DNA of 43,433 nucleotides. It comes from a virus. Shown here piece by piece: positions 1 to 43,433 of the stretch. Under the pieces are notes generated by a model that saw only the letters and a list, made by a program, of their open reading frames with translations, was not told where the DNA came from and searched no databases. Every line of letters starts with the position of its first letter. The stretch's first letter is position 1. The translations under genes and the position numbers were made by a program. Where the stretch lies: positions 1 through 43,433 of IMG/VR virus record IMGVR_UViG_3300001918_000023. One strand, given 5' to 3'.

Positions 1-45
1 CTCGTCATCGGAAACATCGGTTGGATACGGGCGCGCAGGCTTCAT
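1..45 (-). CDS. IS5-family transposase, N-terminal fragment
   Basis: Fifteen codons are visible, from an ATG at 45-43 to the window edge, giving MKPARPYPTDVSDDE. This PYPTDVSDDEW-type opening is characteristic of IS5-family DDE transposases, which usually have about 250-280 residues. The start lies about 24 bp inside the terminal repeat, as expected for the transposase-proximal end. The catalytic DDE residues are outside the window. Reading orientation matches that of the C-terminal fragment at the right edge. Confidence 0.8.
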   Translation of the reverse strand, partial: MKPARPYPTDVSDDE

Positions 46-88
46 TCCACTACGATAGCCGCCCTGACTCAAAGTTCATAACACGCTC
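1..88 (-). mobile_element. IS5-family insertion sequence, 5' end (partial)
   Basis: The terminal repeat GAGCGTGTTATGAACTTTGA reads on the minus strand from 88 down to 69, and TA follows at 89-90. Inside it lies the start of an IS5-type transposase reading leftward out of the window. The same 20-bp repeat, again next to TA, occurs at 43345-43364 on the opposite strand, beside a transposase C-terminus. TA is a usual target duplication for some IS5 subgroups. The element continues beyond the window, so its length and intactness cannot be judged. Confidence 0.85.
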
Positions 89-383
89 TAACGGCCTTGC
101 GGGCGGTTTTCCGTGCGGGCTTGACGGCCTTCTCGGGCGCGGGCGCTTCGGGGCGCGGGCGGCCCAGTGCATCGTAGGCGGCATCGGTGACGATCCAGTC
201 GCCGTTGCTGCCGATGATCATCGCGCGTGTGAACAGGCCCTCGATGACCTTCTTGCGCGCGCCGCCCTTGATGGTGTCGGGGAACCATTCGACCTTGCCC
301 TGCGTGTGGTCGATGGCGTGGGTCAGCACGGCGGTCTGGTTGTCGTTCAGTGTGATCGGCTTGGCGGTCGTTGCGGTGTTCAT
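69..383 (-). pseudogene. DUF3489-like protein, truncated at the 3' end by an IS
   Basis: The start ATG at 383 is preceded by AGGAG at a good distance, which is why it is chosen over the upstream in-frame ATG at 473. The 104-residue product has LNDNQTAVLTHAI and IKGGARKKVIEGLFTRAMI, which resemble the N-terminal half found in many DUF3489 proteins of mobile elements. The reading frame then enters a Lys/Ala/Pro-rich linker and runs into the IS terminal repeat. The last five residues (ACYEL) and the stop codon are encoded by the IS, so the C-terminal domain that normally follows is missing. One copy of the recurring 33-nt element lies 44 nt upstream. Function unknown; assignment by similarity of pattern only. 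Confidence 0.6.
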
Positions 384-427
384 GTGTGCTCCTGTGTCAG
401 TGGTGTTGGATGTGGTTGGCGCGATGG

Positions 428-460
428 GATGAACGCGCTGTTCCGCACCGAAGCCAAGCG
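428..460 (-). promoter_or_regulatory. 33-nt upstream element, copy 1
   Basis: On the minus strand this starts CGCTTGGCTTC and ends GGAACAGCGCGTTCATC. It matches six plus-strand copies between 22.8 and 25.4 kb over exactly 33 nt. It contains the imperfect palindrome GAAC-AGCGC-GTTC. It lies 44 nt before the start of the truncated DUF3489-like gene, in the 175-nt gap that separates that gene from the divergent terminase operon. Confidence 0.65.
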
Positions 461-558
461 CGATCTCGCGCATCCGCGTCGCGTTAAGCCAACGGACGGG
501 AAGCCATCGCCTGGCGCGCTGTACGCGCGCGAAGTCAAGTCATTGGTCAAACATTCGG

Positions 559-1102
559 ATGGGAATTTCGATCCGCGCGTATGCGCGCCATCGCGGCGTC
601 ACCGACACCGCGGTCCACAAGGCGATCCGTGCCGGGCGCGTCACACCGGAGGCCGATGGCACCATCGATGGCCGACGCGGAGTGGACGCGCAATTCTGCG
701 CCCGCGCGTAGCGGGACGCAGGCGCGTGCACCGCGCGTGGCGGTGCCGGAGGCGGCCGACATGGGCCGCGAGTCGGGACGCGATGCGGGTGTGGGGGCGC
801 TGCCGGCGGGCGGCGCCTCGCTGTTGCAGGCGCGCACCGTCAACGAGGTGGTGAAGGCGCAGACCAACAAGGTGCGCCTCGCGCGCCTGAAGGGCGAACT
901 GGTCGAGCGTTCGCAGGTCGTTGCGCACGTGTTCAAGCTGGCGCGCGACGAGCGCGATGCGTGGCTGAACTGGCCCGCGCGGGTGTCGGCGCAGATGGCG
1001 GCGACGCTGGCGGTCGATCCGCACGCGATGCATCTGGCGATGGAAGCGGCTGTTCGCGCGCACCTCGCCGAGTTGGGCGAGGTGCGGGTGAAGGTGGACT
1101 GA
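559..1102 (+). pseudogene. Terminase small subunit (Nu1-type), apparently frameshifted
   Basis: The N-terminal part starts at ATG 559 and reads MGISIRAYARHRGVTDTAVH, a winged-helix/HTH DNA-binding start typical of small terminases, then GRVTPEADGTIDG. In that frame a stop comes at 709-711 after 50 residues. From about 668 the expected continuation ADAEWTRNSAPAR is in the next frame, which stays open to the stop at 1100-1102 with a helical C-terminal part (KVRLARLKGELVERSQV...). One extra base (or two missing) near 664-672 explains this. I see no slippery heptamer, so a mutation or sequencing error is likelier than programmed shifting. The protein would recognise phage DNA and recruit the large subunit encoded 4 bp downstream. 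Confidence 0.75.
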
Positions 1103-1106
1103 TCGG

Positions 1107-3068
1107 ATGTTTGACTACGAAGGCGCGCACGAGATCGAGCGCGCCTGGCACGAGGGCTTGACCCCCGATCCGCTGCTGTCGGTCTCCGCCTGGGCCGACC
1201 AGCATCGGATGCTGTCGAGCAAGGCCTCGGCCGAGCCCGGACGCTGGCGTACCGCGCGGACGCCGTACCTGCGCGAGATCATGGACTGCCTCTCGCCGGC
1301 CTCGCCGGTCGAGCGCGTGGTCTTCATGAAGGGCGCCCAGGTCGGCGGTACCGAGTGCGGCAGTTGCTGGATCGGCTACGTGATCCACCACGCGCCCGGC
1401 CCGATGATGGCGGTGTGGCCGACCGTGGAAATGGCCAAGCGCAACTCCAAACAGCGGATCGATCCGCTGATCGAGGAGTCGCCGGTGCTGGCGGCGTTGA
1501 TCGCACCGGCGCGCTCGCGCGATGCCGGCAACACCATCCTCGCCAAGGAGTTCCGCGGCGGCGTGCTGGTGATGACCGGCGCCAACAGCGCGGTCGGGCT
1601 GCGCTCGATGCCGGTGCGGTATCTGTTTCTCGACGAGGTCGACGGCTATCCGCTCGATGTCGAAGGCGAGGGCGATGCGATCTCGTTGGCGGAGGCGCGC
1701 ACACGCACCTTCACCCGCCGCAAGATCTTCATTGTCTCGACGCCGACGATTGCGGGCGCCAGCAGCATCGAGCGCGAGTACGAGGCGAGCGATCAACGTC
1801 GCTACTTTGTGCCGTGCCCGCACTGCGGGCATGCGCAGTGGTTCAAGTTCGAGCGGCTGCGCTGGGAGCGCGGCCAGCCCGAAACCGCTGCCTACCTCTG
1901 CGAAGGTTGCGAGCAGCCGATCGCCGAGCACCACAAGACGTGGATGCTTGAGCATGGGCAGTGGCGCGCGACGGCACCGGGGAACGGCCGGACGGCTGGA
2001 TTTCACCTGTCATCGCTCTACAGCCCGGTGGGCTGGCGCAGCTGGCGTGAGATCGCCGCGGCCTGGGAGAGCGCGACCGACAAGACCACCGGGTCGGCGT
2101 CGGCGATCAAGACGTTCAAGAACACGGAACTCGGCGAGACCTGGGTCGAGGAGGGCGAGGCGCCGGACTGGCAGCAGTTGCTGGAGCGGCGCGAGGACTA
2201 CCGCATCGGTACGGTGCCGCGCGGTGGCCTGCTGCTGGTGGGTGGCGCCGATGTGCAGAAGGATCGCATCGAGGTCTCGGTGTGGGCCTTCGGTCGCGGC
2301 AAGGAAGCGTGGCTCATCGAACACCGGGTGCTGATGGGCGACACCGCGCGCGAGGGCGTGTGGACGCAACTGCGCGCACTGCTCGACGAGACCTGGACAC
2401 ACGCGGGCGGGGCGCAACTGCCGCTGGCGCGCTTCGCCATCGACACCGGCTTCGCGACGCAGGAGGTCTACGCCTTCGTGCGCGCGTGCCGCGACAGCCG
2501 AGTGATGGCGGTCAAGGGCGCAGCGCGCGGCGCGGCGCTGGTCGGCACGCCGACGGCGGTGGACATCACCGTCGCCGGCAGGAAGCTGCGCCGGGGCATC
2601 AAGCTCTACACGGTCGTGGTCGGCATCGCCAAGCAGGCGCTGTACCAGCATCTGCGCCTGCACGCCGATGTGGCGGCCGATGGCCTGACGCCGGTGTATC
2701 CGGCCGGCTTCATTCACCTGCCGAAGATCGACGCCGAGTTTCTGCAGCAGTTGTGCGCGGAACAGTTGATCACGCGGCGCGATCGCAACGGCTATGCGGT
2801 GCGCGAGTGGCAGAAGCTGCGCGAGCGCAACGAGGCGCTCGACTGCTACGTCTACGCGCGCGCCGCCGCGGCGGCGGCCGGGCTGGATCGTTTCGAGCAC
2901 CGGCACTGGCGAGAACTGGAGCGCTCGCTCGGGATCCAGGAGGCGCCCGATCCGCCACCGATGGCGATCACGACACCCCCAGACGAGGCCACCGGCGACG
3001 GTGGCCTTTCCACATCCGCGCGTCCGAGTCGTCGGCGCGTGGTCAAGAGCCGCTGGCTCCATCGTTGA
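1107..3068 (+). CDS. Phage terminase large subunit (GpA family)
   Basis: This is the DNA packaging motor and cos/pac nuclease. The 653-residue product shows a Walker A-like GAQVGGTE (residues 76-83), Walker B LFLDEVD (173-179), a four-cysteine zinc site (C237, C240, C265, C268), and the nuclease half with acidic residues in GGADVQKDRIE (D381) and FAIDTGFAT (D445). Length and order fit lambda gpA relatives (about 640 residues). It starts 4 bp after the small terminase stop. The C-terminal tail is basic, ending RRRVVKSRWLHR. No defect is visible, so packaging would be limited by the frameshifted small subunit rather than by this gene. Confidence 0.96.
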   Translation: MFDYEGAHEIERAWHEGLTPDPLLSVSAWADQHRMLSSKASAEPGRWRTARTPYLREIMDCLSPASPVERVVFMKGAQVGGTECGSCWIGYVIHHAPGPMMAVWPTVEMAKRNSKQRIDPLIEESPVLAALIAPARSRDAGNTILAKEFRGGVLVMTGANSAVGLRSMPVRYLFLDEVDGYPLDVEGEGDAISLAEARTRTFTRRKIFIVSTPTIAGASSIEREYEASDQRRYFVPCPHCGHAQWFKFERLRWERGQPETAAYLCEGCEQPIAEHHKTWMLEHGQWRATAPGNGRTAGFHLSSLYSPVGWRSWREIAAAWESATDKTTGSASAIKTFKNTELGETWVEEGEAPDWQQLLERREDYRIGTVPRGGLLLVGGADVQKDRIEVSVWAFGRGKEAWLIEHRVLMGDTAREGVWTQLRALLDETWTHAGGAQLPLARFAIDTGFATQEVYAFVRACRDSRVMAVKGAARGAALVGTPTAVDITVAGRKLRRGIKLYTVVVGIAKQALYQHLRLHADVAADGLTPVYPAGFIHLPKIDAEFLQQLCAEQLITRRDRNGYAVREWQKLRERNEALDCYVYARAAAAAAGLDRFEHRHWRELERSLGIQEAPDPPPMAITTPPDEATGDGGLSTSARPSRRRVVKSRWLHR

Positions 3069-3078
3069 GACCTGCCGC

Positions 3079-3300
3079 ATGGCCTACACCCCCGAACAAC
3101 TCGCGGCGCTCGAACGCGCGCTCGCGACCGGCGAGCAGCGCGTGACCTTCGGCGACCGCACCGTCGAGTACCGCTCCATCGACGACCTGATCGCCGCCAT
3201 CGGCGTCGTCCGACGCGGTCTCGAAGAGCAGGCGATCGCAACGGGCACTGCCAGGCGTCGCCCCCGTCGCGTCGTCGTGAACACCGACAAGGCGACGTAA
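3079..3300 (+). CDS. Phage head-tail joining protein (gpW family)
   Basis: A 73-residue protein, MAYTPEQLAALERALATGEQ, followed by RVTFGDRTVEYRSIDDL. This is the compact gpW fold: an N-terminal helix, a beta hairpin with the typical V-x-(F/Y)-x-(D/G)-R-x-V-x-Y pattern, then a second helix. gpW plugs the portal after packaging and lets FII and the tail attach. It ends with a basic segment (RRRPRRVVV). It sits 10 bp after the terminase and 4 bp before the portal gene, the same order as lambda A-W-B. Confidence 0.9.
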   Translation: MAYTPEQLAALERALATGEQRVTFGDRTVEYRSIDDLIAAIGVVRRGLEEQAIATGTARRRPRRVVVNTDKAT

Positions 3301-3304
3301 TCGG

Positions 3305-4804
3305 ATGAGTTGGTGGTTTCGGCTGCGCGCCCGGCTGTTCGGCGCGTCGCCCACCTATGACGGTGTCGGCGGCGGACGCCGCGCCCGCTTCTGGCAGGTC
3401 GGCAATCCCGGTGCGGTCGCGGCGCTCGCGTTCGCGCAGGACGAGTTGCGCGCCAAGAGCCGCGATCTGGTGCGCCGCAATGCCTGGGCGGCGACCGGCG
3501 TCGAGGCGTTCGTGGCGAACGCCATCGGCACCGGCATCAAACCGCAGTCGATGCTGCACGACCTCGCCCAGCGCGAGGCGGTGCAGGCGCTGTGGCGCGA
3601 CTGGTGCGAGGAGGCCGATGCCGCCGGGCTGACCGATTTCTACGGCCTGCAGGCGCTGGCCTGTCGCGCAATGCTCGAAGGCGGCGAGTGCCTGGTGCGG
3701 TTGCGCTACCGGCGTCCCGAAGATCGTCTCGCGGTCGGCCTGCAACTGCAGTTGCTCGAACCCGAACATTTGCCGACGACGCTGAATCGCGAACTGCCGA
3801 ACGGCAACGTTATCCGCGCCGGCATCGAGTTCAACGCCATCGGTGTGCGCGTCGCCTACCACCTCTACAAAAGCCACCCCGGCGACGGGATGCTCGCGCC
3901 GATGTCCGCGCACGGCGGCCTCGACACCGTGCGCGTCCCGGCCGACGAAATCCTGCACCTGTTCCGGCCGCTGCGGCCGGGCCAGATCCGTGGCGAGCCG
4001 TGGCTGGCGCGGGCGTTGGTGAAGCTGCACGAACTCGACCAGTACGACGACGCGGAGCTGGTGCGCAAGAAGACTGCGGCGATGTTCGCGGGCTTCATCA
4101 CCCGCGGCGGGCTGGAAGACCCGTTGCTCGGCGAGGACGAGGCCGACGCGCAGGGCGTGGCGATGGCGAGCCTGGAGCCGGGGACGATGCAGTTCCTGGA
4201 ACCCGGCGAGGACGTGAAGTTCTCGCAGCCGGCCGATGTGGGATCGAGCTACGCCGAGTTCATGCGCCAGCAGTTCCGCGCGGTGGCAGCGGCGATGGGG
4301 ATCACCTACGAGATGTTGACCGGGGATCTGTCGCAACTGAACTACTCGTCGATCCGCGCCGGCCTGCTGGAGTTCCGGCGTCGCTGCGAAGCGATCCAGC
4401 ACGGCGTGATCGTCCACCAGCTGTGCCGCCCGCTGTGGCGCGCATGGATGACGCAGGCCGTGCTCGAAGGCGCGTTGACGCTGCCCGGTTACGCGCGCGG
4501 CGGTGTCGCGCGCCGACGCCAGTACCTCGCGGTGAAATGGATCGCGCAGGGCTGGCAGTGGGTCGATCCGAAGAAGGAGTTCGACGCGATGATCGCGGCG
4601 ATCCGCGGTGGCCTGCTCTCGCGCAGCGAGGCGATCTCCAGCTTCGGTTACGACGCCGAGGACATCGATCACGAGATCGCCGCCGACAACGCCCGCGCCG
4701 ATGCGCTCGGGTTGGTCTTCGATTCCGATCCCAGGCATGACCACCCTCCGGCGCAGGCCAGCGCCGCACGGAACCCCACCGTTCCTTCCTCCCAGGTCTC
4801 TTGA
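3305..4804 (+). CDS. Phage portal protein (lambda family)
   Basis: The 499-residue product forms the dodecameric portal ring at one capsid vertex, through which the terminase packages DNA. Recognisable segments include RSRDLVRRNAWA-type N-terminal helix (here KSRDLVRRNAWAATGVEAF), GIKPQS, the LEPEHLP turn, GIEFNAIGVRVAYHLY, VPADEILHLFRPLRPGQIRG and a C-terminal YEMLTGDLSQLNYSSIRAGL, all typical of lambda-type portals. The length is normal. Its stop TGA overlaps the start of the protease gene (TGATG), so the two are probably translationally coupled. Confidence 0.95.
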   Translation: MSWWFRLRARLFGASPTYDGVGGGRRARFWQVGNPGAVAALAFAQDELRAKSRDLVRRNAWAATGVEAFVANAIGTGIKPQSMLHDLAQREAVQALWRDWCEEADAAGLTDFYGLQALACRAMLEGGECLVRLRYRRPEDRLAVGLQLQLLEPEHLPTTLNRELPNGNVIRAGIEFNAIGVRVAYHLYKSHPGDGMLAPMSAHGGLDTVRVPADEILHLFRPLRPGQIRGEPWLARALVKLHELDQYDDAELVRKKTAAMFAGFITRGGLEDPLLGEDEADAQGVAMASLEPGTMQFLEPGEDVKFSQPADVGSSYAEFMRQQFRAVAAAMGITYEMLTGDLSQLNYSSIRAGLLEFRRRCEAIQHGVIVHQLCRPLWRAWMTQAVLEGALTLPGYARGGVARRRQYLAVKWIAQGWQWVDPKKEFDAMIAAIRGGLLSRSEAISSFGYDAEDIDHEIAADNARADALGLVFDSDPRHDHPPAQASAARNPTVPSSQVS

Positions 4805-6141
4805 TGACATCGCTTGTCCACCTGGCGTCCCGTCTGTACGGGACGCCGCTGCTGATCGCGCGCGCCAAGCTCGACACGATCCTTGCCGTGCTCGGCCCGC
4901 GCATCGGTCTGGCGCCGGTTGAACTGGCGCTGCCGCCAGTCGCGCCGACGGCGTCGGACCCCGTGCCGACGATGCCCGGCATCGCGGTGATTCCGATCCA
5001 CGGCACGCTGGTGCGCCGCGCGCTCGGGCTCGACGCGATGTCGGGGCTGACCGCCTACGCGCGCATCGCAGCGGACCTCGATGCGGCGCTCGCCAGTCCG
5101 GACGTGGCCGGCATCCTGCTCGATATCGACTCGCCCGGTGGCGAGGCGGGTGGGGTGTTCGAGCTGGCCGACCAGATCCGCGCGGCGACGGCGATCAAGC
5201 CGATCTGGGCGCATGCCGGCGACAGCGCGTTCTCGGCGGCCTACGCCCTCGCCTCCGCTGCGCAGCGCGTGACGCTCGCCCAGACCGGCGGTGTCGGCTC
5301 CATCGGCGTGATCGCACTGCACATCGACCAGTCGGTACGCAACGCGCAGAACGGCCTGAGCGTGACCGCGCTGTATGCCGGCGCGCACAAGAACGACGCC
5401 ACCCCGCATGCGCCGCTCACGCCGCAGGCGACCGAGGCCCTGCAAACCGAGATCGATCGCCTTTACGCCCTGTTCGTCGATCACGTCGCCGCGATGCGCG
5501 GGCTCGATGCCGACGTCGTGCGTGCGACCGAGGCGGCGCTGTACTTCGGTCAGGACGCGGTGACGGCGGGTCTGGCCGATGGGGTCGCGCCCTTCGACGC
5601 CGTGCTTGCCGATTTCGCCACCGCCTTGCGCGGCAGGCCTTCGCCTATCGCCAACGGGCCTTCGCCCGGCGGGCGTTCGCCCGTTTCCACCACGCCGTTC
5701 ATCCCACCGACGCGGCTTGCACTTCCCCCTCCCACGGAGACTTCGATGACCGATCCCACCGTGGCTGCGCCCGCGCAGCCGACGCCCGCTGCCGCACCCG
5801 CAGCGACCGAGGCGGCCGCCGTGCCGACGGTCGCCGTGTCCCCGGCCGCGTCCACTTCGCCCCCCACCGCCGACGCGCAGTCCGAAGCCGTCGCCATCGC
5901 CGAGCTGTGCCTGCTCGCCGGCTGCCCCGAACGCACCGGCGAGTTCCTCGCCGCACGCCTGAGCGCGGCGCAGGTGCGACAGGTGCTGCTGCAGGCCCGC
6001 GCCGATCAGGTCGAGATCGCCTCGCACCTCACGGTCACCGGCACGCCTGGCGCGACGACCGCGGCGAATGCCACCGCCGCCAACCCGGTGCTCGATGCGG
6101 TGCGCAGGCGCATCGCCGTGACCCACCCGCAAGGAGCCTGA
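4804..6141 (+). CDS. S49-type capsid maturation protease with C-terminal scaffold
   Basis: A 445-residue protein. The ATG at 4804 overlaps the portal stop; an in-frame TTG at 4801 is less likely. The N-terminal half is an SppA/S49 peptidase: IDSPGGEAGGVFE, nucleophile region GDSAFSAAY (S144), GGVGSIGVIALH, and the Lys general base in YAGAHKND (K196). A Pro/Ala-rich linker (about residues 280-360) leads to a C-terminal helical region rich in Ala, Glu and Gln. This matches the lambda C protein, which shares its C-terminus with the scaffold Nu3. It would clear the scaffold during procapsid maturation and sits exactly between portal and decoration genes. Confidence 0.93.
   Translation: MTSLVHLASRLYGTPLLIARAKLDTILAVLGPRIGLAPVELALPPVAPTASDPVPTMPGIAVIPIHGTLVRRALGLDAMSGLTAYARIAADLDAALASPDVAGILLDIDSPGGEAGGVFELADQIRAATAIKPIWAHAGDSAFSAAYALASAAQRVTLAQTGGVGSIGVIALHIDQSVRNAQNGLSVTALYAGAHKNDATPHAPLTPQATEALQTEIDRLYALFVDHVAAMRGLDADVVRATEAALYFGQDAVTAGLADGVAPFDAVLADFATALRGRPSPIANGPSPGGRSPVSTTPFIPPTRLALPPPTETSMTDPTVAAPAQPTPAAAPAATEAAAVPTVAVSPAASTSPPTADAQSEAVAIAELCLLAGCPERTGEFLAARLSAAQVRQVLLQARADQVEIASHLTVTGTPGATTAANATAANPVLDAVRRRIAVTHPQGA
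5655..5683 (+). other. Tandem GC-rich hairpins inside the protease/scaffold linker
   Basis: Two perfect inverted repeats stand back to back: CGGGC-CTTC-GCCCG at 5655-5668 and CGGGCG-TT-CGCCCG at 5670-5683, followed by TTTCC. They encode part of the Gly/Ser/Pro linker of the protease and lie 62 nt upstream of the nested scaffold start. A role in setting the protease-to-scaffold ratio is a guess. Related GGGCGTTCGCCC hairpins occur elsewhere in the window, so this may just be a common genomic palindrome. Confidence 0.45.
5746..6141 (+). CDS. Nested scaffold protein (Nu3-like), internal start
   Basis: An in-frame ATG at 5746 is preceded by GGAG at about 6 nt, and gives a separate 131-residue product identical to the C-terminus of the protease (MTDPTVAAPAQPTPAAAP...). 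The first 45 residues or so are Ala/Pro-rich. The rest (AIAELCLLAGCPERTGEFLA, LSAAQVRQVLLQARAD) is predicted helical. In lambda the scaffold Nu3 is made from an in-frame start inside C in the same way. This is inferred from position and the ribosome binding site; expression has not been shown. Confidence 0.65.
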   Translation: MTDPTVAAPAQPTPAAAPAATEAAAVPTVAVSPAASTSPPTADAQSEAVAIAELCLLAGCPERTGEFLAARLSAAQVRQVLLQARADQVEIASHLTVTGTPGATTAANATAANPVLDAVRRRIAVTHPQGA

Positions 6142-6144
6142 GCC

Positions 6145-6552
6145 ATGCCCGTTCTCCATGAACCGATGACCCTCGGCGATCTGCTCAAGTACGAAGCGCC
6201 GAACCTGTACTCGCGCGACGAAGTCGTCGTCGGTGCCGGCCAGACCCTCGCGCTCGGTGCCGTCGTCGGTCGCGTGACCGCCACCCGCGAGATCGTCGCC
6301 CTCGATCCGACCGCCAGCGATGGCCGGGAATCCGTCGCGGGCGTCCTGATCGAAGCGGTGACCACGTCCGCGACCGAACGTCGTCGCAGCGTGATCGTCG
6401 CGCGTCACGCCATCGTCTTCGGCGGCGTGCTGGTGCTGCCCGTTTCCCTCACCTCCGAACAGACCGCCGCCGCCCTCGCGCAGCTGGCGGCGCTCGGCGT
6501 CCTCGTCCGTCAGTTCCCGCAGAGCACGACCCATGCTGAATCCCTTCAATAA
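6145..6552 (+). CDS. Head decoration protein (lambda D family)
   Basis: A 135-residue product. It has an N-terminal arm (VLHEPMTLGDLLKYEAPNLY), then SRDEVVVGAGQTLALGAVVGRV and AGVLIEAVTTSATERRRSVI, the beta-rich core typical of HDPD/lambda D-like proteins that trim and stabilise the expanded capsid. It starts 3 bp after the protease stop and its last 20 bp overlap the capsid gene in another frame. Length is slightly above lambda D (110 residues), as is common in this branch. Confidence 0.88.
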   Translation: MPVLHEPMTLGDLLKYEAPNLYSRDEVVVGAGQTLALGAVVGRVTATREIVALDPTASDGRESVAGVLIEAVTTSATERRRSVIVARHAIVFGGVLVLPVSLTSEQTAAALAQLAALGVLVRQFPQSTTHAESLQ

Positions 6553-7543
6553 CCCTGCGTTCTCGATGGCCGCGCTCACCGCCGCCATCAACCTGATCCC
6601 CAACCGCTACGGCCGCCTGCAGGAACTGGACCTGTTCCCGGAGAAGCCGGTGCGCCAGAACCAGATCCTGGTCGAGGAACGGGCCGGTGTCCTGACGCTG
6701 TTGCCCACGAAACCGCTCGGCGCACCGGGCACGCTGGCGGCCCGCAGCAAGCGCCGCATGCGCTCGTTCGTCGTGCCGCACATCCCGCACGACGATGTCG
6801 TGCTGCCCAACGAAGTGCATGGGCTGCGCGCCTTCGGCTCGGAGACCGAGCTCGAATCGATCGCCTCCGTGGTCGCCGAAAAACTCGAGACCATGCGCAA
6901 CAAGCATGCGATCACGCTCGAGCACCTGCGCATGGGCGCGCTCAAGGGCCTGATCCTCGATTCGGACGGCAGCGTGCTCTACGACCTGTTCGAGGAGTTC
7001 CGGATCGCCCAGCAGTCGGTGGCGTTCCAGATCGACAACCCGAACAACGGCACCGACGTCAAGCAGAAGTGCATCGAGACCCTCGCGCTGATCGAGGAAG
7101 GGCTGCTCGGCGAGTTCATGACCAGCGCGCGCGTGCTGTGCTCGCAGGAGTTCTTCGCCGCGCTCACTTCGCACAAGGACGTCAAGACCGCCTACGCGCA
7201 GTGGCAGCAGGGCGCGGTGCTGATCAACGACGTGCGCAAGGGCTTCAGCTTCGGCGGCCTGGTATTCGAGGAATACCGCGGCAAGGCGTCCGACCTCGAC
7301 GGCAACGTGCGTCGCTTCATCGCGCCGGGCGAGGCGCACGCCTTCCCGATCGGCACCATCAACAGCTTCGCGACCTACAACGCTCCGGCGGACTTCAACG
7401 AGACCGTCAACACGCTTGGTCAGCCGGTCTACGCCAAGCAGGAGCCGCGCAAGTTCGAGCGCGGTACCGATATGCATACCCAATCGAACCCGCTGCCGCT
7501 GTGTCTGCGTCCCAGCGTGCTGGTCAAGCTCTCGATCAACTGA
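6533..7543 (+). CDS. Major capsid protein (gpE family)
   Basis: A 336-residue protein, close to lambda E (341). It begins MLNPFNNPAFSMAALTAAIN and continues with IPNRYGRLQELDLFPEKPV, RQNQILVEERAGVLTLLPT and RRMRSFVVPHIPHDDVVLP, all typical of the phage major capsid E family (HK97 fold). The C-terminal part has GFSFGGLVFEEYRGKASD and the AHAFPIGTINSFATYNAPAD segment. The start is placed inside the decoration gene (20-bp overlap), which fits the family N-terminus. Confidence 0.95.
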   Translation: MLNPFNNPAFSMAALTAAINLIPNRYGRLQELDLFPEKPVRQNQILVEERAGVLTLLPTKPLGAPGTLAARSKRRMRSFVVPHIPHDDVVLPNEVHGLRAFGSETELESIASVVAEKLETMRNKHAITLEHLRMGALKGLILDSDGSVLYDLFEEFRIAQQSVAFQIDNPNNGTDVKQKCIETLALIEEGLLGEFMTSARVLCSQEFFAALTSHKDVKTAYAQWQQGAVLINDVRKGFSFGGLVFEEYRGKASDLDGNVRRFIAPGEAHAFPIGTINSFATYNAPADFNETVNTLGQPVYAKQEPRKFERGTDMHTQSNPLPLCLRPSVLVKLSIN

Positions 7544-7552
7544 GGCTCTCCG

Positions 7553-8077
7553 ATGACGACGAACGATGGGCTGGCGGCGGCGCCGCCGGCCGGGGACCGC
7601 TTTGTCCGCGCGATCGACCGCGTGCTGATCCACGAGGGTGGGGATGCCGACGACCTGCGCGATGCCGGCGGGCGCACGCGCTGGGGCATCAGCCAACGCA
7701 CCTATCCGACCCTCGACATCCGCCGGCTCACGCGGGCGGAGGCGATCGCGCTGTACCGGCGGGACTTCTGGACACCGCTGCAAGGCGATGCGTTGCCGCC
7801 CGCGCTCGCATTCCAGGCGCTCGACGCCGCGGTGAATCACGGCGTCGGCCGCACGGTGCGCTGGCTGCAGCGGTTGGCCGGAGTGCGGATCGACGGGCAA
7901 CTCGGGCCGGTGACGCTGGCGGCCCTGCGTTCGGCCGATGAGGCGTCGCTGATTGGGCGGCTGCTCGCGCTGCGTCTCGATCTGTATGCCGAGCACGACC
8001 GTTTCGCGGTGTTCGGTCGCGGCTGGACGCGTCGGATCGCCGAGAACCTGCGCTACGCCGCGCGGGATCTGGCGTGA
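7553..8077 (+). CDS. Endolysin, GH108-type N-acetylmuramidase
   Basis: A 174-residue cell-wall hydrolase that would cut the peptidoglycan glycan chain at lysis. The catalytic Glu is in the VLIHEGGD segment (E28), followed by DAGGRTRWGISQRTYP, as in glycosyl hydrolase family 108. The C-terminal half (FQALDAAVNHGVGRTVRWLQ, RIDGQLGPVTLAAL) matches the peptidoglycan-binding domain usually fused to it. No signal peptide or transmembrane arrest segment is evident and no holin is nearby. Its place between the capsid and FII-like genes is unusual; lambda-like phages normally keep lysis genes elsewhere. Alternatively it is a virion-associated hydrolase. Confidence 0.88.
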   Translation: MTTNDGLAAAPPAGDRFVRAIDRVLIHEGGDADDLRDAGGRTRWGISQRTYPTLDIRRLTRAEAIALYRRDFWTPLQGDALPPALAFQALDAAVNHGVGRTVRWLQRLAGVRIDGQLGPVTLAALRSADEASLIGRLLALRLDLYAEHDRFAVFGRGWTRRIAENLRYAARDLA

Positions 8078-8379
8078 GCAGCCCGCTCGATCCGGCCTTC
8101 GAGGCCGCGCAAGATGCGCTGTTCGCGGTGTTCGGCGAGCCGGCCATCGTGCGCCGGGGCCGCCGGCCACCGGTGGCCGTGCGTGTGGTGATCACCTACA
8201 ACGTCGCCGAACTGGGCGACTACAGCCAGGGCTTCACCCGCGTCACCACCGTGAAGTTCCGCAAGACCGAGTGGACGCCGCGTGCGGGGGATGTGTTGCA
8301 CGTGCCCGGCGGCCGGTTCCGGATCGAGCGCATCGTCGTCGACGACGGTTTCGTGACCGAAACGGTGCTGCATGGGTGA
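8074..8379 (+). CDS. Head-tail attachment protein (FII-like)
   Basis: A 101-residue product starting at GTG 8074, which overlaps the endolysin stop (GTGA). The N-terminal helix SPLDPAFEAAQDALFAVFGE and the beta-rich rest (VAVRVVITYNVAELGDYSQG, RAGDVLHVPGGRFRIERIV) fit the lambda FII/phage-attachment family, which binds under gpW and forms the tail docking site. Its location after the capsid gene agrees with this. No ATG start is available in the first codons. Confidence 0.75.
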   Translation: MSSPLDPAFEAAQDALFAVFGEPAIVRRGRRPPVAVRVVITYNVAELGDYSQGFTRVTTVKFRKTEWTPRAGDVLHVPGGRFRIERIVVDDGFVTETVLHG

Positions 8380-8812
8380 GATGCCGATCCCGTGGGCGAT
8401 TCTGGAACTGGTGCAAGCGCGATTGCGCACGGTACGCAAGGCGAACGATTACCGCACCGACGCCGGTCGCGATGTGCGCCTGGAGCCGGGGGCATTCGAC
8501 CCGAGCGATGCGCCACGCCTGACGCTGTATCCGTTGACGAGCGTGTTTCCCGACGATGCGCGCAGTGCCGGCGAGCGCGGCTTCACCTTCGTCGTCGAGG
8601 CGCTGGTGCCGGTGAAGCAGGGCAACGTGCAGCAGCGCATCGTCGAAACCATCGCCGACATCGAAGACGCGCTGGATGGCTACGCGCAGGCACCGCTGGC
8701 ATTGCCGCTGCAGTTCCAGGAGTCGGTACTGCTCGACCGACCGGACGGCATCGCCGCAATGGCGGCGCAGGTGCTGTTCGGGACGCGGTATCGGCGGGCG
8801 GGGCGCACGTGA
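8372..8812 (+). CDS. Probable tail terminator/neck protein
   Basis: A 146-residue product (143 if translation starts at the ATG at 8381). It opens PIPWAILELVQARLRTVRKA and has a beta-rich middle (GFTFVVEALVPVKQGNVQQR) followed by helix IVETIADIEDALDGY and a strand-rich end. This helix plus sheet order and the position between the FII-like and gpZ-like genes suit a tail terminator (gpU-type), but I recognise no diagnostic motif. It overlaps the previous gene by 8 bp. The toxin-antitoxin pair follows on the opposite strand. Confidence 0.55.
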   Translation: MGEMPIPWAILELVQARLRTVRKANDYRTDAGRDVRLEPGAFDPSDAPRLTLYPLTSVFPDDARSAGERGFTFVVEALVPVKQGNVQQRIVETIADIEDALDGYAQAPLALPLQFQESVLLDRPDGIAAMAAQVLFGTRYRRAGRT

Positions 8813-8823
8813 GGTCGATGCGC

Positions 8824-9120
8824 TCAGCCTTGTGCCGGTGGCCACAATCGCGCGGCGTGGACCAGCGCCAACACCCAGATGATTTGCGCGGTCTCGTCGA
8901 CCTCATACACGAGTCGGTAGTTTTCGTGCGGTATCAGCTCGCGTGTGCCCGGCACGAGGCCGGCGCGGCCCATCATCGGAAATCGCGCCAACGCCGCTGC
9001 GGCCTCGCCGAAGCGTTCATCCAGCGCCAGCGCCGCCATCGGCGCGTCTTCGCATACGGTCTCGAAGATGGCGAGGCGATCCTGACGGGCGGCGTCGCTC
9101 CAGCGGACCTTCACGCTCAA
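8824..9120 (-). CDS. ParE/RelE-family toxin
   Basis: A 98-residue protein of the ParE/RelE fold: KVRWSDAARQDRLAIFETVC at the N-terminus, then GRAGLVPGTRELIPHENYRL and VYEVDETAQIIWVLALVHAA. The G-x-R-E-L and NYRLVYEV pattern is typical of ParE-type toxins, which poison gyrase, although the RelE mRNA interferase group shares this fold. Its start overlaps the stop of the antitoxin by 4 bp, giving the classical antitoxin-first order. It lies antisense to the phage late operon and converges with the preceding gene (12 bp apart). Confidence 0.85.
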   Translation of the reverse strand: MSVKVRWSDAARQDRLAIFETVCEDAPMAALALDERFGEAAAALARFPMMGRAGLVPGTRELIPHENYRLVYEVDETAQIIWVLALVHAARLWPPAQG

Positions 9121-9407
9121 GCGCCGGCCTGGCGCCGCACGGCGTCGCGGCGCGCCGCGAACTCAGCCTCGACGGTCTCGTCCGAGGCATGCCGCCCTTC
9201 GGCGATCTGCGCGCGGGCGATGTCGACCTTGTCCTGCACGAAGGCCTCGTATGCCTGGCGTTGCTGCCGGCTGCGGACGTACTCGCGCATGAGTTCGCGG
9301 ACGACCTGGGAGGCCGGTCGGTGCTCGGCTTCGGTCGCCGCCATGAAGGCATCGCGCAGCTCGGCTTCCAGCTTCAACGTGAACACGGTGGCTTTGGTCA
9401 TGGCCAA
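9117..9407 (-). CDS. Ribbon-helix-helix antitoxin of the ParE-like toxin
   Basis: A 96-residue protein. The N-terminus (KATVFTLKLEAELRDAFMAA) is a ribbon-helix-helix DNA-binding strand and helix, followed by ASQVVRELMREYVRSRQQRQ. The C-terminal tail (VEAEFAARRDAVRRQAGA) would wrap the toxin. A Shine-Dalgarno GGAG stands 8 nt before the ATG. Such antitoxins usually repress their own operon. The 51-bp gap to the divergent gpZ-like gene contains the AT-richer stretch at 9430-9445 where promoter and operator would lie, but I cannot assign boxes with confidence. Confidence 0.82.
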   Translation of the reverse strand: MAMTKATVFTLKLEAELRDAFMAATEAEHRPASQVVRELMREYVRSRQQRQAYEAFVQDKVDIARAQIAEGRHASDETVEAEFAARRDAVRRQAGA

Positions 9408-9458
9408 GGCTCCAGAAAGGTACTAACGTCGTATGCACAATAACATGACGGGGCGGCC

Positions 9459-10088
9459 GTGAGTACCGGCCGCCCACCGTCCGGCGGCGCGTTCGCGCTG
9501 CACGCCGATCTCGACGGCCTGCTGTCCGCCTCCCGCAATCTGAGCGTGCTGGCCTCGCGGCTGCCGACCCTCCAGACACGCGCGATCGGCACCTTGTCCC
9601 GCCGTCTGCCGGTCCAGGCCCGCCGCGATATCCAGGCCGAGTACCAGATCGGCGCAAGGCGCATCACGCAAGACCTGCAATCGCGCGTCACCGACGAGGG
9701 CGTGCGTCTGGTCGGCCGCTTCCGCGGCATCGGCCTGCGGAATTTTGCGGCGCGTCCGACAACGCGCGGCGTCACCGCCGCGATCTTCCGCGGCAAACGC
9801 AGCTTGCGCGAACACGCCTTCCTTGGTGTCGGCGTGAATCGCAACGCGCAGGTCTTCCGCCGCGAAGGCCCCAAGCGCGAGATGCAGCAGGGCCGCTACG
9901 CCGGCAAACGCCGTCAGCCGCTGGTCGCCGAGTACGGCGCCACCGCCGCGCAAATGCTCGCCAAAGGCCGTCGCCCCGAACGCCTCGTCGACTACGCCCG
10001 CGGCGTGCTCGCCGCCGAGTCCGAACGTCTCCTGCGGTTCGCCGCCGGGGCGTCCACCCCTGTTTCCCCCAACGCACCGCGCACATGA
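9459..10088 (+). CDS. Minor tail protein Z-like
   Basis: A 209-residue basic protein starting at GTG 9459; no suitable ATG exists in frame. It contains LSRRLPVQARRDIQAEYQIG, RRITQDLQSRV and TAAIFRGKRSLREHAFLGVG, which resemble the lambda gpZ/phage minor tail Z family (tail completion, contacts the head-proximal tail end). It resumes the late operon after the antisense toxin-antitoxin pair, and overlaps the next gene by 4 bp (ATGA). Confidence 0.72.
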   Translation: MSTGRPPSGGAFALHADLDGLLSASRNLSVLASRLPTLQTRAIGTLSRRLPVQARRDIQAEYQIGARRITQDLQSRVTDEGVRLVGRFRGIGLRNFAARPTTRGVTAAIFRGKRSLREHAFLGVGVNRNAQVFRREGPKREMQQGRYAGKRRQPLVAEYGATAAQMLAKGRRPERLVDYARGVLAAESERLLRFAAGASTPVSPNAPRT

Positions 10089-10381
10089 AAACCATCCGCC
10101 TGTACCACCCGCACACCCACGAAGGCATCGCCTACGACCCGCCGCCGGAAGGCATCGAACTGAGCGTCAACGACGCCGATGCCGCCGTGCTCGAGGCATG
10201 GGGCCTGACCAGGCCGCCGCCCGCGCTCGCCGATGCATCTAGCACCGCACCCGCAGCGGATGCGCCTGTCGCCGACGCGGTGACCGACGCGGTCCCGTCG
10301 CGCCACGACCGCCGCGCCCGCGTTGCGGTCGATCGTTCCTCCCCCGAACCGGCCGCCGACACGACGGCCAGGAGCGTGTAA
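10085..10381 (+). CDS. Small phage protein of unknown function
   Basis: A 98-residue product. The first 45 residues (MKTIRLYHPHTHEGIAYDPP...VNDADAAVLEAWGL) look like a small compact domain; the rest is low-complexity Ala/Pro/Asp/Arg. It overlaps both neighbours (ATGA before, TAATG after), so it is almost surely translated with the tail genes. Position just before the tail tube suggests a tail accessory or connector role, but I do not recognise a family. Confidence 0.65.
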   Translation: MKTIRLYHPHTHEGIAYDPPPEGIELSVNDADAAVLEAWGLTRPPPALADASSTAPAADAPVADAVTDAVPSRHDRRARVAVDRSSPEPAADTTARSV

Positions 10382-11136
10382 TGCAGGACTTTTCGTTCCA
10401 GGGAAAACTCTATCTGGGCACCCGCCTGCCCGGCGGCCGGCCCGGCGCGCTGCGCTGGGTCGGCGATGCCCCCAAATGCGATCTGACCCTCAAGACCGAG
10501 ACCGAGACCCGCAAGGAATCGTACTCGGGCAATCGCCTGACCTCCGCCGTGCTGCAGAAGGGCAAGGAGGCCGAACTCACCGTCGCGATCAACTGGGCCG
10601 ACATCGACAACCTGCTGCTCGGTCTGTACGCGAGCAAGGCGTCCATCGCCGCCGGCACGGTGACGGGCGAGGCGTTTCCGCCGGGGCTCGCTGCGAATGA
10701 CGTGATCGCGCTCGATCACACCACCATCAGCCAGTTCGTGTTGACCGATGGCAACGCGGCGCCGGCCACGCTGGTGGCGAACACCCACTACCGGATCGAG
10801 AGCGTGCGCGCGGGCCTGATCAAGCTGCTCAACCTCGCGACGTTCACCCAACCGCTGCGCGCGGCCTACCGCTATGGCGCGCGCACCAGCGTGGCGATGC
10901 TCACCACCTCGGCGCCCGAACGCTTCCTGTATCTGGATGGCACCAACTCGATCGACAACGCGCCGGTGCAGGTGCGCCTGTACCGGGTGCAGTTCAATCC
11001 GGTGAGCAACCTCGGCCTGATCCACGAATCGTTCGGCCAGTTCGAGCTGACCGCCTCGGTGCTGTTCGACGCCGAAGCGGCGGCCGACCCGCTGCTCGGC
11101 GGCTTCGGCCGGCTCGATCTGCCGGAGGTGGTCTGA
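10381..11136 (+). CDS. Major tail tube protein
   Basis: A 251-residue protein predicted beta-rich throughout. It starts MQDFSFQGKLYLGTRLPGGR and has CDLTLKTETETRKESYSGNR, a segment typical of siphophage tail tube proteins, and ends with a domain containing GLIHESFGQFELTASVLFDA. It lies directly before the tail chaperone gene and upstream of the tape measure gene, the fixed place for the tube gene. Its start overlaps the previous stop (TAATG) and its TGA overlaps the next ATG. Confidence 0.86.
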   Translation: MQDFSFQGKLYLGTRLPGGRPGALRWVGDAPKCDLTLKTETETRKESYSGNRLTSAVLQKGKEAELTVAINWADIDNLLLGLYASKASIAAGTVTGEAFPPGLAANDVIALDHTTISQFVLTDGNAAPATLVANTHYRIESVRAGLIKLLNLATFTQPLRAAYRYGARTSVAMLTTSAPERFLYLDGTNSIDNAPVQVRLYRVQFNPVSNLGLIHESFGQFELTASVLFDAEAAADPLLGGFGRLDLPEVV

Positions 11137-11630
11137 TGGCCACCAAACTGCCTGCTGCGCCGGCCGCCGATGCCGCTTCCGTCGCCGACGATCTCGCGAT
11201 CCTGCATCCGGATCGCACGCTCGTGCTCCGCGGTCGCACGATCGTCCTCCGCGAGTACGGCTTCTTCGAGGGGCTGGATGTCGCCGATCGCGCTTCCGGC
11301 TTCATCGCCGATCTGATTCTCGCCAGCGACGACGGCGCGCTGCGGTACGCGCACGTGCGCCGGCTGTTCGGTCGTCACCGGGCGGTGATTCCCGCGATCG
11401 CGGCGCAGGCCGGCGATGTCGATGTGCCGTGGCTGGAAGCGCTGTCGCCGGACGAACTGGAGCTGTATCTGGCGACCTGGTTCGCGGTCAACGCCGCTTT
11501 TTTCGTGCGCGAGGTGCTGGCGGAACTGCGCGAGGCCCAGCTGCTCGCGGCCGGCGCCTCCGCTGGGGCGATCTCTTCGCCCGACTCGCCGCCGCCGGCT
11601 ACGGCGACCTCCTCCGACTCGGCCGGATGA
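11136..11630 (+). CDS. Tail assembly chaperone, unshifted product (gpG-like)
   Basis: A 164-residue protein: an acid-leaning N-terminal region with TLVLRGRTIVLREYGFFEGL, then VPWLEALSPDELELYLATWF and VNAAFFVREVLAEL. Proteins in this slot coat the tape measure and act as chaperones for tube polymerisation; they are usually made in two forms through a -1 frameshift. The last 27 or so residues (SAGAISSPDSPPPATATSSD...) are low-complexity, as expected for a frame that is not the main one there. The candidate slip site is at 11498-11504. Confidence 0.75.
   Translation: MATKLPAAPAADAASVADDLAILHPDRTLVLRGRTIVLREYGFFEGLDVADRASGFIADLILASDDGALRYAHVRRLFGRHRAVIPAIAAQAGDVDVPWLEALSPDELELYLATWFAVNAAFFVREVLAELREAQLLAAGASAGAISSPDSPPPATATSSDSAG
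11498..11504 (+). promoter_or_regulatory. Candidate -1 frameshift site T_TTT_TTC
   Basis: In the frame of the chaperone gene the codons are GCT TTT TTC, which makes the slippery heptamer TTTTTTC in the right register. A -1 slip here enters a frame that stays open to 11776 and encodes a typical chaperone extension. The shift would yield a 213-residue G-T type fusion. Another slip position downstream remains possible, because the second frame is open from before 11429. Confidence 0.5.
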
Positions 11631-11776
11631 CCGAGCGCCAGCTCCTCGCGACCTTCGAGGCCGTCGACCGGGGCGAACGCCACCGGCGTGCGGACTTCAT
11701 CGAGGACGTGGCCACCGCCGTGTGGGGCGGGGAGGCCGCCGAAGCGCGCGTGAAGTCCCTGCGCGGCCGTCCGTGA
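11504..11776 (+). CDS. Tail assembly chaperone, -1 frame extension (T-like)
   Basis: This frame encodes RWGDLFARLAAAGYGDLLRL followed by GRMTERQLLATFEAVDRGER, and ends at 11776. The pattern (a short helical domain ending in a Met-Thr-x-Arg-Gln-Leu motif) is common in the C-terminal, frameshifted part of siphophage tail chaperones. An independent start is also possible: ATG 11627 overlaps the stop of the first frame (ATGA) and would give 49 residues. I favour the fusion, because the protein-like sequence extends well upstream of that ATG. The tape measure starts 24 bp downstream. Confidence 0.6.
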   Translation, partial: RARGAGGTARGPAARGRRLRWGDLFARLAAAGYGDLLRLGRMTERQLLATFEAVDRGERHRRADFIEDVATAVWGGEAAEARVKSLRGRP

Positions 11777-11800
11777 GCAGATCTCGATGAACCCGTCCCG

Positions 11801-14800
11801 ATGAATCAGGATTTCGTCCTCAACTTCAAGGTTCGCGGCGACTCGGCGCAGGCCGAGACCAGCCTCGGCCGGCTGCAGAGCGCACTGGTCCAAGTCGACC
11901 GCGCGCTCGGCCAGGTGCGCGCCGCCGGCCGGGCGGTGACCGTCGATGCGCAGGCGGCGCCCGTGCTCGCCGCGCAGCGCGCGATCACCGCCGAGGTCGA
12001 GCGACGCATGCGCCTGGAGGCCGACGCCGCGGCCCGCAACGCCGCCGCCTTGCGCCAGCAGGCGGCCGAGCAGGCCCGGATCGCCGAACGGCGCGCCGCG
12101 TCCACGGCGGTGTTTTCTGAGGCGAGCCCGGAGCAGTTGCGCACGCCGGTCGAGCGCACGGCGGCCCTGGGTCAGGCGCAGGCGCTGCGCCGCGATGCCG
12201 AACTGCGGATGCTGGAGATCAACCGCCGCGCCGACGCGCTGGAGACCCGCCTGGCGACGACCCGTACCGGGCTCGCCACCGCGACCGTTACCGCCGCGCG
12301 CGCGACTGACGTCGGTCGCCGGGCCGTGGACCAGTACGGGATCTCGGTGGGCCAGACCCGGCAGGCGATGCGCCAACTGCCGGCGCAGATCACCGACATC
12401 TTCACGTCCCTGGCCGGTGGCCAGAAGCCGTGGCTGGTCGCGATCCAGCAGGGTGGCCAGTTGAAGGATTCCTTCGGCGGCATCGTGCCGGCCGCCCGCG
12501 CGCTGCTCGGCGCGATCACGGCGATGATCGCGGGCCTGACCCTGGTCGCCGCCGTGATCGGCGGCGTGGCGGTCGCGACGATATCCGGCTACCGCGAGAC
12601 GCAGGCCTACGAACGTGCGCTGATCGCCAGCGGCAATGCCGCTGCGACCACCGCCGGCCAGCTGCGCGTGGTGAAGGACAGCGTCGGCGGCGTGACCGGC
12701 GAGTACGGCAATGCCGAAGCCGCGCTGACCGCGCTGGCCGCCGCGGGCACCGTCGCGGGCGACACACTCGAACTCGCCGCAAGCGCCGCTGTCAATCTCT
12801 CGACCCTCACGGGCGCGTCGATCGAAGACACGACGCAGACGATCATCGCGCTCGCCAAAGCGCCTTCGGCGCAACTGCTCGAACTCAATCAGCAATACCG
12901 TTTCCTCTCCGTCGAGGTGTACCAGCATGTGCGCGCGCTCGAAGCGCAGGGCCGTGCGCAGGACGCCGCACGTCTCGCGATCGAGACGTTCGCGCGGGTC
13001 CACGAGCAGCGTGTGCAGGACGCCTACGCGCGCGCCGGTTCGCTCGAACGCGCGTGGATCAATGTCGGCAAGGTCATCGGCGGGGTCTGGAATGCGATCC
13101 GCAACATCGGTCGCGACGATGCCGCATATCGCTTGGCGACCGTCACGCGACAGTTGCAGGAACTCGGCAACGAGTGGCGGGAACTCGGCGGCCTGAACTC
13201 GCTCGATGCGGTGCTGGCCAGCGCCGATGTCGATGCCGACACGAAACAACGCATCCGCGCGCTGCGGCAGGAGCAGGCGACCCTGCAGCGCGAGGCCAAT
13301 GCCGAACAGGCGAAGGCCGACGCGCAGGCGGCGACGCAGGCCAGGCAGACCAACGCGATCAACGCGCTCGGTCGCGCGCAGGCGGCGCTCGGCCAGGACC
13401 GCGCCGTCGCCAAGGCCCAGCAGCTGCGCGAACTCGAACGCGATATCGCGGCGCTGCGCGCGGGCGGTGTGACGCAGGTCGAGGGTGCATCGCTCGCAGC
13501 GTTCGAGAAGACGCGCCGCGCGCAGATCGACGAGCAGTTCAAGGCGCCGAAAGGACCGCGCGCACCGAAGCCCAAGGCCACCGACGCCGATCGCGCCCGT
13601 GAGGCCGCCGAGCGCGAACTGGAGTCCCTGCGCCGCGAAGTCGCGCTGCTGGGCGAGGTCGCAGCCGGGCAGACCCGTGCCGGCGAGGCCGCGCGTGTCC
13701 GCTACGAGACCACGCAGGGCGGCCTCAAAGCGCTCACGCCCGCGCTCAAGGCACAACTCGTCGCGGAGGCGGAAGCCCTCGACAAGGCCCGCGCCGCGGC
13801 GGACGCCGAGCGCGAACGCAAGGCTGAACTCGAGAAGACCACGCGCGCCTACGAGACGCTGCGCGCGAGCCTGCGCACGCCGGCCGAGGTCGCGCTGGAA
13901 GAGGCGCGGGCGCATGTGACGCTGCTGAACGATGCGCTGCGCGATGGGATCGCGACCAAGGCCGCGTTCGACGCGGCGATGGCGCGCGTGGCGCAGACGA
14001 GTTTCCGGAAGCCCGATGCGGCGCTCGACCGCGTCCCCGGCGCGACACCGGATCTCGGGCAGACCGGCAGCGATCTCGCGCAGATCGAACAGTCGCGTAC
14101 GCGGCTCGAAGCCTGGCACGCCGAACAGCTCGCGCTGCTCGCGCAGTTCCGTTCGCAGCGCGCCGATCTGAACGCGCAGTGGGATGCGCAGGAAGAGACG
14201 ATCGAGCGCCAGCACCAGGCGGCGCTCGCGCAACTGCAATCGGCGCAGACGCAGGTGCTGCTCGCCGGTGCCTCCGCGACCTTCGGCCAGCTCGCCGACA
14301 TCGCCAAATCCTTCGGCGGCGAGCAGAGCGCGACGTACCGCGCCCTGTTCGCGCTGTCGAAGGCCTTTGCCATCGCGCAGGCGGCGCTCGCGCTCGCCAA
14401 CAACGTGGCCGAAGCGAGCAAGGTCGGTTTTCCGCAGAACATCCCCTTCATCGCCGGCGCCATCGCCCAGGGCGCGACCATCGCCGGATTGATCGCGCAG
14501 GCGACCTTCAACGGCGGGGGCGGCTACGCCAGCGGCGGCCATGTGCGTGGTCCGGGAACGGCGACCTCCGACGGCATCCCGGCCTGGTTGTCGGATTTCG
14601 AGTTCGTCACCCGCGCCGCCATCGTGCGCCAGCCCGGCGCATTGCCTTTTCTCGAAGACTTCAATCGTCGCGGCATGCCTGCGCTGGAGGCCTGGCACGC
14701 GCGCCGCTTCGCGGGCGCCACGCCGCCGGCCGTATCGCTGCCGCGCGCACCGCGCATGCGCTTCGCCGAAGGCGGCCTGGCGCGCGCGGCAGCGGGTCTG

Positions 14801-14950
14801 AACCCGCAACTCAATCTGCGCCTGATCAACGCGATCAACACCGATGCGCTCGCCGAGTCGATGGCGCAGAGCCGGGGGCTGGAGCAGACCATTCTCAACG
14901 TGATCGACCGCAACGGCAGTTTCCTGCGCCAGCGGATCGGAGGCGCCTGA
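11801..14950 (+). CDS. Tail tape measure protein
   Basis: A 1049-residue protein that sets tail length and is ejected with the DNA. It starts MNQDFVLNFKVRGDSAQAET, has long Ala/Arg/Glu-rich coiled-coil stretches (about residues 40-190 and 490-720), a hydrophobic segment with AMIAGLTLVAAVIGGVAVAT (about 240-262) and a C-terminal tail with GGGYASGGHVRGPGTATSDG and a run typical of lambda-type tape measure C-termini. It is the largest gene of the late operon. The ATG at 11801 follows the chaperone end by 24 bp; the ATG at 11787 is out of frame and soon stops. Confidence 0.93.
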   Translation: MNQDFVLNFKVRGDSAQAETSLGRLQSALVQVDRALGQVRAAGRAVTVDAQAAPVLAAQRAITAEVERRMRLEADAAARNAAALRQQAAEQARIAERRAASTAVFSEASPEQLRTPVERTAALGQAQALRRDAELRMLEINRRADALETRLATTRTGLATATVTAARATDVGRRAVDQYGISVGQTRQAMRQLPAQITDIFTSLAGGQKPWLVAIQQGGQLKDSFGGIVPAARALLGAITAMIAGLTLVAAVIGGVAVATISGYRETQAYERALIASGNAAATTAGQLRVVKDSVGGVTGEYGNAEAALTALAAAGTVAGDTLELAASAAVNLSTLTGASIEDTTQTIIALAKAPSAQLLELNQQYRFLSVEVYQHVRALEAQGRAQDAARLAIETFARVHEQRVQDAYARAGSLERAWINVGKVIGGVWNAIRNIGRDDAAYRLATVTRQLQELGNEWRELGGLNSLDAVLASADVDADTKQRIRALRQEQATLQREANAEQAKADAQAATQARQTNAINALGRAQAALGQDRAVAKAQQLRELERDIAALRAGGVTQVEGASLAAFEKTRRAQIDEQFKAPKGPRAPKPKATDADRAREAAERELESLRREVALLGEVAAGQTRAGEAARVRYETTQGGLKALTPALKAQLVAEAEALDKARAAADAERERKAELEKTTRAYETLRASLRTPAEVALEEARAHVTLLNDALRDGIATKAAFDAAMARVAQTSFRKPDAALDRVPGATPDLGQTGSDLAQIEQSRTRLEAWHAEQLALLAQFRSQRADLNAQWDAQEETIERQHQAALAQLQSAQTQVLLAGASATFGQLADIAKSFGGEQSATYRALFALSKAFAIAQAALALANNVAEASKVGFPQNIPFIAGAIAQGATIAGLIAQATFNGGGGYASGGHVRGPGTATSDGIPAWLSDFEFVTRAAIVRQPGALPFLEDFNRRGMPALEAWHARRFAGATPPAVSLPRAPRMRFAEGGLARAAAGLNPQLNLRLINAINTDALAESMAQSRGLEQTILNVIDRNGSFLRQRIGGA

Positions 14951-15975
14951 TGGCCTACGCCATCGACACCGTGGTCAAGGGCGCAGGCCCGGACGCCCAT
15001 CTGCAATTGCTCGATGTCCTGCGCGCGCTCGCCGAGAACGCCGGCTGGACGACGTTGCGTTTCGATACCTCGATCCCCGAACGCGAACTGATCCTGCGCT
15101 CGAGGGGCACCACCGGCGAGGAGGAGATCACGGTCGGCTTCAAGGCGTACCAGAACGTTGCCGCCGACTACTACAACCTGCTCGCCGCGACGATGGTGGG
15201 CTATGTGCCGGCCGCACCGTTCGAGGCGCAGCCGGGGATCAAGACCAGCGGCGTGCCGGGTCACAACCAGGCGGTGACGTACTTCCTCACCGCCAATCCA
15301 CGCCGGATCGTCGGCGCGCTCAAGGTCGGCTCGCCGATCTACGCGCACCTTTATGTCGGCAAGGCGCTCGCGTATGCGCGACCGAGGGAGTTTCCTTCGC
15401 CGCTGGTCGTCGCCGGGCACTTCGATGGCCGCGATGCGCGACGCTACAGCGATCTGCACTGGTTCCCCTACAAGGGACGCCGCGGCAGCAGCGAGGCCGG
15501 CTACAACGACGGGTTCCTGTTCCTGCGCGATGCTGGCGGCACCTGGAAGAAGGTGCAGATCTCGCCCTTCGGCAACGGTCAGGCGAGCGAGACCACCTAT
15601 GCCGGACTGGCTGGCGAGTACGTCGGTCGCAATGGCAGCGGTTATCGCTGCCTCGTGCCGGCCGGCACCATGCACCAGCCGCAGCCGCTCGAACTGTACG
15701 AGATGAACTTCAGCGCCTACGACAACGATGCACGCGCCTATCCCAGCAGCGGCAATCTCTACGGTGTGCTCGATGGCGTGAGCATGGTCTCTGGCTACAA
15801 CAATGCCTCCGAGAACGTGCTGCAGCTCGAGGGCAGCGCGATCATCGATCAAACGGGCATGAGCGTTCGCCAGGTGGTTGATGCGATCCGGGCGGTGAAC
15901 GGTCGCGCGTTCGTCGTGCTGCAGGACGGCGCACGCACGACGTGGCGCGACTACGTCGCGGTGGAGATGCGCTGA
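14950..15975 (+). CDS. Distal tail/virion protein of unknown role
   Basis: A 341-residue protein coupled to the tape measure (TGATG) and to the next gene (TGATG). It contains EITVGFKAYQNVAADYYNLL, a segment of the type seen in phage proteins that handle particle or virion surfaces, and Gly/Tyr-rich regions (GSGYRCLVPAGTMHQPQPLE, NLYGVLDGVSMVSGYNNASE). These features suggest a beta-rich structural protein near the tail tip. I do not recognise a named family. The place between tape measure and the BR0599-like gene is normally occupied by distal tail proteins. Confidence 0.6.
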   Translation: MAYAIDTVVKGAGPDAHLQLLDVLRALAENAGWTTLRFDTSIPERELILRSRGTTGEEEITVGFKAYQNVAADYYNLLAATMVGYVPAAPFEAQPGIKTSGVPGHNQAVTYFLTANPRRIVGALKVGSPIYAHLYVGKALAYARPREFPSPLVVAGHFDGRDARRYSDLHWFPYKGRRGSSEAGYNDGFLFLRDAGGTWKKVQISPFGNGQASETTYAGLAGEYVGRNGSGYRCLVPAGTMHQPQPLELYEMNFSAYDNDARAYPSSGNLYGVLDGVSMVSGYNNASENVLQLEGSAIIDQTGMSVRQVVDAIRAVNGRAFVVLQDGARTTWRDYVAVEMR

Positions 15976-16895
15976 TGGCGACGTTCACCGGACAGGTCGC
16001 CAGCTTCGCGGCGCTGAAGGCCGCTATCGAGACGACGCTGACCGCACGCGGCTGGACGCTCGCGAGCGGCATCCTCAGCAAGGGCGTCGCCTTCGTGCAA
16101 CTGACCGCGACGGCGACGGAACTGCGCCTGCAGGCCGGAACCGGTCAGGCGGGTGCGGCGCTGACCGGCGCCTGTCCGCAGTCGGTGAAGCTGCTGTCCT
16201 TCACCAACGCGCCGATCCAGTGGCCGGCCGTCTACGTGCTGCACGCGTTCGACGCGCCTGACGAGATCTACTGCGTCCTGCGCTACAACGTCGATCGCCA
16301 CCAGCATCTCAACTGGGGCGTGTCGGTGATGCCGCAGATCGGCGGCACCGGCCTGTGGTGCAGCGGGTCGTTCCGCGGCGATGTCGTCGGCACCTCGGCG
16401 ACCTGTCGTGTGTTCATCGCCGCCAACAGCGGCACGGATCTCGGTGCGTTGCCCTACGACGGACTCGGGCTCGGGTTCTTCTTCGCCAGCACGGCCGGCA
16501 GCTATCACTCCTCGTTCATCCACTGCGGGCTGGAAGGCGCGCCCGCGTGGCGCACCGCCAACGGCGGCGCGCCGGGCGAGTTGCTCGGCGTCTCGCATAA
16601 GGCCGGCCTGCTGCATGCGCTGCCGTCTCAGTTCAATCAGGCCACCGTGCTGCTGCCGATCGATGTGCTGCTCGCGCGTCAGGCGCAAGGGCAGACCATC
16701 GTCGCCACGTTCGCGCACGCGCGCTATTGCCGGCTCGATCACCTCGATCTGAGCCAACCGCTGCTCTACGGCCCCGAACGCTGGTTGGCGTATCCGTTGC
16801 ACGCGGTTCACCCGGTGCAGCGCAATGGCGCCGGCTGGCCGATCGGCGCACAGCATTCCGGCACCTTCGGCGTCGCGCTGCGGGATGCGCCCTGA
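15975..16895 (+). CDS. Distal tail protein of unknown role
   Basis: A 306-residue protein. The start MATFTGQVASFAALKAAIET and the segment TARGWTLASGILSKGVAFVQ resemble the opening of the preceding protein in style (a helix followed by strands), so the two may be distant relatives. It has DEIYCVLRYNVDRHQHLNWG and GLGFFFASTAGSYHSSFIHC, rich in aromatic residues as in tail-tip or receptor-binding proteins. Starts and stops overlap the neighbours by one base. No family recognised. Confidence 0.6.
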   Translation: MATFTGQVASFAALKAAIETTLTARGWTLASGILSKGVAFVQLTATATELRLQAGTGQAGAALTGACPQSVKLLSFTNAPIQWPAVYVLHAFDAPDEIYCVLRYNVDRHQHLNWGVSVMPQIGGTGLWCSGSFRGDVVGTSATCRVFIAANSGTDLGALPYDGLGLGFFFASTAGSYHSSFIHCGLEGAPAWRTANGGAPGELLGVSHKAGLLHALPSQFNQATVLLPIDVLLARQAQGQTIVATFAHARYCRLDHLDLSQPLLYGPERWLAYPLHAVHPVQRNGAGWPIGAQHSGTFGVALRDAP

Positions 16896-18610
16896 TGGCC
16901 GGACTGATCGGCCTCGCGCCGACGCCGCGGGCGTTCGGTGCGGCCAACCCGATGCTCTCGATCGAACTGAACGCGCTCGGCGAGGGGGCGTTCGCCCCCG
17001 GCACTTACGCCCGCGAGCGGTTGACCGCAGGGGCGGGGGCGTTTCGGGCGCCGGAGGCGCTGCGCTGGCCCGCGACCGGGCGGCTCGCGCACCGGTTCGC
17101 GGAGGACCTGTTCGACCGTGTCCACGTCCTGCCGACCGCACTGTCGCTGGGGAACGTCGTCTCCGAACTGACCCGCGAGATCGCAGTGTGGAATGCCTGG
17201 CGCACGCTGCCGCAGACGCTGACCGCGCTGCGCCTGGAGGGCGATGCTGGCAGCACGCTCGCCGCGCCGGGAGCACTGCCGCTGGCGCTGCGTCCACTGC
17301 AGGAGCGGGTGCTGACCCTCACCGTCGGCCTCGACGGCCCGCCGGTGATCGACGCGGTGGCGGTGCTGTCCTTCGCGGACGGCGCGAACTGGTCGATCCG
17401 CATCGACGGCCTGCGCCTCAACGCCTGGTCGCTGCCGCCGGACTGGTCCGAGCCGCTGACCGAAACGCTCGCCTGGCTCACCGATGTCCAGATGGCCGTC
17501 GCCGGCACCGTTACGCGCACGCCGCTGCGTGATGCGCCGCATCGGTCGTGGGAGTTCGCCATCCTCGCCGACCGGCGCGAGCGGCGCTGGGTCGAGCACG
17601 CGCTGTTCGACTGGACGGCGCGGGTGTGGGCGTTGCCGGTGTTCGTCGATACGACGCGGCTCGGTGCGCCGTTGGCTGCGGGCGCGGTGGAGATCCCGGT
17701 CGACGCCACGGGGTTGGATTTTACGGTCGGCAGCCTCGCCATGCTCTGGCGCGACGTGGCGACCTACGAACTGGTCGAAGTCGCGCAGATCGCGAACGGG
17801 CGTGTGTCCTTGCGTGCGCCGACGCGCCGCGCGTGGCCGGTCGGCACGCGCCTGATCCCCTGCCGCACCGCGCGCCTGACCGATGCGCCGGAGTTGCGGC
17901 GCCACACCGACCGGCTGATGTCCGCGCAGCTGCGCTTCGAGGCGACCGAACCCTGCGACTGGCCGGCGGCGTTGCCGGCGACGCGCTACCGCGGGTTCCC
18001 CGTGCTCGAACACCGCCCGGACGAAACCCGGGATCCGAGCGCGATCATCGCCCGTCGCTTCGATCGTCTCGATGGCGACGTCGGCCGCACGCAGGTCGAC
18101 GATGCGTCGGGCCTGGCGTGGACCACGCAGTCGCACGCCTGGCGGTTGTTCGGCCGCGCCGAACGCGCCGCACACCGCAGTCTGCTCTATGGCTTGCAGG
18201 GGCGGGCGGAGGCGCTGTGGCTGCCGACCTGGACCGACGATCTCGAGGTAATCGAAACGATCGGCGAGACCGCACTCACGCTCACCATCGCCGCCTGCGG
18301 CGTCAGTCGCAGTCTGCGCCAGCAGGCGGGCCGTCGACATGTCCGTATCGAACTAGTCGATGGCGTCGTGTTCTACCGCGCGATCGAAGCGTCGAACGAG
18401 TTCGCGCTCCCCAATGGCGACATCGCCGAACGACTGAGGATCGACGTCGCGCTGGGCCGTGTGGTCCGACCCGAATGGGTCCGGCTGGTGAGCTGGATGT
18501 CGCTGGTCACGCTGGCGGGCGACACGGTCGAACTGCGCCACCACGCCGACAGCGACGGTCTGCTCGACTGCGCCGTGTCCTTCGCCGGCATTCCCGCGGA
18601 GGAGCCGTAA
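16895..18610 (+). CDS. Large distal tail protein of unknown role
   Basis: A 571-residue protein. The ATG at 16895 overlaps the stop of the previous gene (TGATG), which decides the start; the frame is open further upstream. It is beta-rich, with segments such as NWSIRIDGLRLNAWSLPPDW, RRWVEHALFDWTARVWALPV and RTQVDDASGLAWTTQSHAWR. The last shows repeated Trp and Arg positions also common in phage proteins of the distal-tail type. Its position before the BR0599-like gene suggests a distal tail or baseplate component. I cannot name a family with confidence. Confidence 0.62.
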   Translation: MAGLIGLAPTPRAFGAANPMLSIELNALGEGAFAPGTYARERLTAGAGAFRAPEALRWPATGRLAHRFAEDLFDRVHVLPTALSLGNVVSELTREIAVWNAWRTLPQTLTALRLEGDAGSTLAAPGALPLALRPLQERVLTLTVGLDGPPVIDAVAVLSFADGANWSIRIDGLRLNAWSLPPDWSEPLTETLAWLTDVQMAVAGTVTRTPLRDAPHRSWEFAILADRRERRWVEHALFDWTARVWALPVFVDTTRLGAPLAAGAVEIPVDATGLDFTVGSLAMLWRDVATYELVEVAQIANGRVSLRAPTRRAWPVGTRLIPCRTARLTDAPELRRHTDRLMSAQLRFEATEPCDWPAALPATRYRGFPVLEHRPDETRDPSAIIARRFDRLDGDVGRTQVDDASGLAWTTQSHAWRLFGRAERAAHRSLLYGLQGRAEALWLPTWTDDLEVIETIGETALTLTIAACGVSRSLRQQAGRRHVRIELVDGVVFYRAIEASNEFALPNGDIAERLRIDVALGRVVRPEWVRLVSWMSLVTLAGDTVELRHHADSDGLLDCAVSFAGIPAEEP

Positions 18611-18612
18611 GC

Positions 18613-19410
18613 ATGGCCCTGCTCTCGCGCGAGATCGAGCTGTACGACTTCTCGATCGGCCTGCACCACTGGCGCTACACCGATGCCAAACGCGAAGCGA
18701 TCGTCGAAGGCCAGCGTTACGCGCCGGTCACGCTCACGCGCGAGAAGATCGTGCAGTCGGCGGAAGAATCGAAGAACGCGCTGCAGATCACCGCGCCGCT
18801 GGATCTGCCGCTGCTGAACCTGTTCCGCCCCGTGCCGCCGGGGCTGCGCCTGCGCCTGGACCTCAAACGGGTGCGGGTGCGCGACGGCCAGGTGCGCCTG
18901 GGCTGGACCGGACACGTCGCCAATCTCGACGAAACCCACAGCGTCGCCAAGCTGCGCTGCGAGTCGCTCGCCGCCGCCGTCGAGACCCTCGGCCTGCGCC
19001 GCAGCTGGCAGTCGAACTGTCCGCTGGTGCTCTACAGCCAGGGGCTCGGATTGTGCAATGCCGATCCGGACGCGCACGCGGTGCTGGCGGTGCTCAGCGA
19101 CGCGACCGGCTACACCGTGTCGTCGGCCGCCTTCGATGCGTTCGACGACGGTCACTTCGACGGCGGCGTGCTGCAGTGGACGGCGACGCTCGGCGTCGAA
19201 CGCCGCTTCGTGGTCAGTCACGTGGGCACCACCCTGCGCCTGCTCACCCCAGCCGCGCTCGCGCCCGACGCGCGCGTCGTCGCGTTCCCCGGCTGCGATC
19301 GCACGCTGGGGCCGAACGGCTGCCCGAAATTCCGCAACGAACTCAACTACGGCGGCCAGCCGACCTTGAAGGACATGCGCAATCCCTTCGGCAGCGACCC
19401 GGTCTTCTGA
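18613..19410 (+). CDS. BR0599-family phage tail assembly protein
   Basis: A 265-residue protein. It shows YDFSIGLHHWRYTDAKREAI at the start and the diagnostic C-terminal cysteine motif PGCDRTLGPNGCPKFRNELN followed by YGGQP, as in the BR0599 family (related to the DUF2163 region of GTA-like and siphophage tails). Such proteins belong to the tail tip/hub. It starts 2 bp after the previous gene and overlaps the next possible start by one base. Confidence 0.85.
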   Translation: MALLSREIELYDFSIGLHHWRYTDAKREAIVEGQRYAPVTLTREKIVQSAEESKNALQITAPLDLPLLNLFRPVPPGLRLRLDLKRVRVRDGQVRLGWTGHVANLDETHSVAKLRCESLAAAVETLGLRRSWQSNCPLVLYSQGLGLCNADPDAHAVLAVLSDATGYTVSSAAFDAFDDGHFDGGVLQWTATLGVERRFVVSHVGTTLRLLTPAALAPDARVVAFPGCDRTLGPNGCPKFRNELNYGGQPTLKDMRNPFGSDPVF

Positions 19411-19517
19411 TGCCCCTTCCACGCACCGCCCGGCGCATGCGCGCCGGACGGCGGCTGCGCGCGTCCCGCACCCCGTGCCTCGCACCCCATACCTCGCACC
19501 CCAGGAACCTCTCCACG

Positions 19518-19745
19518 ATGTGGGTCTACGTCTTCGTGCTGATTCTCGCCATCGCGCTCAGCGTCGCGATGCGCCCCAAACCGCAATCGACCAAGCCGCC
19601 TTCGCTCGCCGACTTCTCGGTGCCGACCGCCGAAGAGGGCCGCGAGGTCATGGTGATCTTCGGTGAGGTGTGGGTGGACGATCCGAACGTGCTCGCCTAC
19701 GGCGATCTGCGCACCACGCCGATCAAGGCCAGCGGTGGGAAATGA
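19518..19745 (+). CDS. Small membrane-anchored phage tail protein
   Basis: The 75-residue product starts MWVYVFVLILAIALSVAMRP, a single transmembrane segment, followed by KPQSTKPPSLADFSVPTAEE and an acid-rich end with VWVDDPNVLAYGDLRTTPIK. This is a recurrent small protein beside BR0599-type genes. The ATG at 19518 (AGGAA upstream) is preferred because the frame upstream of it (an ATG at 19410 overlaps the previous stop) encodes only Arg-rich low complexity. Both starts remain possible. It overlaps the next gene by 4 bp. Confidence 0.6.
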   Translation: MWVYVFVLILAIALSVAMRPKPQSTKPPSLADFSVPTAEEGREVMVIFGEVWVDDPNVLAYGDLRTTPIKASGGK

Positions 19746-19975
19746 TGGACGGTCTGCGCATTCACCTTCGGCATGTGCGCGCGATCGATCCGGCCGGCGG
19801 GCCGCTCTGCACGCCGGGCATTCGCGCGTGGTGCCGACAGCACGGCATCGATCTGCGCGCGTTGCGCGAGGACGGCATCGCCGTCGACGACCACCCCCAT
19901 CTGCACGACGATCCGTTCGTGGCGCGTGTTCTGGAGATTGCACGACGCGAACAGGGGGACTCCGATGCGTCGTGA
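19742..19975 (+). CDS. Small conserved phage protein of unknown function
   Basis: A 77-residue product starting at ATG 19742 (or the second ATG at 19745). It reads MMDGLRIHLRHVRAIDPAGG and continues with PLCTPGIRAWCRQHGIDLRA, and is rich in His and Asp (DDHPHLHDD). It overlaps the preceding stop by 4 bp and the following start by 11 bp. This small gene, tucked between tail-tip genes, is often seen with this type of tail module; its role is unknown. Confidence 0.62.
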   Translation: MMDGLRIHLRHVRAIDPAGGPLCTPGIRAWCRQHGIDLRALREDGIAVDDHPHLHDDPFVARVLEIARREQGDSDAS

Positions 19976-20279
19976 TCGCGTGTTTCGCGTCTGGACCACG
20001 GTCGTTGCCTTCGCCTCGCTCGGTTCCGGCGCCGTGCTCTGGTACGCGGGGGAGAGGCTCGCCGGCAGCTTCGGTATCGCGACGGCGCTCGTGCATCTGG
20101 TGTGGGCGGCGAATGGGTTCGGGCGCGACCGGAAGCTTGCCGCGAACGTCTTATGCACGGTGCATAAAATCTGGCGACGACGTCCGATCGTGATCCCCAC
20201 GCTGCGCCCGATCGTGGTCTCACCGCCGCGGCACACCCGGCTGCAGCGCCTGCGCGCCTGGGACCGTCGCCGTGGGTAA
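19965..20279 (+). CDS. Small membrane protein before the tail tip gene
   Basis: A 104-residue product starting at ATG 19965 after GGGGGA. The N-terminus (MRRDRVFRVWTTVVAFASLG and SGAVLWYAGERL) is one transmembrane helix; the rest is basic. The last 8 bp overlap the GTG start of the tip gene. The perfect palindrome at 20151-20167 lies inside it. I cannot assign a function; a superinfection or membrane-associated tail role is conceivable but unsupported. Confidence 0.5.
   Translation: MRRDRVFRVWTTVVAFASLGSGAVLWYAGERLAGSFGIATALVHLVWAANGFGRDRKLAANVLCTVHKIWRRRPIVIPTLRPIVVSPPRHTRLQRLRAWDRRRG
20151..20167. repeat. Perfect 17-bp palindrome
   Basis: TTATGCACGGTGCATAA has 8-bp arms around one central base. 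It resembles an operator in form and is AT-richer than its surroundings, but sits inside a small gene of the tail module. A related half-site (TATGCACAATAA) occurs at 9432-9443, next to the antitoxin promoter region. One such palindrome is roughly expected by chance in a window of this size, so no function is claimed. Confidence 0.4.
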
Positions 20280-22758
20280 GTCGAGCAAGCCGACCATCGG
20301 CTACCGCCACTTCATGTACCTGTACATGGGCGAGTCGATCGGCCCGAACGATTACCTCGCAGCGGTCAAGGTCGGCGGGCAGACGGTGTTCGAGGGCGAA
20401 CGCGCCGGCAGCGGCACGCTGGCGATCAACCTGCCGCAACTGTTCGGAGGCGACAAGAAGGAAGGCGGCCTGGTCGGCACGCTGCAGATCCGCATGGGCG
20501 AGCCGGATCAACTGCCGGTGCCCTACCTGCAGCAACAGGTGCCCGGACCGTGGCCCGCTGCGCGCGGACTCTGCACCACGCTGTACCGCGGGATGGTCGG
20601 GGCGATGAACCCGTACCTGAAGCTGTGGGCCAAGCGCTGGGGGCGCTTCGTGCAGGGCTGGTCGACGCCGGTGTGGCAGCCGCAGCTCGCGCGCATTGGT
20701 CGCGGCATGAACGCGGCGCACATCCACTACCAGTGCCTGACCGACACGGTCTGGGGCTGCGGTCTGGATCCCGCCCTGATCGATGGCGAGAGCTTCCTGC
20801 GCGCGGCCGAGCAGTTGCACGACGAGGCGTTCGGGTTGTGCCTCGGTTGGCGACGCGGGGACTCGATCGGGAATTTCCTGCAGACGGTGAACACCCACGT
20901 CGGCGGGCTGTGGGCGTTCGATCCGATGCGCGGCCAGTTCGTGTACCGGTTGTTCCGGCCGGACTACGACGTCGCCACGTTGCCGCTGCTCGACGAAACC
21001 AGCGTGCTGGCGCTGGAGAGCTGGCAGACGCCGCTGCTGGATGGTTCGGTGAACGAGGTGACGGTGCTCGGCCGCGACTGCGTCACGAACCTCGAGATCG
21101 CCGCGACGTTCCAGAACATGGCGAACGTCCAGGCGCAGGGCCGCGTCGTCGCCGATCGCCGCACGTTGCCCGGCTTGTGGAATCGCGATCTATGCGAGCG
21201 CGTCGCCGCGCGCGAGACCGCCGCCGCGAGCAGCCTGCTGCAGCGGATCAAACTCACTGTCGACCGTCGCTGGTGGGGCGTGAAGCGCGGCGACGTGCTC
21301 GCGCTGTCCTGGCGGCGCAAGGGCGTGCAGTGGATGCCCGTGCGGGTGCTGGAGGTGGACGAGGGCACGCGCACGGACGGTGCGCTCGCGCTGGTGCTGG
21401 TGCAGGACATCGACGGCATGGCCGCGACCACCTACCTCCGGCCGGTGATCGGGCCTTGGACGCCGCCGGACACGCGTCCGGTGCCGGTGCCGGCGCAGCG
21501 CCTTGTCGAGGCGACCTGGCGCGATCTCGCCGGCCGCCTGCGCCCCGCGGATCTGGCGCAGGTCGAGGACGATGCCGGGTTCGTCGTCGCGCTCGGCGCG
21601 CGGCCGAACGGGCCGGCCTACGGTTACACGCTCACCACGCGCACCGGTGCGGGCGACTTCGTCGAGGTCGCGGGCGGGGACTTCTCGGCCACGGCGACCC
21701 TCGCGGGTGCGCTGGGACCGACCGACACGGTGGCGATGCTCGCGGACATGCGCGACCTAGATCTGGTCGCTGTCGGCAGCGAGGCGCTGATCGACGAGGA
21801 ACTGGTGCGCGTCGATGCCGTCGATCCGGTCGCAGGGACGCTCACGCTCGCCCGTGGCTGTGTCGATACCGTGCCGACGCTGCACGCGGCGGGTGCGCGG
21901 GTGTGGTGTACGGATACCTACGTCGGCGCCGATCCGACCGAATACCTCGCCGGGGATACCGTCCAGGCGAAACTGCTCACGCGCACGCAACAGGGCACGC
22001 TCGATCCCGCACTCGCGCCCGTTGCGCAGGTGCGCCTCGACGCGCGCCACGCCCGACCCTATCCGCCGGGCCGGTTGCGGATCAACGGCGCCGCGTGGCC
22101 GCAGACGGCCTTCGCGCGACTCGACTTCGCCTGGGCGCACCGCGATCGCATGCTGCAGGGCGATCGCCTGATCGAACACGAGGCCGGCAGCATCGGCCCC
22201 GAGCCGGGCACGACGACGATCGTGCGCGTCCTGCACGCGCTGAGCGGGGCGGTGCTGCACGAAACGACCGGCATCGCCGGAACGAGCCATACGGTCGAGG
22301 TGCTGCTGGCCAGCGACGCCACCATCCGCGTCGAAATCCGCAGCCAGCGTGGCGCGCTCGCCAGTCGCCAGATGCACGTGCGCACGCTCCAGTGCGAGTG
22401 TGGCGAGAAGTTGGCGAATGCCGACTTCGATACCCAGGCCGCGTGGACACCCGGTGCCGGCTGGTCGATCGCCGGCAGTGCGGCGATCAAGGTCGCGGGT
22501 GTCGCCTCCGATCTCGCGCAGCCCTTCGCGTTCGTCGATGGCGCCCTCTATCGCATCGAATGGGTGTTGTCCCAGGTAACCGCCGGCAGCGCGCGCGTCG
22601 TGCTGGACGGCGCGACGCCCGTGCAGGGCGACGCACGCGGCGGCAGCGGCACCTTCGTCGATGTGTTCACGGCCAGTGCGCACACCGCGCTGCGTGTTGC
22701 CGCAGACAGCGCGTTCGCCGGTCGCGTCGAACGCGTCAGTCTGCGTCGGTTGGCGTAG
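20272..22758 (+). CDS. Tail tip / host-specificity protein (J-like)
   Basis: An 828-residue protein starting at GTG 20272, 8 bp inside the previous gene. It opens with KPTIGYRHFMYLYMGESIGP, typical of J-like proteins associated with BR0599-type tails, and contains a middle rich in Trp and Arg (RRWWGVKRGDVLALSW), beta-rich repeats of the fibronectin-like kind further on (about residues 390-620), and a C-terminal jelly-roll-like part (GWSIAGSAAIKVAGVASDLA). It would form the hub and contact the host receptor. It ends the continuous late operon. Confidence 0.8.
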   Translation: MGKSSKPTIGYRHFMYLYMGESIGPNDYLAAVKVGGQTVFEGERAGSGTLAINLPQLFGGDKKEGGLVGTLQIRMGEPDQLPVPYLQQQVPGPWPAARGLCTTLYRGMVGAMNPYLKLWAKRWGRFVQGWSTPVWQPQLARIGRGMNAAHIHYQCLTDTVWGCGLDPALIDGESFLRAAEQLHDEAFGLCLGWRRGDSIGNFLQTVNTHVGGLWAFDPMRGQFVYRLFRPDYDVATLPLLDETSVLALESWQTPLLDGSVNEVTVLGRDCVTNLEIAATFQNMANVQAQGRVVADRRTLPGLWNRDLCERVAARETAAASSLLQRIKLTVDRRWWGVKRGDVLALSWRRKGVQWMPVRVLEVDEGTRTDGALALVLVQDIDGMAATTYLRPVIGPWTPPDTRPVPVPAQRLVEATWRDLAGRLRPADLAQVEDDAGFVVALGARPNGPAYGYTLTTRTGAGDFVEVAGGDFSATATLAGALGPTDTVAMLADMRDLDLVAVGSEALIDEELVRVDAVDPVAGTLTLARGCVDTVPTLHAAGARVWCTDTYVGADPTEYLAGDTVQAKLLTRTQQGTLDPALAPVAQVRLDARHARPYPPGRLRINGAAWPQTAFARLDFAWAHRDRMLQGDRLIEHEAGSIGPEPGTTTIVRVLHALSGAVLHETTGIAGTSHTVEVLLASDATIRVEIRSQRGALASRQMHVRTLQCECGEKLANADFDTQAAWTPGAGWSIAGSAAIKVAGVASDLAQPFAFVDGALYRIEWVLSQVTAGSARVVLDGATPVQGDARGGSGTFVDVFTASAHTALRVAADSAFAGRVERVSLRRLA

Positions 22759-22833
22759 TTCACCGGCGAAGTCAACGCCTGCATCGAAGCCTGTACGACA
22801 GGTGTCCGGATGTCGCGGCGCGACATGCAACGG

Positions 22834-22866
22834 CGCTTGGCTTCCATCCCGCACAGCGCGTTCATG
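22834..22866 (+). promoter_or_regulatory. 33-nt upstream element, copy 2
   Basis: Begins CGCTTGGCTTCC and ends GCACAGCGCGTTCATG. It ends 24 nt before the ATG at 22891. Same length and orientation relative to its gene as the other copies. Confidence 0.7.
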
Positions 22867-22890
22867 CGACCACACACCCCGGAGACGCCC

Positions 22891-23151
22891 ATGAACGACA
22901 ACAGACCCGACGCCAAAGACGAAGGCGAGCGCCACCTGCGCGCGCTGATCGACGCGCTCGACGCCACGCGCCTGGATATCGGACTGCAACTGCAGCGCCT
23001 CGAACAGGCGACATCGCTGGCGGAACGCGGCGATGTGCTGCGCGATGCCATCGTCGCAGTCGAAGACCGCCTCAGCCCGCAAGAGCGCCTCGCCCAATTG
23101 GCGCGGCTGGGCGACGCCTACGACCTCATCACAGGAACGAGCCGCCGCTGA
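22891..23151 (+). CDS. Small helical protein of unknown function
   Basis: An 86-residue product with GGAG 6 nt before the ATG. It is acidic and helical: GERHLRALIDALDATRLDIG, then LQLQRLEQATSLAERGDVLR and ERLAQLARLGDAYDLI. It probably forms a coiled coil. It is the first of the small accessory genes that each follow the 33-nt element; no family recognised. Confidence 0.6.
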   Translation: MNDNRPDAKDEGERHLRALIDALDATRLDIGLQLQRLEQATSLAERGDVLRDAIVAVEDRLSPQERLAQLARLGDAYDLITGTSRR

Positions 23152-23228
23152 GGTCGGCAAGTGCCCCGCGCGTACGGCGCGGGGCAGCGATGCGCTCACC
23201 TGTACGGCGACGATCTGCGTGCGTGTGG

Positions 23229-23261
23229 CGCTTGGCTTCCCTCCAGAACAGCGCATTCATG
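23229..23261 (+). promoter_or_regulatory. 33-nt upstream element, copy 3
   Basis: Begins CGCTTGGCTTCC and ends GAACAGCGCATTCATG, with one change (G to A) in the second palindrome arm. It ends 38 nt before the ATG at 23300. Confidence 0.7.
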
Positions 23262-23299
23262 CCGGCGTCGAATCGCCGACGCCTACACCGAGAACACAT

Positions 23300-23683
23300 A
23301 TGCCCACGATGACGCTCGCCACCCCGTACACCATGACCCTCCACATCCCCCGCACACCGCGCATCGTTCAATTCCGGGGGCAATCGCTGCGCGTCGAACA
23401 ACTCGGCGTGCGCCTTCCCTTCGCGTGCAAGCCCGACAACCTGCGCGAGATGTGCGCCACCGGCGAGCACCGCATCTACATCACCGAAACGGTCGAATTG
23501 ACCATCGCGCAGTTCGATGACTTCACGAGGGACCTGACCCGGCCGCAGCCGTGGCTCGCCGGCAAGGGCGGCAATGTCGCCGACGGTTGCCTGTGCGTCG
23601 AGGTCCACGCGCCCAGCCGCCCCTACCTCTACGTTGATCCCTCGGGATACGACTTCGCCCGCTACGTCGCGCGCCTTGGATAG
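23300..23683 (+). CDS. Accessory protein of unknown function
   Basis: A 127-residue product from ATG 23300. It contains RTPRIVQFRGQSLRVEQLGV, FACKPDNLREMCATGEHRIY and a cysteine pair plus aromatic end (DGCLCVEVHAPSRPYLYVDP, SGYDFARYVARLG). It looks like a compact alpha/beta protein, probably cytoplasmic (no signal, no membrane segment). The gene resembles small cargo genes of integrative elements rather than phage structural genes. No family recognised. Confidence 0.62.
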   Translation: MPTMTLATPYTMTLHIPRTPRIVQFRGQSLRVEQLGVRLPFACKPDNLREMCATGEHRIYITETVELTIAQFDDFTRDLTRPQPWLAGKGGNVADGCLCVEVHAPSRPYLYVDPSGYDFARYVARLG

Positions 23684-23714
23684 TCGAAGTCCCGCGAAAA
23701 AGAAGCCAAGCCGC

Positions 23715-23747
23715 GACTTGGCTTCCATCGCGAACAGCGCGTTCATG
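23715..23747 (+). promoter_or_regulatory. 33-nt upstream element, copy 4
   Basis: Begins CGACTTGGCTTCC-like and ends CGAACAGCGCGTTCATG, with both palindrome arms GAAC and GTTC intact. It ends 30 nt before the ATG at 23778. Confidence 0.7.
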
Positions 23748-23777
23748 CAGCACCTTCACACCATCGGCACACGAGCC

Positions 23778-23975
23778 ATGAATCGCCTCGACACACGCCT
23801 GACCCGCATCGCACAGCAGCACCTGCGAATCGAAACGCTGGAATCGCGCCATCGCGACCGTCTGGACTTCCACGAAGTCTCGGTACTGGAACTGCGGGAT
23901 GCGCTGGAAGCGGCCTACCGCGCCGGCATCGAGCAGGGCCGCAAGGACAAGAAGCGCAACGCTTCCGGCGGCTGA
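23778..23975 (+). CDS. DUF6900-like small protein
   Basis: A 65-residue product. RIAQQHLRIETLESRHRDRL followed by DFHEVSVLELRDALEAAYRA matches the pattern of DUF6900 proteins (a helix, the D-R-L-D-F-H-E motif, and a second helix ending AAYxAG). These are small proteins of unknown role on mobile elements. The tail is Lys/Arg-rich (GRKDKKRNASGG). The assignment is by pattern only. Confidence 0.65.
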   Translation: MNRLDTRLTRIAQQHLRIETLESRHRDRLDFHEVSVLELRDALEAAYRAGIEQGRKDKKRNASGG

Positions 23976-24002
23976 ACAGGACTCTCATCACACAGCAGGA
24001 CG

Positions 24003-24035
24003 CGCTTGGCTTCCCTCGCGCACAGCGCGTTCATG
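24003..24035 (+). promoter_or_regulatory. 33-nt upstream element, copy 5
   Basis: Begins CGCTTGGCTTCC and ends GCACAGCGCGTTCATG. It ends 27 nt before the ATG at 24063. The gap after the preceding gene is only 27 nt, so the element is probably within an operon transcript as well. Confidence 0.7.
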
Positions 24036-24062
24036 CCCACCCCGACACGGACATCGACCCGC

Positions 24063-24383
24063 ATGAAACCCACCCCCTCCCGCAAGCCCAAGCGCGTCAA
24101 GGAATTCTTCCTCGCCTCCCTGCTGGTGCGCGTCCCCGGCAAGCGCGGCCGGCACGCATGGCGTCGCGAAATCCTGCGAGCGCGCAACCCGAACGCGCTG
24201 GTGCGCCACATCGGCGGGCGCAAGCACGTCGCCTACGCCAGCAACGGCATCGAGGTCATCCGTATCGAACTGATCGACACCGGCACGACGATCCTCGCGC
24301 CCATCGCCGATGGCGCGCAGGTCGAACCGCTCGCGAAACTGCTCGCACGGATCGCCGCCAACCCCACCAGCATCGTGTGGTGA
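24063..24383 (+). CDS. Small basic accessory protein of unknown function
   Basis: A 106-residue product. The first 50 residues are strongly basic (KPTPSRKPKRVKEFFLASLL, GKRGRHAWRREILRARNPN), the rest has RHIGGRKHVAYASNGIEVIR and IELIDTGTTILAPIADGAQV. A nucleic-acid-binding role is possible from charge alone. An in-frame ATG at 24033, formed by the end of the 33-nt element, is a second candidate start. It overlaps the following gene if the GTG start of that gene is used. Confidence 0.6.
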   Translation: MKPTPSRKPKRVKEFFLASLLVRVPGKRGRHAWRREILRARNPNALVRHIGGRKHVAYASNGIEVIRIELIDTGTTILAPIADGAQVEPLAKLLARIAANPTSIVW

Positions 24384-24757
24384 CCGACATGACTGCGCAT
24401 GCTTTCGAGCACAACGAGGATCCCTACCGCTTCATCGTGCAGGCACGCCACGGCATCGACATCGACGCCGTAGCGGTATCTGGCGACATCGACCGGATCG
24501 CCCATGTCCAACGCCTGCTCGACGGGCTGGCGGAGGTCTACAGGATGGGCTTCGAGGACGGGGAGCGTCTCGCCACGATCACCGACTGGCCGGTGAAGGA
24601 TCTCGTCGCCGAACTGCGCACCGATTTTCTGCTCGCCCTGCATCGCAGCGATACGGATCTGCGCGAAGTGATCATCGCTGAAATCGCCCGTCGCGCCGGC
24701 ACCGGCAGCGATCCGCTCGTCGCCTTCGCGCCGCCGCTGGCCGAACAAGGCGACTGA
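24380..24757 (+). CDS. Accessory protein of unknown function
   Basis: A 125-residue product if GTG 24380 is used (overlap GTGA with the preceding stop); ATG at 24389 gives 122. It is helical and acidic, with FEHNEDPYRFIVQARHGIDI, DRIAHVQRLLDGLAEVYRMG and KDLVAELRTDFLLALHRSDT. No 33-nt element stands before it, so it is likely co-translated with the gene upstream. No family recognised. Confidence 0.6.
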   Translation: MTDMTAHAFEHNEDPYRFIVQARHGIDIDAVAVSGDIDRIAHVQRLLDGLAEVYRMGFEDGERLATITDWPVKDLVAELRTDFLLALHRSDTDLREVIIAEIARRAGTGSDPLVAFAPPLAEQGD

Positions 24758-24820
24758 TTACGAGAGCGGTGGCGCGGAAGCTGTCCGTCGTCTGTCTCCG
24801 CACGCGAGTCGGTGCTCGCG

Positions 24821-24853
24821 CGCTTGGCTTCACCTGGGAACAGCGCGTTCATG
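24821..24853 (+). promoter_or_regulatory. 33-nt upstream element, copy 6
   Basis: Begins CGCTTGGCTTCA and ends GGAACAGCGCGTTCATG, with intact palindrome arms. It ends 30 nt before the GTG at 24884. Confidence 0.7.
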
Positions 24854-24883
24854 GGTGCACACCCAGACGGAAGGACATCCACA

Positions 24884-25165
24884 GTGAGCATCGACATCGA
24901 CGAACAGGCCTTCAACACGCGCCGTGCAATTACGCAGGGTGAGGACGCACTGACCAACATCCGGCAAGCATTGGAGCACGCCTTGTGTGAGATCGAACGC
25001 TGTCAGACGCGCTATCAAGCAGCCCCGCTCCACGAGAAGCCACGTGTCTTGAATCACGCGCTGTCCACGGCCTGTACTTGGGCGATCGTCAACGCCCGGA
25101 TCGGGTTGGCGGCAGATGCGCAGGCAGCACTGCACGCCATTGCGCAGAGCACGCCGCCGGCTTGA
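24884..25165 (+). CDS. Small helical accessory protein
   Basis: A 93-residue product starting at GTG 24884 with AAGGA upstream at about 8 nt. It is helical: SIDIDEQAFNTRRAITQGED, then IRQALEHALCEIERCQTRYQ and ALSTACTWAIVNARIGLAAD. No membrane segment is evident and no family is recognised. The 33-nt element before it decides the start region, since the frame upstream of GTG is part of that element. Confidence 0.58.
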   Translation: MSIDIDEQAFNTRRAITQGEDALTNIRQALEHALCEIERCQTRYQAAPLHEKPRVLNHALSTACTWAIVNARIGLAADAQAALHAIAQSTPPA

Positions 25166-25307
25166 TACCAGATCTTCGTTGGACTGCGGCCGGCACGCCG
25201 GTCGCAGCGTTGTTTGCTTTCGCGCTAGCTGCGTGCGCCTGCACGAGCGATGGGTCACATCACAGGCTGATCGCAGCAGGCACGCGATCAAGAAAATGCG
25301 CGGAAGG

Positions 25308-25340
25308 GTCTTGGCTTTCCTCCCGAATAGCGCGTTCATG
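25308..25340 (+). promoter_or_regulatory. 33-nt upstream element, copy 7
   Basis: Begins with CTTGGCTTTCC and ends CGAATAGCGCGTTCATG. No start codon with a ribosome binding site follows at the usual 24-44 nt: a GGAG at 25370-25373 is not followed by an ATG or GTG at a suitable distance. Either its gene is lost, or it belongs to the long leader that ends at 25592. Confidence 0.6.
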
Positions 25341-25439
25341 TGTCCATACGCACAAGGACATCCCACGGAGTAAGACGAGCACGCCACGCACACCACCTCC
25401 GCTGCTCACCCCGGCGGGCGCTGAAGCCACCCAATTTGG

Positions 25440-25592
25440 AGAACGACCATCCCATCGTAGTTGTATGACGCGCGAGAACCAGCGGAGCGTAATCGCCAGC
25501 ACCACCCTCCGGCATACGCCGGAAACGCGGACGGCCGAGGTGCGTCAACACCCCGGCCGCCCTGACCACCACCGTTCCGTAGGAGAACGACA
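25440..25592 (+). promoter_or_regulatory. Structured 5' leader with two strong hairpins
   Basis: About 150 nt without a convincing gene. It holds a perfect hairpin TCCGGC-ATAC-GCCGGA at 25508-25523 and a second one at 25533-25558 (GGCCGAGGTG, loop CGTCAA, CACCCCGGCC, one A-C mismatch). A clean AGGAG at 25581-25585 follows, 7 nt before the ATG at 25593. The arrangement suggests a cis-acting RNA leader that controls the downstream short genes. A known riboswitch class is not recognisable. Confidence 0.45.
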
Positions 25593-25682
25593 ATGGCTAC
25601 AAGTACTCTATCAGGCCCGATTCGGGTAGAACATCGTTCGTCGCGCTCAGCGGCTTGTGGCACTTTAGGAGCGCGGATATGA
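25593..25682 (+). CDS. Short leader ORF
   Basis: A 29-residue reading frame with the best ribosome binding site in the region (AGGAG, 7 nt spacer). The peptide is MATSTLSGPIRVEHRSSRSA with the end ACGTLGARI. Its stop TGA overlaps the next ATG (ATGA). It could be a regulatory leader peptide that couples translation to the following gene, or a shortened remnant. No homology recognised. Confidence 0.4.
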   Translation: MATSTLSGPIRVEHRSSRSAACGTLGARI

Positions 25683-25921
25683 GCGACATCACGCGCGAGT
25701 TCCCGTTCCGCGACATTCCTGCCGAGGAGCGTCAATTGCTGTTCGTCGCCAGCGGCGTCGAGACTTCCACCGCCCTGCGAGAAGCTGCTGATCTTGAAGA
25801 TGCCGTGCGCCGCCTGCTGATGCTCGGAACCGAGACCGGGCTCGACGGCAGCTTGGCCTACCTGTGCGAGTTCGCACTGGAAATGGCCAGTGCGCTACGC
25901 CAAGCATGCAAGGATGTCTGA
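25679..25921 (+). CDS. DUF3077-like small protein
   Basis: An 80-residue protein: MSDITREFPFRDIPAEERQL, then LFVASGVETSTALREAADLE and the helical end AYLCEFALEMASALRQAC. The pattern of a V-x-x-G-V/I-x-x-x-x-A-L-x-x-A segment followed by two helices resembles DUF3077-type proteins of pseudomonads and mobile elements. It has its own AGGAG 9 nt upstream and overlaps the leader ORF by 4 bp. Function unknown. Confidence 0.5.
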   Translation: MSDITREFPFRDIPAEERQLLFVASGVETSTALREAADLEDAVRRLLMLGTETGLDGSLAYLCEFALEMASALRQACKDV

Positions 25922-26245
25922 TGTACCGTAGGCGCTGACAGTACAGCGAACGGCAATCTACGCGCTATAGACCTGCTCGTGCTTGGACGTTCGAGCCGAG
26001 CAAGATAAGGGTGATGCCGCCGTGACCGCGGCGTGTAGGCGGGAAGGGTGGGGTGCCTAGGGCATCCTGCCCAGCAGACCGTGTTGCGACAATCATCGTC
26101 TCTTGATGTGATGAGACTGGAAGCGCTGCTGCTGGAAGGGTACTAGGTAGCTTGCCCCCTTGCCCGAAGGTTGGGGGAAGCCTGTTGTTGGCTTTCCTGC
26201 GATGTTGGTATTCTTGGGCTCCGTTCATTCCTAGCAGGAAGCTAT
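25922..26245 (+). other. Non-coding gap with a hairpin before the metallopeptidase pair
   Basis: No convincing gene. It contains an imperfect stem: GCTTGCCCCC at 26150-26159 pairs with GGGGGAAGC at 26173-26181 (one unpaired or mismatched base), followed by a moderately T-rich stretch. This could be a weak terminator or leader hairpin. A good GGAA box lies 5-6 nt before the next ATG at 26246. No clear sigma-70 promoter could be fixed. Confidence 0.4.
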
Positions 26246-26602
26246 ATGGCGGCGGTTCAGACCATCGAACTCACGTTTGTCACCTCGAGCGAGGCCGAAG
26301 CGAAGGCACTCGAAGCGCTGCTGCAGAACCTGGCGGCGCAGAGGGGTGATGTCGAGGTATCAGAGGTCTTCCTGGACTCCACCAACGCGCTGGTCACCCG
26401 TGAGCAAGTGGTCACCGCGGTCTTGTCGTTCTCGCTGAGCGTCACCGCTGGTGTCTTGGGCAACGTCATCTACAACGCCTTCCAGGCCAGTCCGTCTGCT
26501 CTCTGTGTGGCTAACGAGACCCCCTTGACGGCCGAGGACGCGCAAAACAAGGCGGCGGTAGAAGCAAAGCTTCTCGCCGCCGCGGTCCCGAAGGCGAAGT
26601 AG
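26246..26602 (+). CDS. Small membrane protein partnered with a metallopeptidase
   Basis: A 118-residue product. The first half (QTIELTFVTSSEAEAKALEA, LLQNLAAQRGDVEVSEVFLD) looks like a beta-alpha-beta unit; the middle (VVTAVLSFSLSVTAGVLGNV, followed by IYNAF) is one transmembrane helix; the end is Ala/Lys-rich. The topology (small alpha/beta domain plus one helix) is similar to effector-associated constant components of bacterial conflict systems, but I cannot show homology. It stands 11 bp before the metallopeptidase gene, so the two are probably one operon. Confidence 0.6.
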   Translation: MAAVQTIELTFVTSSEAEAKALEALLQNLAAQRGDVEVSEVFLDSTNALVTREQVVTAVLSFSLSVTAGVLGNVIYNAFQASPSALCVANETPLTAEDAQNKAAVEAKLLAAAVPKAK

Positions 26603-26613
26603 CGGTACTCGCC

Positions 26614-27672
26614 ATGAAGGCCGTGGACCCAGAGCGCGTCCATGCCGTCATCGAAACTTTGGCGGCCCCCGACTCCGTGACCGGGGCGGTGCCGCTTGGT
26701 GCGGCTGCGCTCAAAGTCCGAATCGCACATAGCAGGCTTACGAAGGAAGACCTGTCCGCGCTATCGGCGGTCTTCCTAGACGACCGGCGTCATGCAGCTA
26801 CGAGAGTACTGGGGCAGGGGGCCTTCAAGGCCGATGACGTGGACTTCATCCTGCTGCCGGTGCCTGGCAGCATCGCTGCCTTGTATGCAGGGGCCGGGGT
26901 CTACACCGTGGCGCTCAGCCTTGGGTTGGTGGAGGCCCTGCGGCTGAGCTGTGTCACTGGTCAGCTGCGCTCTGCCTTGCAGGCACTGAAGGCCTCGAGG
27001 AAGCTGGAATCGGCCATGGGCGACGAAGCTGCCGCCAGGGCGCTGCGGCTGCTGGAGCAGATGATTGCTTATCTCAACGCCAGCGCTTTGCTCGCACACC
27101 TGCGGGCGCGCCAAGTACCGAATGTGGTTGCCTCGCTTGATGCGCAGATGCATTGGAAGGCCAATGTGGTCCTCGAGGCTGCGCTAATGTTCGTGCTTCT
27201 CCACGAGTTGGGTCATGTCCAGTACCAGCGAGCGCAGTCTCGGCAGGCAACCACTTGGGAGTTCGCGTTGGCAGAGGAGCTCGATGCTCGCCAACAGGAA
27301 GAGCTCTTTGCCGACAAGTTCGCGCTCGACCAGGTTCCAGCTGCGTTTCGCCTGCCTATGGTCCATGCGGCCGCCTTTGTGCTTCACCTTTACACGTACA
27401 TCGACGTTCTACGTTCGGGTGAGCCTCGCACTCACCCTCTGGCAGTCAATCGCCTGGCCGCCATGCGAGCGCAGGTCGGAGTCGTCGACGTCGGCGAGGT
27501 TGGCGACGCCGCGACTCGGAACGCCATTGAGGTTGGGCAGAACTTTCTCGGCCGGGGGGCGCAAGGATTGGCCAGTGGTGACGGACTATCCGCGATTGAG
27601 AAGTTTGTGGAGTCCGGCGACGCGATCGATTGGCGGCCTGCCCAGGAGGCTCTGCTGCATCTGGCTGCGTAG
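26614..27672 (+). CDS. Zinc metallopeptidase with HELGH motif
   Basis: A 352-residue protein. The catalytic motif is LLHELGHVQYQ (H197, E198, H201). Downstream EELFADKFALD (residues 229-239) would supply the third zinc ligand, and THPLAVNRLAAM resembles the HPxxxxR stretch of M48-like and Lit-like peptidases. Two hydrophobic stretches (about residues 78-110 and 186-197) suggest membrane contact. It has no signal peptide and no phage structural role. Lit (U49) cleaves EF-Tu to block phage growth, and M48 enzymes act on membrane proteins, so defence or toxin function is possible. The substrate is unknown. Confidence 0.7.
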   Translation: MKAVDPERVHAVIETLAAPDSVTGAVPLGAAALKVRIAHSRLTKEDLSALSAVFLDDRRHAATRVLGQGAFKADDVDFILLPVPGSIAALYAGAGVYTVALSLGLVEALRLSCVTGQLRSALQALKASRKLESAMGDEAAARALRLLEQMIAYLNASALLAHLRARQVPNVVASLDAQMHWKANVVLEAALMFVLLHELGHVQYQRAQSRQATTWEFALAEELDARQQEELFADKFALDQVPAAFRLPMVHAAAFVLHLYTYIDVLRSGEPRTHPLAVNRLAAMRAQVGVVDVGEVGDAATRNAIEVGQNFLGRGAQGLASGDGLSAIEKFVESGDAIDWRPAQEALLHLAA

Positions 27673-28383
27673 GAGGTGGTGCTGTGTTCGCTCCTGAAAC
27701 TGCCTTCGGCAAGGTATGGCCTCTCTTTCCACCAAGCTTGCGCGCTGACTGCATGCAGGCGAACGATTGAACCGTCAGTCTCGTGAAGAACACATCGAGT
27801 TCGGCTTGAATGCCGGCGCACATTCCGTCGGGCATGATGGCCGCGACGGTGGGAAGTGTGAGACTGAGTTGCCGGATGGAGGCGTTGGGGCGGATCCGGA
27901 TGCGCTCGGCAAGGCGCGAATCGGAGAGGAAATCGCCGATCGAATTCAGAATGCGATTAGAATTCAGGGCTTACATAAACCATTTTTAAATCAGTGTTTT
28001 AGGCGCTGGAATTGCACCTTACCAGACGAAATCGGCAACTTTCTTTAAAGTTGGGAGCATTGCCTTAGCAACGGGTCCTACGTTCCACCTGGCACTTGGC
28101 CGGGCTCACGCTGCCGGCATCATTGTGGCCTCATTCTTGTCTTGCCGGCCTTGGCTTCTTGCCGACGCTTAGCGTCCATGCGAACGTAAAGATGGTCGTT
28201 GCCTCGGCCGCCAGTTGCAAGCAATTGATCTGGCGGCATGAAATCTGGGCGGAATCGAGAAAATCCGCATTGATTTCAATGGTTTGCACGTATTTTCGTT
28301 CAAGTTTCAGGTCGCCGGAGTGATAGCCTCGTTTGGCCGGCGCGTGCGCTGGCATGCAATCGTCGAAAGCAATGGAGAGCTTC
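27673..28383. other. Gap between metallopeptidase and the giant gene pair
   Basis: About 710 bp with no well-supported gene. It contains an AT-rich patch at 27945-28005 where a promoter for the giant genes may lie, although I cannot define boxes. On the minus strand a frame from about 27985 to 27700 is open and protein-like but has no start and runs into the metallopeptidase gene. A degenerate copy of the 33-nt element is at 28148-28180. The short stem TGCC-TTC-GGCA follows the metallopeptidase stop closely, too weak for a terminator. Confidence 0.4.
28148..28180 (+). promoter_or_regulatory. Degenerate 33-nt element, possible copy 8
   Basis: Exactly 33 nt from the CTTGGCTTC block to CATG. 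The middle palindrome differs in sequence but not in place: GACGC-TTA-GCGTC instead of GAAC-AGCGC-GTTC. The start block and the CATG end match. It lies 204 nt before the giant gene start, further than the 24-44 nt seen in the other copies. Confidence 0.35.
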
Positions 28384-31300
28384 ATGAGCGACGCTGGGGC
28401 GTGGATCGCTAAGTTCTTCCGGGTGGGCGGGAAAGCCCCGCTCTTCATCCACGTGGACGCGCACGGAAATCCAGTGCCGTCCAAGCTGTCGTCGGGCGAT
28501 CTCCGACGCTTCGAACTACGTTCGAAGGGTAGACCGTTGTTCTGGACCAGTTGCTGCGCCGGCGACAGCCGCTTCGCGTTCGCGGACCGGAAACTGACGG
28601 TCACCTACGTCGTGCGCAACGCATTGCTGTCCGGCTTGAAGACACTTGCGGGCGGATCCGCCGTCGACGCCTTGGTGTTCCGGCTAGAAGCGACCGTCGT
28701 TGCGGACGGCAGCCTGCGCGTCGATGCGCTGCGCGTGAGCAGATTCATCCCCGGGGACGAGAATCCGAACCATTGGTTCCCCGGCGGCGAAAACCTGTGG
28801 GCAGCGCCGCTGAACAACGCGTTCCGACGGAGCAATCCCGCGCCGCCCGTGGCCCTACTGCGCGACCTCTCGGGGCTGGCCCAGGCGTCCCTGCCGACCA
28901 CGGACGACCAAGTTCCTTTCACCATCCGGCGCGTCGACGGCGGCGGGCCCTCGCGCGTGGAAATCCTGCGTGGCATCAACCACGATGCTGACGTGCCGCA
29001 GCGCTGGCCATCGTTCGAGGACGGCCGCGGCGGCGCGGAGACCGGGCCGCGTTTCAGGCTCAGGCAGGGCTCTGGGCATCTCGAATTCCTGGTCGATCTC
29101 GCCCATCGCAAGGCCACGGGCAAGGCCGAATATTGGCTCGTGCAGACCGATCCCTGGACACCGCCCAAGGACGACGCCGAGGATGCCGATGCGGTCTGGC
29201 GAGAATTCCGCATTGACGGGCTCGACCCGAAGCGCGTGCTCTCCGGATACGGGCGCGCCATCGCCGCTGCGATCCGCGATCCGGTGGCCATCGCGAACGA
29301 ACCGGACGGCATCAGTGTGGTGCCGGAAATCGCTGCGGACGGCATGCCGCAGGCCACCGCGAGCATCGTCTGGGAACAGCGCGACCAGCGACCCGACGAA
29401 CCGCAACTCGCGGGCGCGGACGATTTCGGCGCCGGTCGCAGCGTGCGCCTGACCACGACCGCCGCGTTTCCGGTACGGGTGACGCTGCCCGGACTGGCGT
29501 CCGACGCGGGCGTGATCGCATTTACCGGCAAGTGCGGCATGGTGGCGATCGGTCGCGACGACAGGGCGCACGGTTTCGAGCCCAATGCGGTCATCGATCT
29601 CTCCGAGCTGCGGATCGCCGGTCCGGGCGACATGCCGGCGAGCGACGTCGGCGCCATGAAACTGGACTTCGCGCGGGCATCCGGCAGGAAGAACTTCAGG
29701 ATCGCCTACGCGCTTGCGATGCATCCGCGCCGGCGTTCGATGCAGCGGCCATTGCTGCATGCGGAACTCGAATTGGGCGGCATCGCGGTGCGGCCGATCG
29801 GCTTTGATCCCGCGCCGGAGAGCCGCTTTTCGGACGATCTGAACAGCGACGCCCTGTCGTCGCCGATCGTCGCCCCGGCCGCCGATGGGGCGTTCGCGGA
29901 AAGCGCGTTGATCGCGCGCGAGTGGCTGCGCGATGGACATTCGCGCAGCCTATCGCTCTCGTTGCTGGCGCAGTCTTCACCCGGCGATGACGCCGACCAG
30001 CACCGACAGCTGGACGTGATCGTGCTGGATGTCACGCCGTTCTTCTTGGGCAAGGTGGCGGTGCCGCTGCCGCTGGCCGACGAGGAGACGGGCGCTTACG
30101 CCACATGGTCGCTGAGCGACCCCGAGGGGCCGCGCTGGCGGTTCCGATCGCTCGATCCTATCGCGACGCTGACGTTGCCGACTCAGGGCGTCGGCGAAGC
30201 CTACGAGCGCCGGAAGGATATTCCCGAGCCGACACGCGACCAGCCTCAGCCGAAAGACGGCCAGCCTCCGCTCGTCGACTATCGCCTCGGTCCTCATGCC
30301 GATTTCAAGCTGCGACTGCGCGACGACGAACGCGCCTACAGCGACCTGCCTTGGAACCTGCGTCTGCTCTTCGGCCGGGCCGGGGGCGCGGCTCCGGGGC
30401 CGGTACTGACGTCGGCCCGCTTCGAACTGCTCTACGGCCTGGAAACGACTCTCGCCCCGACCGGCATCCGGCTGACCACCGACGAGGTCGCGCGTGGAGG
30501 AATCGTGCAACGGTTCGTCGGCATCGACGCCACGCGCGCCTCAGCGGCGGAAACGACCGCGCCGGAGCCCTACCGCCGAGCCTGGAACGCCCTCGTCGAC
30601 GGCTACCAGAGCCGTCTGTTGCCGCTCCATCCGTATCGCCCGCTGGCCGAAGGCGCCGCCTGTTTCGATGGCGGCAACGGTCTGAGCCAGCGCCTGCGTC
30701 TGTCGACCACGGACGATCACCGCGAATTCGCCGACCTCGATCCCGAACCTTACTTGGACGGCCGGAAGGGGCATGGCCTGCGCGGCGGAGCCACCTTCGG
30801 GTTCGAGTCGGAGCGCATCTACGTCGACGTCACCCGCGATCTGCGCTCGACCAGCGGCGAGGCCTCGCAGCTCGCCTGGACCGCATTGGGCGGGTATGGC
30901 GCGCTGAAGGCCCGTTTCGACGAGGATCGTTCGATCATCGAGGCGAAAGTCGAACTCGGGCGCGTCAGCCACTATGCGGTCGAGCGGATCGGGCGCATCG
31001 GCGTGTTCTGGAACCGCGCCAAGCACGTCATCGTCTACGAGCGCACGACGCGTCGCGCCGAACGTTACGAGGAGGTGCAAAATGAGCTGAAGCATTTGCC
31101 GATCGTGCGCAAGGTCGACGAATACATCGAACTGCTCGAACCAGAGCGCCGGTTCGCGCCGCCCGACCGCCCGGCGCAGACGACCGGTTTCGTGCAGGGT
31201 CTGAAATTCGCCGATCGCATCATTCGCGTCAGCTCCCTGTGGGGCAGAGACGTGGGCATGCAGGGCTGGGCGGTGCCGCTCTGGCGGAAGGGTGAGGACC

Positions 31301-34300
31301 CGACTTTGTTTCCGAAGCCGTTGGTCAACCTGATCGCGGCGTCGCAGGAGGCCGGTGAAGAAGCGCTGCACGCGATCGCCGACCCCGAAAATCTGATGTT
31401 CTTCACCGACACCACGCGCGGTGCCGGCGACGACAGCGATCGCTGGCCGGCGCTGGAAGACCTGGATTTCGTGGACACACGCGTGCACCTCGAGCGAACG
31501 CCGTCGCCATTCGGCGACCGCAGCGCCGAGACTCTGCGCAGGCCGAATACGTCCCCGCAGGCACTGCCTCCAGCGCTCGCGCCGTGTACCTGGCGGATCG
31601 AAAGCGGTGCGACGGCGATCGACCTGGTCGCCGGTCGTGGCCCGCGGCCGATTTCCGCGAAACTGGCCAACTTCACGGTGATGCGCCGGCCCGCCGAACT
31701 GCCGGAGCAGGCTTCGCCCGTGCGCCGCGCGCGCGCGGCGATGGGCGAATTCGAGTCCATCCGTGAGGATGTGCGCGACACGCTGGCGATGGGGCTGCGC
31801 GGGACTTGGCCGAAGGAGCGCTGGGACGCGGAAAGCAAGCGCCTCAAGACGCGGATCGACGCATTGCTCAAGGAACTGCGGGCCATCGCCGACGACGGCA
31901 TGAATGTGCTCGCGCGGTCGCCTTGTGCCTTGCTCATCGCACAGGCCCAGCGGCCGCTGAACGTGCTGGCACGCGATGCCGCCCGGCGCATCGACGAAGA
32001 AGGCGATCAGATCAAGCGCCGGGCGGACGCGATCGGAAAGCTCGCAGAAGAGGAGATCAGGGCGCTTGCCCACGAACTCTCGCAGCGCGTCGACATCCTA
32101 GCTGCGACCGGCGGCCAGGCCGCGGCGCACCTCGATGCCACCCTCGACCGCGCCGAAGCCGAATTGCAACGCATCCGGGAACGGGCGGTATCCGTCGTCG
32201 CGGAGGCGGAGGCGGAACTACAGGTCATGCTCGACGACATTGGGCAGACGCTCGACGAGCGTGCCTATCGTTTGCGTCTGGCGCGGGTACGCCAGACGCT
32301 GCGCGATCTGCGCACGCACACGGAGCCGCTGTTCGACGAATTGCGGCGCGCGTGCGCGCGGTTGGCGGCGCGCTGGAACGGCAATGTCGCGGGCGTCGAT
32401 CTCGCGGAGCGATTGCCGAAACTAGTCGGCGGCCTGGACAGCGAATGGAAGGGAGTGGTCGATGCGGCCGACCTGAGGCTTGACAGCGCAGATGGCATCG
32501 CAGAGAAATTCGGCGAAACCTTGCGTAGCGCGGTGAAGGATCTCAAGACCGGCATCGGCAAGGGGCGCGCCGATATCGACAAGGCGATGGATGCGCTGAA
32601 AGAGGAAGCGCTGGCGGGCATGGGCGATGCGCGTGGGCACGTGCAGGCGTTGTCGAAAGAATTCGACGAAGCCATTCTGGGGATCCGGAAGGGTGTCGGC
32701 GATTTCGAAGCCGAAGTGGCCAATGCGGCGGATCTCGCAGGGTTCAAGATCAAAGTCGATGTCGCCGGTAGTGCCCTGAAGGCGAAGGTATCCCAGGCGT
32801 GCGCGGATGCGAACACGGCGATCAAGCAGCGGATCGAGGACACGATCTGCCCCTATCTGCCGCAGATTGATCCCGCGCACGCAAAGGTGTTGCTCGACGC
32901 TTTGTCGACGTTGGGAACGTTGGTCGAAAAATTCCCGTCCATGGATCACGCAATCCTCGCCAGCCAGTTGGAAGCGATGTGGTCGGCGCTGTCCGGGACT
33001 ATCGAAGCGTCATCCGACTGGATCGCCCATGCCGCCGACAGCCTCGGCGATGCGGTGCGCACGGCCTTCGATGCGCCGCTGTCGCTGCTGCGCGCGTTCG
33101 GCGCCGCACCGGATTTGCCCGAGCTGAGTTTCAACCGTGAATGGCTCGAGTACGTCTTCAAGCCCGGCGATATCACCATCGACCTCAGCCCGGTTACCGC
33201 GTTCTTCTCCGAATTGGGCGACGATCTGAAAGGTCTTTCGCTGAATCTGCCCTCCGTGGGTATCGATGCCTCGGGCCTGCTGCCGGCAGCGCTGCGCGAA
33301 TTCGATTTGAACGCGGTGTTCGGCAGTCTCGGCGGCGTGAAGATGCCGGGTCTGCTGTCGCGGGTGAAGCTGCCGAATCTCGACCGCAACGCCGTTCGGA
33401 TCACGCATGGATTCGATAAGAAGTCAAAGCGCGCCTGGGTGCAGGCGGATGTCGACGTCCCCTACGACACAAATCCCGTGCTGTTCGATGCCATGAGCTT
33501 GACGCTGCGGTTGGTCAAACCCAGGTTCACAGCCAACTCGCGTCTGGACGCGGCGCTCGAGGGCAAGCCGGGCTTTCATGCCAAGGGCGAAATCGCATCG
33601 ACGCTGCGTCTGGAGTTCTCGGGAAACGCCCTAGTGGACCTGCGCGATGCGGCGATCCGTTTCGATGACCGCGGGCGTTTCGATTTCGATTTCAACCCAG
33701 ACCGCATCGATTTCAGAGCAGGTCTGAAATTCATCGCGGATCTCATCAAATCGCGCAAGGATCTGCAGAAAGATCCGGACAAGGCGCAGGGCTTCGTGCC
33801 CGAACTGATCGAAGTCGACGGTCAGCCCATCGGGGTGCGCACGACACTCGAGCTCGATCCCGGACCATTGAATGTCGGCGCGTTCGCGATGGATGGACTG
33901 GCGCTGAACCTCTCGTTCGAACTCGTCGCCAAGCCGGAGTTCAAGATCGGCACGCGGCTCGGTCTTGCTTCGCGCGACAAACCATTCGTAATCAGCGTCG
34001 GCCTGTTGGGTGGCGGTGGTTGGCTGACGGTCGCGGTGTCGTACGCGCCAGCGAAGGGGCTGCTGGAGTCGGAAGTGGATATCGCGATCGCCGCCGGCAG
34101 GGTGTTCTCGGTGGCCTTCGGACCGATCCGTGGCATGGCAAAAGTGGTATTCGGCGTGAATGCGAGATTCGTCAGCCGCGGCTCGCATTCGCGTTTCAAC
34201 CTGATCGTTTTCTTCCTGTTCACCGGCGATTTCCGGCTGTGGGGGATCGTCACCGTCGGCGTGTATCTGCGGCTGGAGATCGAATATCAGTCCAGCGGTT

Positions 34301-34539
34301 CGCTGGTCGGGCGCGGGGTGGTGCATGTCACCGTCAAGATCGGGCGGTTCTTCAAACGCACCGTACGGCAACGGGTGACATATCAGTTCGCCGGAAAGTC
34401 CGGCAGCCGTCAGGCCTTGGTCGACGGGGCAGCGAAGTCTTCGCCCTCCAATATCTCGTCGCGACAGGAAACTGCCCTGCGGACAGCGGTGGGTCACGGC
34501 GAACGCGCCGACCGTTATCTCGAGCGTTACGAGGATTGA
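28384..34539 (+). CDS. Giant protein A (about 2051 residues), unrecognised
   Basis: The start ATG 28384 is chosen because GGAGAG lies 4 nt before it; the frame is open further upstream (ATG at 28354 and 28372). No signal peptide is seen. Residues 1-1100 look like mixed, mostly beta-rich domains. Residues about 1120-1350 and 1380-1480 are long charged helices (for example ERWDAESKRLKTRIDALLKE, AEELQ-type heptads), a probable coiled coil. Residues about 1580-2010 are beta-rich with regular strand pairs (FHAKGEIASTLRLEFSGNAL) and a hydrophobic stretch (RFNLIVFFLFTGDFRLWGIV), then a basic tail. It forms an operon with the next gene. Family unknown; a structural, adhesin-like or lipid-groove-like role are guesses. 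Confidence 0.85.
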   Translation: MSDAGAWIAKFFRVGGKAPLFIHVDAHGNPVPSKLSSGDLRRFELRSKGRPLFWTSCCAGDSRFAFADRKLTVTYVVRNALLSGLKTLAGGSAVDALVFRLEATVVADGSLRVDALRVSRFIPGDENPNHWFPGGENLWAAPLNNAFRRSNPAPPVALLRDLSGLAQASLPTTDDQVPFTIRRVDGGGPSRVEILRGINHDADVPQRWPSFEDGRGGAETGPRFRLRQGSGHLEFLVDLAHRKATGKAEYWLVQTDPWTPPKDDAEDADAVWREFRIDGLDPKRVLSGYGRAIAAAIRDPVAIANEPDGISVVPEIAADGMPQATASIVWEQRDQRPDEPQLAGADDFGAGRSVRLTTTAAFPVRVTLPGLASDAGVIAFTGKCGMVAIGRDDRAHGFEPNAVIDLSELRIAGPGDMPASDVGAMKLDFARASGRKNFRIAYALAMHPRRRSMQRPLLHAELELGGIAVRPIGFDPAPESRFSDDLNSDALSSPIVAPAADGAFAESALIAREWLRDGHSRSLSLSLLAQSSPGDDADQHRQLDVIVLDVTPFFLGKVAVPLPLADEETGAYATWSLSDPEGPRWRFRSLDPIATLTLPTQGVGEAYERRKDIPEPTRDQPQPKDGQPPLVDYRLGPHADFKLRLRDDERAYSDLPWNLRLLFGRAGGAAPGPVLTSARFELLYGLETTLAPTGIRLTTDEVARGGIVQRFVGIDATRASAAETTAPEPYRRAWNALVDGYQSRLLPLHPYRPLAEGAACFDGGNGLSQRLRLSTTDDHREFADLDPEPYLDGRKGHGLRGGATFGFESERIYVDVTRDLRSTSGEASQLAWTALGGYGALKARFDEDRSIIEAKVELGRVSHYAVERIGRIGVFWNRAKHVIVYERTTRRAERYEEVQNELKHLPIVRKVDEYIELLEPERRFAPPDRPAQTTGFVQGLKFADRIIRVSSLWGRDVGMQGWAVPLWRKGEDPTLFPKPLVNLIAASQEAGEEALHAIADPENLMFFTDTTRGAGDDSDRWPALEDLDFVDTRVHLERTPSPFGDRSAETLRRPNTSPQALPPALAPCTWRIESGATAIDLVAGRGPRPISAKLANFTVMRRPAELPEQASPVRRARAAMGEFESIREDVRDTLAMGLRGTWPKERWDAESKRLKTRIDALLKELRAIADDGMNVLARSPCALLIAQAQRPLNVLARDAARRIDEEGDQIKRRADAIGKLAEEEIRALAHELSQRVDILAATGGQAAAHLDATLDRAEAELQRIRERAVSVVAEAEAELQVMLDDIGQTLDERAYRLRLARVRQTLRDLRTHTEPLFDELRRACARLAARWNGNVAGVDLAERLPKLVGGLDSEWKGVVDAADLRLDSADGIAEKFGETLRSAVKDLKTGIGKGRADIDKAMDALKEEALAGMGDARGHVQALSKEFDEAILGIRKGVGDFEAEVANAADLAGFKIKVDVAGSALKAKVSQACADANTAIKQRIEDTICPYLPQIDPAHAKVLLDALSTLGTLVEKFPSMDHAILASQLEAMWSALSGTIEASSDWIAHAADSLGDAVRTAFDAPLSLLRAFGAAPDLPELSFNREWLEYVFKPGDITIDLSPVTAFFSELGDDLKGLSLNLPSVGIDASGLLPAALREFDLNAVFGSLGGVKMPGLLSRVKLPNLDRNAVRITHGFDKKSKRAWVQADVDVPYDTNPVLFDAMSLTLRLVKPRFTANSRLDAALEGKPGFHAKGEIASTLRLEFSGNALVDLRDAAIRFDDRGRFDFDFNPDRIDFRAGLKFIADLIKSRKDLQKDPDKAQGFVPELIEVDGQPIGVRTTLELDPGPLNVGAFAMDGLALNLSFELVAKPEFKIGTRLGLASRDKPFVISVGLLGGGGWLTVAVSYAPAKGLLESEVDIAIAAGRVFSVAFGPIRGMAKVVFGVNARFVSRGSHSRFNLIVFFLFTGDFRLWGIVTVGVYLRLEIEYQSSGSLVGRGVVHVTVKIGRFFKRTVRQRVTYQFAGKSGSRQALVDGAAKSSPSNISSRQETALRTAVGHGERADRYLERYED

Positions 34540-34541
34540 CC

Positions 34542-37500
34542 ATGGGCCTGAAGTTCTACTTCGATACGGCGGTTCTGGGCCCAGTCTACGAAGACGCCCA
34601 CCGCGATCTGGTCATGTCGGCCAGCGTGGCGTGGGACGGTGGCCCGCTCCCCGACGACGCCCGACTGGAAGCAGTGTTGCAGCCCTGGCGCTGGCGATAT
34701 GGCGACTTCGCGCTCTATCGGCAGACGGTCGACCATCCGCAGCCGGTCCTCGTCCAGGACATGGCATCGGTGGCGCTCGATCCCGAATGGTCGCCAAAAA
34801 TCGACGAGGTTCGGTCAACGTTCACTACGCTCAAGACATTGTATCGCCGTTGCCGCGATGCGGATGCGGGCTCGATCGCCATCGATCCTTCCACGCCGCA
34901 CCGGTACACGCTGGCACTGTCGCAGGACGAGCGCGACGAAGATCCCGATCTGCCCAATCCGCAGTGTTGGCCGGACCTGCTGGGTCAGGTGAGCCGCTGG
35001 CCGGGGCTGATGCCGTACCGCTTGAACCTGCAGATCGTTCTGCGTGTCCCGACCGTCGCGATCAAGCCCGATGAGGTTTATTTCGCACTTCCCCGCACGC
35101 TGGGCATGGAGGACATGACCGATGTGCTCGAACTGTTGGACGGCAAGGTCTCGGCGCCCACGGATGCCGTCCCCGGGATCGTGGCAGGGCAGGGCGAGAT
35201 CGAAGCGCATTACGCGTGGGCGGACGATGCGGCAAAGGCGCCGGTGGCGATCGCTCACGTGGGGGGGCGCGCAGAGCCGAAGTCCGATCCGGAGGCTCCG
35301 CTCGATCTGACGACGCTGTGGGTGAACCTCGGACGGGATGCGAAGTGGACCTCGCACGACGCCATTGCTGCGATGCCGACGCTGGTCGCCGAGGCTTGCG
35401 ATCAGCCGGATCTGCTGTTCGATGCATTCTCGGCGATGGCCGCCACCGATTCCGGGAAGCCTGAAATCGCGTCGAACTTGGCGGACTTTTTCGATCAACA
35501 GGCCAATCGCACCGGATTGATCGCCTTCGCGTTGTCAGCGTGGACGCTGCGCTACGGTGCGCTCGGACGCCTGGGGAACGATGGCGCGCATCCGCTGACA
35601 TCCGTCCTCAGCGCGGCGCTGCGCGACGACTATGGGCGGAAAGGCTGGCATGTGCTCGCTGCGGCGTTCAAGGGCACGCCCCCGCTGTCGCAGGATGCGT
35701 TGGATGCCGCGATTCGCGCTGCGAATGCGCATGTCGAAACAGGAGCGCCCCAGTTGCTGACGCCAATGCAACTGCAGGACACGACATGGATGCAGGGCGG
35801 CCTGGCCTTCGTGCGCGAAGCCGCACGCATCTTCGCTTGGCTGACGTCCGATGCCGGCCTGTTCTCGATCTATGAGACTCCCTGGCTGGAGGCCGTGAAG
35901 AAGCATGCCGACAGCATCAACGATTCGGATGCGGTCGATGACCTGAGCAAATGGTGGGCCTCCGAAGCCAGGGAGGCGTACCCGCTCGGCGCGTCGGTGC
36001 GCGCGGCCTGGTGCAGCGCGGGTGAGAGCGCGCCTGTCGAATCGGGCGCGACGCCGACGCCGACGCCGCTGCGCGCGGTGGTGGACCGGTTGCGTGCGTC
36101 CGCCGAAGCCGATCCGAAACTAGCGCTGGAGTCGTTGCTGACCGATGTCGCGTCCAACCCCGTCGCACCGAATCTGCATCTGCGGAGATACCTGGAGACG
36201 TCGGGCATCGCAGCCGACCCGATTCTCTCGAATGCCTTCCATGCGGCGTTCGCTGGTCGCATCGCTGCGCTCGGACGCGTCCATCTCGACGGCAACATGC
36301 GTGCGACCGCCGTGCCGGCCGGTTACCCCGCGGCCTTCGGCGATCCGTGGCCGCTGGACCGTGTGCAGGATCTGATGTTGCCGATGGATCGACCCGGTCA
36401 CGTCGACAGCGACGACGAGCTCTTGCAGGATCTGCGTCGGCAGATCGCCGGTGTCGGCATGCTTGTGCGCCAGCGCGAAAAATCGTGGAAATGCCTGGCT
36501 GCGGCAGACGTCGTCTTCGATGCGCCGGACGGCACGCCCTCGTTCCGATACAAGGCGCTGGCCGGACAGCCACCGGGGTTCGCGGGCGAGATGCGAACCA
36601 CTATGGTTGCCTATAACGGCGAGCCGTGGTTCGACCGCGGCGACGACGAAGCGCTGGCGGTGGGTTACGGCGGGGGCGGCGATCCCGATGGATCGGCGCT
36701 GACGCCACTGCGGATTATGGCTCCGCCGAAGTCGAAGCTGCCGGATCTGAAATTCGGGCAAGCCTATTCGGCCGCGCCGTTCCTCATCGGACCGGGTAAC
36801 GCGCTGCCGGCGGCGCTGGCGGATGGACATCCGGCGCGGTCCATCGACGCCTTGCACAACGAGGCGGGGCTGGACGGTGCGGCCATCCAGCTGCTGGCAG
36901 ATCGACCGTGGCGTTATTACCTGCGCCGCGTGCCCGTCGGTGCGCCGCTGCTGCTGCCGAAGGATCGTGACAGCCTGTTCTCGCGCCGTGCGGACGTGTT
37001 CCCGCTGGCGCATGAAGTGCTCGCGGAAGGCACCGCGATTGCCGGTGTCGACAAACACGCGCCATTGACCTTGCTGCGTCCCGCCACCGAGATAGAGGTC
37101 GAATGGCTCGGCCGGGAACGGCAGGAGTTCGAGATCCATCCTCCCGAAGTCGACATGATGGTGTGGCTGCGGCAGTGGCGCGCTGCCCTCGCCGCTGAAA
37201 CCGACGGCGACAGGCAACGAGCCTTGAAGAGTGCGCTGAGCGCCAGCTTGGCGAAATGGATGCAACAGGTGGATGCCATCGCCGCCGCGCCCGATGCCGG
37301 ATTGGCCATGCCGAAATTCCACGATCCGGCGCACGACGGCTATCGCGTGGATATACGCGAAATTTGGCCGCGCGAGCAGGATGCATACGCGACGTGGGTA
37401 GTCGCGGTAAACGGCGCATCCCAGGCGCCGGACGCTACGACCGCTCCGATCGTGCTGGAGGTCGCATCGGCAGTAAAGAAAACCGATGTGCTCTCGATCA

Positions 37501-39176
37501 AGCCGAGCGAAGGCAAGGTGGTCGTGTCCGGACTGCAGGCCGGCCGGGTCTATGCACTCTGCGTGTCGGCCCTCGTCCGCACCGATCGTTTCGCCGTCAA
37601 AGAGGGCGACGTTGTGCAGGGCCGCACCGTCTTCGCGCCATCGGCGCTGTTCCTGGGAGACACTGCGGCGGAAGACGCGAGCGGCGACATCCGCTTCGCA
37701 TCGCGCATCGTGTTGGCCGAAGTCGCCACGTCGAAGTTGCCCAAACCCACGCACGAGAATCCGTCGGACGAGGATCCGCTGTTCAAGGCTCTGGGGACCG
37801 CGTTCGACGGACGCATGCTCATCGTCGCTGCCGATTTCTCGGCGATGCCGAAGTCCGATTGGCAATACGTGAGAACCTTCATCCTCGAACGTCAACGCTG
37901 GCGCTGGAACGGCCGACATATCGACATCGACACCATCGACCGATTGCCCACCGTTTCTGCGGGCGCCGGCTTCGCGCCGGACGCCGCTTCGGCAAAGGCC
38001 TTCGAAGATTGGGCATTCGACGAGCGTGCTCTCGGCGATTTCGTGCGCGAATACGCCGCTTCGGCGGCGAACGATCCACGCACGGTGCTGCTGCGCGAAG
38101 ACATGCAGTCGAACAACAGTGCCGTCTACGAGCGCTATCGCCTGCGTGCGCGCAGCCGCTATGCGGGCCTGATGAAGAGCGCCGAATATGCGGAACGCGG
38201 CGGCGACAGATGGCGTTCGTTCGCGATGAAGTTTCGCCCCGCTGCCGCCGTGCTGCCACGGCCGAAAGTGGCGATGTTGCTGCCGCTTACCGGCGGCTAC
38301 GCCGCCGGCGATCCACTGCGCAGATTGGCGTGTCTGGTGCAGATGGACGAGACCGCCTTCGGTCAGGCCGGACTTCCCGAGCGTATCGGGCTGGAGGCCG
38401 AGATGGCAGGGCCCGATGCGCTGCTCGTCCGATCGGCACCCGAATCCGAAGTCGTGTTGAAAGTCGACGCCCACGGCCCCCTTGGCCACAGCTTCGACCC
38501 GGATGCGCCGGGGGCTTTGTATCGTCGTGCCAGTTGGGTCGCGAGCTTTCGTGACCCGAGCGCGGCGACCGAGATGGCTGCGGTGCATCACCCTTGGGCA
38601 ATGGTGAAGTTGCGCGTCAGGCGCGAGGTCCCGGCGGATTGGGTCTGGCCCGTACCGGATGCCGTCATGGCGTCGGAATGGGTCTCGGCCGGCTGGATCC
38701 AGTTGCCGCGGCCGTCCGACCAGATCCTGCTGTCGGACCTGCCGCCGACACCAGCGTCCGAGCTGCGTGTGCTGCGCGATGCGGGGAGAGGGCGTGTCGC
38801 GATCGTGCGCAAAGCGGGCAAGCCCGACGCATTGAAGCTCGTGCGGGAGCCGGGTTTCGACGTGATGTTCGCGGTGCTGACTTATCGGGCGAGGGATGCG
38901 CGCGGTCTGCCGGGCGCGGAGCAGATTCTCGTGACCCGCGATGCTGCGATCGGAGACGATGGTCGGACATGGATTGATGTCGACGGTTTGGAGCTCGCAA
39001 CGATTGGCTCATTGCGCCTGCGGTTGCTCAGCGTGCAGCGCAACCCAAAGGACCGTCATGGCAATGCTTGGACCTGTCATTCACTGTCTGATCTCTTCGC
39101 TCGAGTCGGAGAGGAAGAGACGTCCGATGCGCGATTCCGACTGATGAGGGTGAGCTTTCCGATCGAAGAAATCTGA
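34542..39176 (+). CDS. Giant protein B (about 1544 residues), unrecognised
   Basis: Starts 2 bp after giant A (TGACCATG), so the two are translationally coupled. It opens MGLKFYFDTAVLGPVYEDAH. The first 150 residues include strands with RYTLALSQDERDEDP; helical segments follow (about 290-520). Around residues 965-1020 there is an Ig/fibronectin-like stretch (VLEVASAVKKTDVLSIKPSE, GLQAGRVYALCVSALVRTD). The end (residues 1240-1540) is again beta-rich with many Trp and Arg. No signal peptide, transmembrane helix or catalytic motif is recognisable. Size and coupling imply a joint function with giant A. Confidence 0.83.
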   Translation: MGLKFYFDTAVLGPVYEDAHRDLVMSASVAWDGGPLPDDARLEAVLQPWRWRYGDFALYRQTVDHPQPVLVQDMASVALDPEWSPKIDEVRSTFTTLKTLYRRCRDADAGSIAIDPSTPHRYTLALSQDERDEDPDLPNPQCWPDLLGQVSRWPGLMPYRLNLQIVLRVPTVAIKPDEVYFALPRTLGMEDMTDVLELLDGKVSAPTDAVPGIVAGQGEIEAHYAWADDAAKAPVAIAHVGGRAEPKSDPEAPLDLTTLWVNLGRDAKWTSHDAIAAMPTLVAEACDQPDLLFDAFSAMAATDSGKPEIASNLADFFDQQANRTGLIAFALSAWTLRYGALGRLGNDGAHPLTSVLSAALRDDYGRKGWHVLAAAFKGTPPLSQDALDAAIRAANAHVETGAPQLLTPMQLQDTTWMQGGLAFVREAARIFAWLTSDAGLFSIYETPWLEAVKKHADSINDSDAVDDLSKWWASEAREAYPLGASVRAAWCSAGESAPVESGATPTPTPLRAVVDRLRASAEADPKLALESLLTDVASNPVAPNLHLRRYLETSGIAADPILSNAFHAAFAGRIAALGRVHLDGNMRATAVPAGYPAAFGDPWPLDRVQDLMLPMDRPGHVDSDDELLQDLRRQIAGVGMLVRQREKSWKCLAAADVVFDAPDGTPSFRYKALAGQPPGFAGEMRTTMVAYNGEPWFDRGDDEALAVGYGGGGDPDGSALTPLRIMAPPKSKLPDLKFGQAYSAAPFLIGPGNALPAALADGHPARSIDALHNEAGLDGAAIQLLADRPWRYYLRRVPVGAPLLLPKDRDSLFSRRADVFPLAHEVLAEGTAIAGVDKHAPLTLLRPATEIEVEWLGRERQEFEIHPPEVDMMVWLRQWRAALAAETDGDRQRALKSALSASLAKWMQQVDAIAAAPDAGLAMPKFHDPAHDGYRVDIREIWPREQDAYATWVVAVNGASQAPDATTAPIVLEVASAVKKTDVLSIKPSEGKVVVSGLQAGRVYALCVSALVRTDRFAVKEGDVVQGRTVFAPSALFLGDTAAEDASGDIRFASRIVLAEVATSKLPKPTHENPSDEDPLFKALGTAFDGRMLIVAADFSAMPKSDWQYVRTFILERQRWRWNGRHIDIDTIDRLPTVSAGAGFAPDAASAKAFEDWAFDERALGDFVREYAASAANDPRTVLLREDMQSNNSAVYERYRLRARSRYAGLMKSAEYAERGGDRWRSFAMKFRPAAAVLPRPKVAMLLPLTGGYAAGDPLRRLACLVQMDETAFGQAGLPERIGLEAEMAGPDALLVRSAPESEVVLKVDAHGPLGHSFDPDAPGALYRRASWVASFRDPSAATEMAAVHHPWAMVKLRVRREVPADWVWPVPDAVMASEWVSAGWIQLPRPSDQILLSDLPPTPASELRVLRDAGRGRVAIVRKAGKPDALKLVREPGFDVMFAVLTYRARDARGLPGAEQILVTRDAAIGDDGRTWIDVDGLELATIGSLRLRLLSVQRNPKDRHGNAWTCHSLSDLFARVGEEETSDARFRLMRVSFPIEEI

Positions 39177-39374
39177 GAGATGCTCATGCCGCTTGCTGAC
39201 GCCAGCCTGCGGTAGTATCGCATTTAAATAATGTGGTCGCCCGAATCTATCGCTGGCCGGCCTATCCTAGGCTGCATTCGTTCGGGCACGACTCTACCTG
39301 ACGTCTGACACTTTTGCCGTAGAGCTGGATTGGTCTTGGGAAGCGCAAGTCTCTGATATCTTTAGGAGAAAATT
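39177..39374 (+). promoter_or_regulatory. AT-richer upstream region of the cysteine hydrolase gene
   Basis: 198 bp with lower GC than its neighbours (for example CGCATTTAAATAATG near 39219-39233). It ends with AGGAGAAAATT just before ATG 39375. Possible boxes TTGGTC and TGATAT, 18 bp apart (about 39330-39359), are weak matches to a sigma-70 promoter. The change in composition suggests the hydrolase gene came separately from the giant pair. Confidence 0.35.
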
Positions 39375-39923
39375 ATGTCCGAAGAAAGGATTGATTACGA
39401 ATGGAAAGTCTCCGTAGATGGAGTCCTGGGAACACTCGCGGAGGATCTGTTGCTGATCCCTAGCGATGGTTCTTCGCCAACCAAACTTCCGTTCAGCTGG
39501 AGCAAGTCAAAGGCTTACTACACGAGTTATTGCAGCGCCGGGAACGATTGCCCTGACGGGGAATTCCCGCTGGACTGCACACATTTCGTCTGCCATGGAC
39601 TGTCCAAGTCAAGAGTCCTCGTTAACCTTCCTGCTGTCACGTGTACTAATGGAGTTTGCGTTCGAGTCGCTGAACTTGCGGCAGCGTTCAAGAATTCATC
39701 GGCAAAGTATTCGAACGTAAAACGGATCGCCAACCTAGCCGATACCCGCGAGGGTGACTTCTGCTTTGTCGTCTCGTGGTTCGGCCTATCCAAAGATCAT
39801 GTCATGGTGCTGGCAGAGAAAATGACCGCGACCGGCGGAAGAGTGTGGGGGCACACGAATTCGCGCTGCGCCCAGTTTGTCGATCTGACTGAACAGTCAC
39901 TCGTCATCTATCGCATCGAATAG
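39375..39923 (+). CDS. Putative cysteine hydrolase (NlpC/P60 or amidase-like)
   Basis: A 182-residue protein with a strong ribosome binding site. DCTHFVCHGLSKSRV (C68) looks like the nucleophile motif of papain-like NlpC/P60 and amidase_6 families (typically D/N-C-x-x-F-V). DHVMVLAEK (H142) provides the base, and GHTNSRCAQF (H160 or N162) the third residue. This would cleave amide bonds, for example in peptidoglycan. There is no signal peptide, so export would need another route, or it acts in the cytoplasm. Several other cysteines are present (C53, C59, C90, C95, C130). No immunity gene is visible next to it. GC is lower than the flanking genes. Confidence 0.6.
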   Translation: MSEERIDYEWKVSVDGVLGTLAEDLLLIPSDGSSPTKLPFSWSKSKAYYTSYCSAGNDCPDGEFPLDCTHFVCHGLSKSRVLVNLPAVTCTNGVCVRVAELAAAFKNSSAKYSNVKRIANLADTREGDFCFVVSWFGLSKDHVMVLAEKMTATGGRVWGHTNSRCAQFVDLTEQSLVIYRIE

Positions 39924-40236
39924 TCAGAGCGAATCACGGGCCGAGCACACCTGGGAGCTGCAGTCTGCTGTCCTCAACGCCGCCCATCGAGTCGGGTAGG
40001 ATTTCGTGCTTGGTGCGCCTGCATAATTCGGATTTCTGTGCCGACGCTGGCAGTTGGAAGATGCAGACGATTCAAATGGCAACTAGCACGATCAGCAGTA
40101 TTAGGATCATCTGATTCAACATTCATGGCTTGGCGGTCGACGCCGTTTTGGTCGCGCAGACTACGCTACGTTGCGATACAGCGAGATGACCGCATTGGGA
40201 CACTGCCCGCTGGTTTGACGAGCAGGCAGGGCCACC
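39924..40236. other. Gap before the recombinase module
   Basis: 313 bp of lower GC without a supported gene. I see no terminator with a T-run, no strong promoter and no repeat. It is the boundary between cargo and integration module. Confidence 0.4.
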
Positions 40237-40446
40237 GTGACACCGATCCAAACTTTTGACCCAGCGCGCATGTTGCCGGAACAGCGGCGCACGGAGGCCG
40301 CGGCGTTGCTAGCCCTCGGCCTGCACCGCCTGCGCAGCGGCGACGCGCACGTGGGCGCCGTCGGCGCGCCTTCTCCGGTTGGTCTTGGCTTTGGCCGCCA
40401 CCCACGCGTACATGCCAACCCCGCCCACCGGAGTCCACAGGCATGA
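40237..40446 (+). CDS. Small ORF at the head of the recombinase module
   Basis: A 69-residue product starting at GTG 40237. MTPIQTFDPARMLPEQRRTE and AAALLALGLHRLRSG form a short conserved-looking N-terminal part as often found just before DUF2924 and recombinase genes; the rest is Pro/His-rich and poorly conserved in style. It overlaps the next gene by 4 bp (ATGA), consistent with coupled translation. Function unknown. Confidence 0.55.
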   Translation: MTPIQTFDPARMLPEQRRTEAAALLALGLHRLRSGDAHVGAVGAPSPVGLGFGRHPRVHANPAHRSPQA

Positions 40447-40913
40447 CGCAACAATCCCCTCCCGCGGCTCCGCCCGCATCGATGGCTGCACGCATTGCGC
40501 ACTTGGCCGATTGGTCGTGGCCGGACATCAAGAAGGAATGGCAGCGCCTTTTCGGCGGCGAGCCGTCCATCTCCAATCGACGTTTCGTCGAGAAGCGCAT
40601 CGCGTATCGTTGGCAGGAGATCGAGTTCGCCAAGACCGACCGGGGCTTGCTCGAACGCAACAGCCGCCGGATCGACGAACTGGTCGCGACTGGCACATTG
40701 AGGCGCCAGAAGACCGGCTCGACGCCGATCGCGGGCACGGAACTGATCCGCGTCTACGCCGGCGTCGAACATCGGGTCCGGGTCCTGCCGGACGATGAAT
40801 TCGAGTACGCCGGCAAGCGGTATCCGAGCCTGTCGATGATCGCCCGCGAGATCACCGGCACCCGCTGGAGTGGACCTGCCTTCTTCGGACTGCGCAAGGG
40901 GGCACGCCGATGA
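40443..40913 (+). CDS. DUF2924 protein, recombinase partner
   Basis: A 156-residue protein. LADWSWPDIKKEWQRLFGGE and RRFVEKRIAYRWQEIEFAKT are the typical helices of DUF2924; the second half has a small beta part (ELIRVYAGVEHRVRVLPDDE) and ends YPSLSMIAREITGTRWSGPA followed by FFGL, a common feature of this family. These genes nearly always precede large serine recombinases of proteobacterial elements. The biochemical role is not known. It overlaps the recombinase start by 4 bp. Confidence 0.88.
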   Translation: MTQQSPPAAPPASMAARIAHLADWSWPDIKKEWQRLFGGEPSISNRRFVEKRIAYRWQEIEFAKTDRGLLERNSRRIDELVATGTLRRQKTGSTPIAGTELIRVYAGVEHRVRVLPDDEFEYAGKRYPSLSMIAREITGTRWSGPAFFGLRKGARR

Positions 40914-42250
40914 GCGCCGTTCCGACCAAGCGGCTGCGTTGTGCGGTCTACACCCGCAAGTCCACGGACGAGGGACTCGACGCCGAATACACCTCGATCG
41001 ACGCCCAGCGCGACGCAGGGTCGGCGTTCATCGCCAGCCGACGCATGGAGGGCTGGATTCCGGTCGCGGGCGACTACGACGACGGTGGCTTCTCCGGCGG
41101 CACGCTGTTGCGTCCCGCACTGCAACGCCTCATGGAAGACATCCGCGCAGGCCAGATCGACATCGTCGTGGTCTACAAGATCGACCGCCTGACGCGATCG
41201 CTGTTCGATTTCGCTGAACTGGTCAAGGTCTTCGAGGAGTACGGCACGACCTTCGTGTCCGTCACACAGCAGATCAACACCACGGATGCGATGGGGAGGA
41301 TGATGCTGAACATCCTCCTCGCGTTCGCACAGTTCGAGCGCGAACTGACCGCGGAGCGCATCCGCGACAAATTCGCCGCCAGCAAGAAGAAGGGGCTGTG
41401 GATGCACGGGATCTGTCCGCTGGGGTACGACGTCGTGGATCGCCGGCTGGTCATCAACGTAGCGGAGGCCGAGCAGGTCCGGACGATCTTCCGTCGCTTC
41501 GTCGAACTGGGCTCGATCCTGAAGGTCGTGCAGGAGGCGAGGGCGCGTGGCTGGTGCAACAAGACGTGGACGACGAAGGCGGGCACGGTGCGGCCCGGCA
41601 AGCTCCACGACAAAAGCTCGATCCACGGCATGCTGCATTGCCGCACCTACCTCGGTGAACTCAAGCATCGCGGTGAGTACGTCGAGAGCACCCACCCGGC
41701 GATCATCGAAAAGGTGCTCTGGGACGAGGCGCATGCCCTGCTGCAGGTCAACGGCCGGGTTCGCTCCGCAGCCTCGCGTGGCAAGGTGGACTTCCTGCTG
41801 AAGGGTCTGCTGACCGGCCCCGACGGCCGCGCCCTGTCGCCGTGGCACACGACCAAAGCGAACGGGCGGACCTACCGCTACTACCTGAGCACGCGCGACA
41901 TCCACGAGGGGCGGGGCACGTCGGGCCTGCCGCGCCTGCCGGCGGCCGAACTTGAGGGGGCGGTGGTCGGACAACTGCGCCAGTTGCTGCGTGCGCCGGA
42001 GATGGTCGAAGCGATGATCCCGCAGGCGCTCGCCCTCGACCCGACACTCGATGAGGCGCAGATCACGGTCGCGATGACGCAGGTCGACCGGGTGTGGGAG
42101 CAGTTGTTCCCCGCCGAGCAGCAGCGGCTGGTCCGGCTGCTGGTGGAGCGGGTCATCGTGACGCCGAGAAACCTAGAACTCCGGCTGCGCCCCGGCGGCG
42201 TCGGCAGCCTCGCCGCTGACGCCCGGCATGCTTCCGAGGCGGTCGCATGA
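40910..42250 (+). CDS. Large serine recombinase (integrase)
   Basis: A 446-residue site-specific recombinase. The resolvase catalytic domain has the nucleophile in AVYTRKSTDEG (S18), DAQRDAG, and the arginine motif VYKIDRLTRS (residues 88-97). The recombinase domain follows with IHGMLHCRTYLGELKHRGEY. The usual zinc-ribbon cysteines are missing: the segment GLLTGPDGRALSPWHTTKAN has none, as in many proteobacterial relatives. It ends with a helical part. It would integrate and excise the element. GC and codon use match the phage late genes. An attachment site should lie nearby, but cannot be defined by eye. Confidence 0.93.
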   Translation: MSAVPTKRLRCAVYTRKSTDEGLDAEYTSIDAQRDAGSAFIASRRMEGWIPVAGDYDDGGFSGGTLLRPALQRLMEDIRAGQIDIVVVYKIDRLTRSLFDFAELVKVFEEYGTTFVSVTQQINTTDAMGRMMLNILLAFAQFERELTAERIRDKFAASKKKGLWMHGICPLGYDVVDRRLVINVAEAEQVRTIFRRFVELGSILKVVQEARARGWCNKTWTTKAGTVRPGKLHDKSSIHGMLHCRTYLGELKHRGEYVESTHPAIIEKVLWDEAHALLQVNGRVRSAASRGKVDFLLKGLLTGPDGRALSPWHTTKANGRTYRYYLSTRDIHEGRGTSGLPRLPAAELEGAVVGQLRQLLRAPEMVEAMIPQALALDPTLDEAQITVAMTQVDRVWEQLFPAEQQRLVRLLVERVIVTPRNLELRLRPGGVGSLAADARHASEAVA

Positions 42251-42753
42251 ATCGCCCGACGCTGACGGTGGCGGGCCAGGCCCACGAAGTGGTCGCCAGC
42301 GACGGGAGCGTAGTGCTGAACGTCCCGATCACCCTGCGGCAGCGGAGCGGCCGACGTGTGGTCGCCATCGGCGGTTCTGGGTGCGAATCCGGGAACAGGA
42401 CTCGAACCGGAGCCACGCCGCTGCAGTTGGCGCTGGCCCGAGGCCACCGCTGGCTAGGGATGGTCGAGGCAGGCGAGGTCTCGTCGCTTCGTGAGATCGC
42501 ACAGCGCGATGGCGCCGACCACAGCTACGTCGCCAAGCACCTCAACCTGACCCTGCTGGCGCCGGACATCGTGGCCGGGATCCTGGACGACGTGTTGCCG
42601 GATGGGGTCCGCCTGGGCGCCCTGCTGATTAACCCGCCGGTCCAGTGGGAGGACCAGCGGGCGGCCATCGGCGTTACGCCTGCACTTCCAAGCGCGAAGG
42701 AGGCACCAGGCAGGAAGCATGGAGTAGGGCAGGCTGACAGGCGAGATGGTTAA
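42247..42753 (+). CDS. HTH-like protein linked to the recombinase
   Basis: A 168-residue protein overlapping the recombinase by 4 bp. The C-terminal part has a helix-turn-helix-like SLREIAQRDGADHSYVAKHL (about residues 80-99) followed by NLTLLAPDIVAGILDDVLPD, a pairing often seen in genes placed directly after such recombinases. It may bind DNA to control recombination direction. The middle segment GCESGNRTRTGATP looks unusual. Confidence is moderate because the family is known mainly by context. Confidence 0.7.
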   Translation: MNRPTLTVAGQAHEVVASDGSVVLNVPITLRQRSGRRVVAIGGSGCESGNRTRTGATPLQLALARGHRWLGMVEAGEVSSLREIAQRDGADHSYVAKHLNLTLLAPDIVAGILDDVLPDGVRLGALLINPPVQWEDQRAAIGVTPALPSAKEAPGRKHGVGQADRRDG

Positions 42754-42813
42754 CTCACGCCGCCGCCGAATCTCGGTTGCGTTAAGCTGTGTACTCTCGC
42801 CGAACAATTCGAG

Positions 42814-42999
42814 TCAGTTGTGCGATTTGCATTCGTTGCAGAAATGATAAGCGTCATTATCATTCTTATCATCGTGGTTATTATGGTGGTTGTGATGTGT
42901 TCGTGCCTGACACTTGATGCAGTACTTAATAATCTTCCCGATTGCCTTGCCGACAGTAATCCACCTGCCAGATTTTAGCTGCATTTTTTCCGTGTGCAT
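42814..42999 (-). CDS. Small His-rich zinc-ribbon-like protein
   Basis: A 61-residue product with AAGGA 9 nt before its ATG at 42999. YCIKCQARTHH and FCNECKSHN provide two CxxC pairs, spaced by an Asn/His/Asp-rich loop, suggesting a metal-binding knuckle. The gene is AT-rich compared with the phage and recombinase genes and probably arrived separately, or belongs to host DNA. Confidence 0.55.
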   Translation of the reverse strand: MHTEKMQLKSGRWITVGKAIGKIIKYCIKCQARTHHNHHNNHDDKNDNDAYHFCNECKSHN

Positions 43000-43120
43000 T
43001 GAAATATTTCCTTAATATGATTGTTGATCCGACATCTGTTTTATCGAATTTAGGGTTTTTGCTCTTTTTCGGTTACACGTCCCTGTATTTTCGGTTCCGA
43101 TTAGAAATATATCCTCTAAA

Positions 43121-43154
43121 AACAAAAAACGGCGAACTAAGAATCGCTCCCGTT
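43121..43154 (-). terminator. Candidate intrinsic terminator of the small zinc-ribbon gene
   Basis: On the minus strand AACGG, a 3-nt bulge and CGA pair with TCG-CCGTT, and TTTTTTG follows directly. The stem contains the stop codon of the gene at 43137-43343. It is a bulged hairpin, so strength is uncertain. Confidence 0.4.
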
Positions 43155-43343
43155 GTCAGGGCCGAATATTCCATGAAGTATTCCCACCACTATTGATGAA
43201 GCGACGCTAATAATTCCTAGTTGAGCGGGGACTGCAAGCCTATCAAATGATTTTTGACAATTCATGCAATAAAAAGAGCTGCTAATTGCGCCGGGCTCCT
43301 GCACTCGATAGTTGCTGCTTTCACAATAAGGGCAGACGGACAT
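43137..43343 (-). CDS. Small zinc-ribbon membrane protein
   Basis: A 68-residue product. MSVCPYCESSNYRVQ and FYCMNCQKSF form a CxxC...CxxC zinc ribbon; LGIISVASSIVVGILHGIFG is a C-terminal transmembrane helix. The start ATG uses the A of the TA beside the right IS end, so the gene's promoter and ribosome binding site were replaced by IS sequence and no Shine-Dalgarno is visible. The product itself looks complete. AT-rich, like its neighbour. Confidence 0.58.
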   Translation of the reverse strand: MSVCPYCESSNYRVQEPGAISSSFYCMNCQKSFDRLAVPAQLGIISVASSIVVGILHGIFGPDNGSDS

Positions 43344-43344
43344 A

Positions 43345-43433
43345 GAGCGTGTTATGAACTTTGAAGGATCGCTGCAGCGTTTCCGAGCATGAGGATGGAA
43401 AAGACAACGAAGTGCAGACCCGCCAAGGTTTCC
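43345..43433 (-). mobile_element. IS5-family insertion sequence, 3' end (partial)
   Basis: The terminal repeat GAGCGTGTTATGAACTTTGA at 43345-43364 is the inverted match of that at 69-88, with TA at 43343-43344. The transposase C-terminus lies just inside. Together with the left edge, this shows two IS ends of the same orientation facing the window from both sides. Confidence 0.85.
43352..43433 (-). CDS. IS5-family transposase, C-terminal fragment
   Basis: The frame entering from the right edge reads ETLAGLHFVVFSILMLGN and then AAAILQSS before a TAA at 43354-43352. ETLAGLHFVVF is a typical C-terminal signature of IS5-family transposases (usually preceded by RDYERLP). The last codons lie within the terminal repeat. 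The rest of the gene is outside the window. Confidence 0.82.
   Translation of the reverse strand, partial: ETLAGLHFVVFSILMLGNAAAILQSS

Follow-up and report, generated by a model that had tools for sequence, protein, structure and literature searches.

Two giant genes, A and B, which lie next to each other in a viral record of 43,433 bases (the whole stretch analysed, referred to as the window) belong, together with a remote branch A'-B', to an undescribed family of coupled giant genes that is thinly but widely spread and is inherited as a pair. The conserved two-gene system, with ~2,300 to 5,060 residues per pair, occurs in two phyla; A-B and A'-B' were left unnamed by the annotation libraries used, and no description of giant gene pairs of this kind was found in the literature searched. 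The initial annotation had described two coupled giant genes of 2051 and 1544 residues that are separated by 2 bp and take up a quarter of the window; the sizes, the gap and the share of the window (10.8 kb) were all confirmed (Table 1).

Table 1. Genes and protein regions of the window discussed in the text.
Feature	Position	Strand	Remarks
Phage head, packaging and tail module (terminase, portal, protease, head, tape measure, tail)	581..22758	+	context
Gene A, first giant protein	28384..34539	+	2051 aa, ATG start
A aa 1-534, N-terminal part	28384..29985	+	poorly conserved, length varies among relatives; few invariant columns before aa 481 (alignment A1)
A aa 535-1114, central part	29986..31725	+	most conserved block in A; model pLDDT 31
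A aa 1115-1560, amphipathic coiled-coil/helical part	31726..33063	+	alpha hydrophobic moment z 5.4; sub-threshold apolipoprotein, ZorA and tape-measure matches
A aa 1565-2007, C-terminal domain, long amphipathic beta-strands	33076..34404	+	alignment A3; beta moment; low-confidence model
Gene B, second giant protein	34542..39176	+	1544 aa, ATG start; homologues
Gene C, putative Cys-His (papain/amidase-like) hydrolase	39375..39923	+	182 aa, no signal peptide; motifs DCTHFV, GDFCFVVSW...DHVMV, GHTN
DUF2924 gene of integrase module	40443..40913	+	right boundary of cargo region; context
Serine integrase (resolvase/recombinase) of prophage	40910..42250	+	context

Among 200 Markov resamples of the region with the same dinucleotide make-up, the longest stretch free of stops measured 644 codons, so the lengths of the two ORFs are not due to chance. 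The GC content by codon position (0.69/0.48/0.80 for A and 0.69/0.50/0.77 for B) displays the codon bias of coding DNA. A, B and gene C are located in a lower-GC stretch from ~24 to 41 kb of the window. Given their position between the tail module, which includes genes for tape measure and tail-tip proteins, and the DUF2924/serine integrase genes, A and B are cargo that lies outside the structural module. Upstream of A, at positions 26171-27672, a two-gene unit encodes a 143-amino acid protein and a 352-amino acid HELGH metallopeptidase that weakly resembles Lit, a phage-exclusion protein (E-values 4e-5 to 6e-5), and this unit is a candidate defence module.

To our initial locus further loci were added by searches with both proteins. 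A tblastn search of plasmids with A identified Rhizobium and Sinorhizobium megaplasmids and one Streptomyces plasmid, and a contig scan with B identified a Lysobacterales genome (51% identity in B and 57% in A). Viral contigs yielded no matches when scanned with A, B and C as single proteins or with alignments of two sequences; a broader alignment scan identified two further viral contigs (L019 and L020), and genome searches added more loci. The resulting twelve A-B loci (the window, L002, L003, L004, L005, L006, G849, G1320, G1344, L019, L020 and G1069) come from Lysobacterales, from Rhizobiaceae chromosomes and megaplasmids and from the two other viral contigs. B was recognised by its profile directly after A in 11 of them; in L020, an ORF of 719 residues that was not matched to B starts 1 bp after A and runs off the contig. 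The remote branch, which shares the C-terminal domain of A, consists of 14 loci (G804, G819, G877, G791, G034, G1020, G1366, L007 and L063-L068), including Streptomyces and Cupriavidus metallidurans, and a giant B' directly follows A' in each of these. The pair of Streptomyces xanthophaeus is compact, with ~1000 amino acids in A' and ~1330 in B'. Both branches therefore have what we took as the rule for the family, an A protein with the C-terminal beta domain (profile A3) directly followed by a giant second gene. Where the distance between the giant genes was measured, it ranges from -4 to +42 nt.

The pairs could be recovered from either side: searches with B or B' led to L002 and the six plasmid loci L063-L068, all of which contain A or A', and searches with A led to the other loci. 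The pairwise divergence of A corresponds closely to that of B (Mantel r 0.98, p 0.0004, nine A-B loci), and the same is true for A' and B' (r 0.96, p 0.0002, 13 loci). Because the correspondence between A and B holds across three divergent Rhizobiaceae lineages (L003; L006; L005 with G1320 and G1344), which are mutually only 21-25% identical in A, it does not merely follow species phylogeny. A profile-profile comparison of B with B' gave three collinear weak segments (P 0.01, 0.05 and 0.11). The family is sparse: full-length A was present in 1 of 369 genomes of the class to which the Lysobacterales genome belongs, and the C-terminal domain of A in 5 of 151 genomes of the Rhizobiaceae, the family of G849. 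The proposal that conservation as a pair would point to a two-component assembly is well supported by this survey, in which the second giant gene directly follows A. Lack of co-occurrence elsewhere, which had been named as speaking against the proposal, was not observed, as co-occurrence was complete in the readable loci. The conserved pair and the two-component assembly of the earlier reading were thereby retained; its further suggestion of a surface, delivery or defence apparatus is tentative. In Streptomyces nigrescens (L007, 15656-20296), B' contains a PG_binding_1-like domain (E-value 2e-4) and a His/Asp/Gly-rich tail.

Neither A nor B passed a curated cut-off in Pfam or NCBIfam, and no credible match was found in PADLOC, PHROGs or PDB sequences. 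A gave weak coiled-coil matches only, and only coiled-coil proteins in PDB sequence profile searches; B gave nothing in Pfam, NCBIfam, PADLOC and PHROGs and nothing credible in the PDB. Family searches detected no ATPase, nuclease or other effector motif in either protein, and no clear match of A and B to an already characterised pair, the other outcome named in advance as contrary, was obtained. The initial statement that the proteins contain no known motif holds in general, except for a sub-threshold match of the coiled coil of A (aa 1198-1331) to the amphipathic helices of apolipoprotein A1/A4/E (PF01442). RefSeq names one relative of A (L006) by this model. An apolipoprotein identity was rejected: A scores 26.8 bits, far below the curated cut-off of 90, and long coiled coils match the model by composition. 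The Zorya protein ZorA and LeoA were likewise rejected as identities, with matches confined to coiled-coil stretches of A (E-values 0.004-0.04) and an NCBIfam ZorA score of 6.8 bits versus a cut-off of 190; a full-length match including the ZorA membrane domain or the LeoA GTPase domain, which we required for membership, was not obtained. To count as a phage tail or tape-measure protein, A or B had to match a structural PHROG over much of its length. The best PHROG match was 18 bits over 106 residues of the coiled coil of A, and B had none. RHS/Tc-type toxins were discarded too, as RHS/YD repeats, SpvB and TcdB-mid were not detected in A or B at E-values up to 1.

Relatives of A conserve its central part (aa 535-1114) and its C-terminal domain (aa 1565-2007), and they differ in the N-terminal part and in the length of the helical part. 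The central coiled coil that had been noticed in one of the proteins was borne out at ~aa 1115-1560 of A, and its C-terminal flank is indeed beta-rich, with a beta moment of z 6.2 for aa 1700-1860 and 3.0 for aa 1860-2005. Two A' members gave z 5.3 and 4.2, and phage control proteins gave z 0.6 or lower. The last part of the C-terminal domain is common to the branches A and A', and its HMM (A3) matches the A' loci examined with E-values of 7e-48 or better. AlphaFold models of A 1540-2051 and A 535-1130, each with four sequences, were of low confidence (pLDDT 48 and 31, respectively), and the former contains many strands of 10-20 residues. A PDB fold search with this model gave no significant match (top E-value 3e-3 or worse, TM-scores ~0.1-0.3). 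The top, non-significant matches were outer-membrane beta-barrels and TULIP/MTP-type lipid-binding proteins, with which A has long amphipathic antiparallel strands in common; at a pLDDT of 48 and without significance this is a resemblance of the C-terminal domain to these proteins but not membership. Since the same domain is found in Streptomyces, which has no outer membrane, a simple outer-membrane barrel does not account for it and was rejected as its general function.

Four viral contigs (L078-L081) share 78-89% identical DNA with the window over 2-2.5 kb of the integrase region. A-B was found at this region in none of the four contigs, in which the upstream edge of the slot is not seen. 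Two of them (L078, 3-9148; L080, 2-9147) encode a giant Ig/SpvB/TcdB-mid/RHS protein beside the integrase, a third (L081) encodes an RHS protein ending in DUF4329, and the fourth (L079) carries other genes including one for a CHAT protein, suggesting that this prophage lineage may use the position beside the integrase for conflict genes. Like A-B, the RHS/SpvB-TcdB polymorphic toxins of L078, L080 and L081 are giant cargo of prophages and adjoin the same DUF2924-integrase module. A and B differ from them in lacking RHS, SpvB and FG-GAP repeats as well as any Pfam match above cut-off, and whereas the RHS cargo of the sibling prophages has a variable C-terminal domain, the C-terminus of A is a conserved part and no variable toxin. 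The giant protein of L078 and L080 has, as judged by eye, a Cys-His pattern at its C-terminus, and the small protein encoded after it starts in a signal-like manner; the two are possibly a toxin and immunity pair.

Downstream of B, gene C encodes a putative Cys-His amidase-like enzyme, as judged from its motifs, of which DCTHFV, GDFCFVVSW...DH and GHTN are invariant in two homologues. No Pfam match was obtained for C even at an E-value of 10 (including the NlpC/P60, CHAP and Amidase_6 types), nor a PDB match, and no immunity gene is apparent beside it. C was absent from 258 genomes of the class of the Lysobacterales genome, a set without a positive control. The only close relative found (68% identity) is encoded on a plasmid of Cupriavidus oxalaticus, where it precedes a different giant pair, X (3441 aa) and Y (2304 aa; L071, 9645-26898), by 1.5 kb; a third, partial relative from Ensifer has no giant genes alongside. 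X-Y is a tight pair that also occurs on rhizobial and Undibacterium plasmids (L072-L077) and, as far as could be found, is itself undescribed. X-Y resembles A-B in consisting of two adjacent giant genes of an undescribed family, often with a small wall enzyme, and in having gene C in common, but profile-profile comparison of X-Y with A or B gave no significant similarity. X measures 2787-3953 amino acids and Y ~2300-2790 on plasmids of Cupriavidus, Rhizobium, Bradyrhizobium, Mesorhizobium and Undibacterium. One member of a giant pair is split into two ORFs in L004 (12964-19958), L064 (9721-13963), L072 (20504-28158) and L077 (20136-28378), and such splits on several plasmids suggest that some copies may have decayed.

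Enzymes acting on the cell wall or on peptides recur beside giant pairs. In L073, L074 and L077, X-Y is followed by a gene for a YkuD or M23 enzyme in which no signal peptide is visible. Next to A-B, an extensin-like_C gene lies 22 bp after B in G1069, a gene for an Rv2525c glycoside-hydrolase-like protein lies 45 bp before A in L019, and a protein with an LDT-like motif is encoded in L006; A'-B' is accompanied by Peptidase_C1 (G034), M35 (G819), or trypsin and then M23+lysozyme (G791). By eye this recurrence is strong, with neighbours that were chosen by hand and several loci that have no such enzyme. No hydrolase is visible at the stand-alone pairs L003, L005, G849, G1320, G1344, L063 and L066, and because of these many pairs C-type genes are not essential. 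Wall enzymes recurring beside unrelated giant pairs give a concrete and testable lead. The small L,D-transpeptidase-type enzymes of L073, L077 and L006, which adjoin giant pairs and have no visible signal peptide, can be set beside the T6SS effectors with an L,D-transpeptidase fold (Tlde1a; PMC9638812) by enzyme type. The giant pairs differ from this system in that we noticed no T6SS gene among the neighbourhoods that were examined, and sheath, tube, baseplate or ATPase genes of a contractile injection system (T6SS, eCIS, tailocin) were not noticed in the neighbour listings of any locus. On two Rhizobium plasmids a 317-amino acid membrane protein with a bacterial Ig domain is encoded between the giant pair and the wall enzyme (L074, 28394-29347; L077, 28409-29362).

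The function that we tentatively favour, at somewhat less than an even chance, is that of an obligate two-protein giant assembly which acts outside the cytoplasm, in many cases together with a wall hydrolase that can be exchanged, and which most likely serves competition among bacteria, perhaps through antibacterial attack. A and B would be obligate partners, produced in a coupled manner from one operon and joined in one very large hetero-complex. A would provide a coiled-coil stalk and the C-terminal amphipathic beta domain, which probably interacts with membranes, lipids or other parts of the assembly, and B would be the partner subunit. For the location, Tat-type signals (a twin-arginine motif and a hydrophobic stretch, recognised by eye) are present on six A' proteins (G804, G819, G877, G791, G034 and L063), so that part of the remote branch may export A' via Tat. 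In the A-B branch, signal peptides are absent from both proteins, which for the window agrees with the initial annotation (none was visible by eye at the N-terminus of A or B), and the prophage-encoded proteins would require release by lysis or some other route. We propose that C is a partner or payload of A-B; at several loci, the active cargo of the antibacterial apparatus would most likely be a small hydrolase of cell wall or peptides that is exchangeable (C in the window), and the apparatus itself would travel as prophage or plasmid cargo. A broader version, in which A-B(-C), A'-B' and perhaps X-Y are branches of one undescribed class of antibacterial delivery particles, built from two giant proteins and carrying signal-less exchangeable wall hydrolases, on prophages and plasmids across Pseudomonadota and Actinomycetota, is rather doubtful. 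If the system is a delivery apparatus, it would be a giant machine that lacks the contractile tube or RHS shell found in known ones.

Two other readings compete most closely with this one, a non-toxic structure on the cell surface and a defence complex inside the cell. A-B could form a large extracellular layer or fibre with a role in matrix formation, adhesion or lipid binding, for which the hydrolases only open the wall during assembly. The Tat export signals of A', the coiled coil combined with an amphipathic beta domain, the PG_binding_1-like domain inside the Streptomyces B' and the stand-alone operons on chromosomes are all consistent with such a structure, but the very sparse distribution in the genome counts given above, the residence on prophages and plasmids and the RHS proteins that sibling prophages encode next to the same integrase fit a conflict system better. 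We consider a surface structure unlikely. A large cytoplasmic sensor/effector complex for intracellular conflict or anti-phage defence, carried as prophage cargo, is unlikely to a slightly greater degree. It would agree with the lack of signal peptides on A and B, the weak LeoA/ZorA matches of the coiled coil, the Lit-like peptidase upstream of A-B in the window and the defence genes near other pairs (Septu in L004, SIR2 adjoining A in L006, AbiE in G819, PDC-S06 in G877 and a caspase in G791). These neighbours, as seen, are suggestive of a defence island; defence genes are however common in accessory regions anyway, and many giant-pair loci have none in sight. The six Tat-type signals, the cell-wall enzymes among several neighbours and the lack of an effector motif also speak against defence inside the cell. 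Because of the A' Tat signals, the neighbouring cell-wall enzymes and the RHS proteins of the sibling prophages, we lean to an extracytoplasmic, possibly antibacterial apparatus rather than an intracellular anti-phage defence.

That A-B encodes structural or adsorption proteins of the phage lineage, as a virion or lysis accessory, is very improbable. The pair does follow tail-type genes in two viral contigs, the window and L019, and the coiled coil of A has the weak tape-measure match of 18 bits. Against this, no PHROG structural family was matched, no relative of A or B was found among 50,697 phage records, relatives occur on chromosomes and plasmids without phage genes, and the sibling prophages with the same integrase lack A-B there. 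A phage structural identity was rejected on the lack of a PHROG match and the relatives outside phages, and the initial view that A and B are not phage structural genes is borne out by relatives that stand alone on chromosomes and plasmids.

An apparatus acting outside the cytoplasm could be approached by simple deletions, which are feasible since members of the family are present in well-used organisms (Cupriavidus metallidurans CH34, Rhizobium, Sinorhizobium and Streptomyces). Two minor observations concern the surroundings of the pairs. In L004, a complete Septu (PtuA-PtuB) operon at 5079-8236 precedes the split A gene by ~5 kb. The right end of the window has a 61-amino acid ORF rich in His, Asn and Lys on the minus strand (42814-42999).
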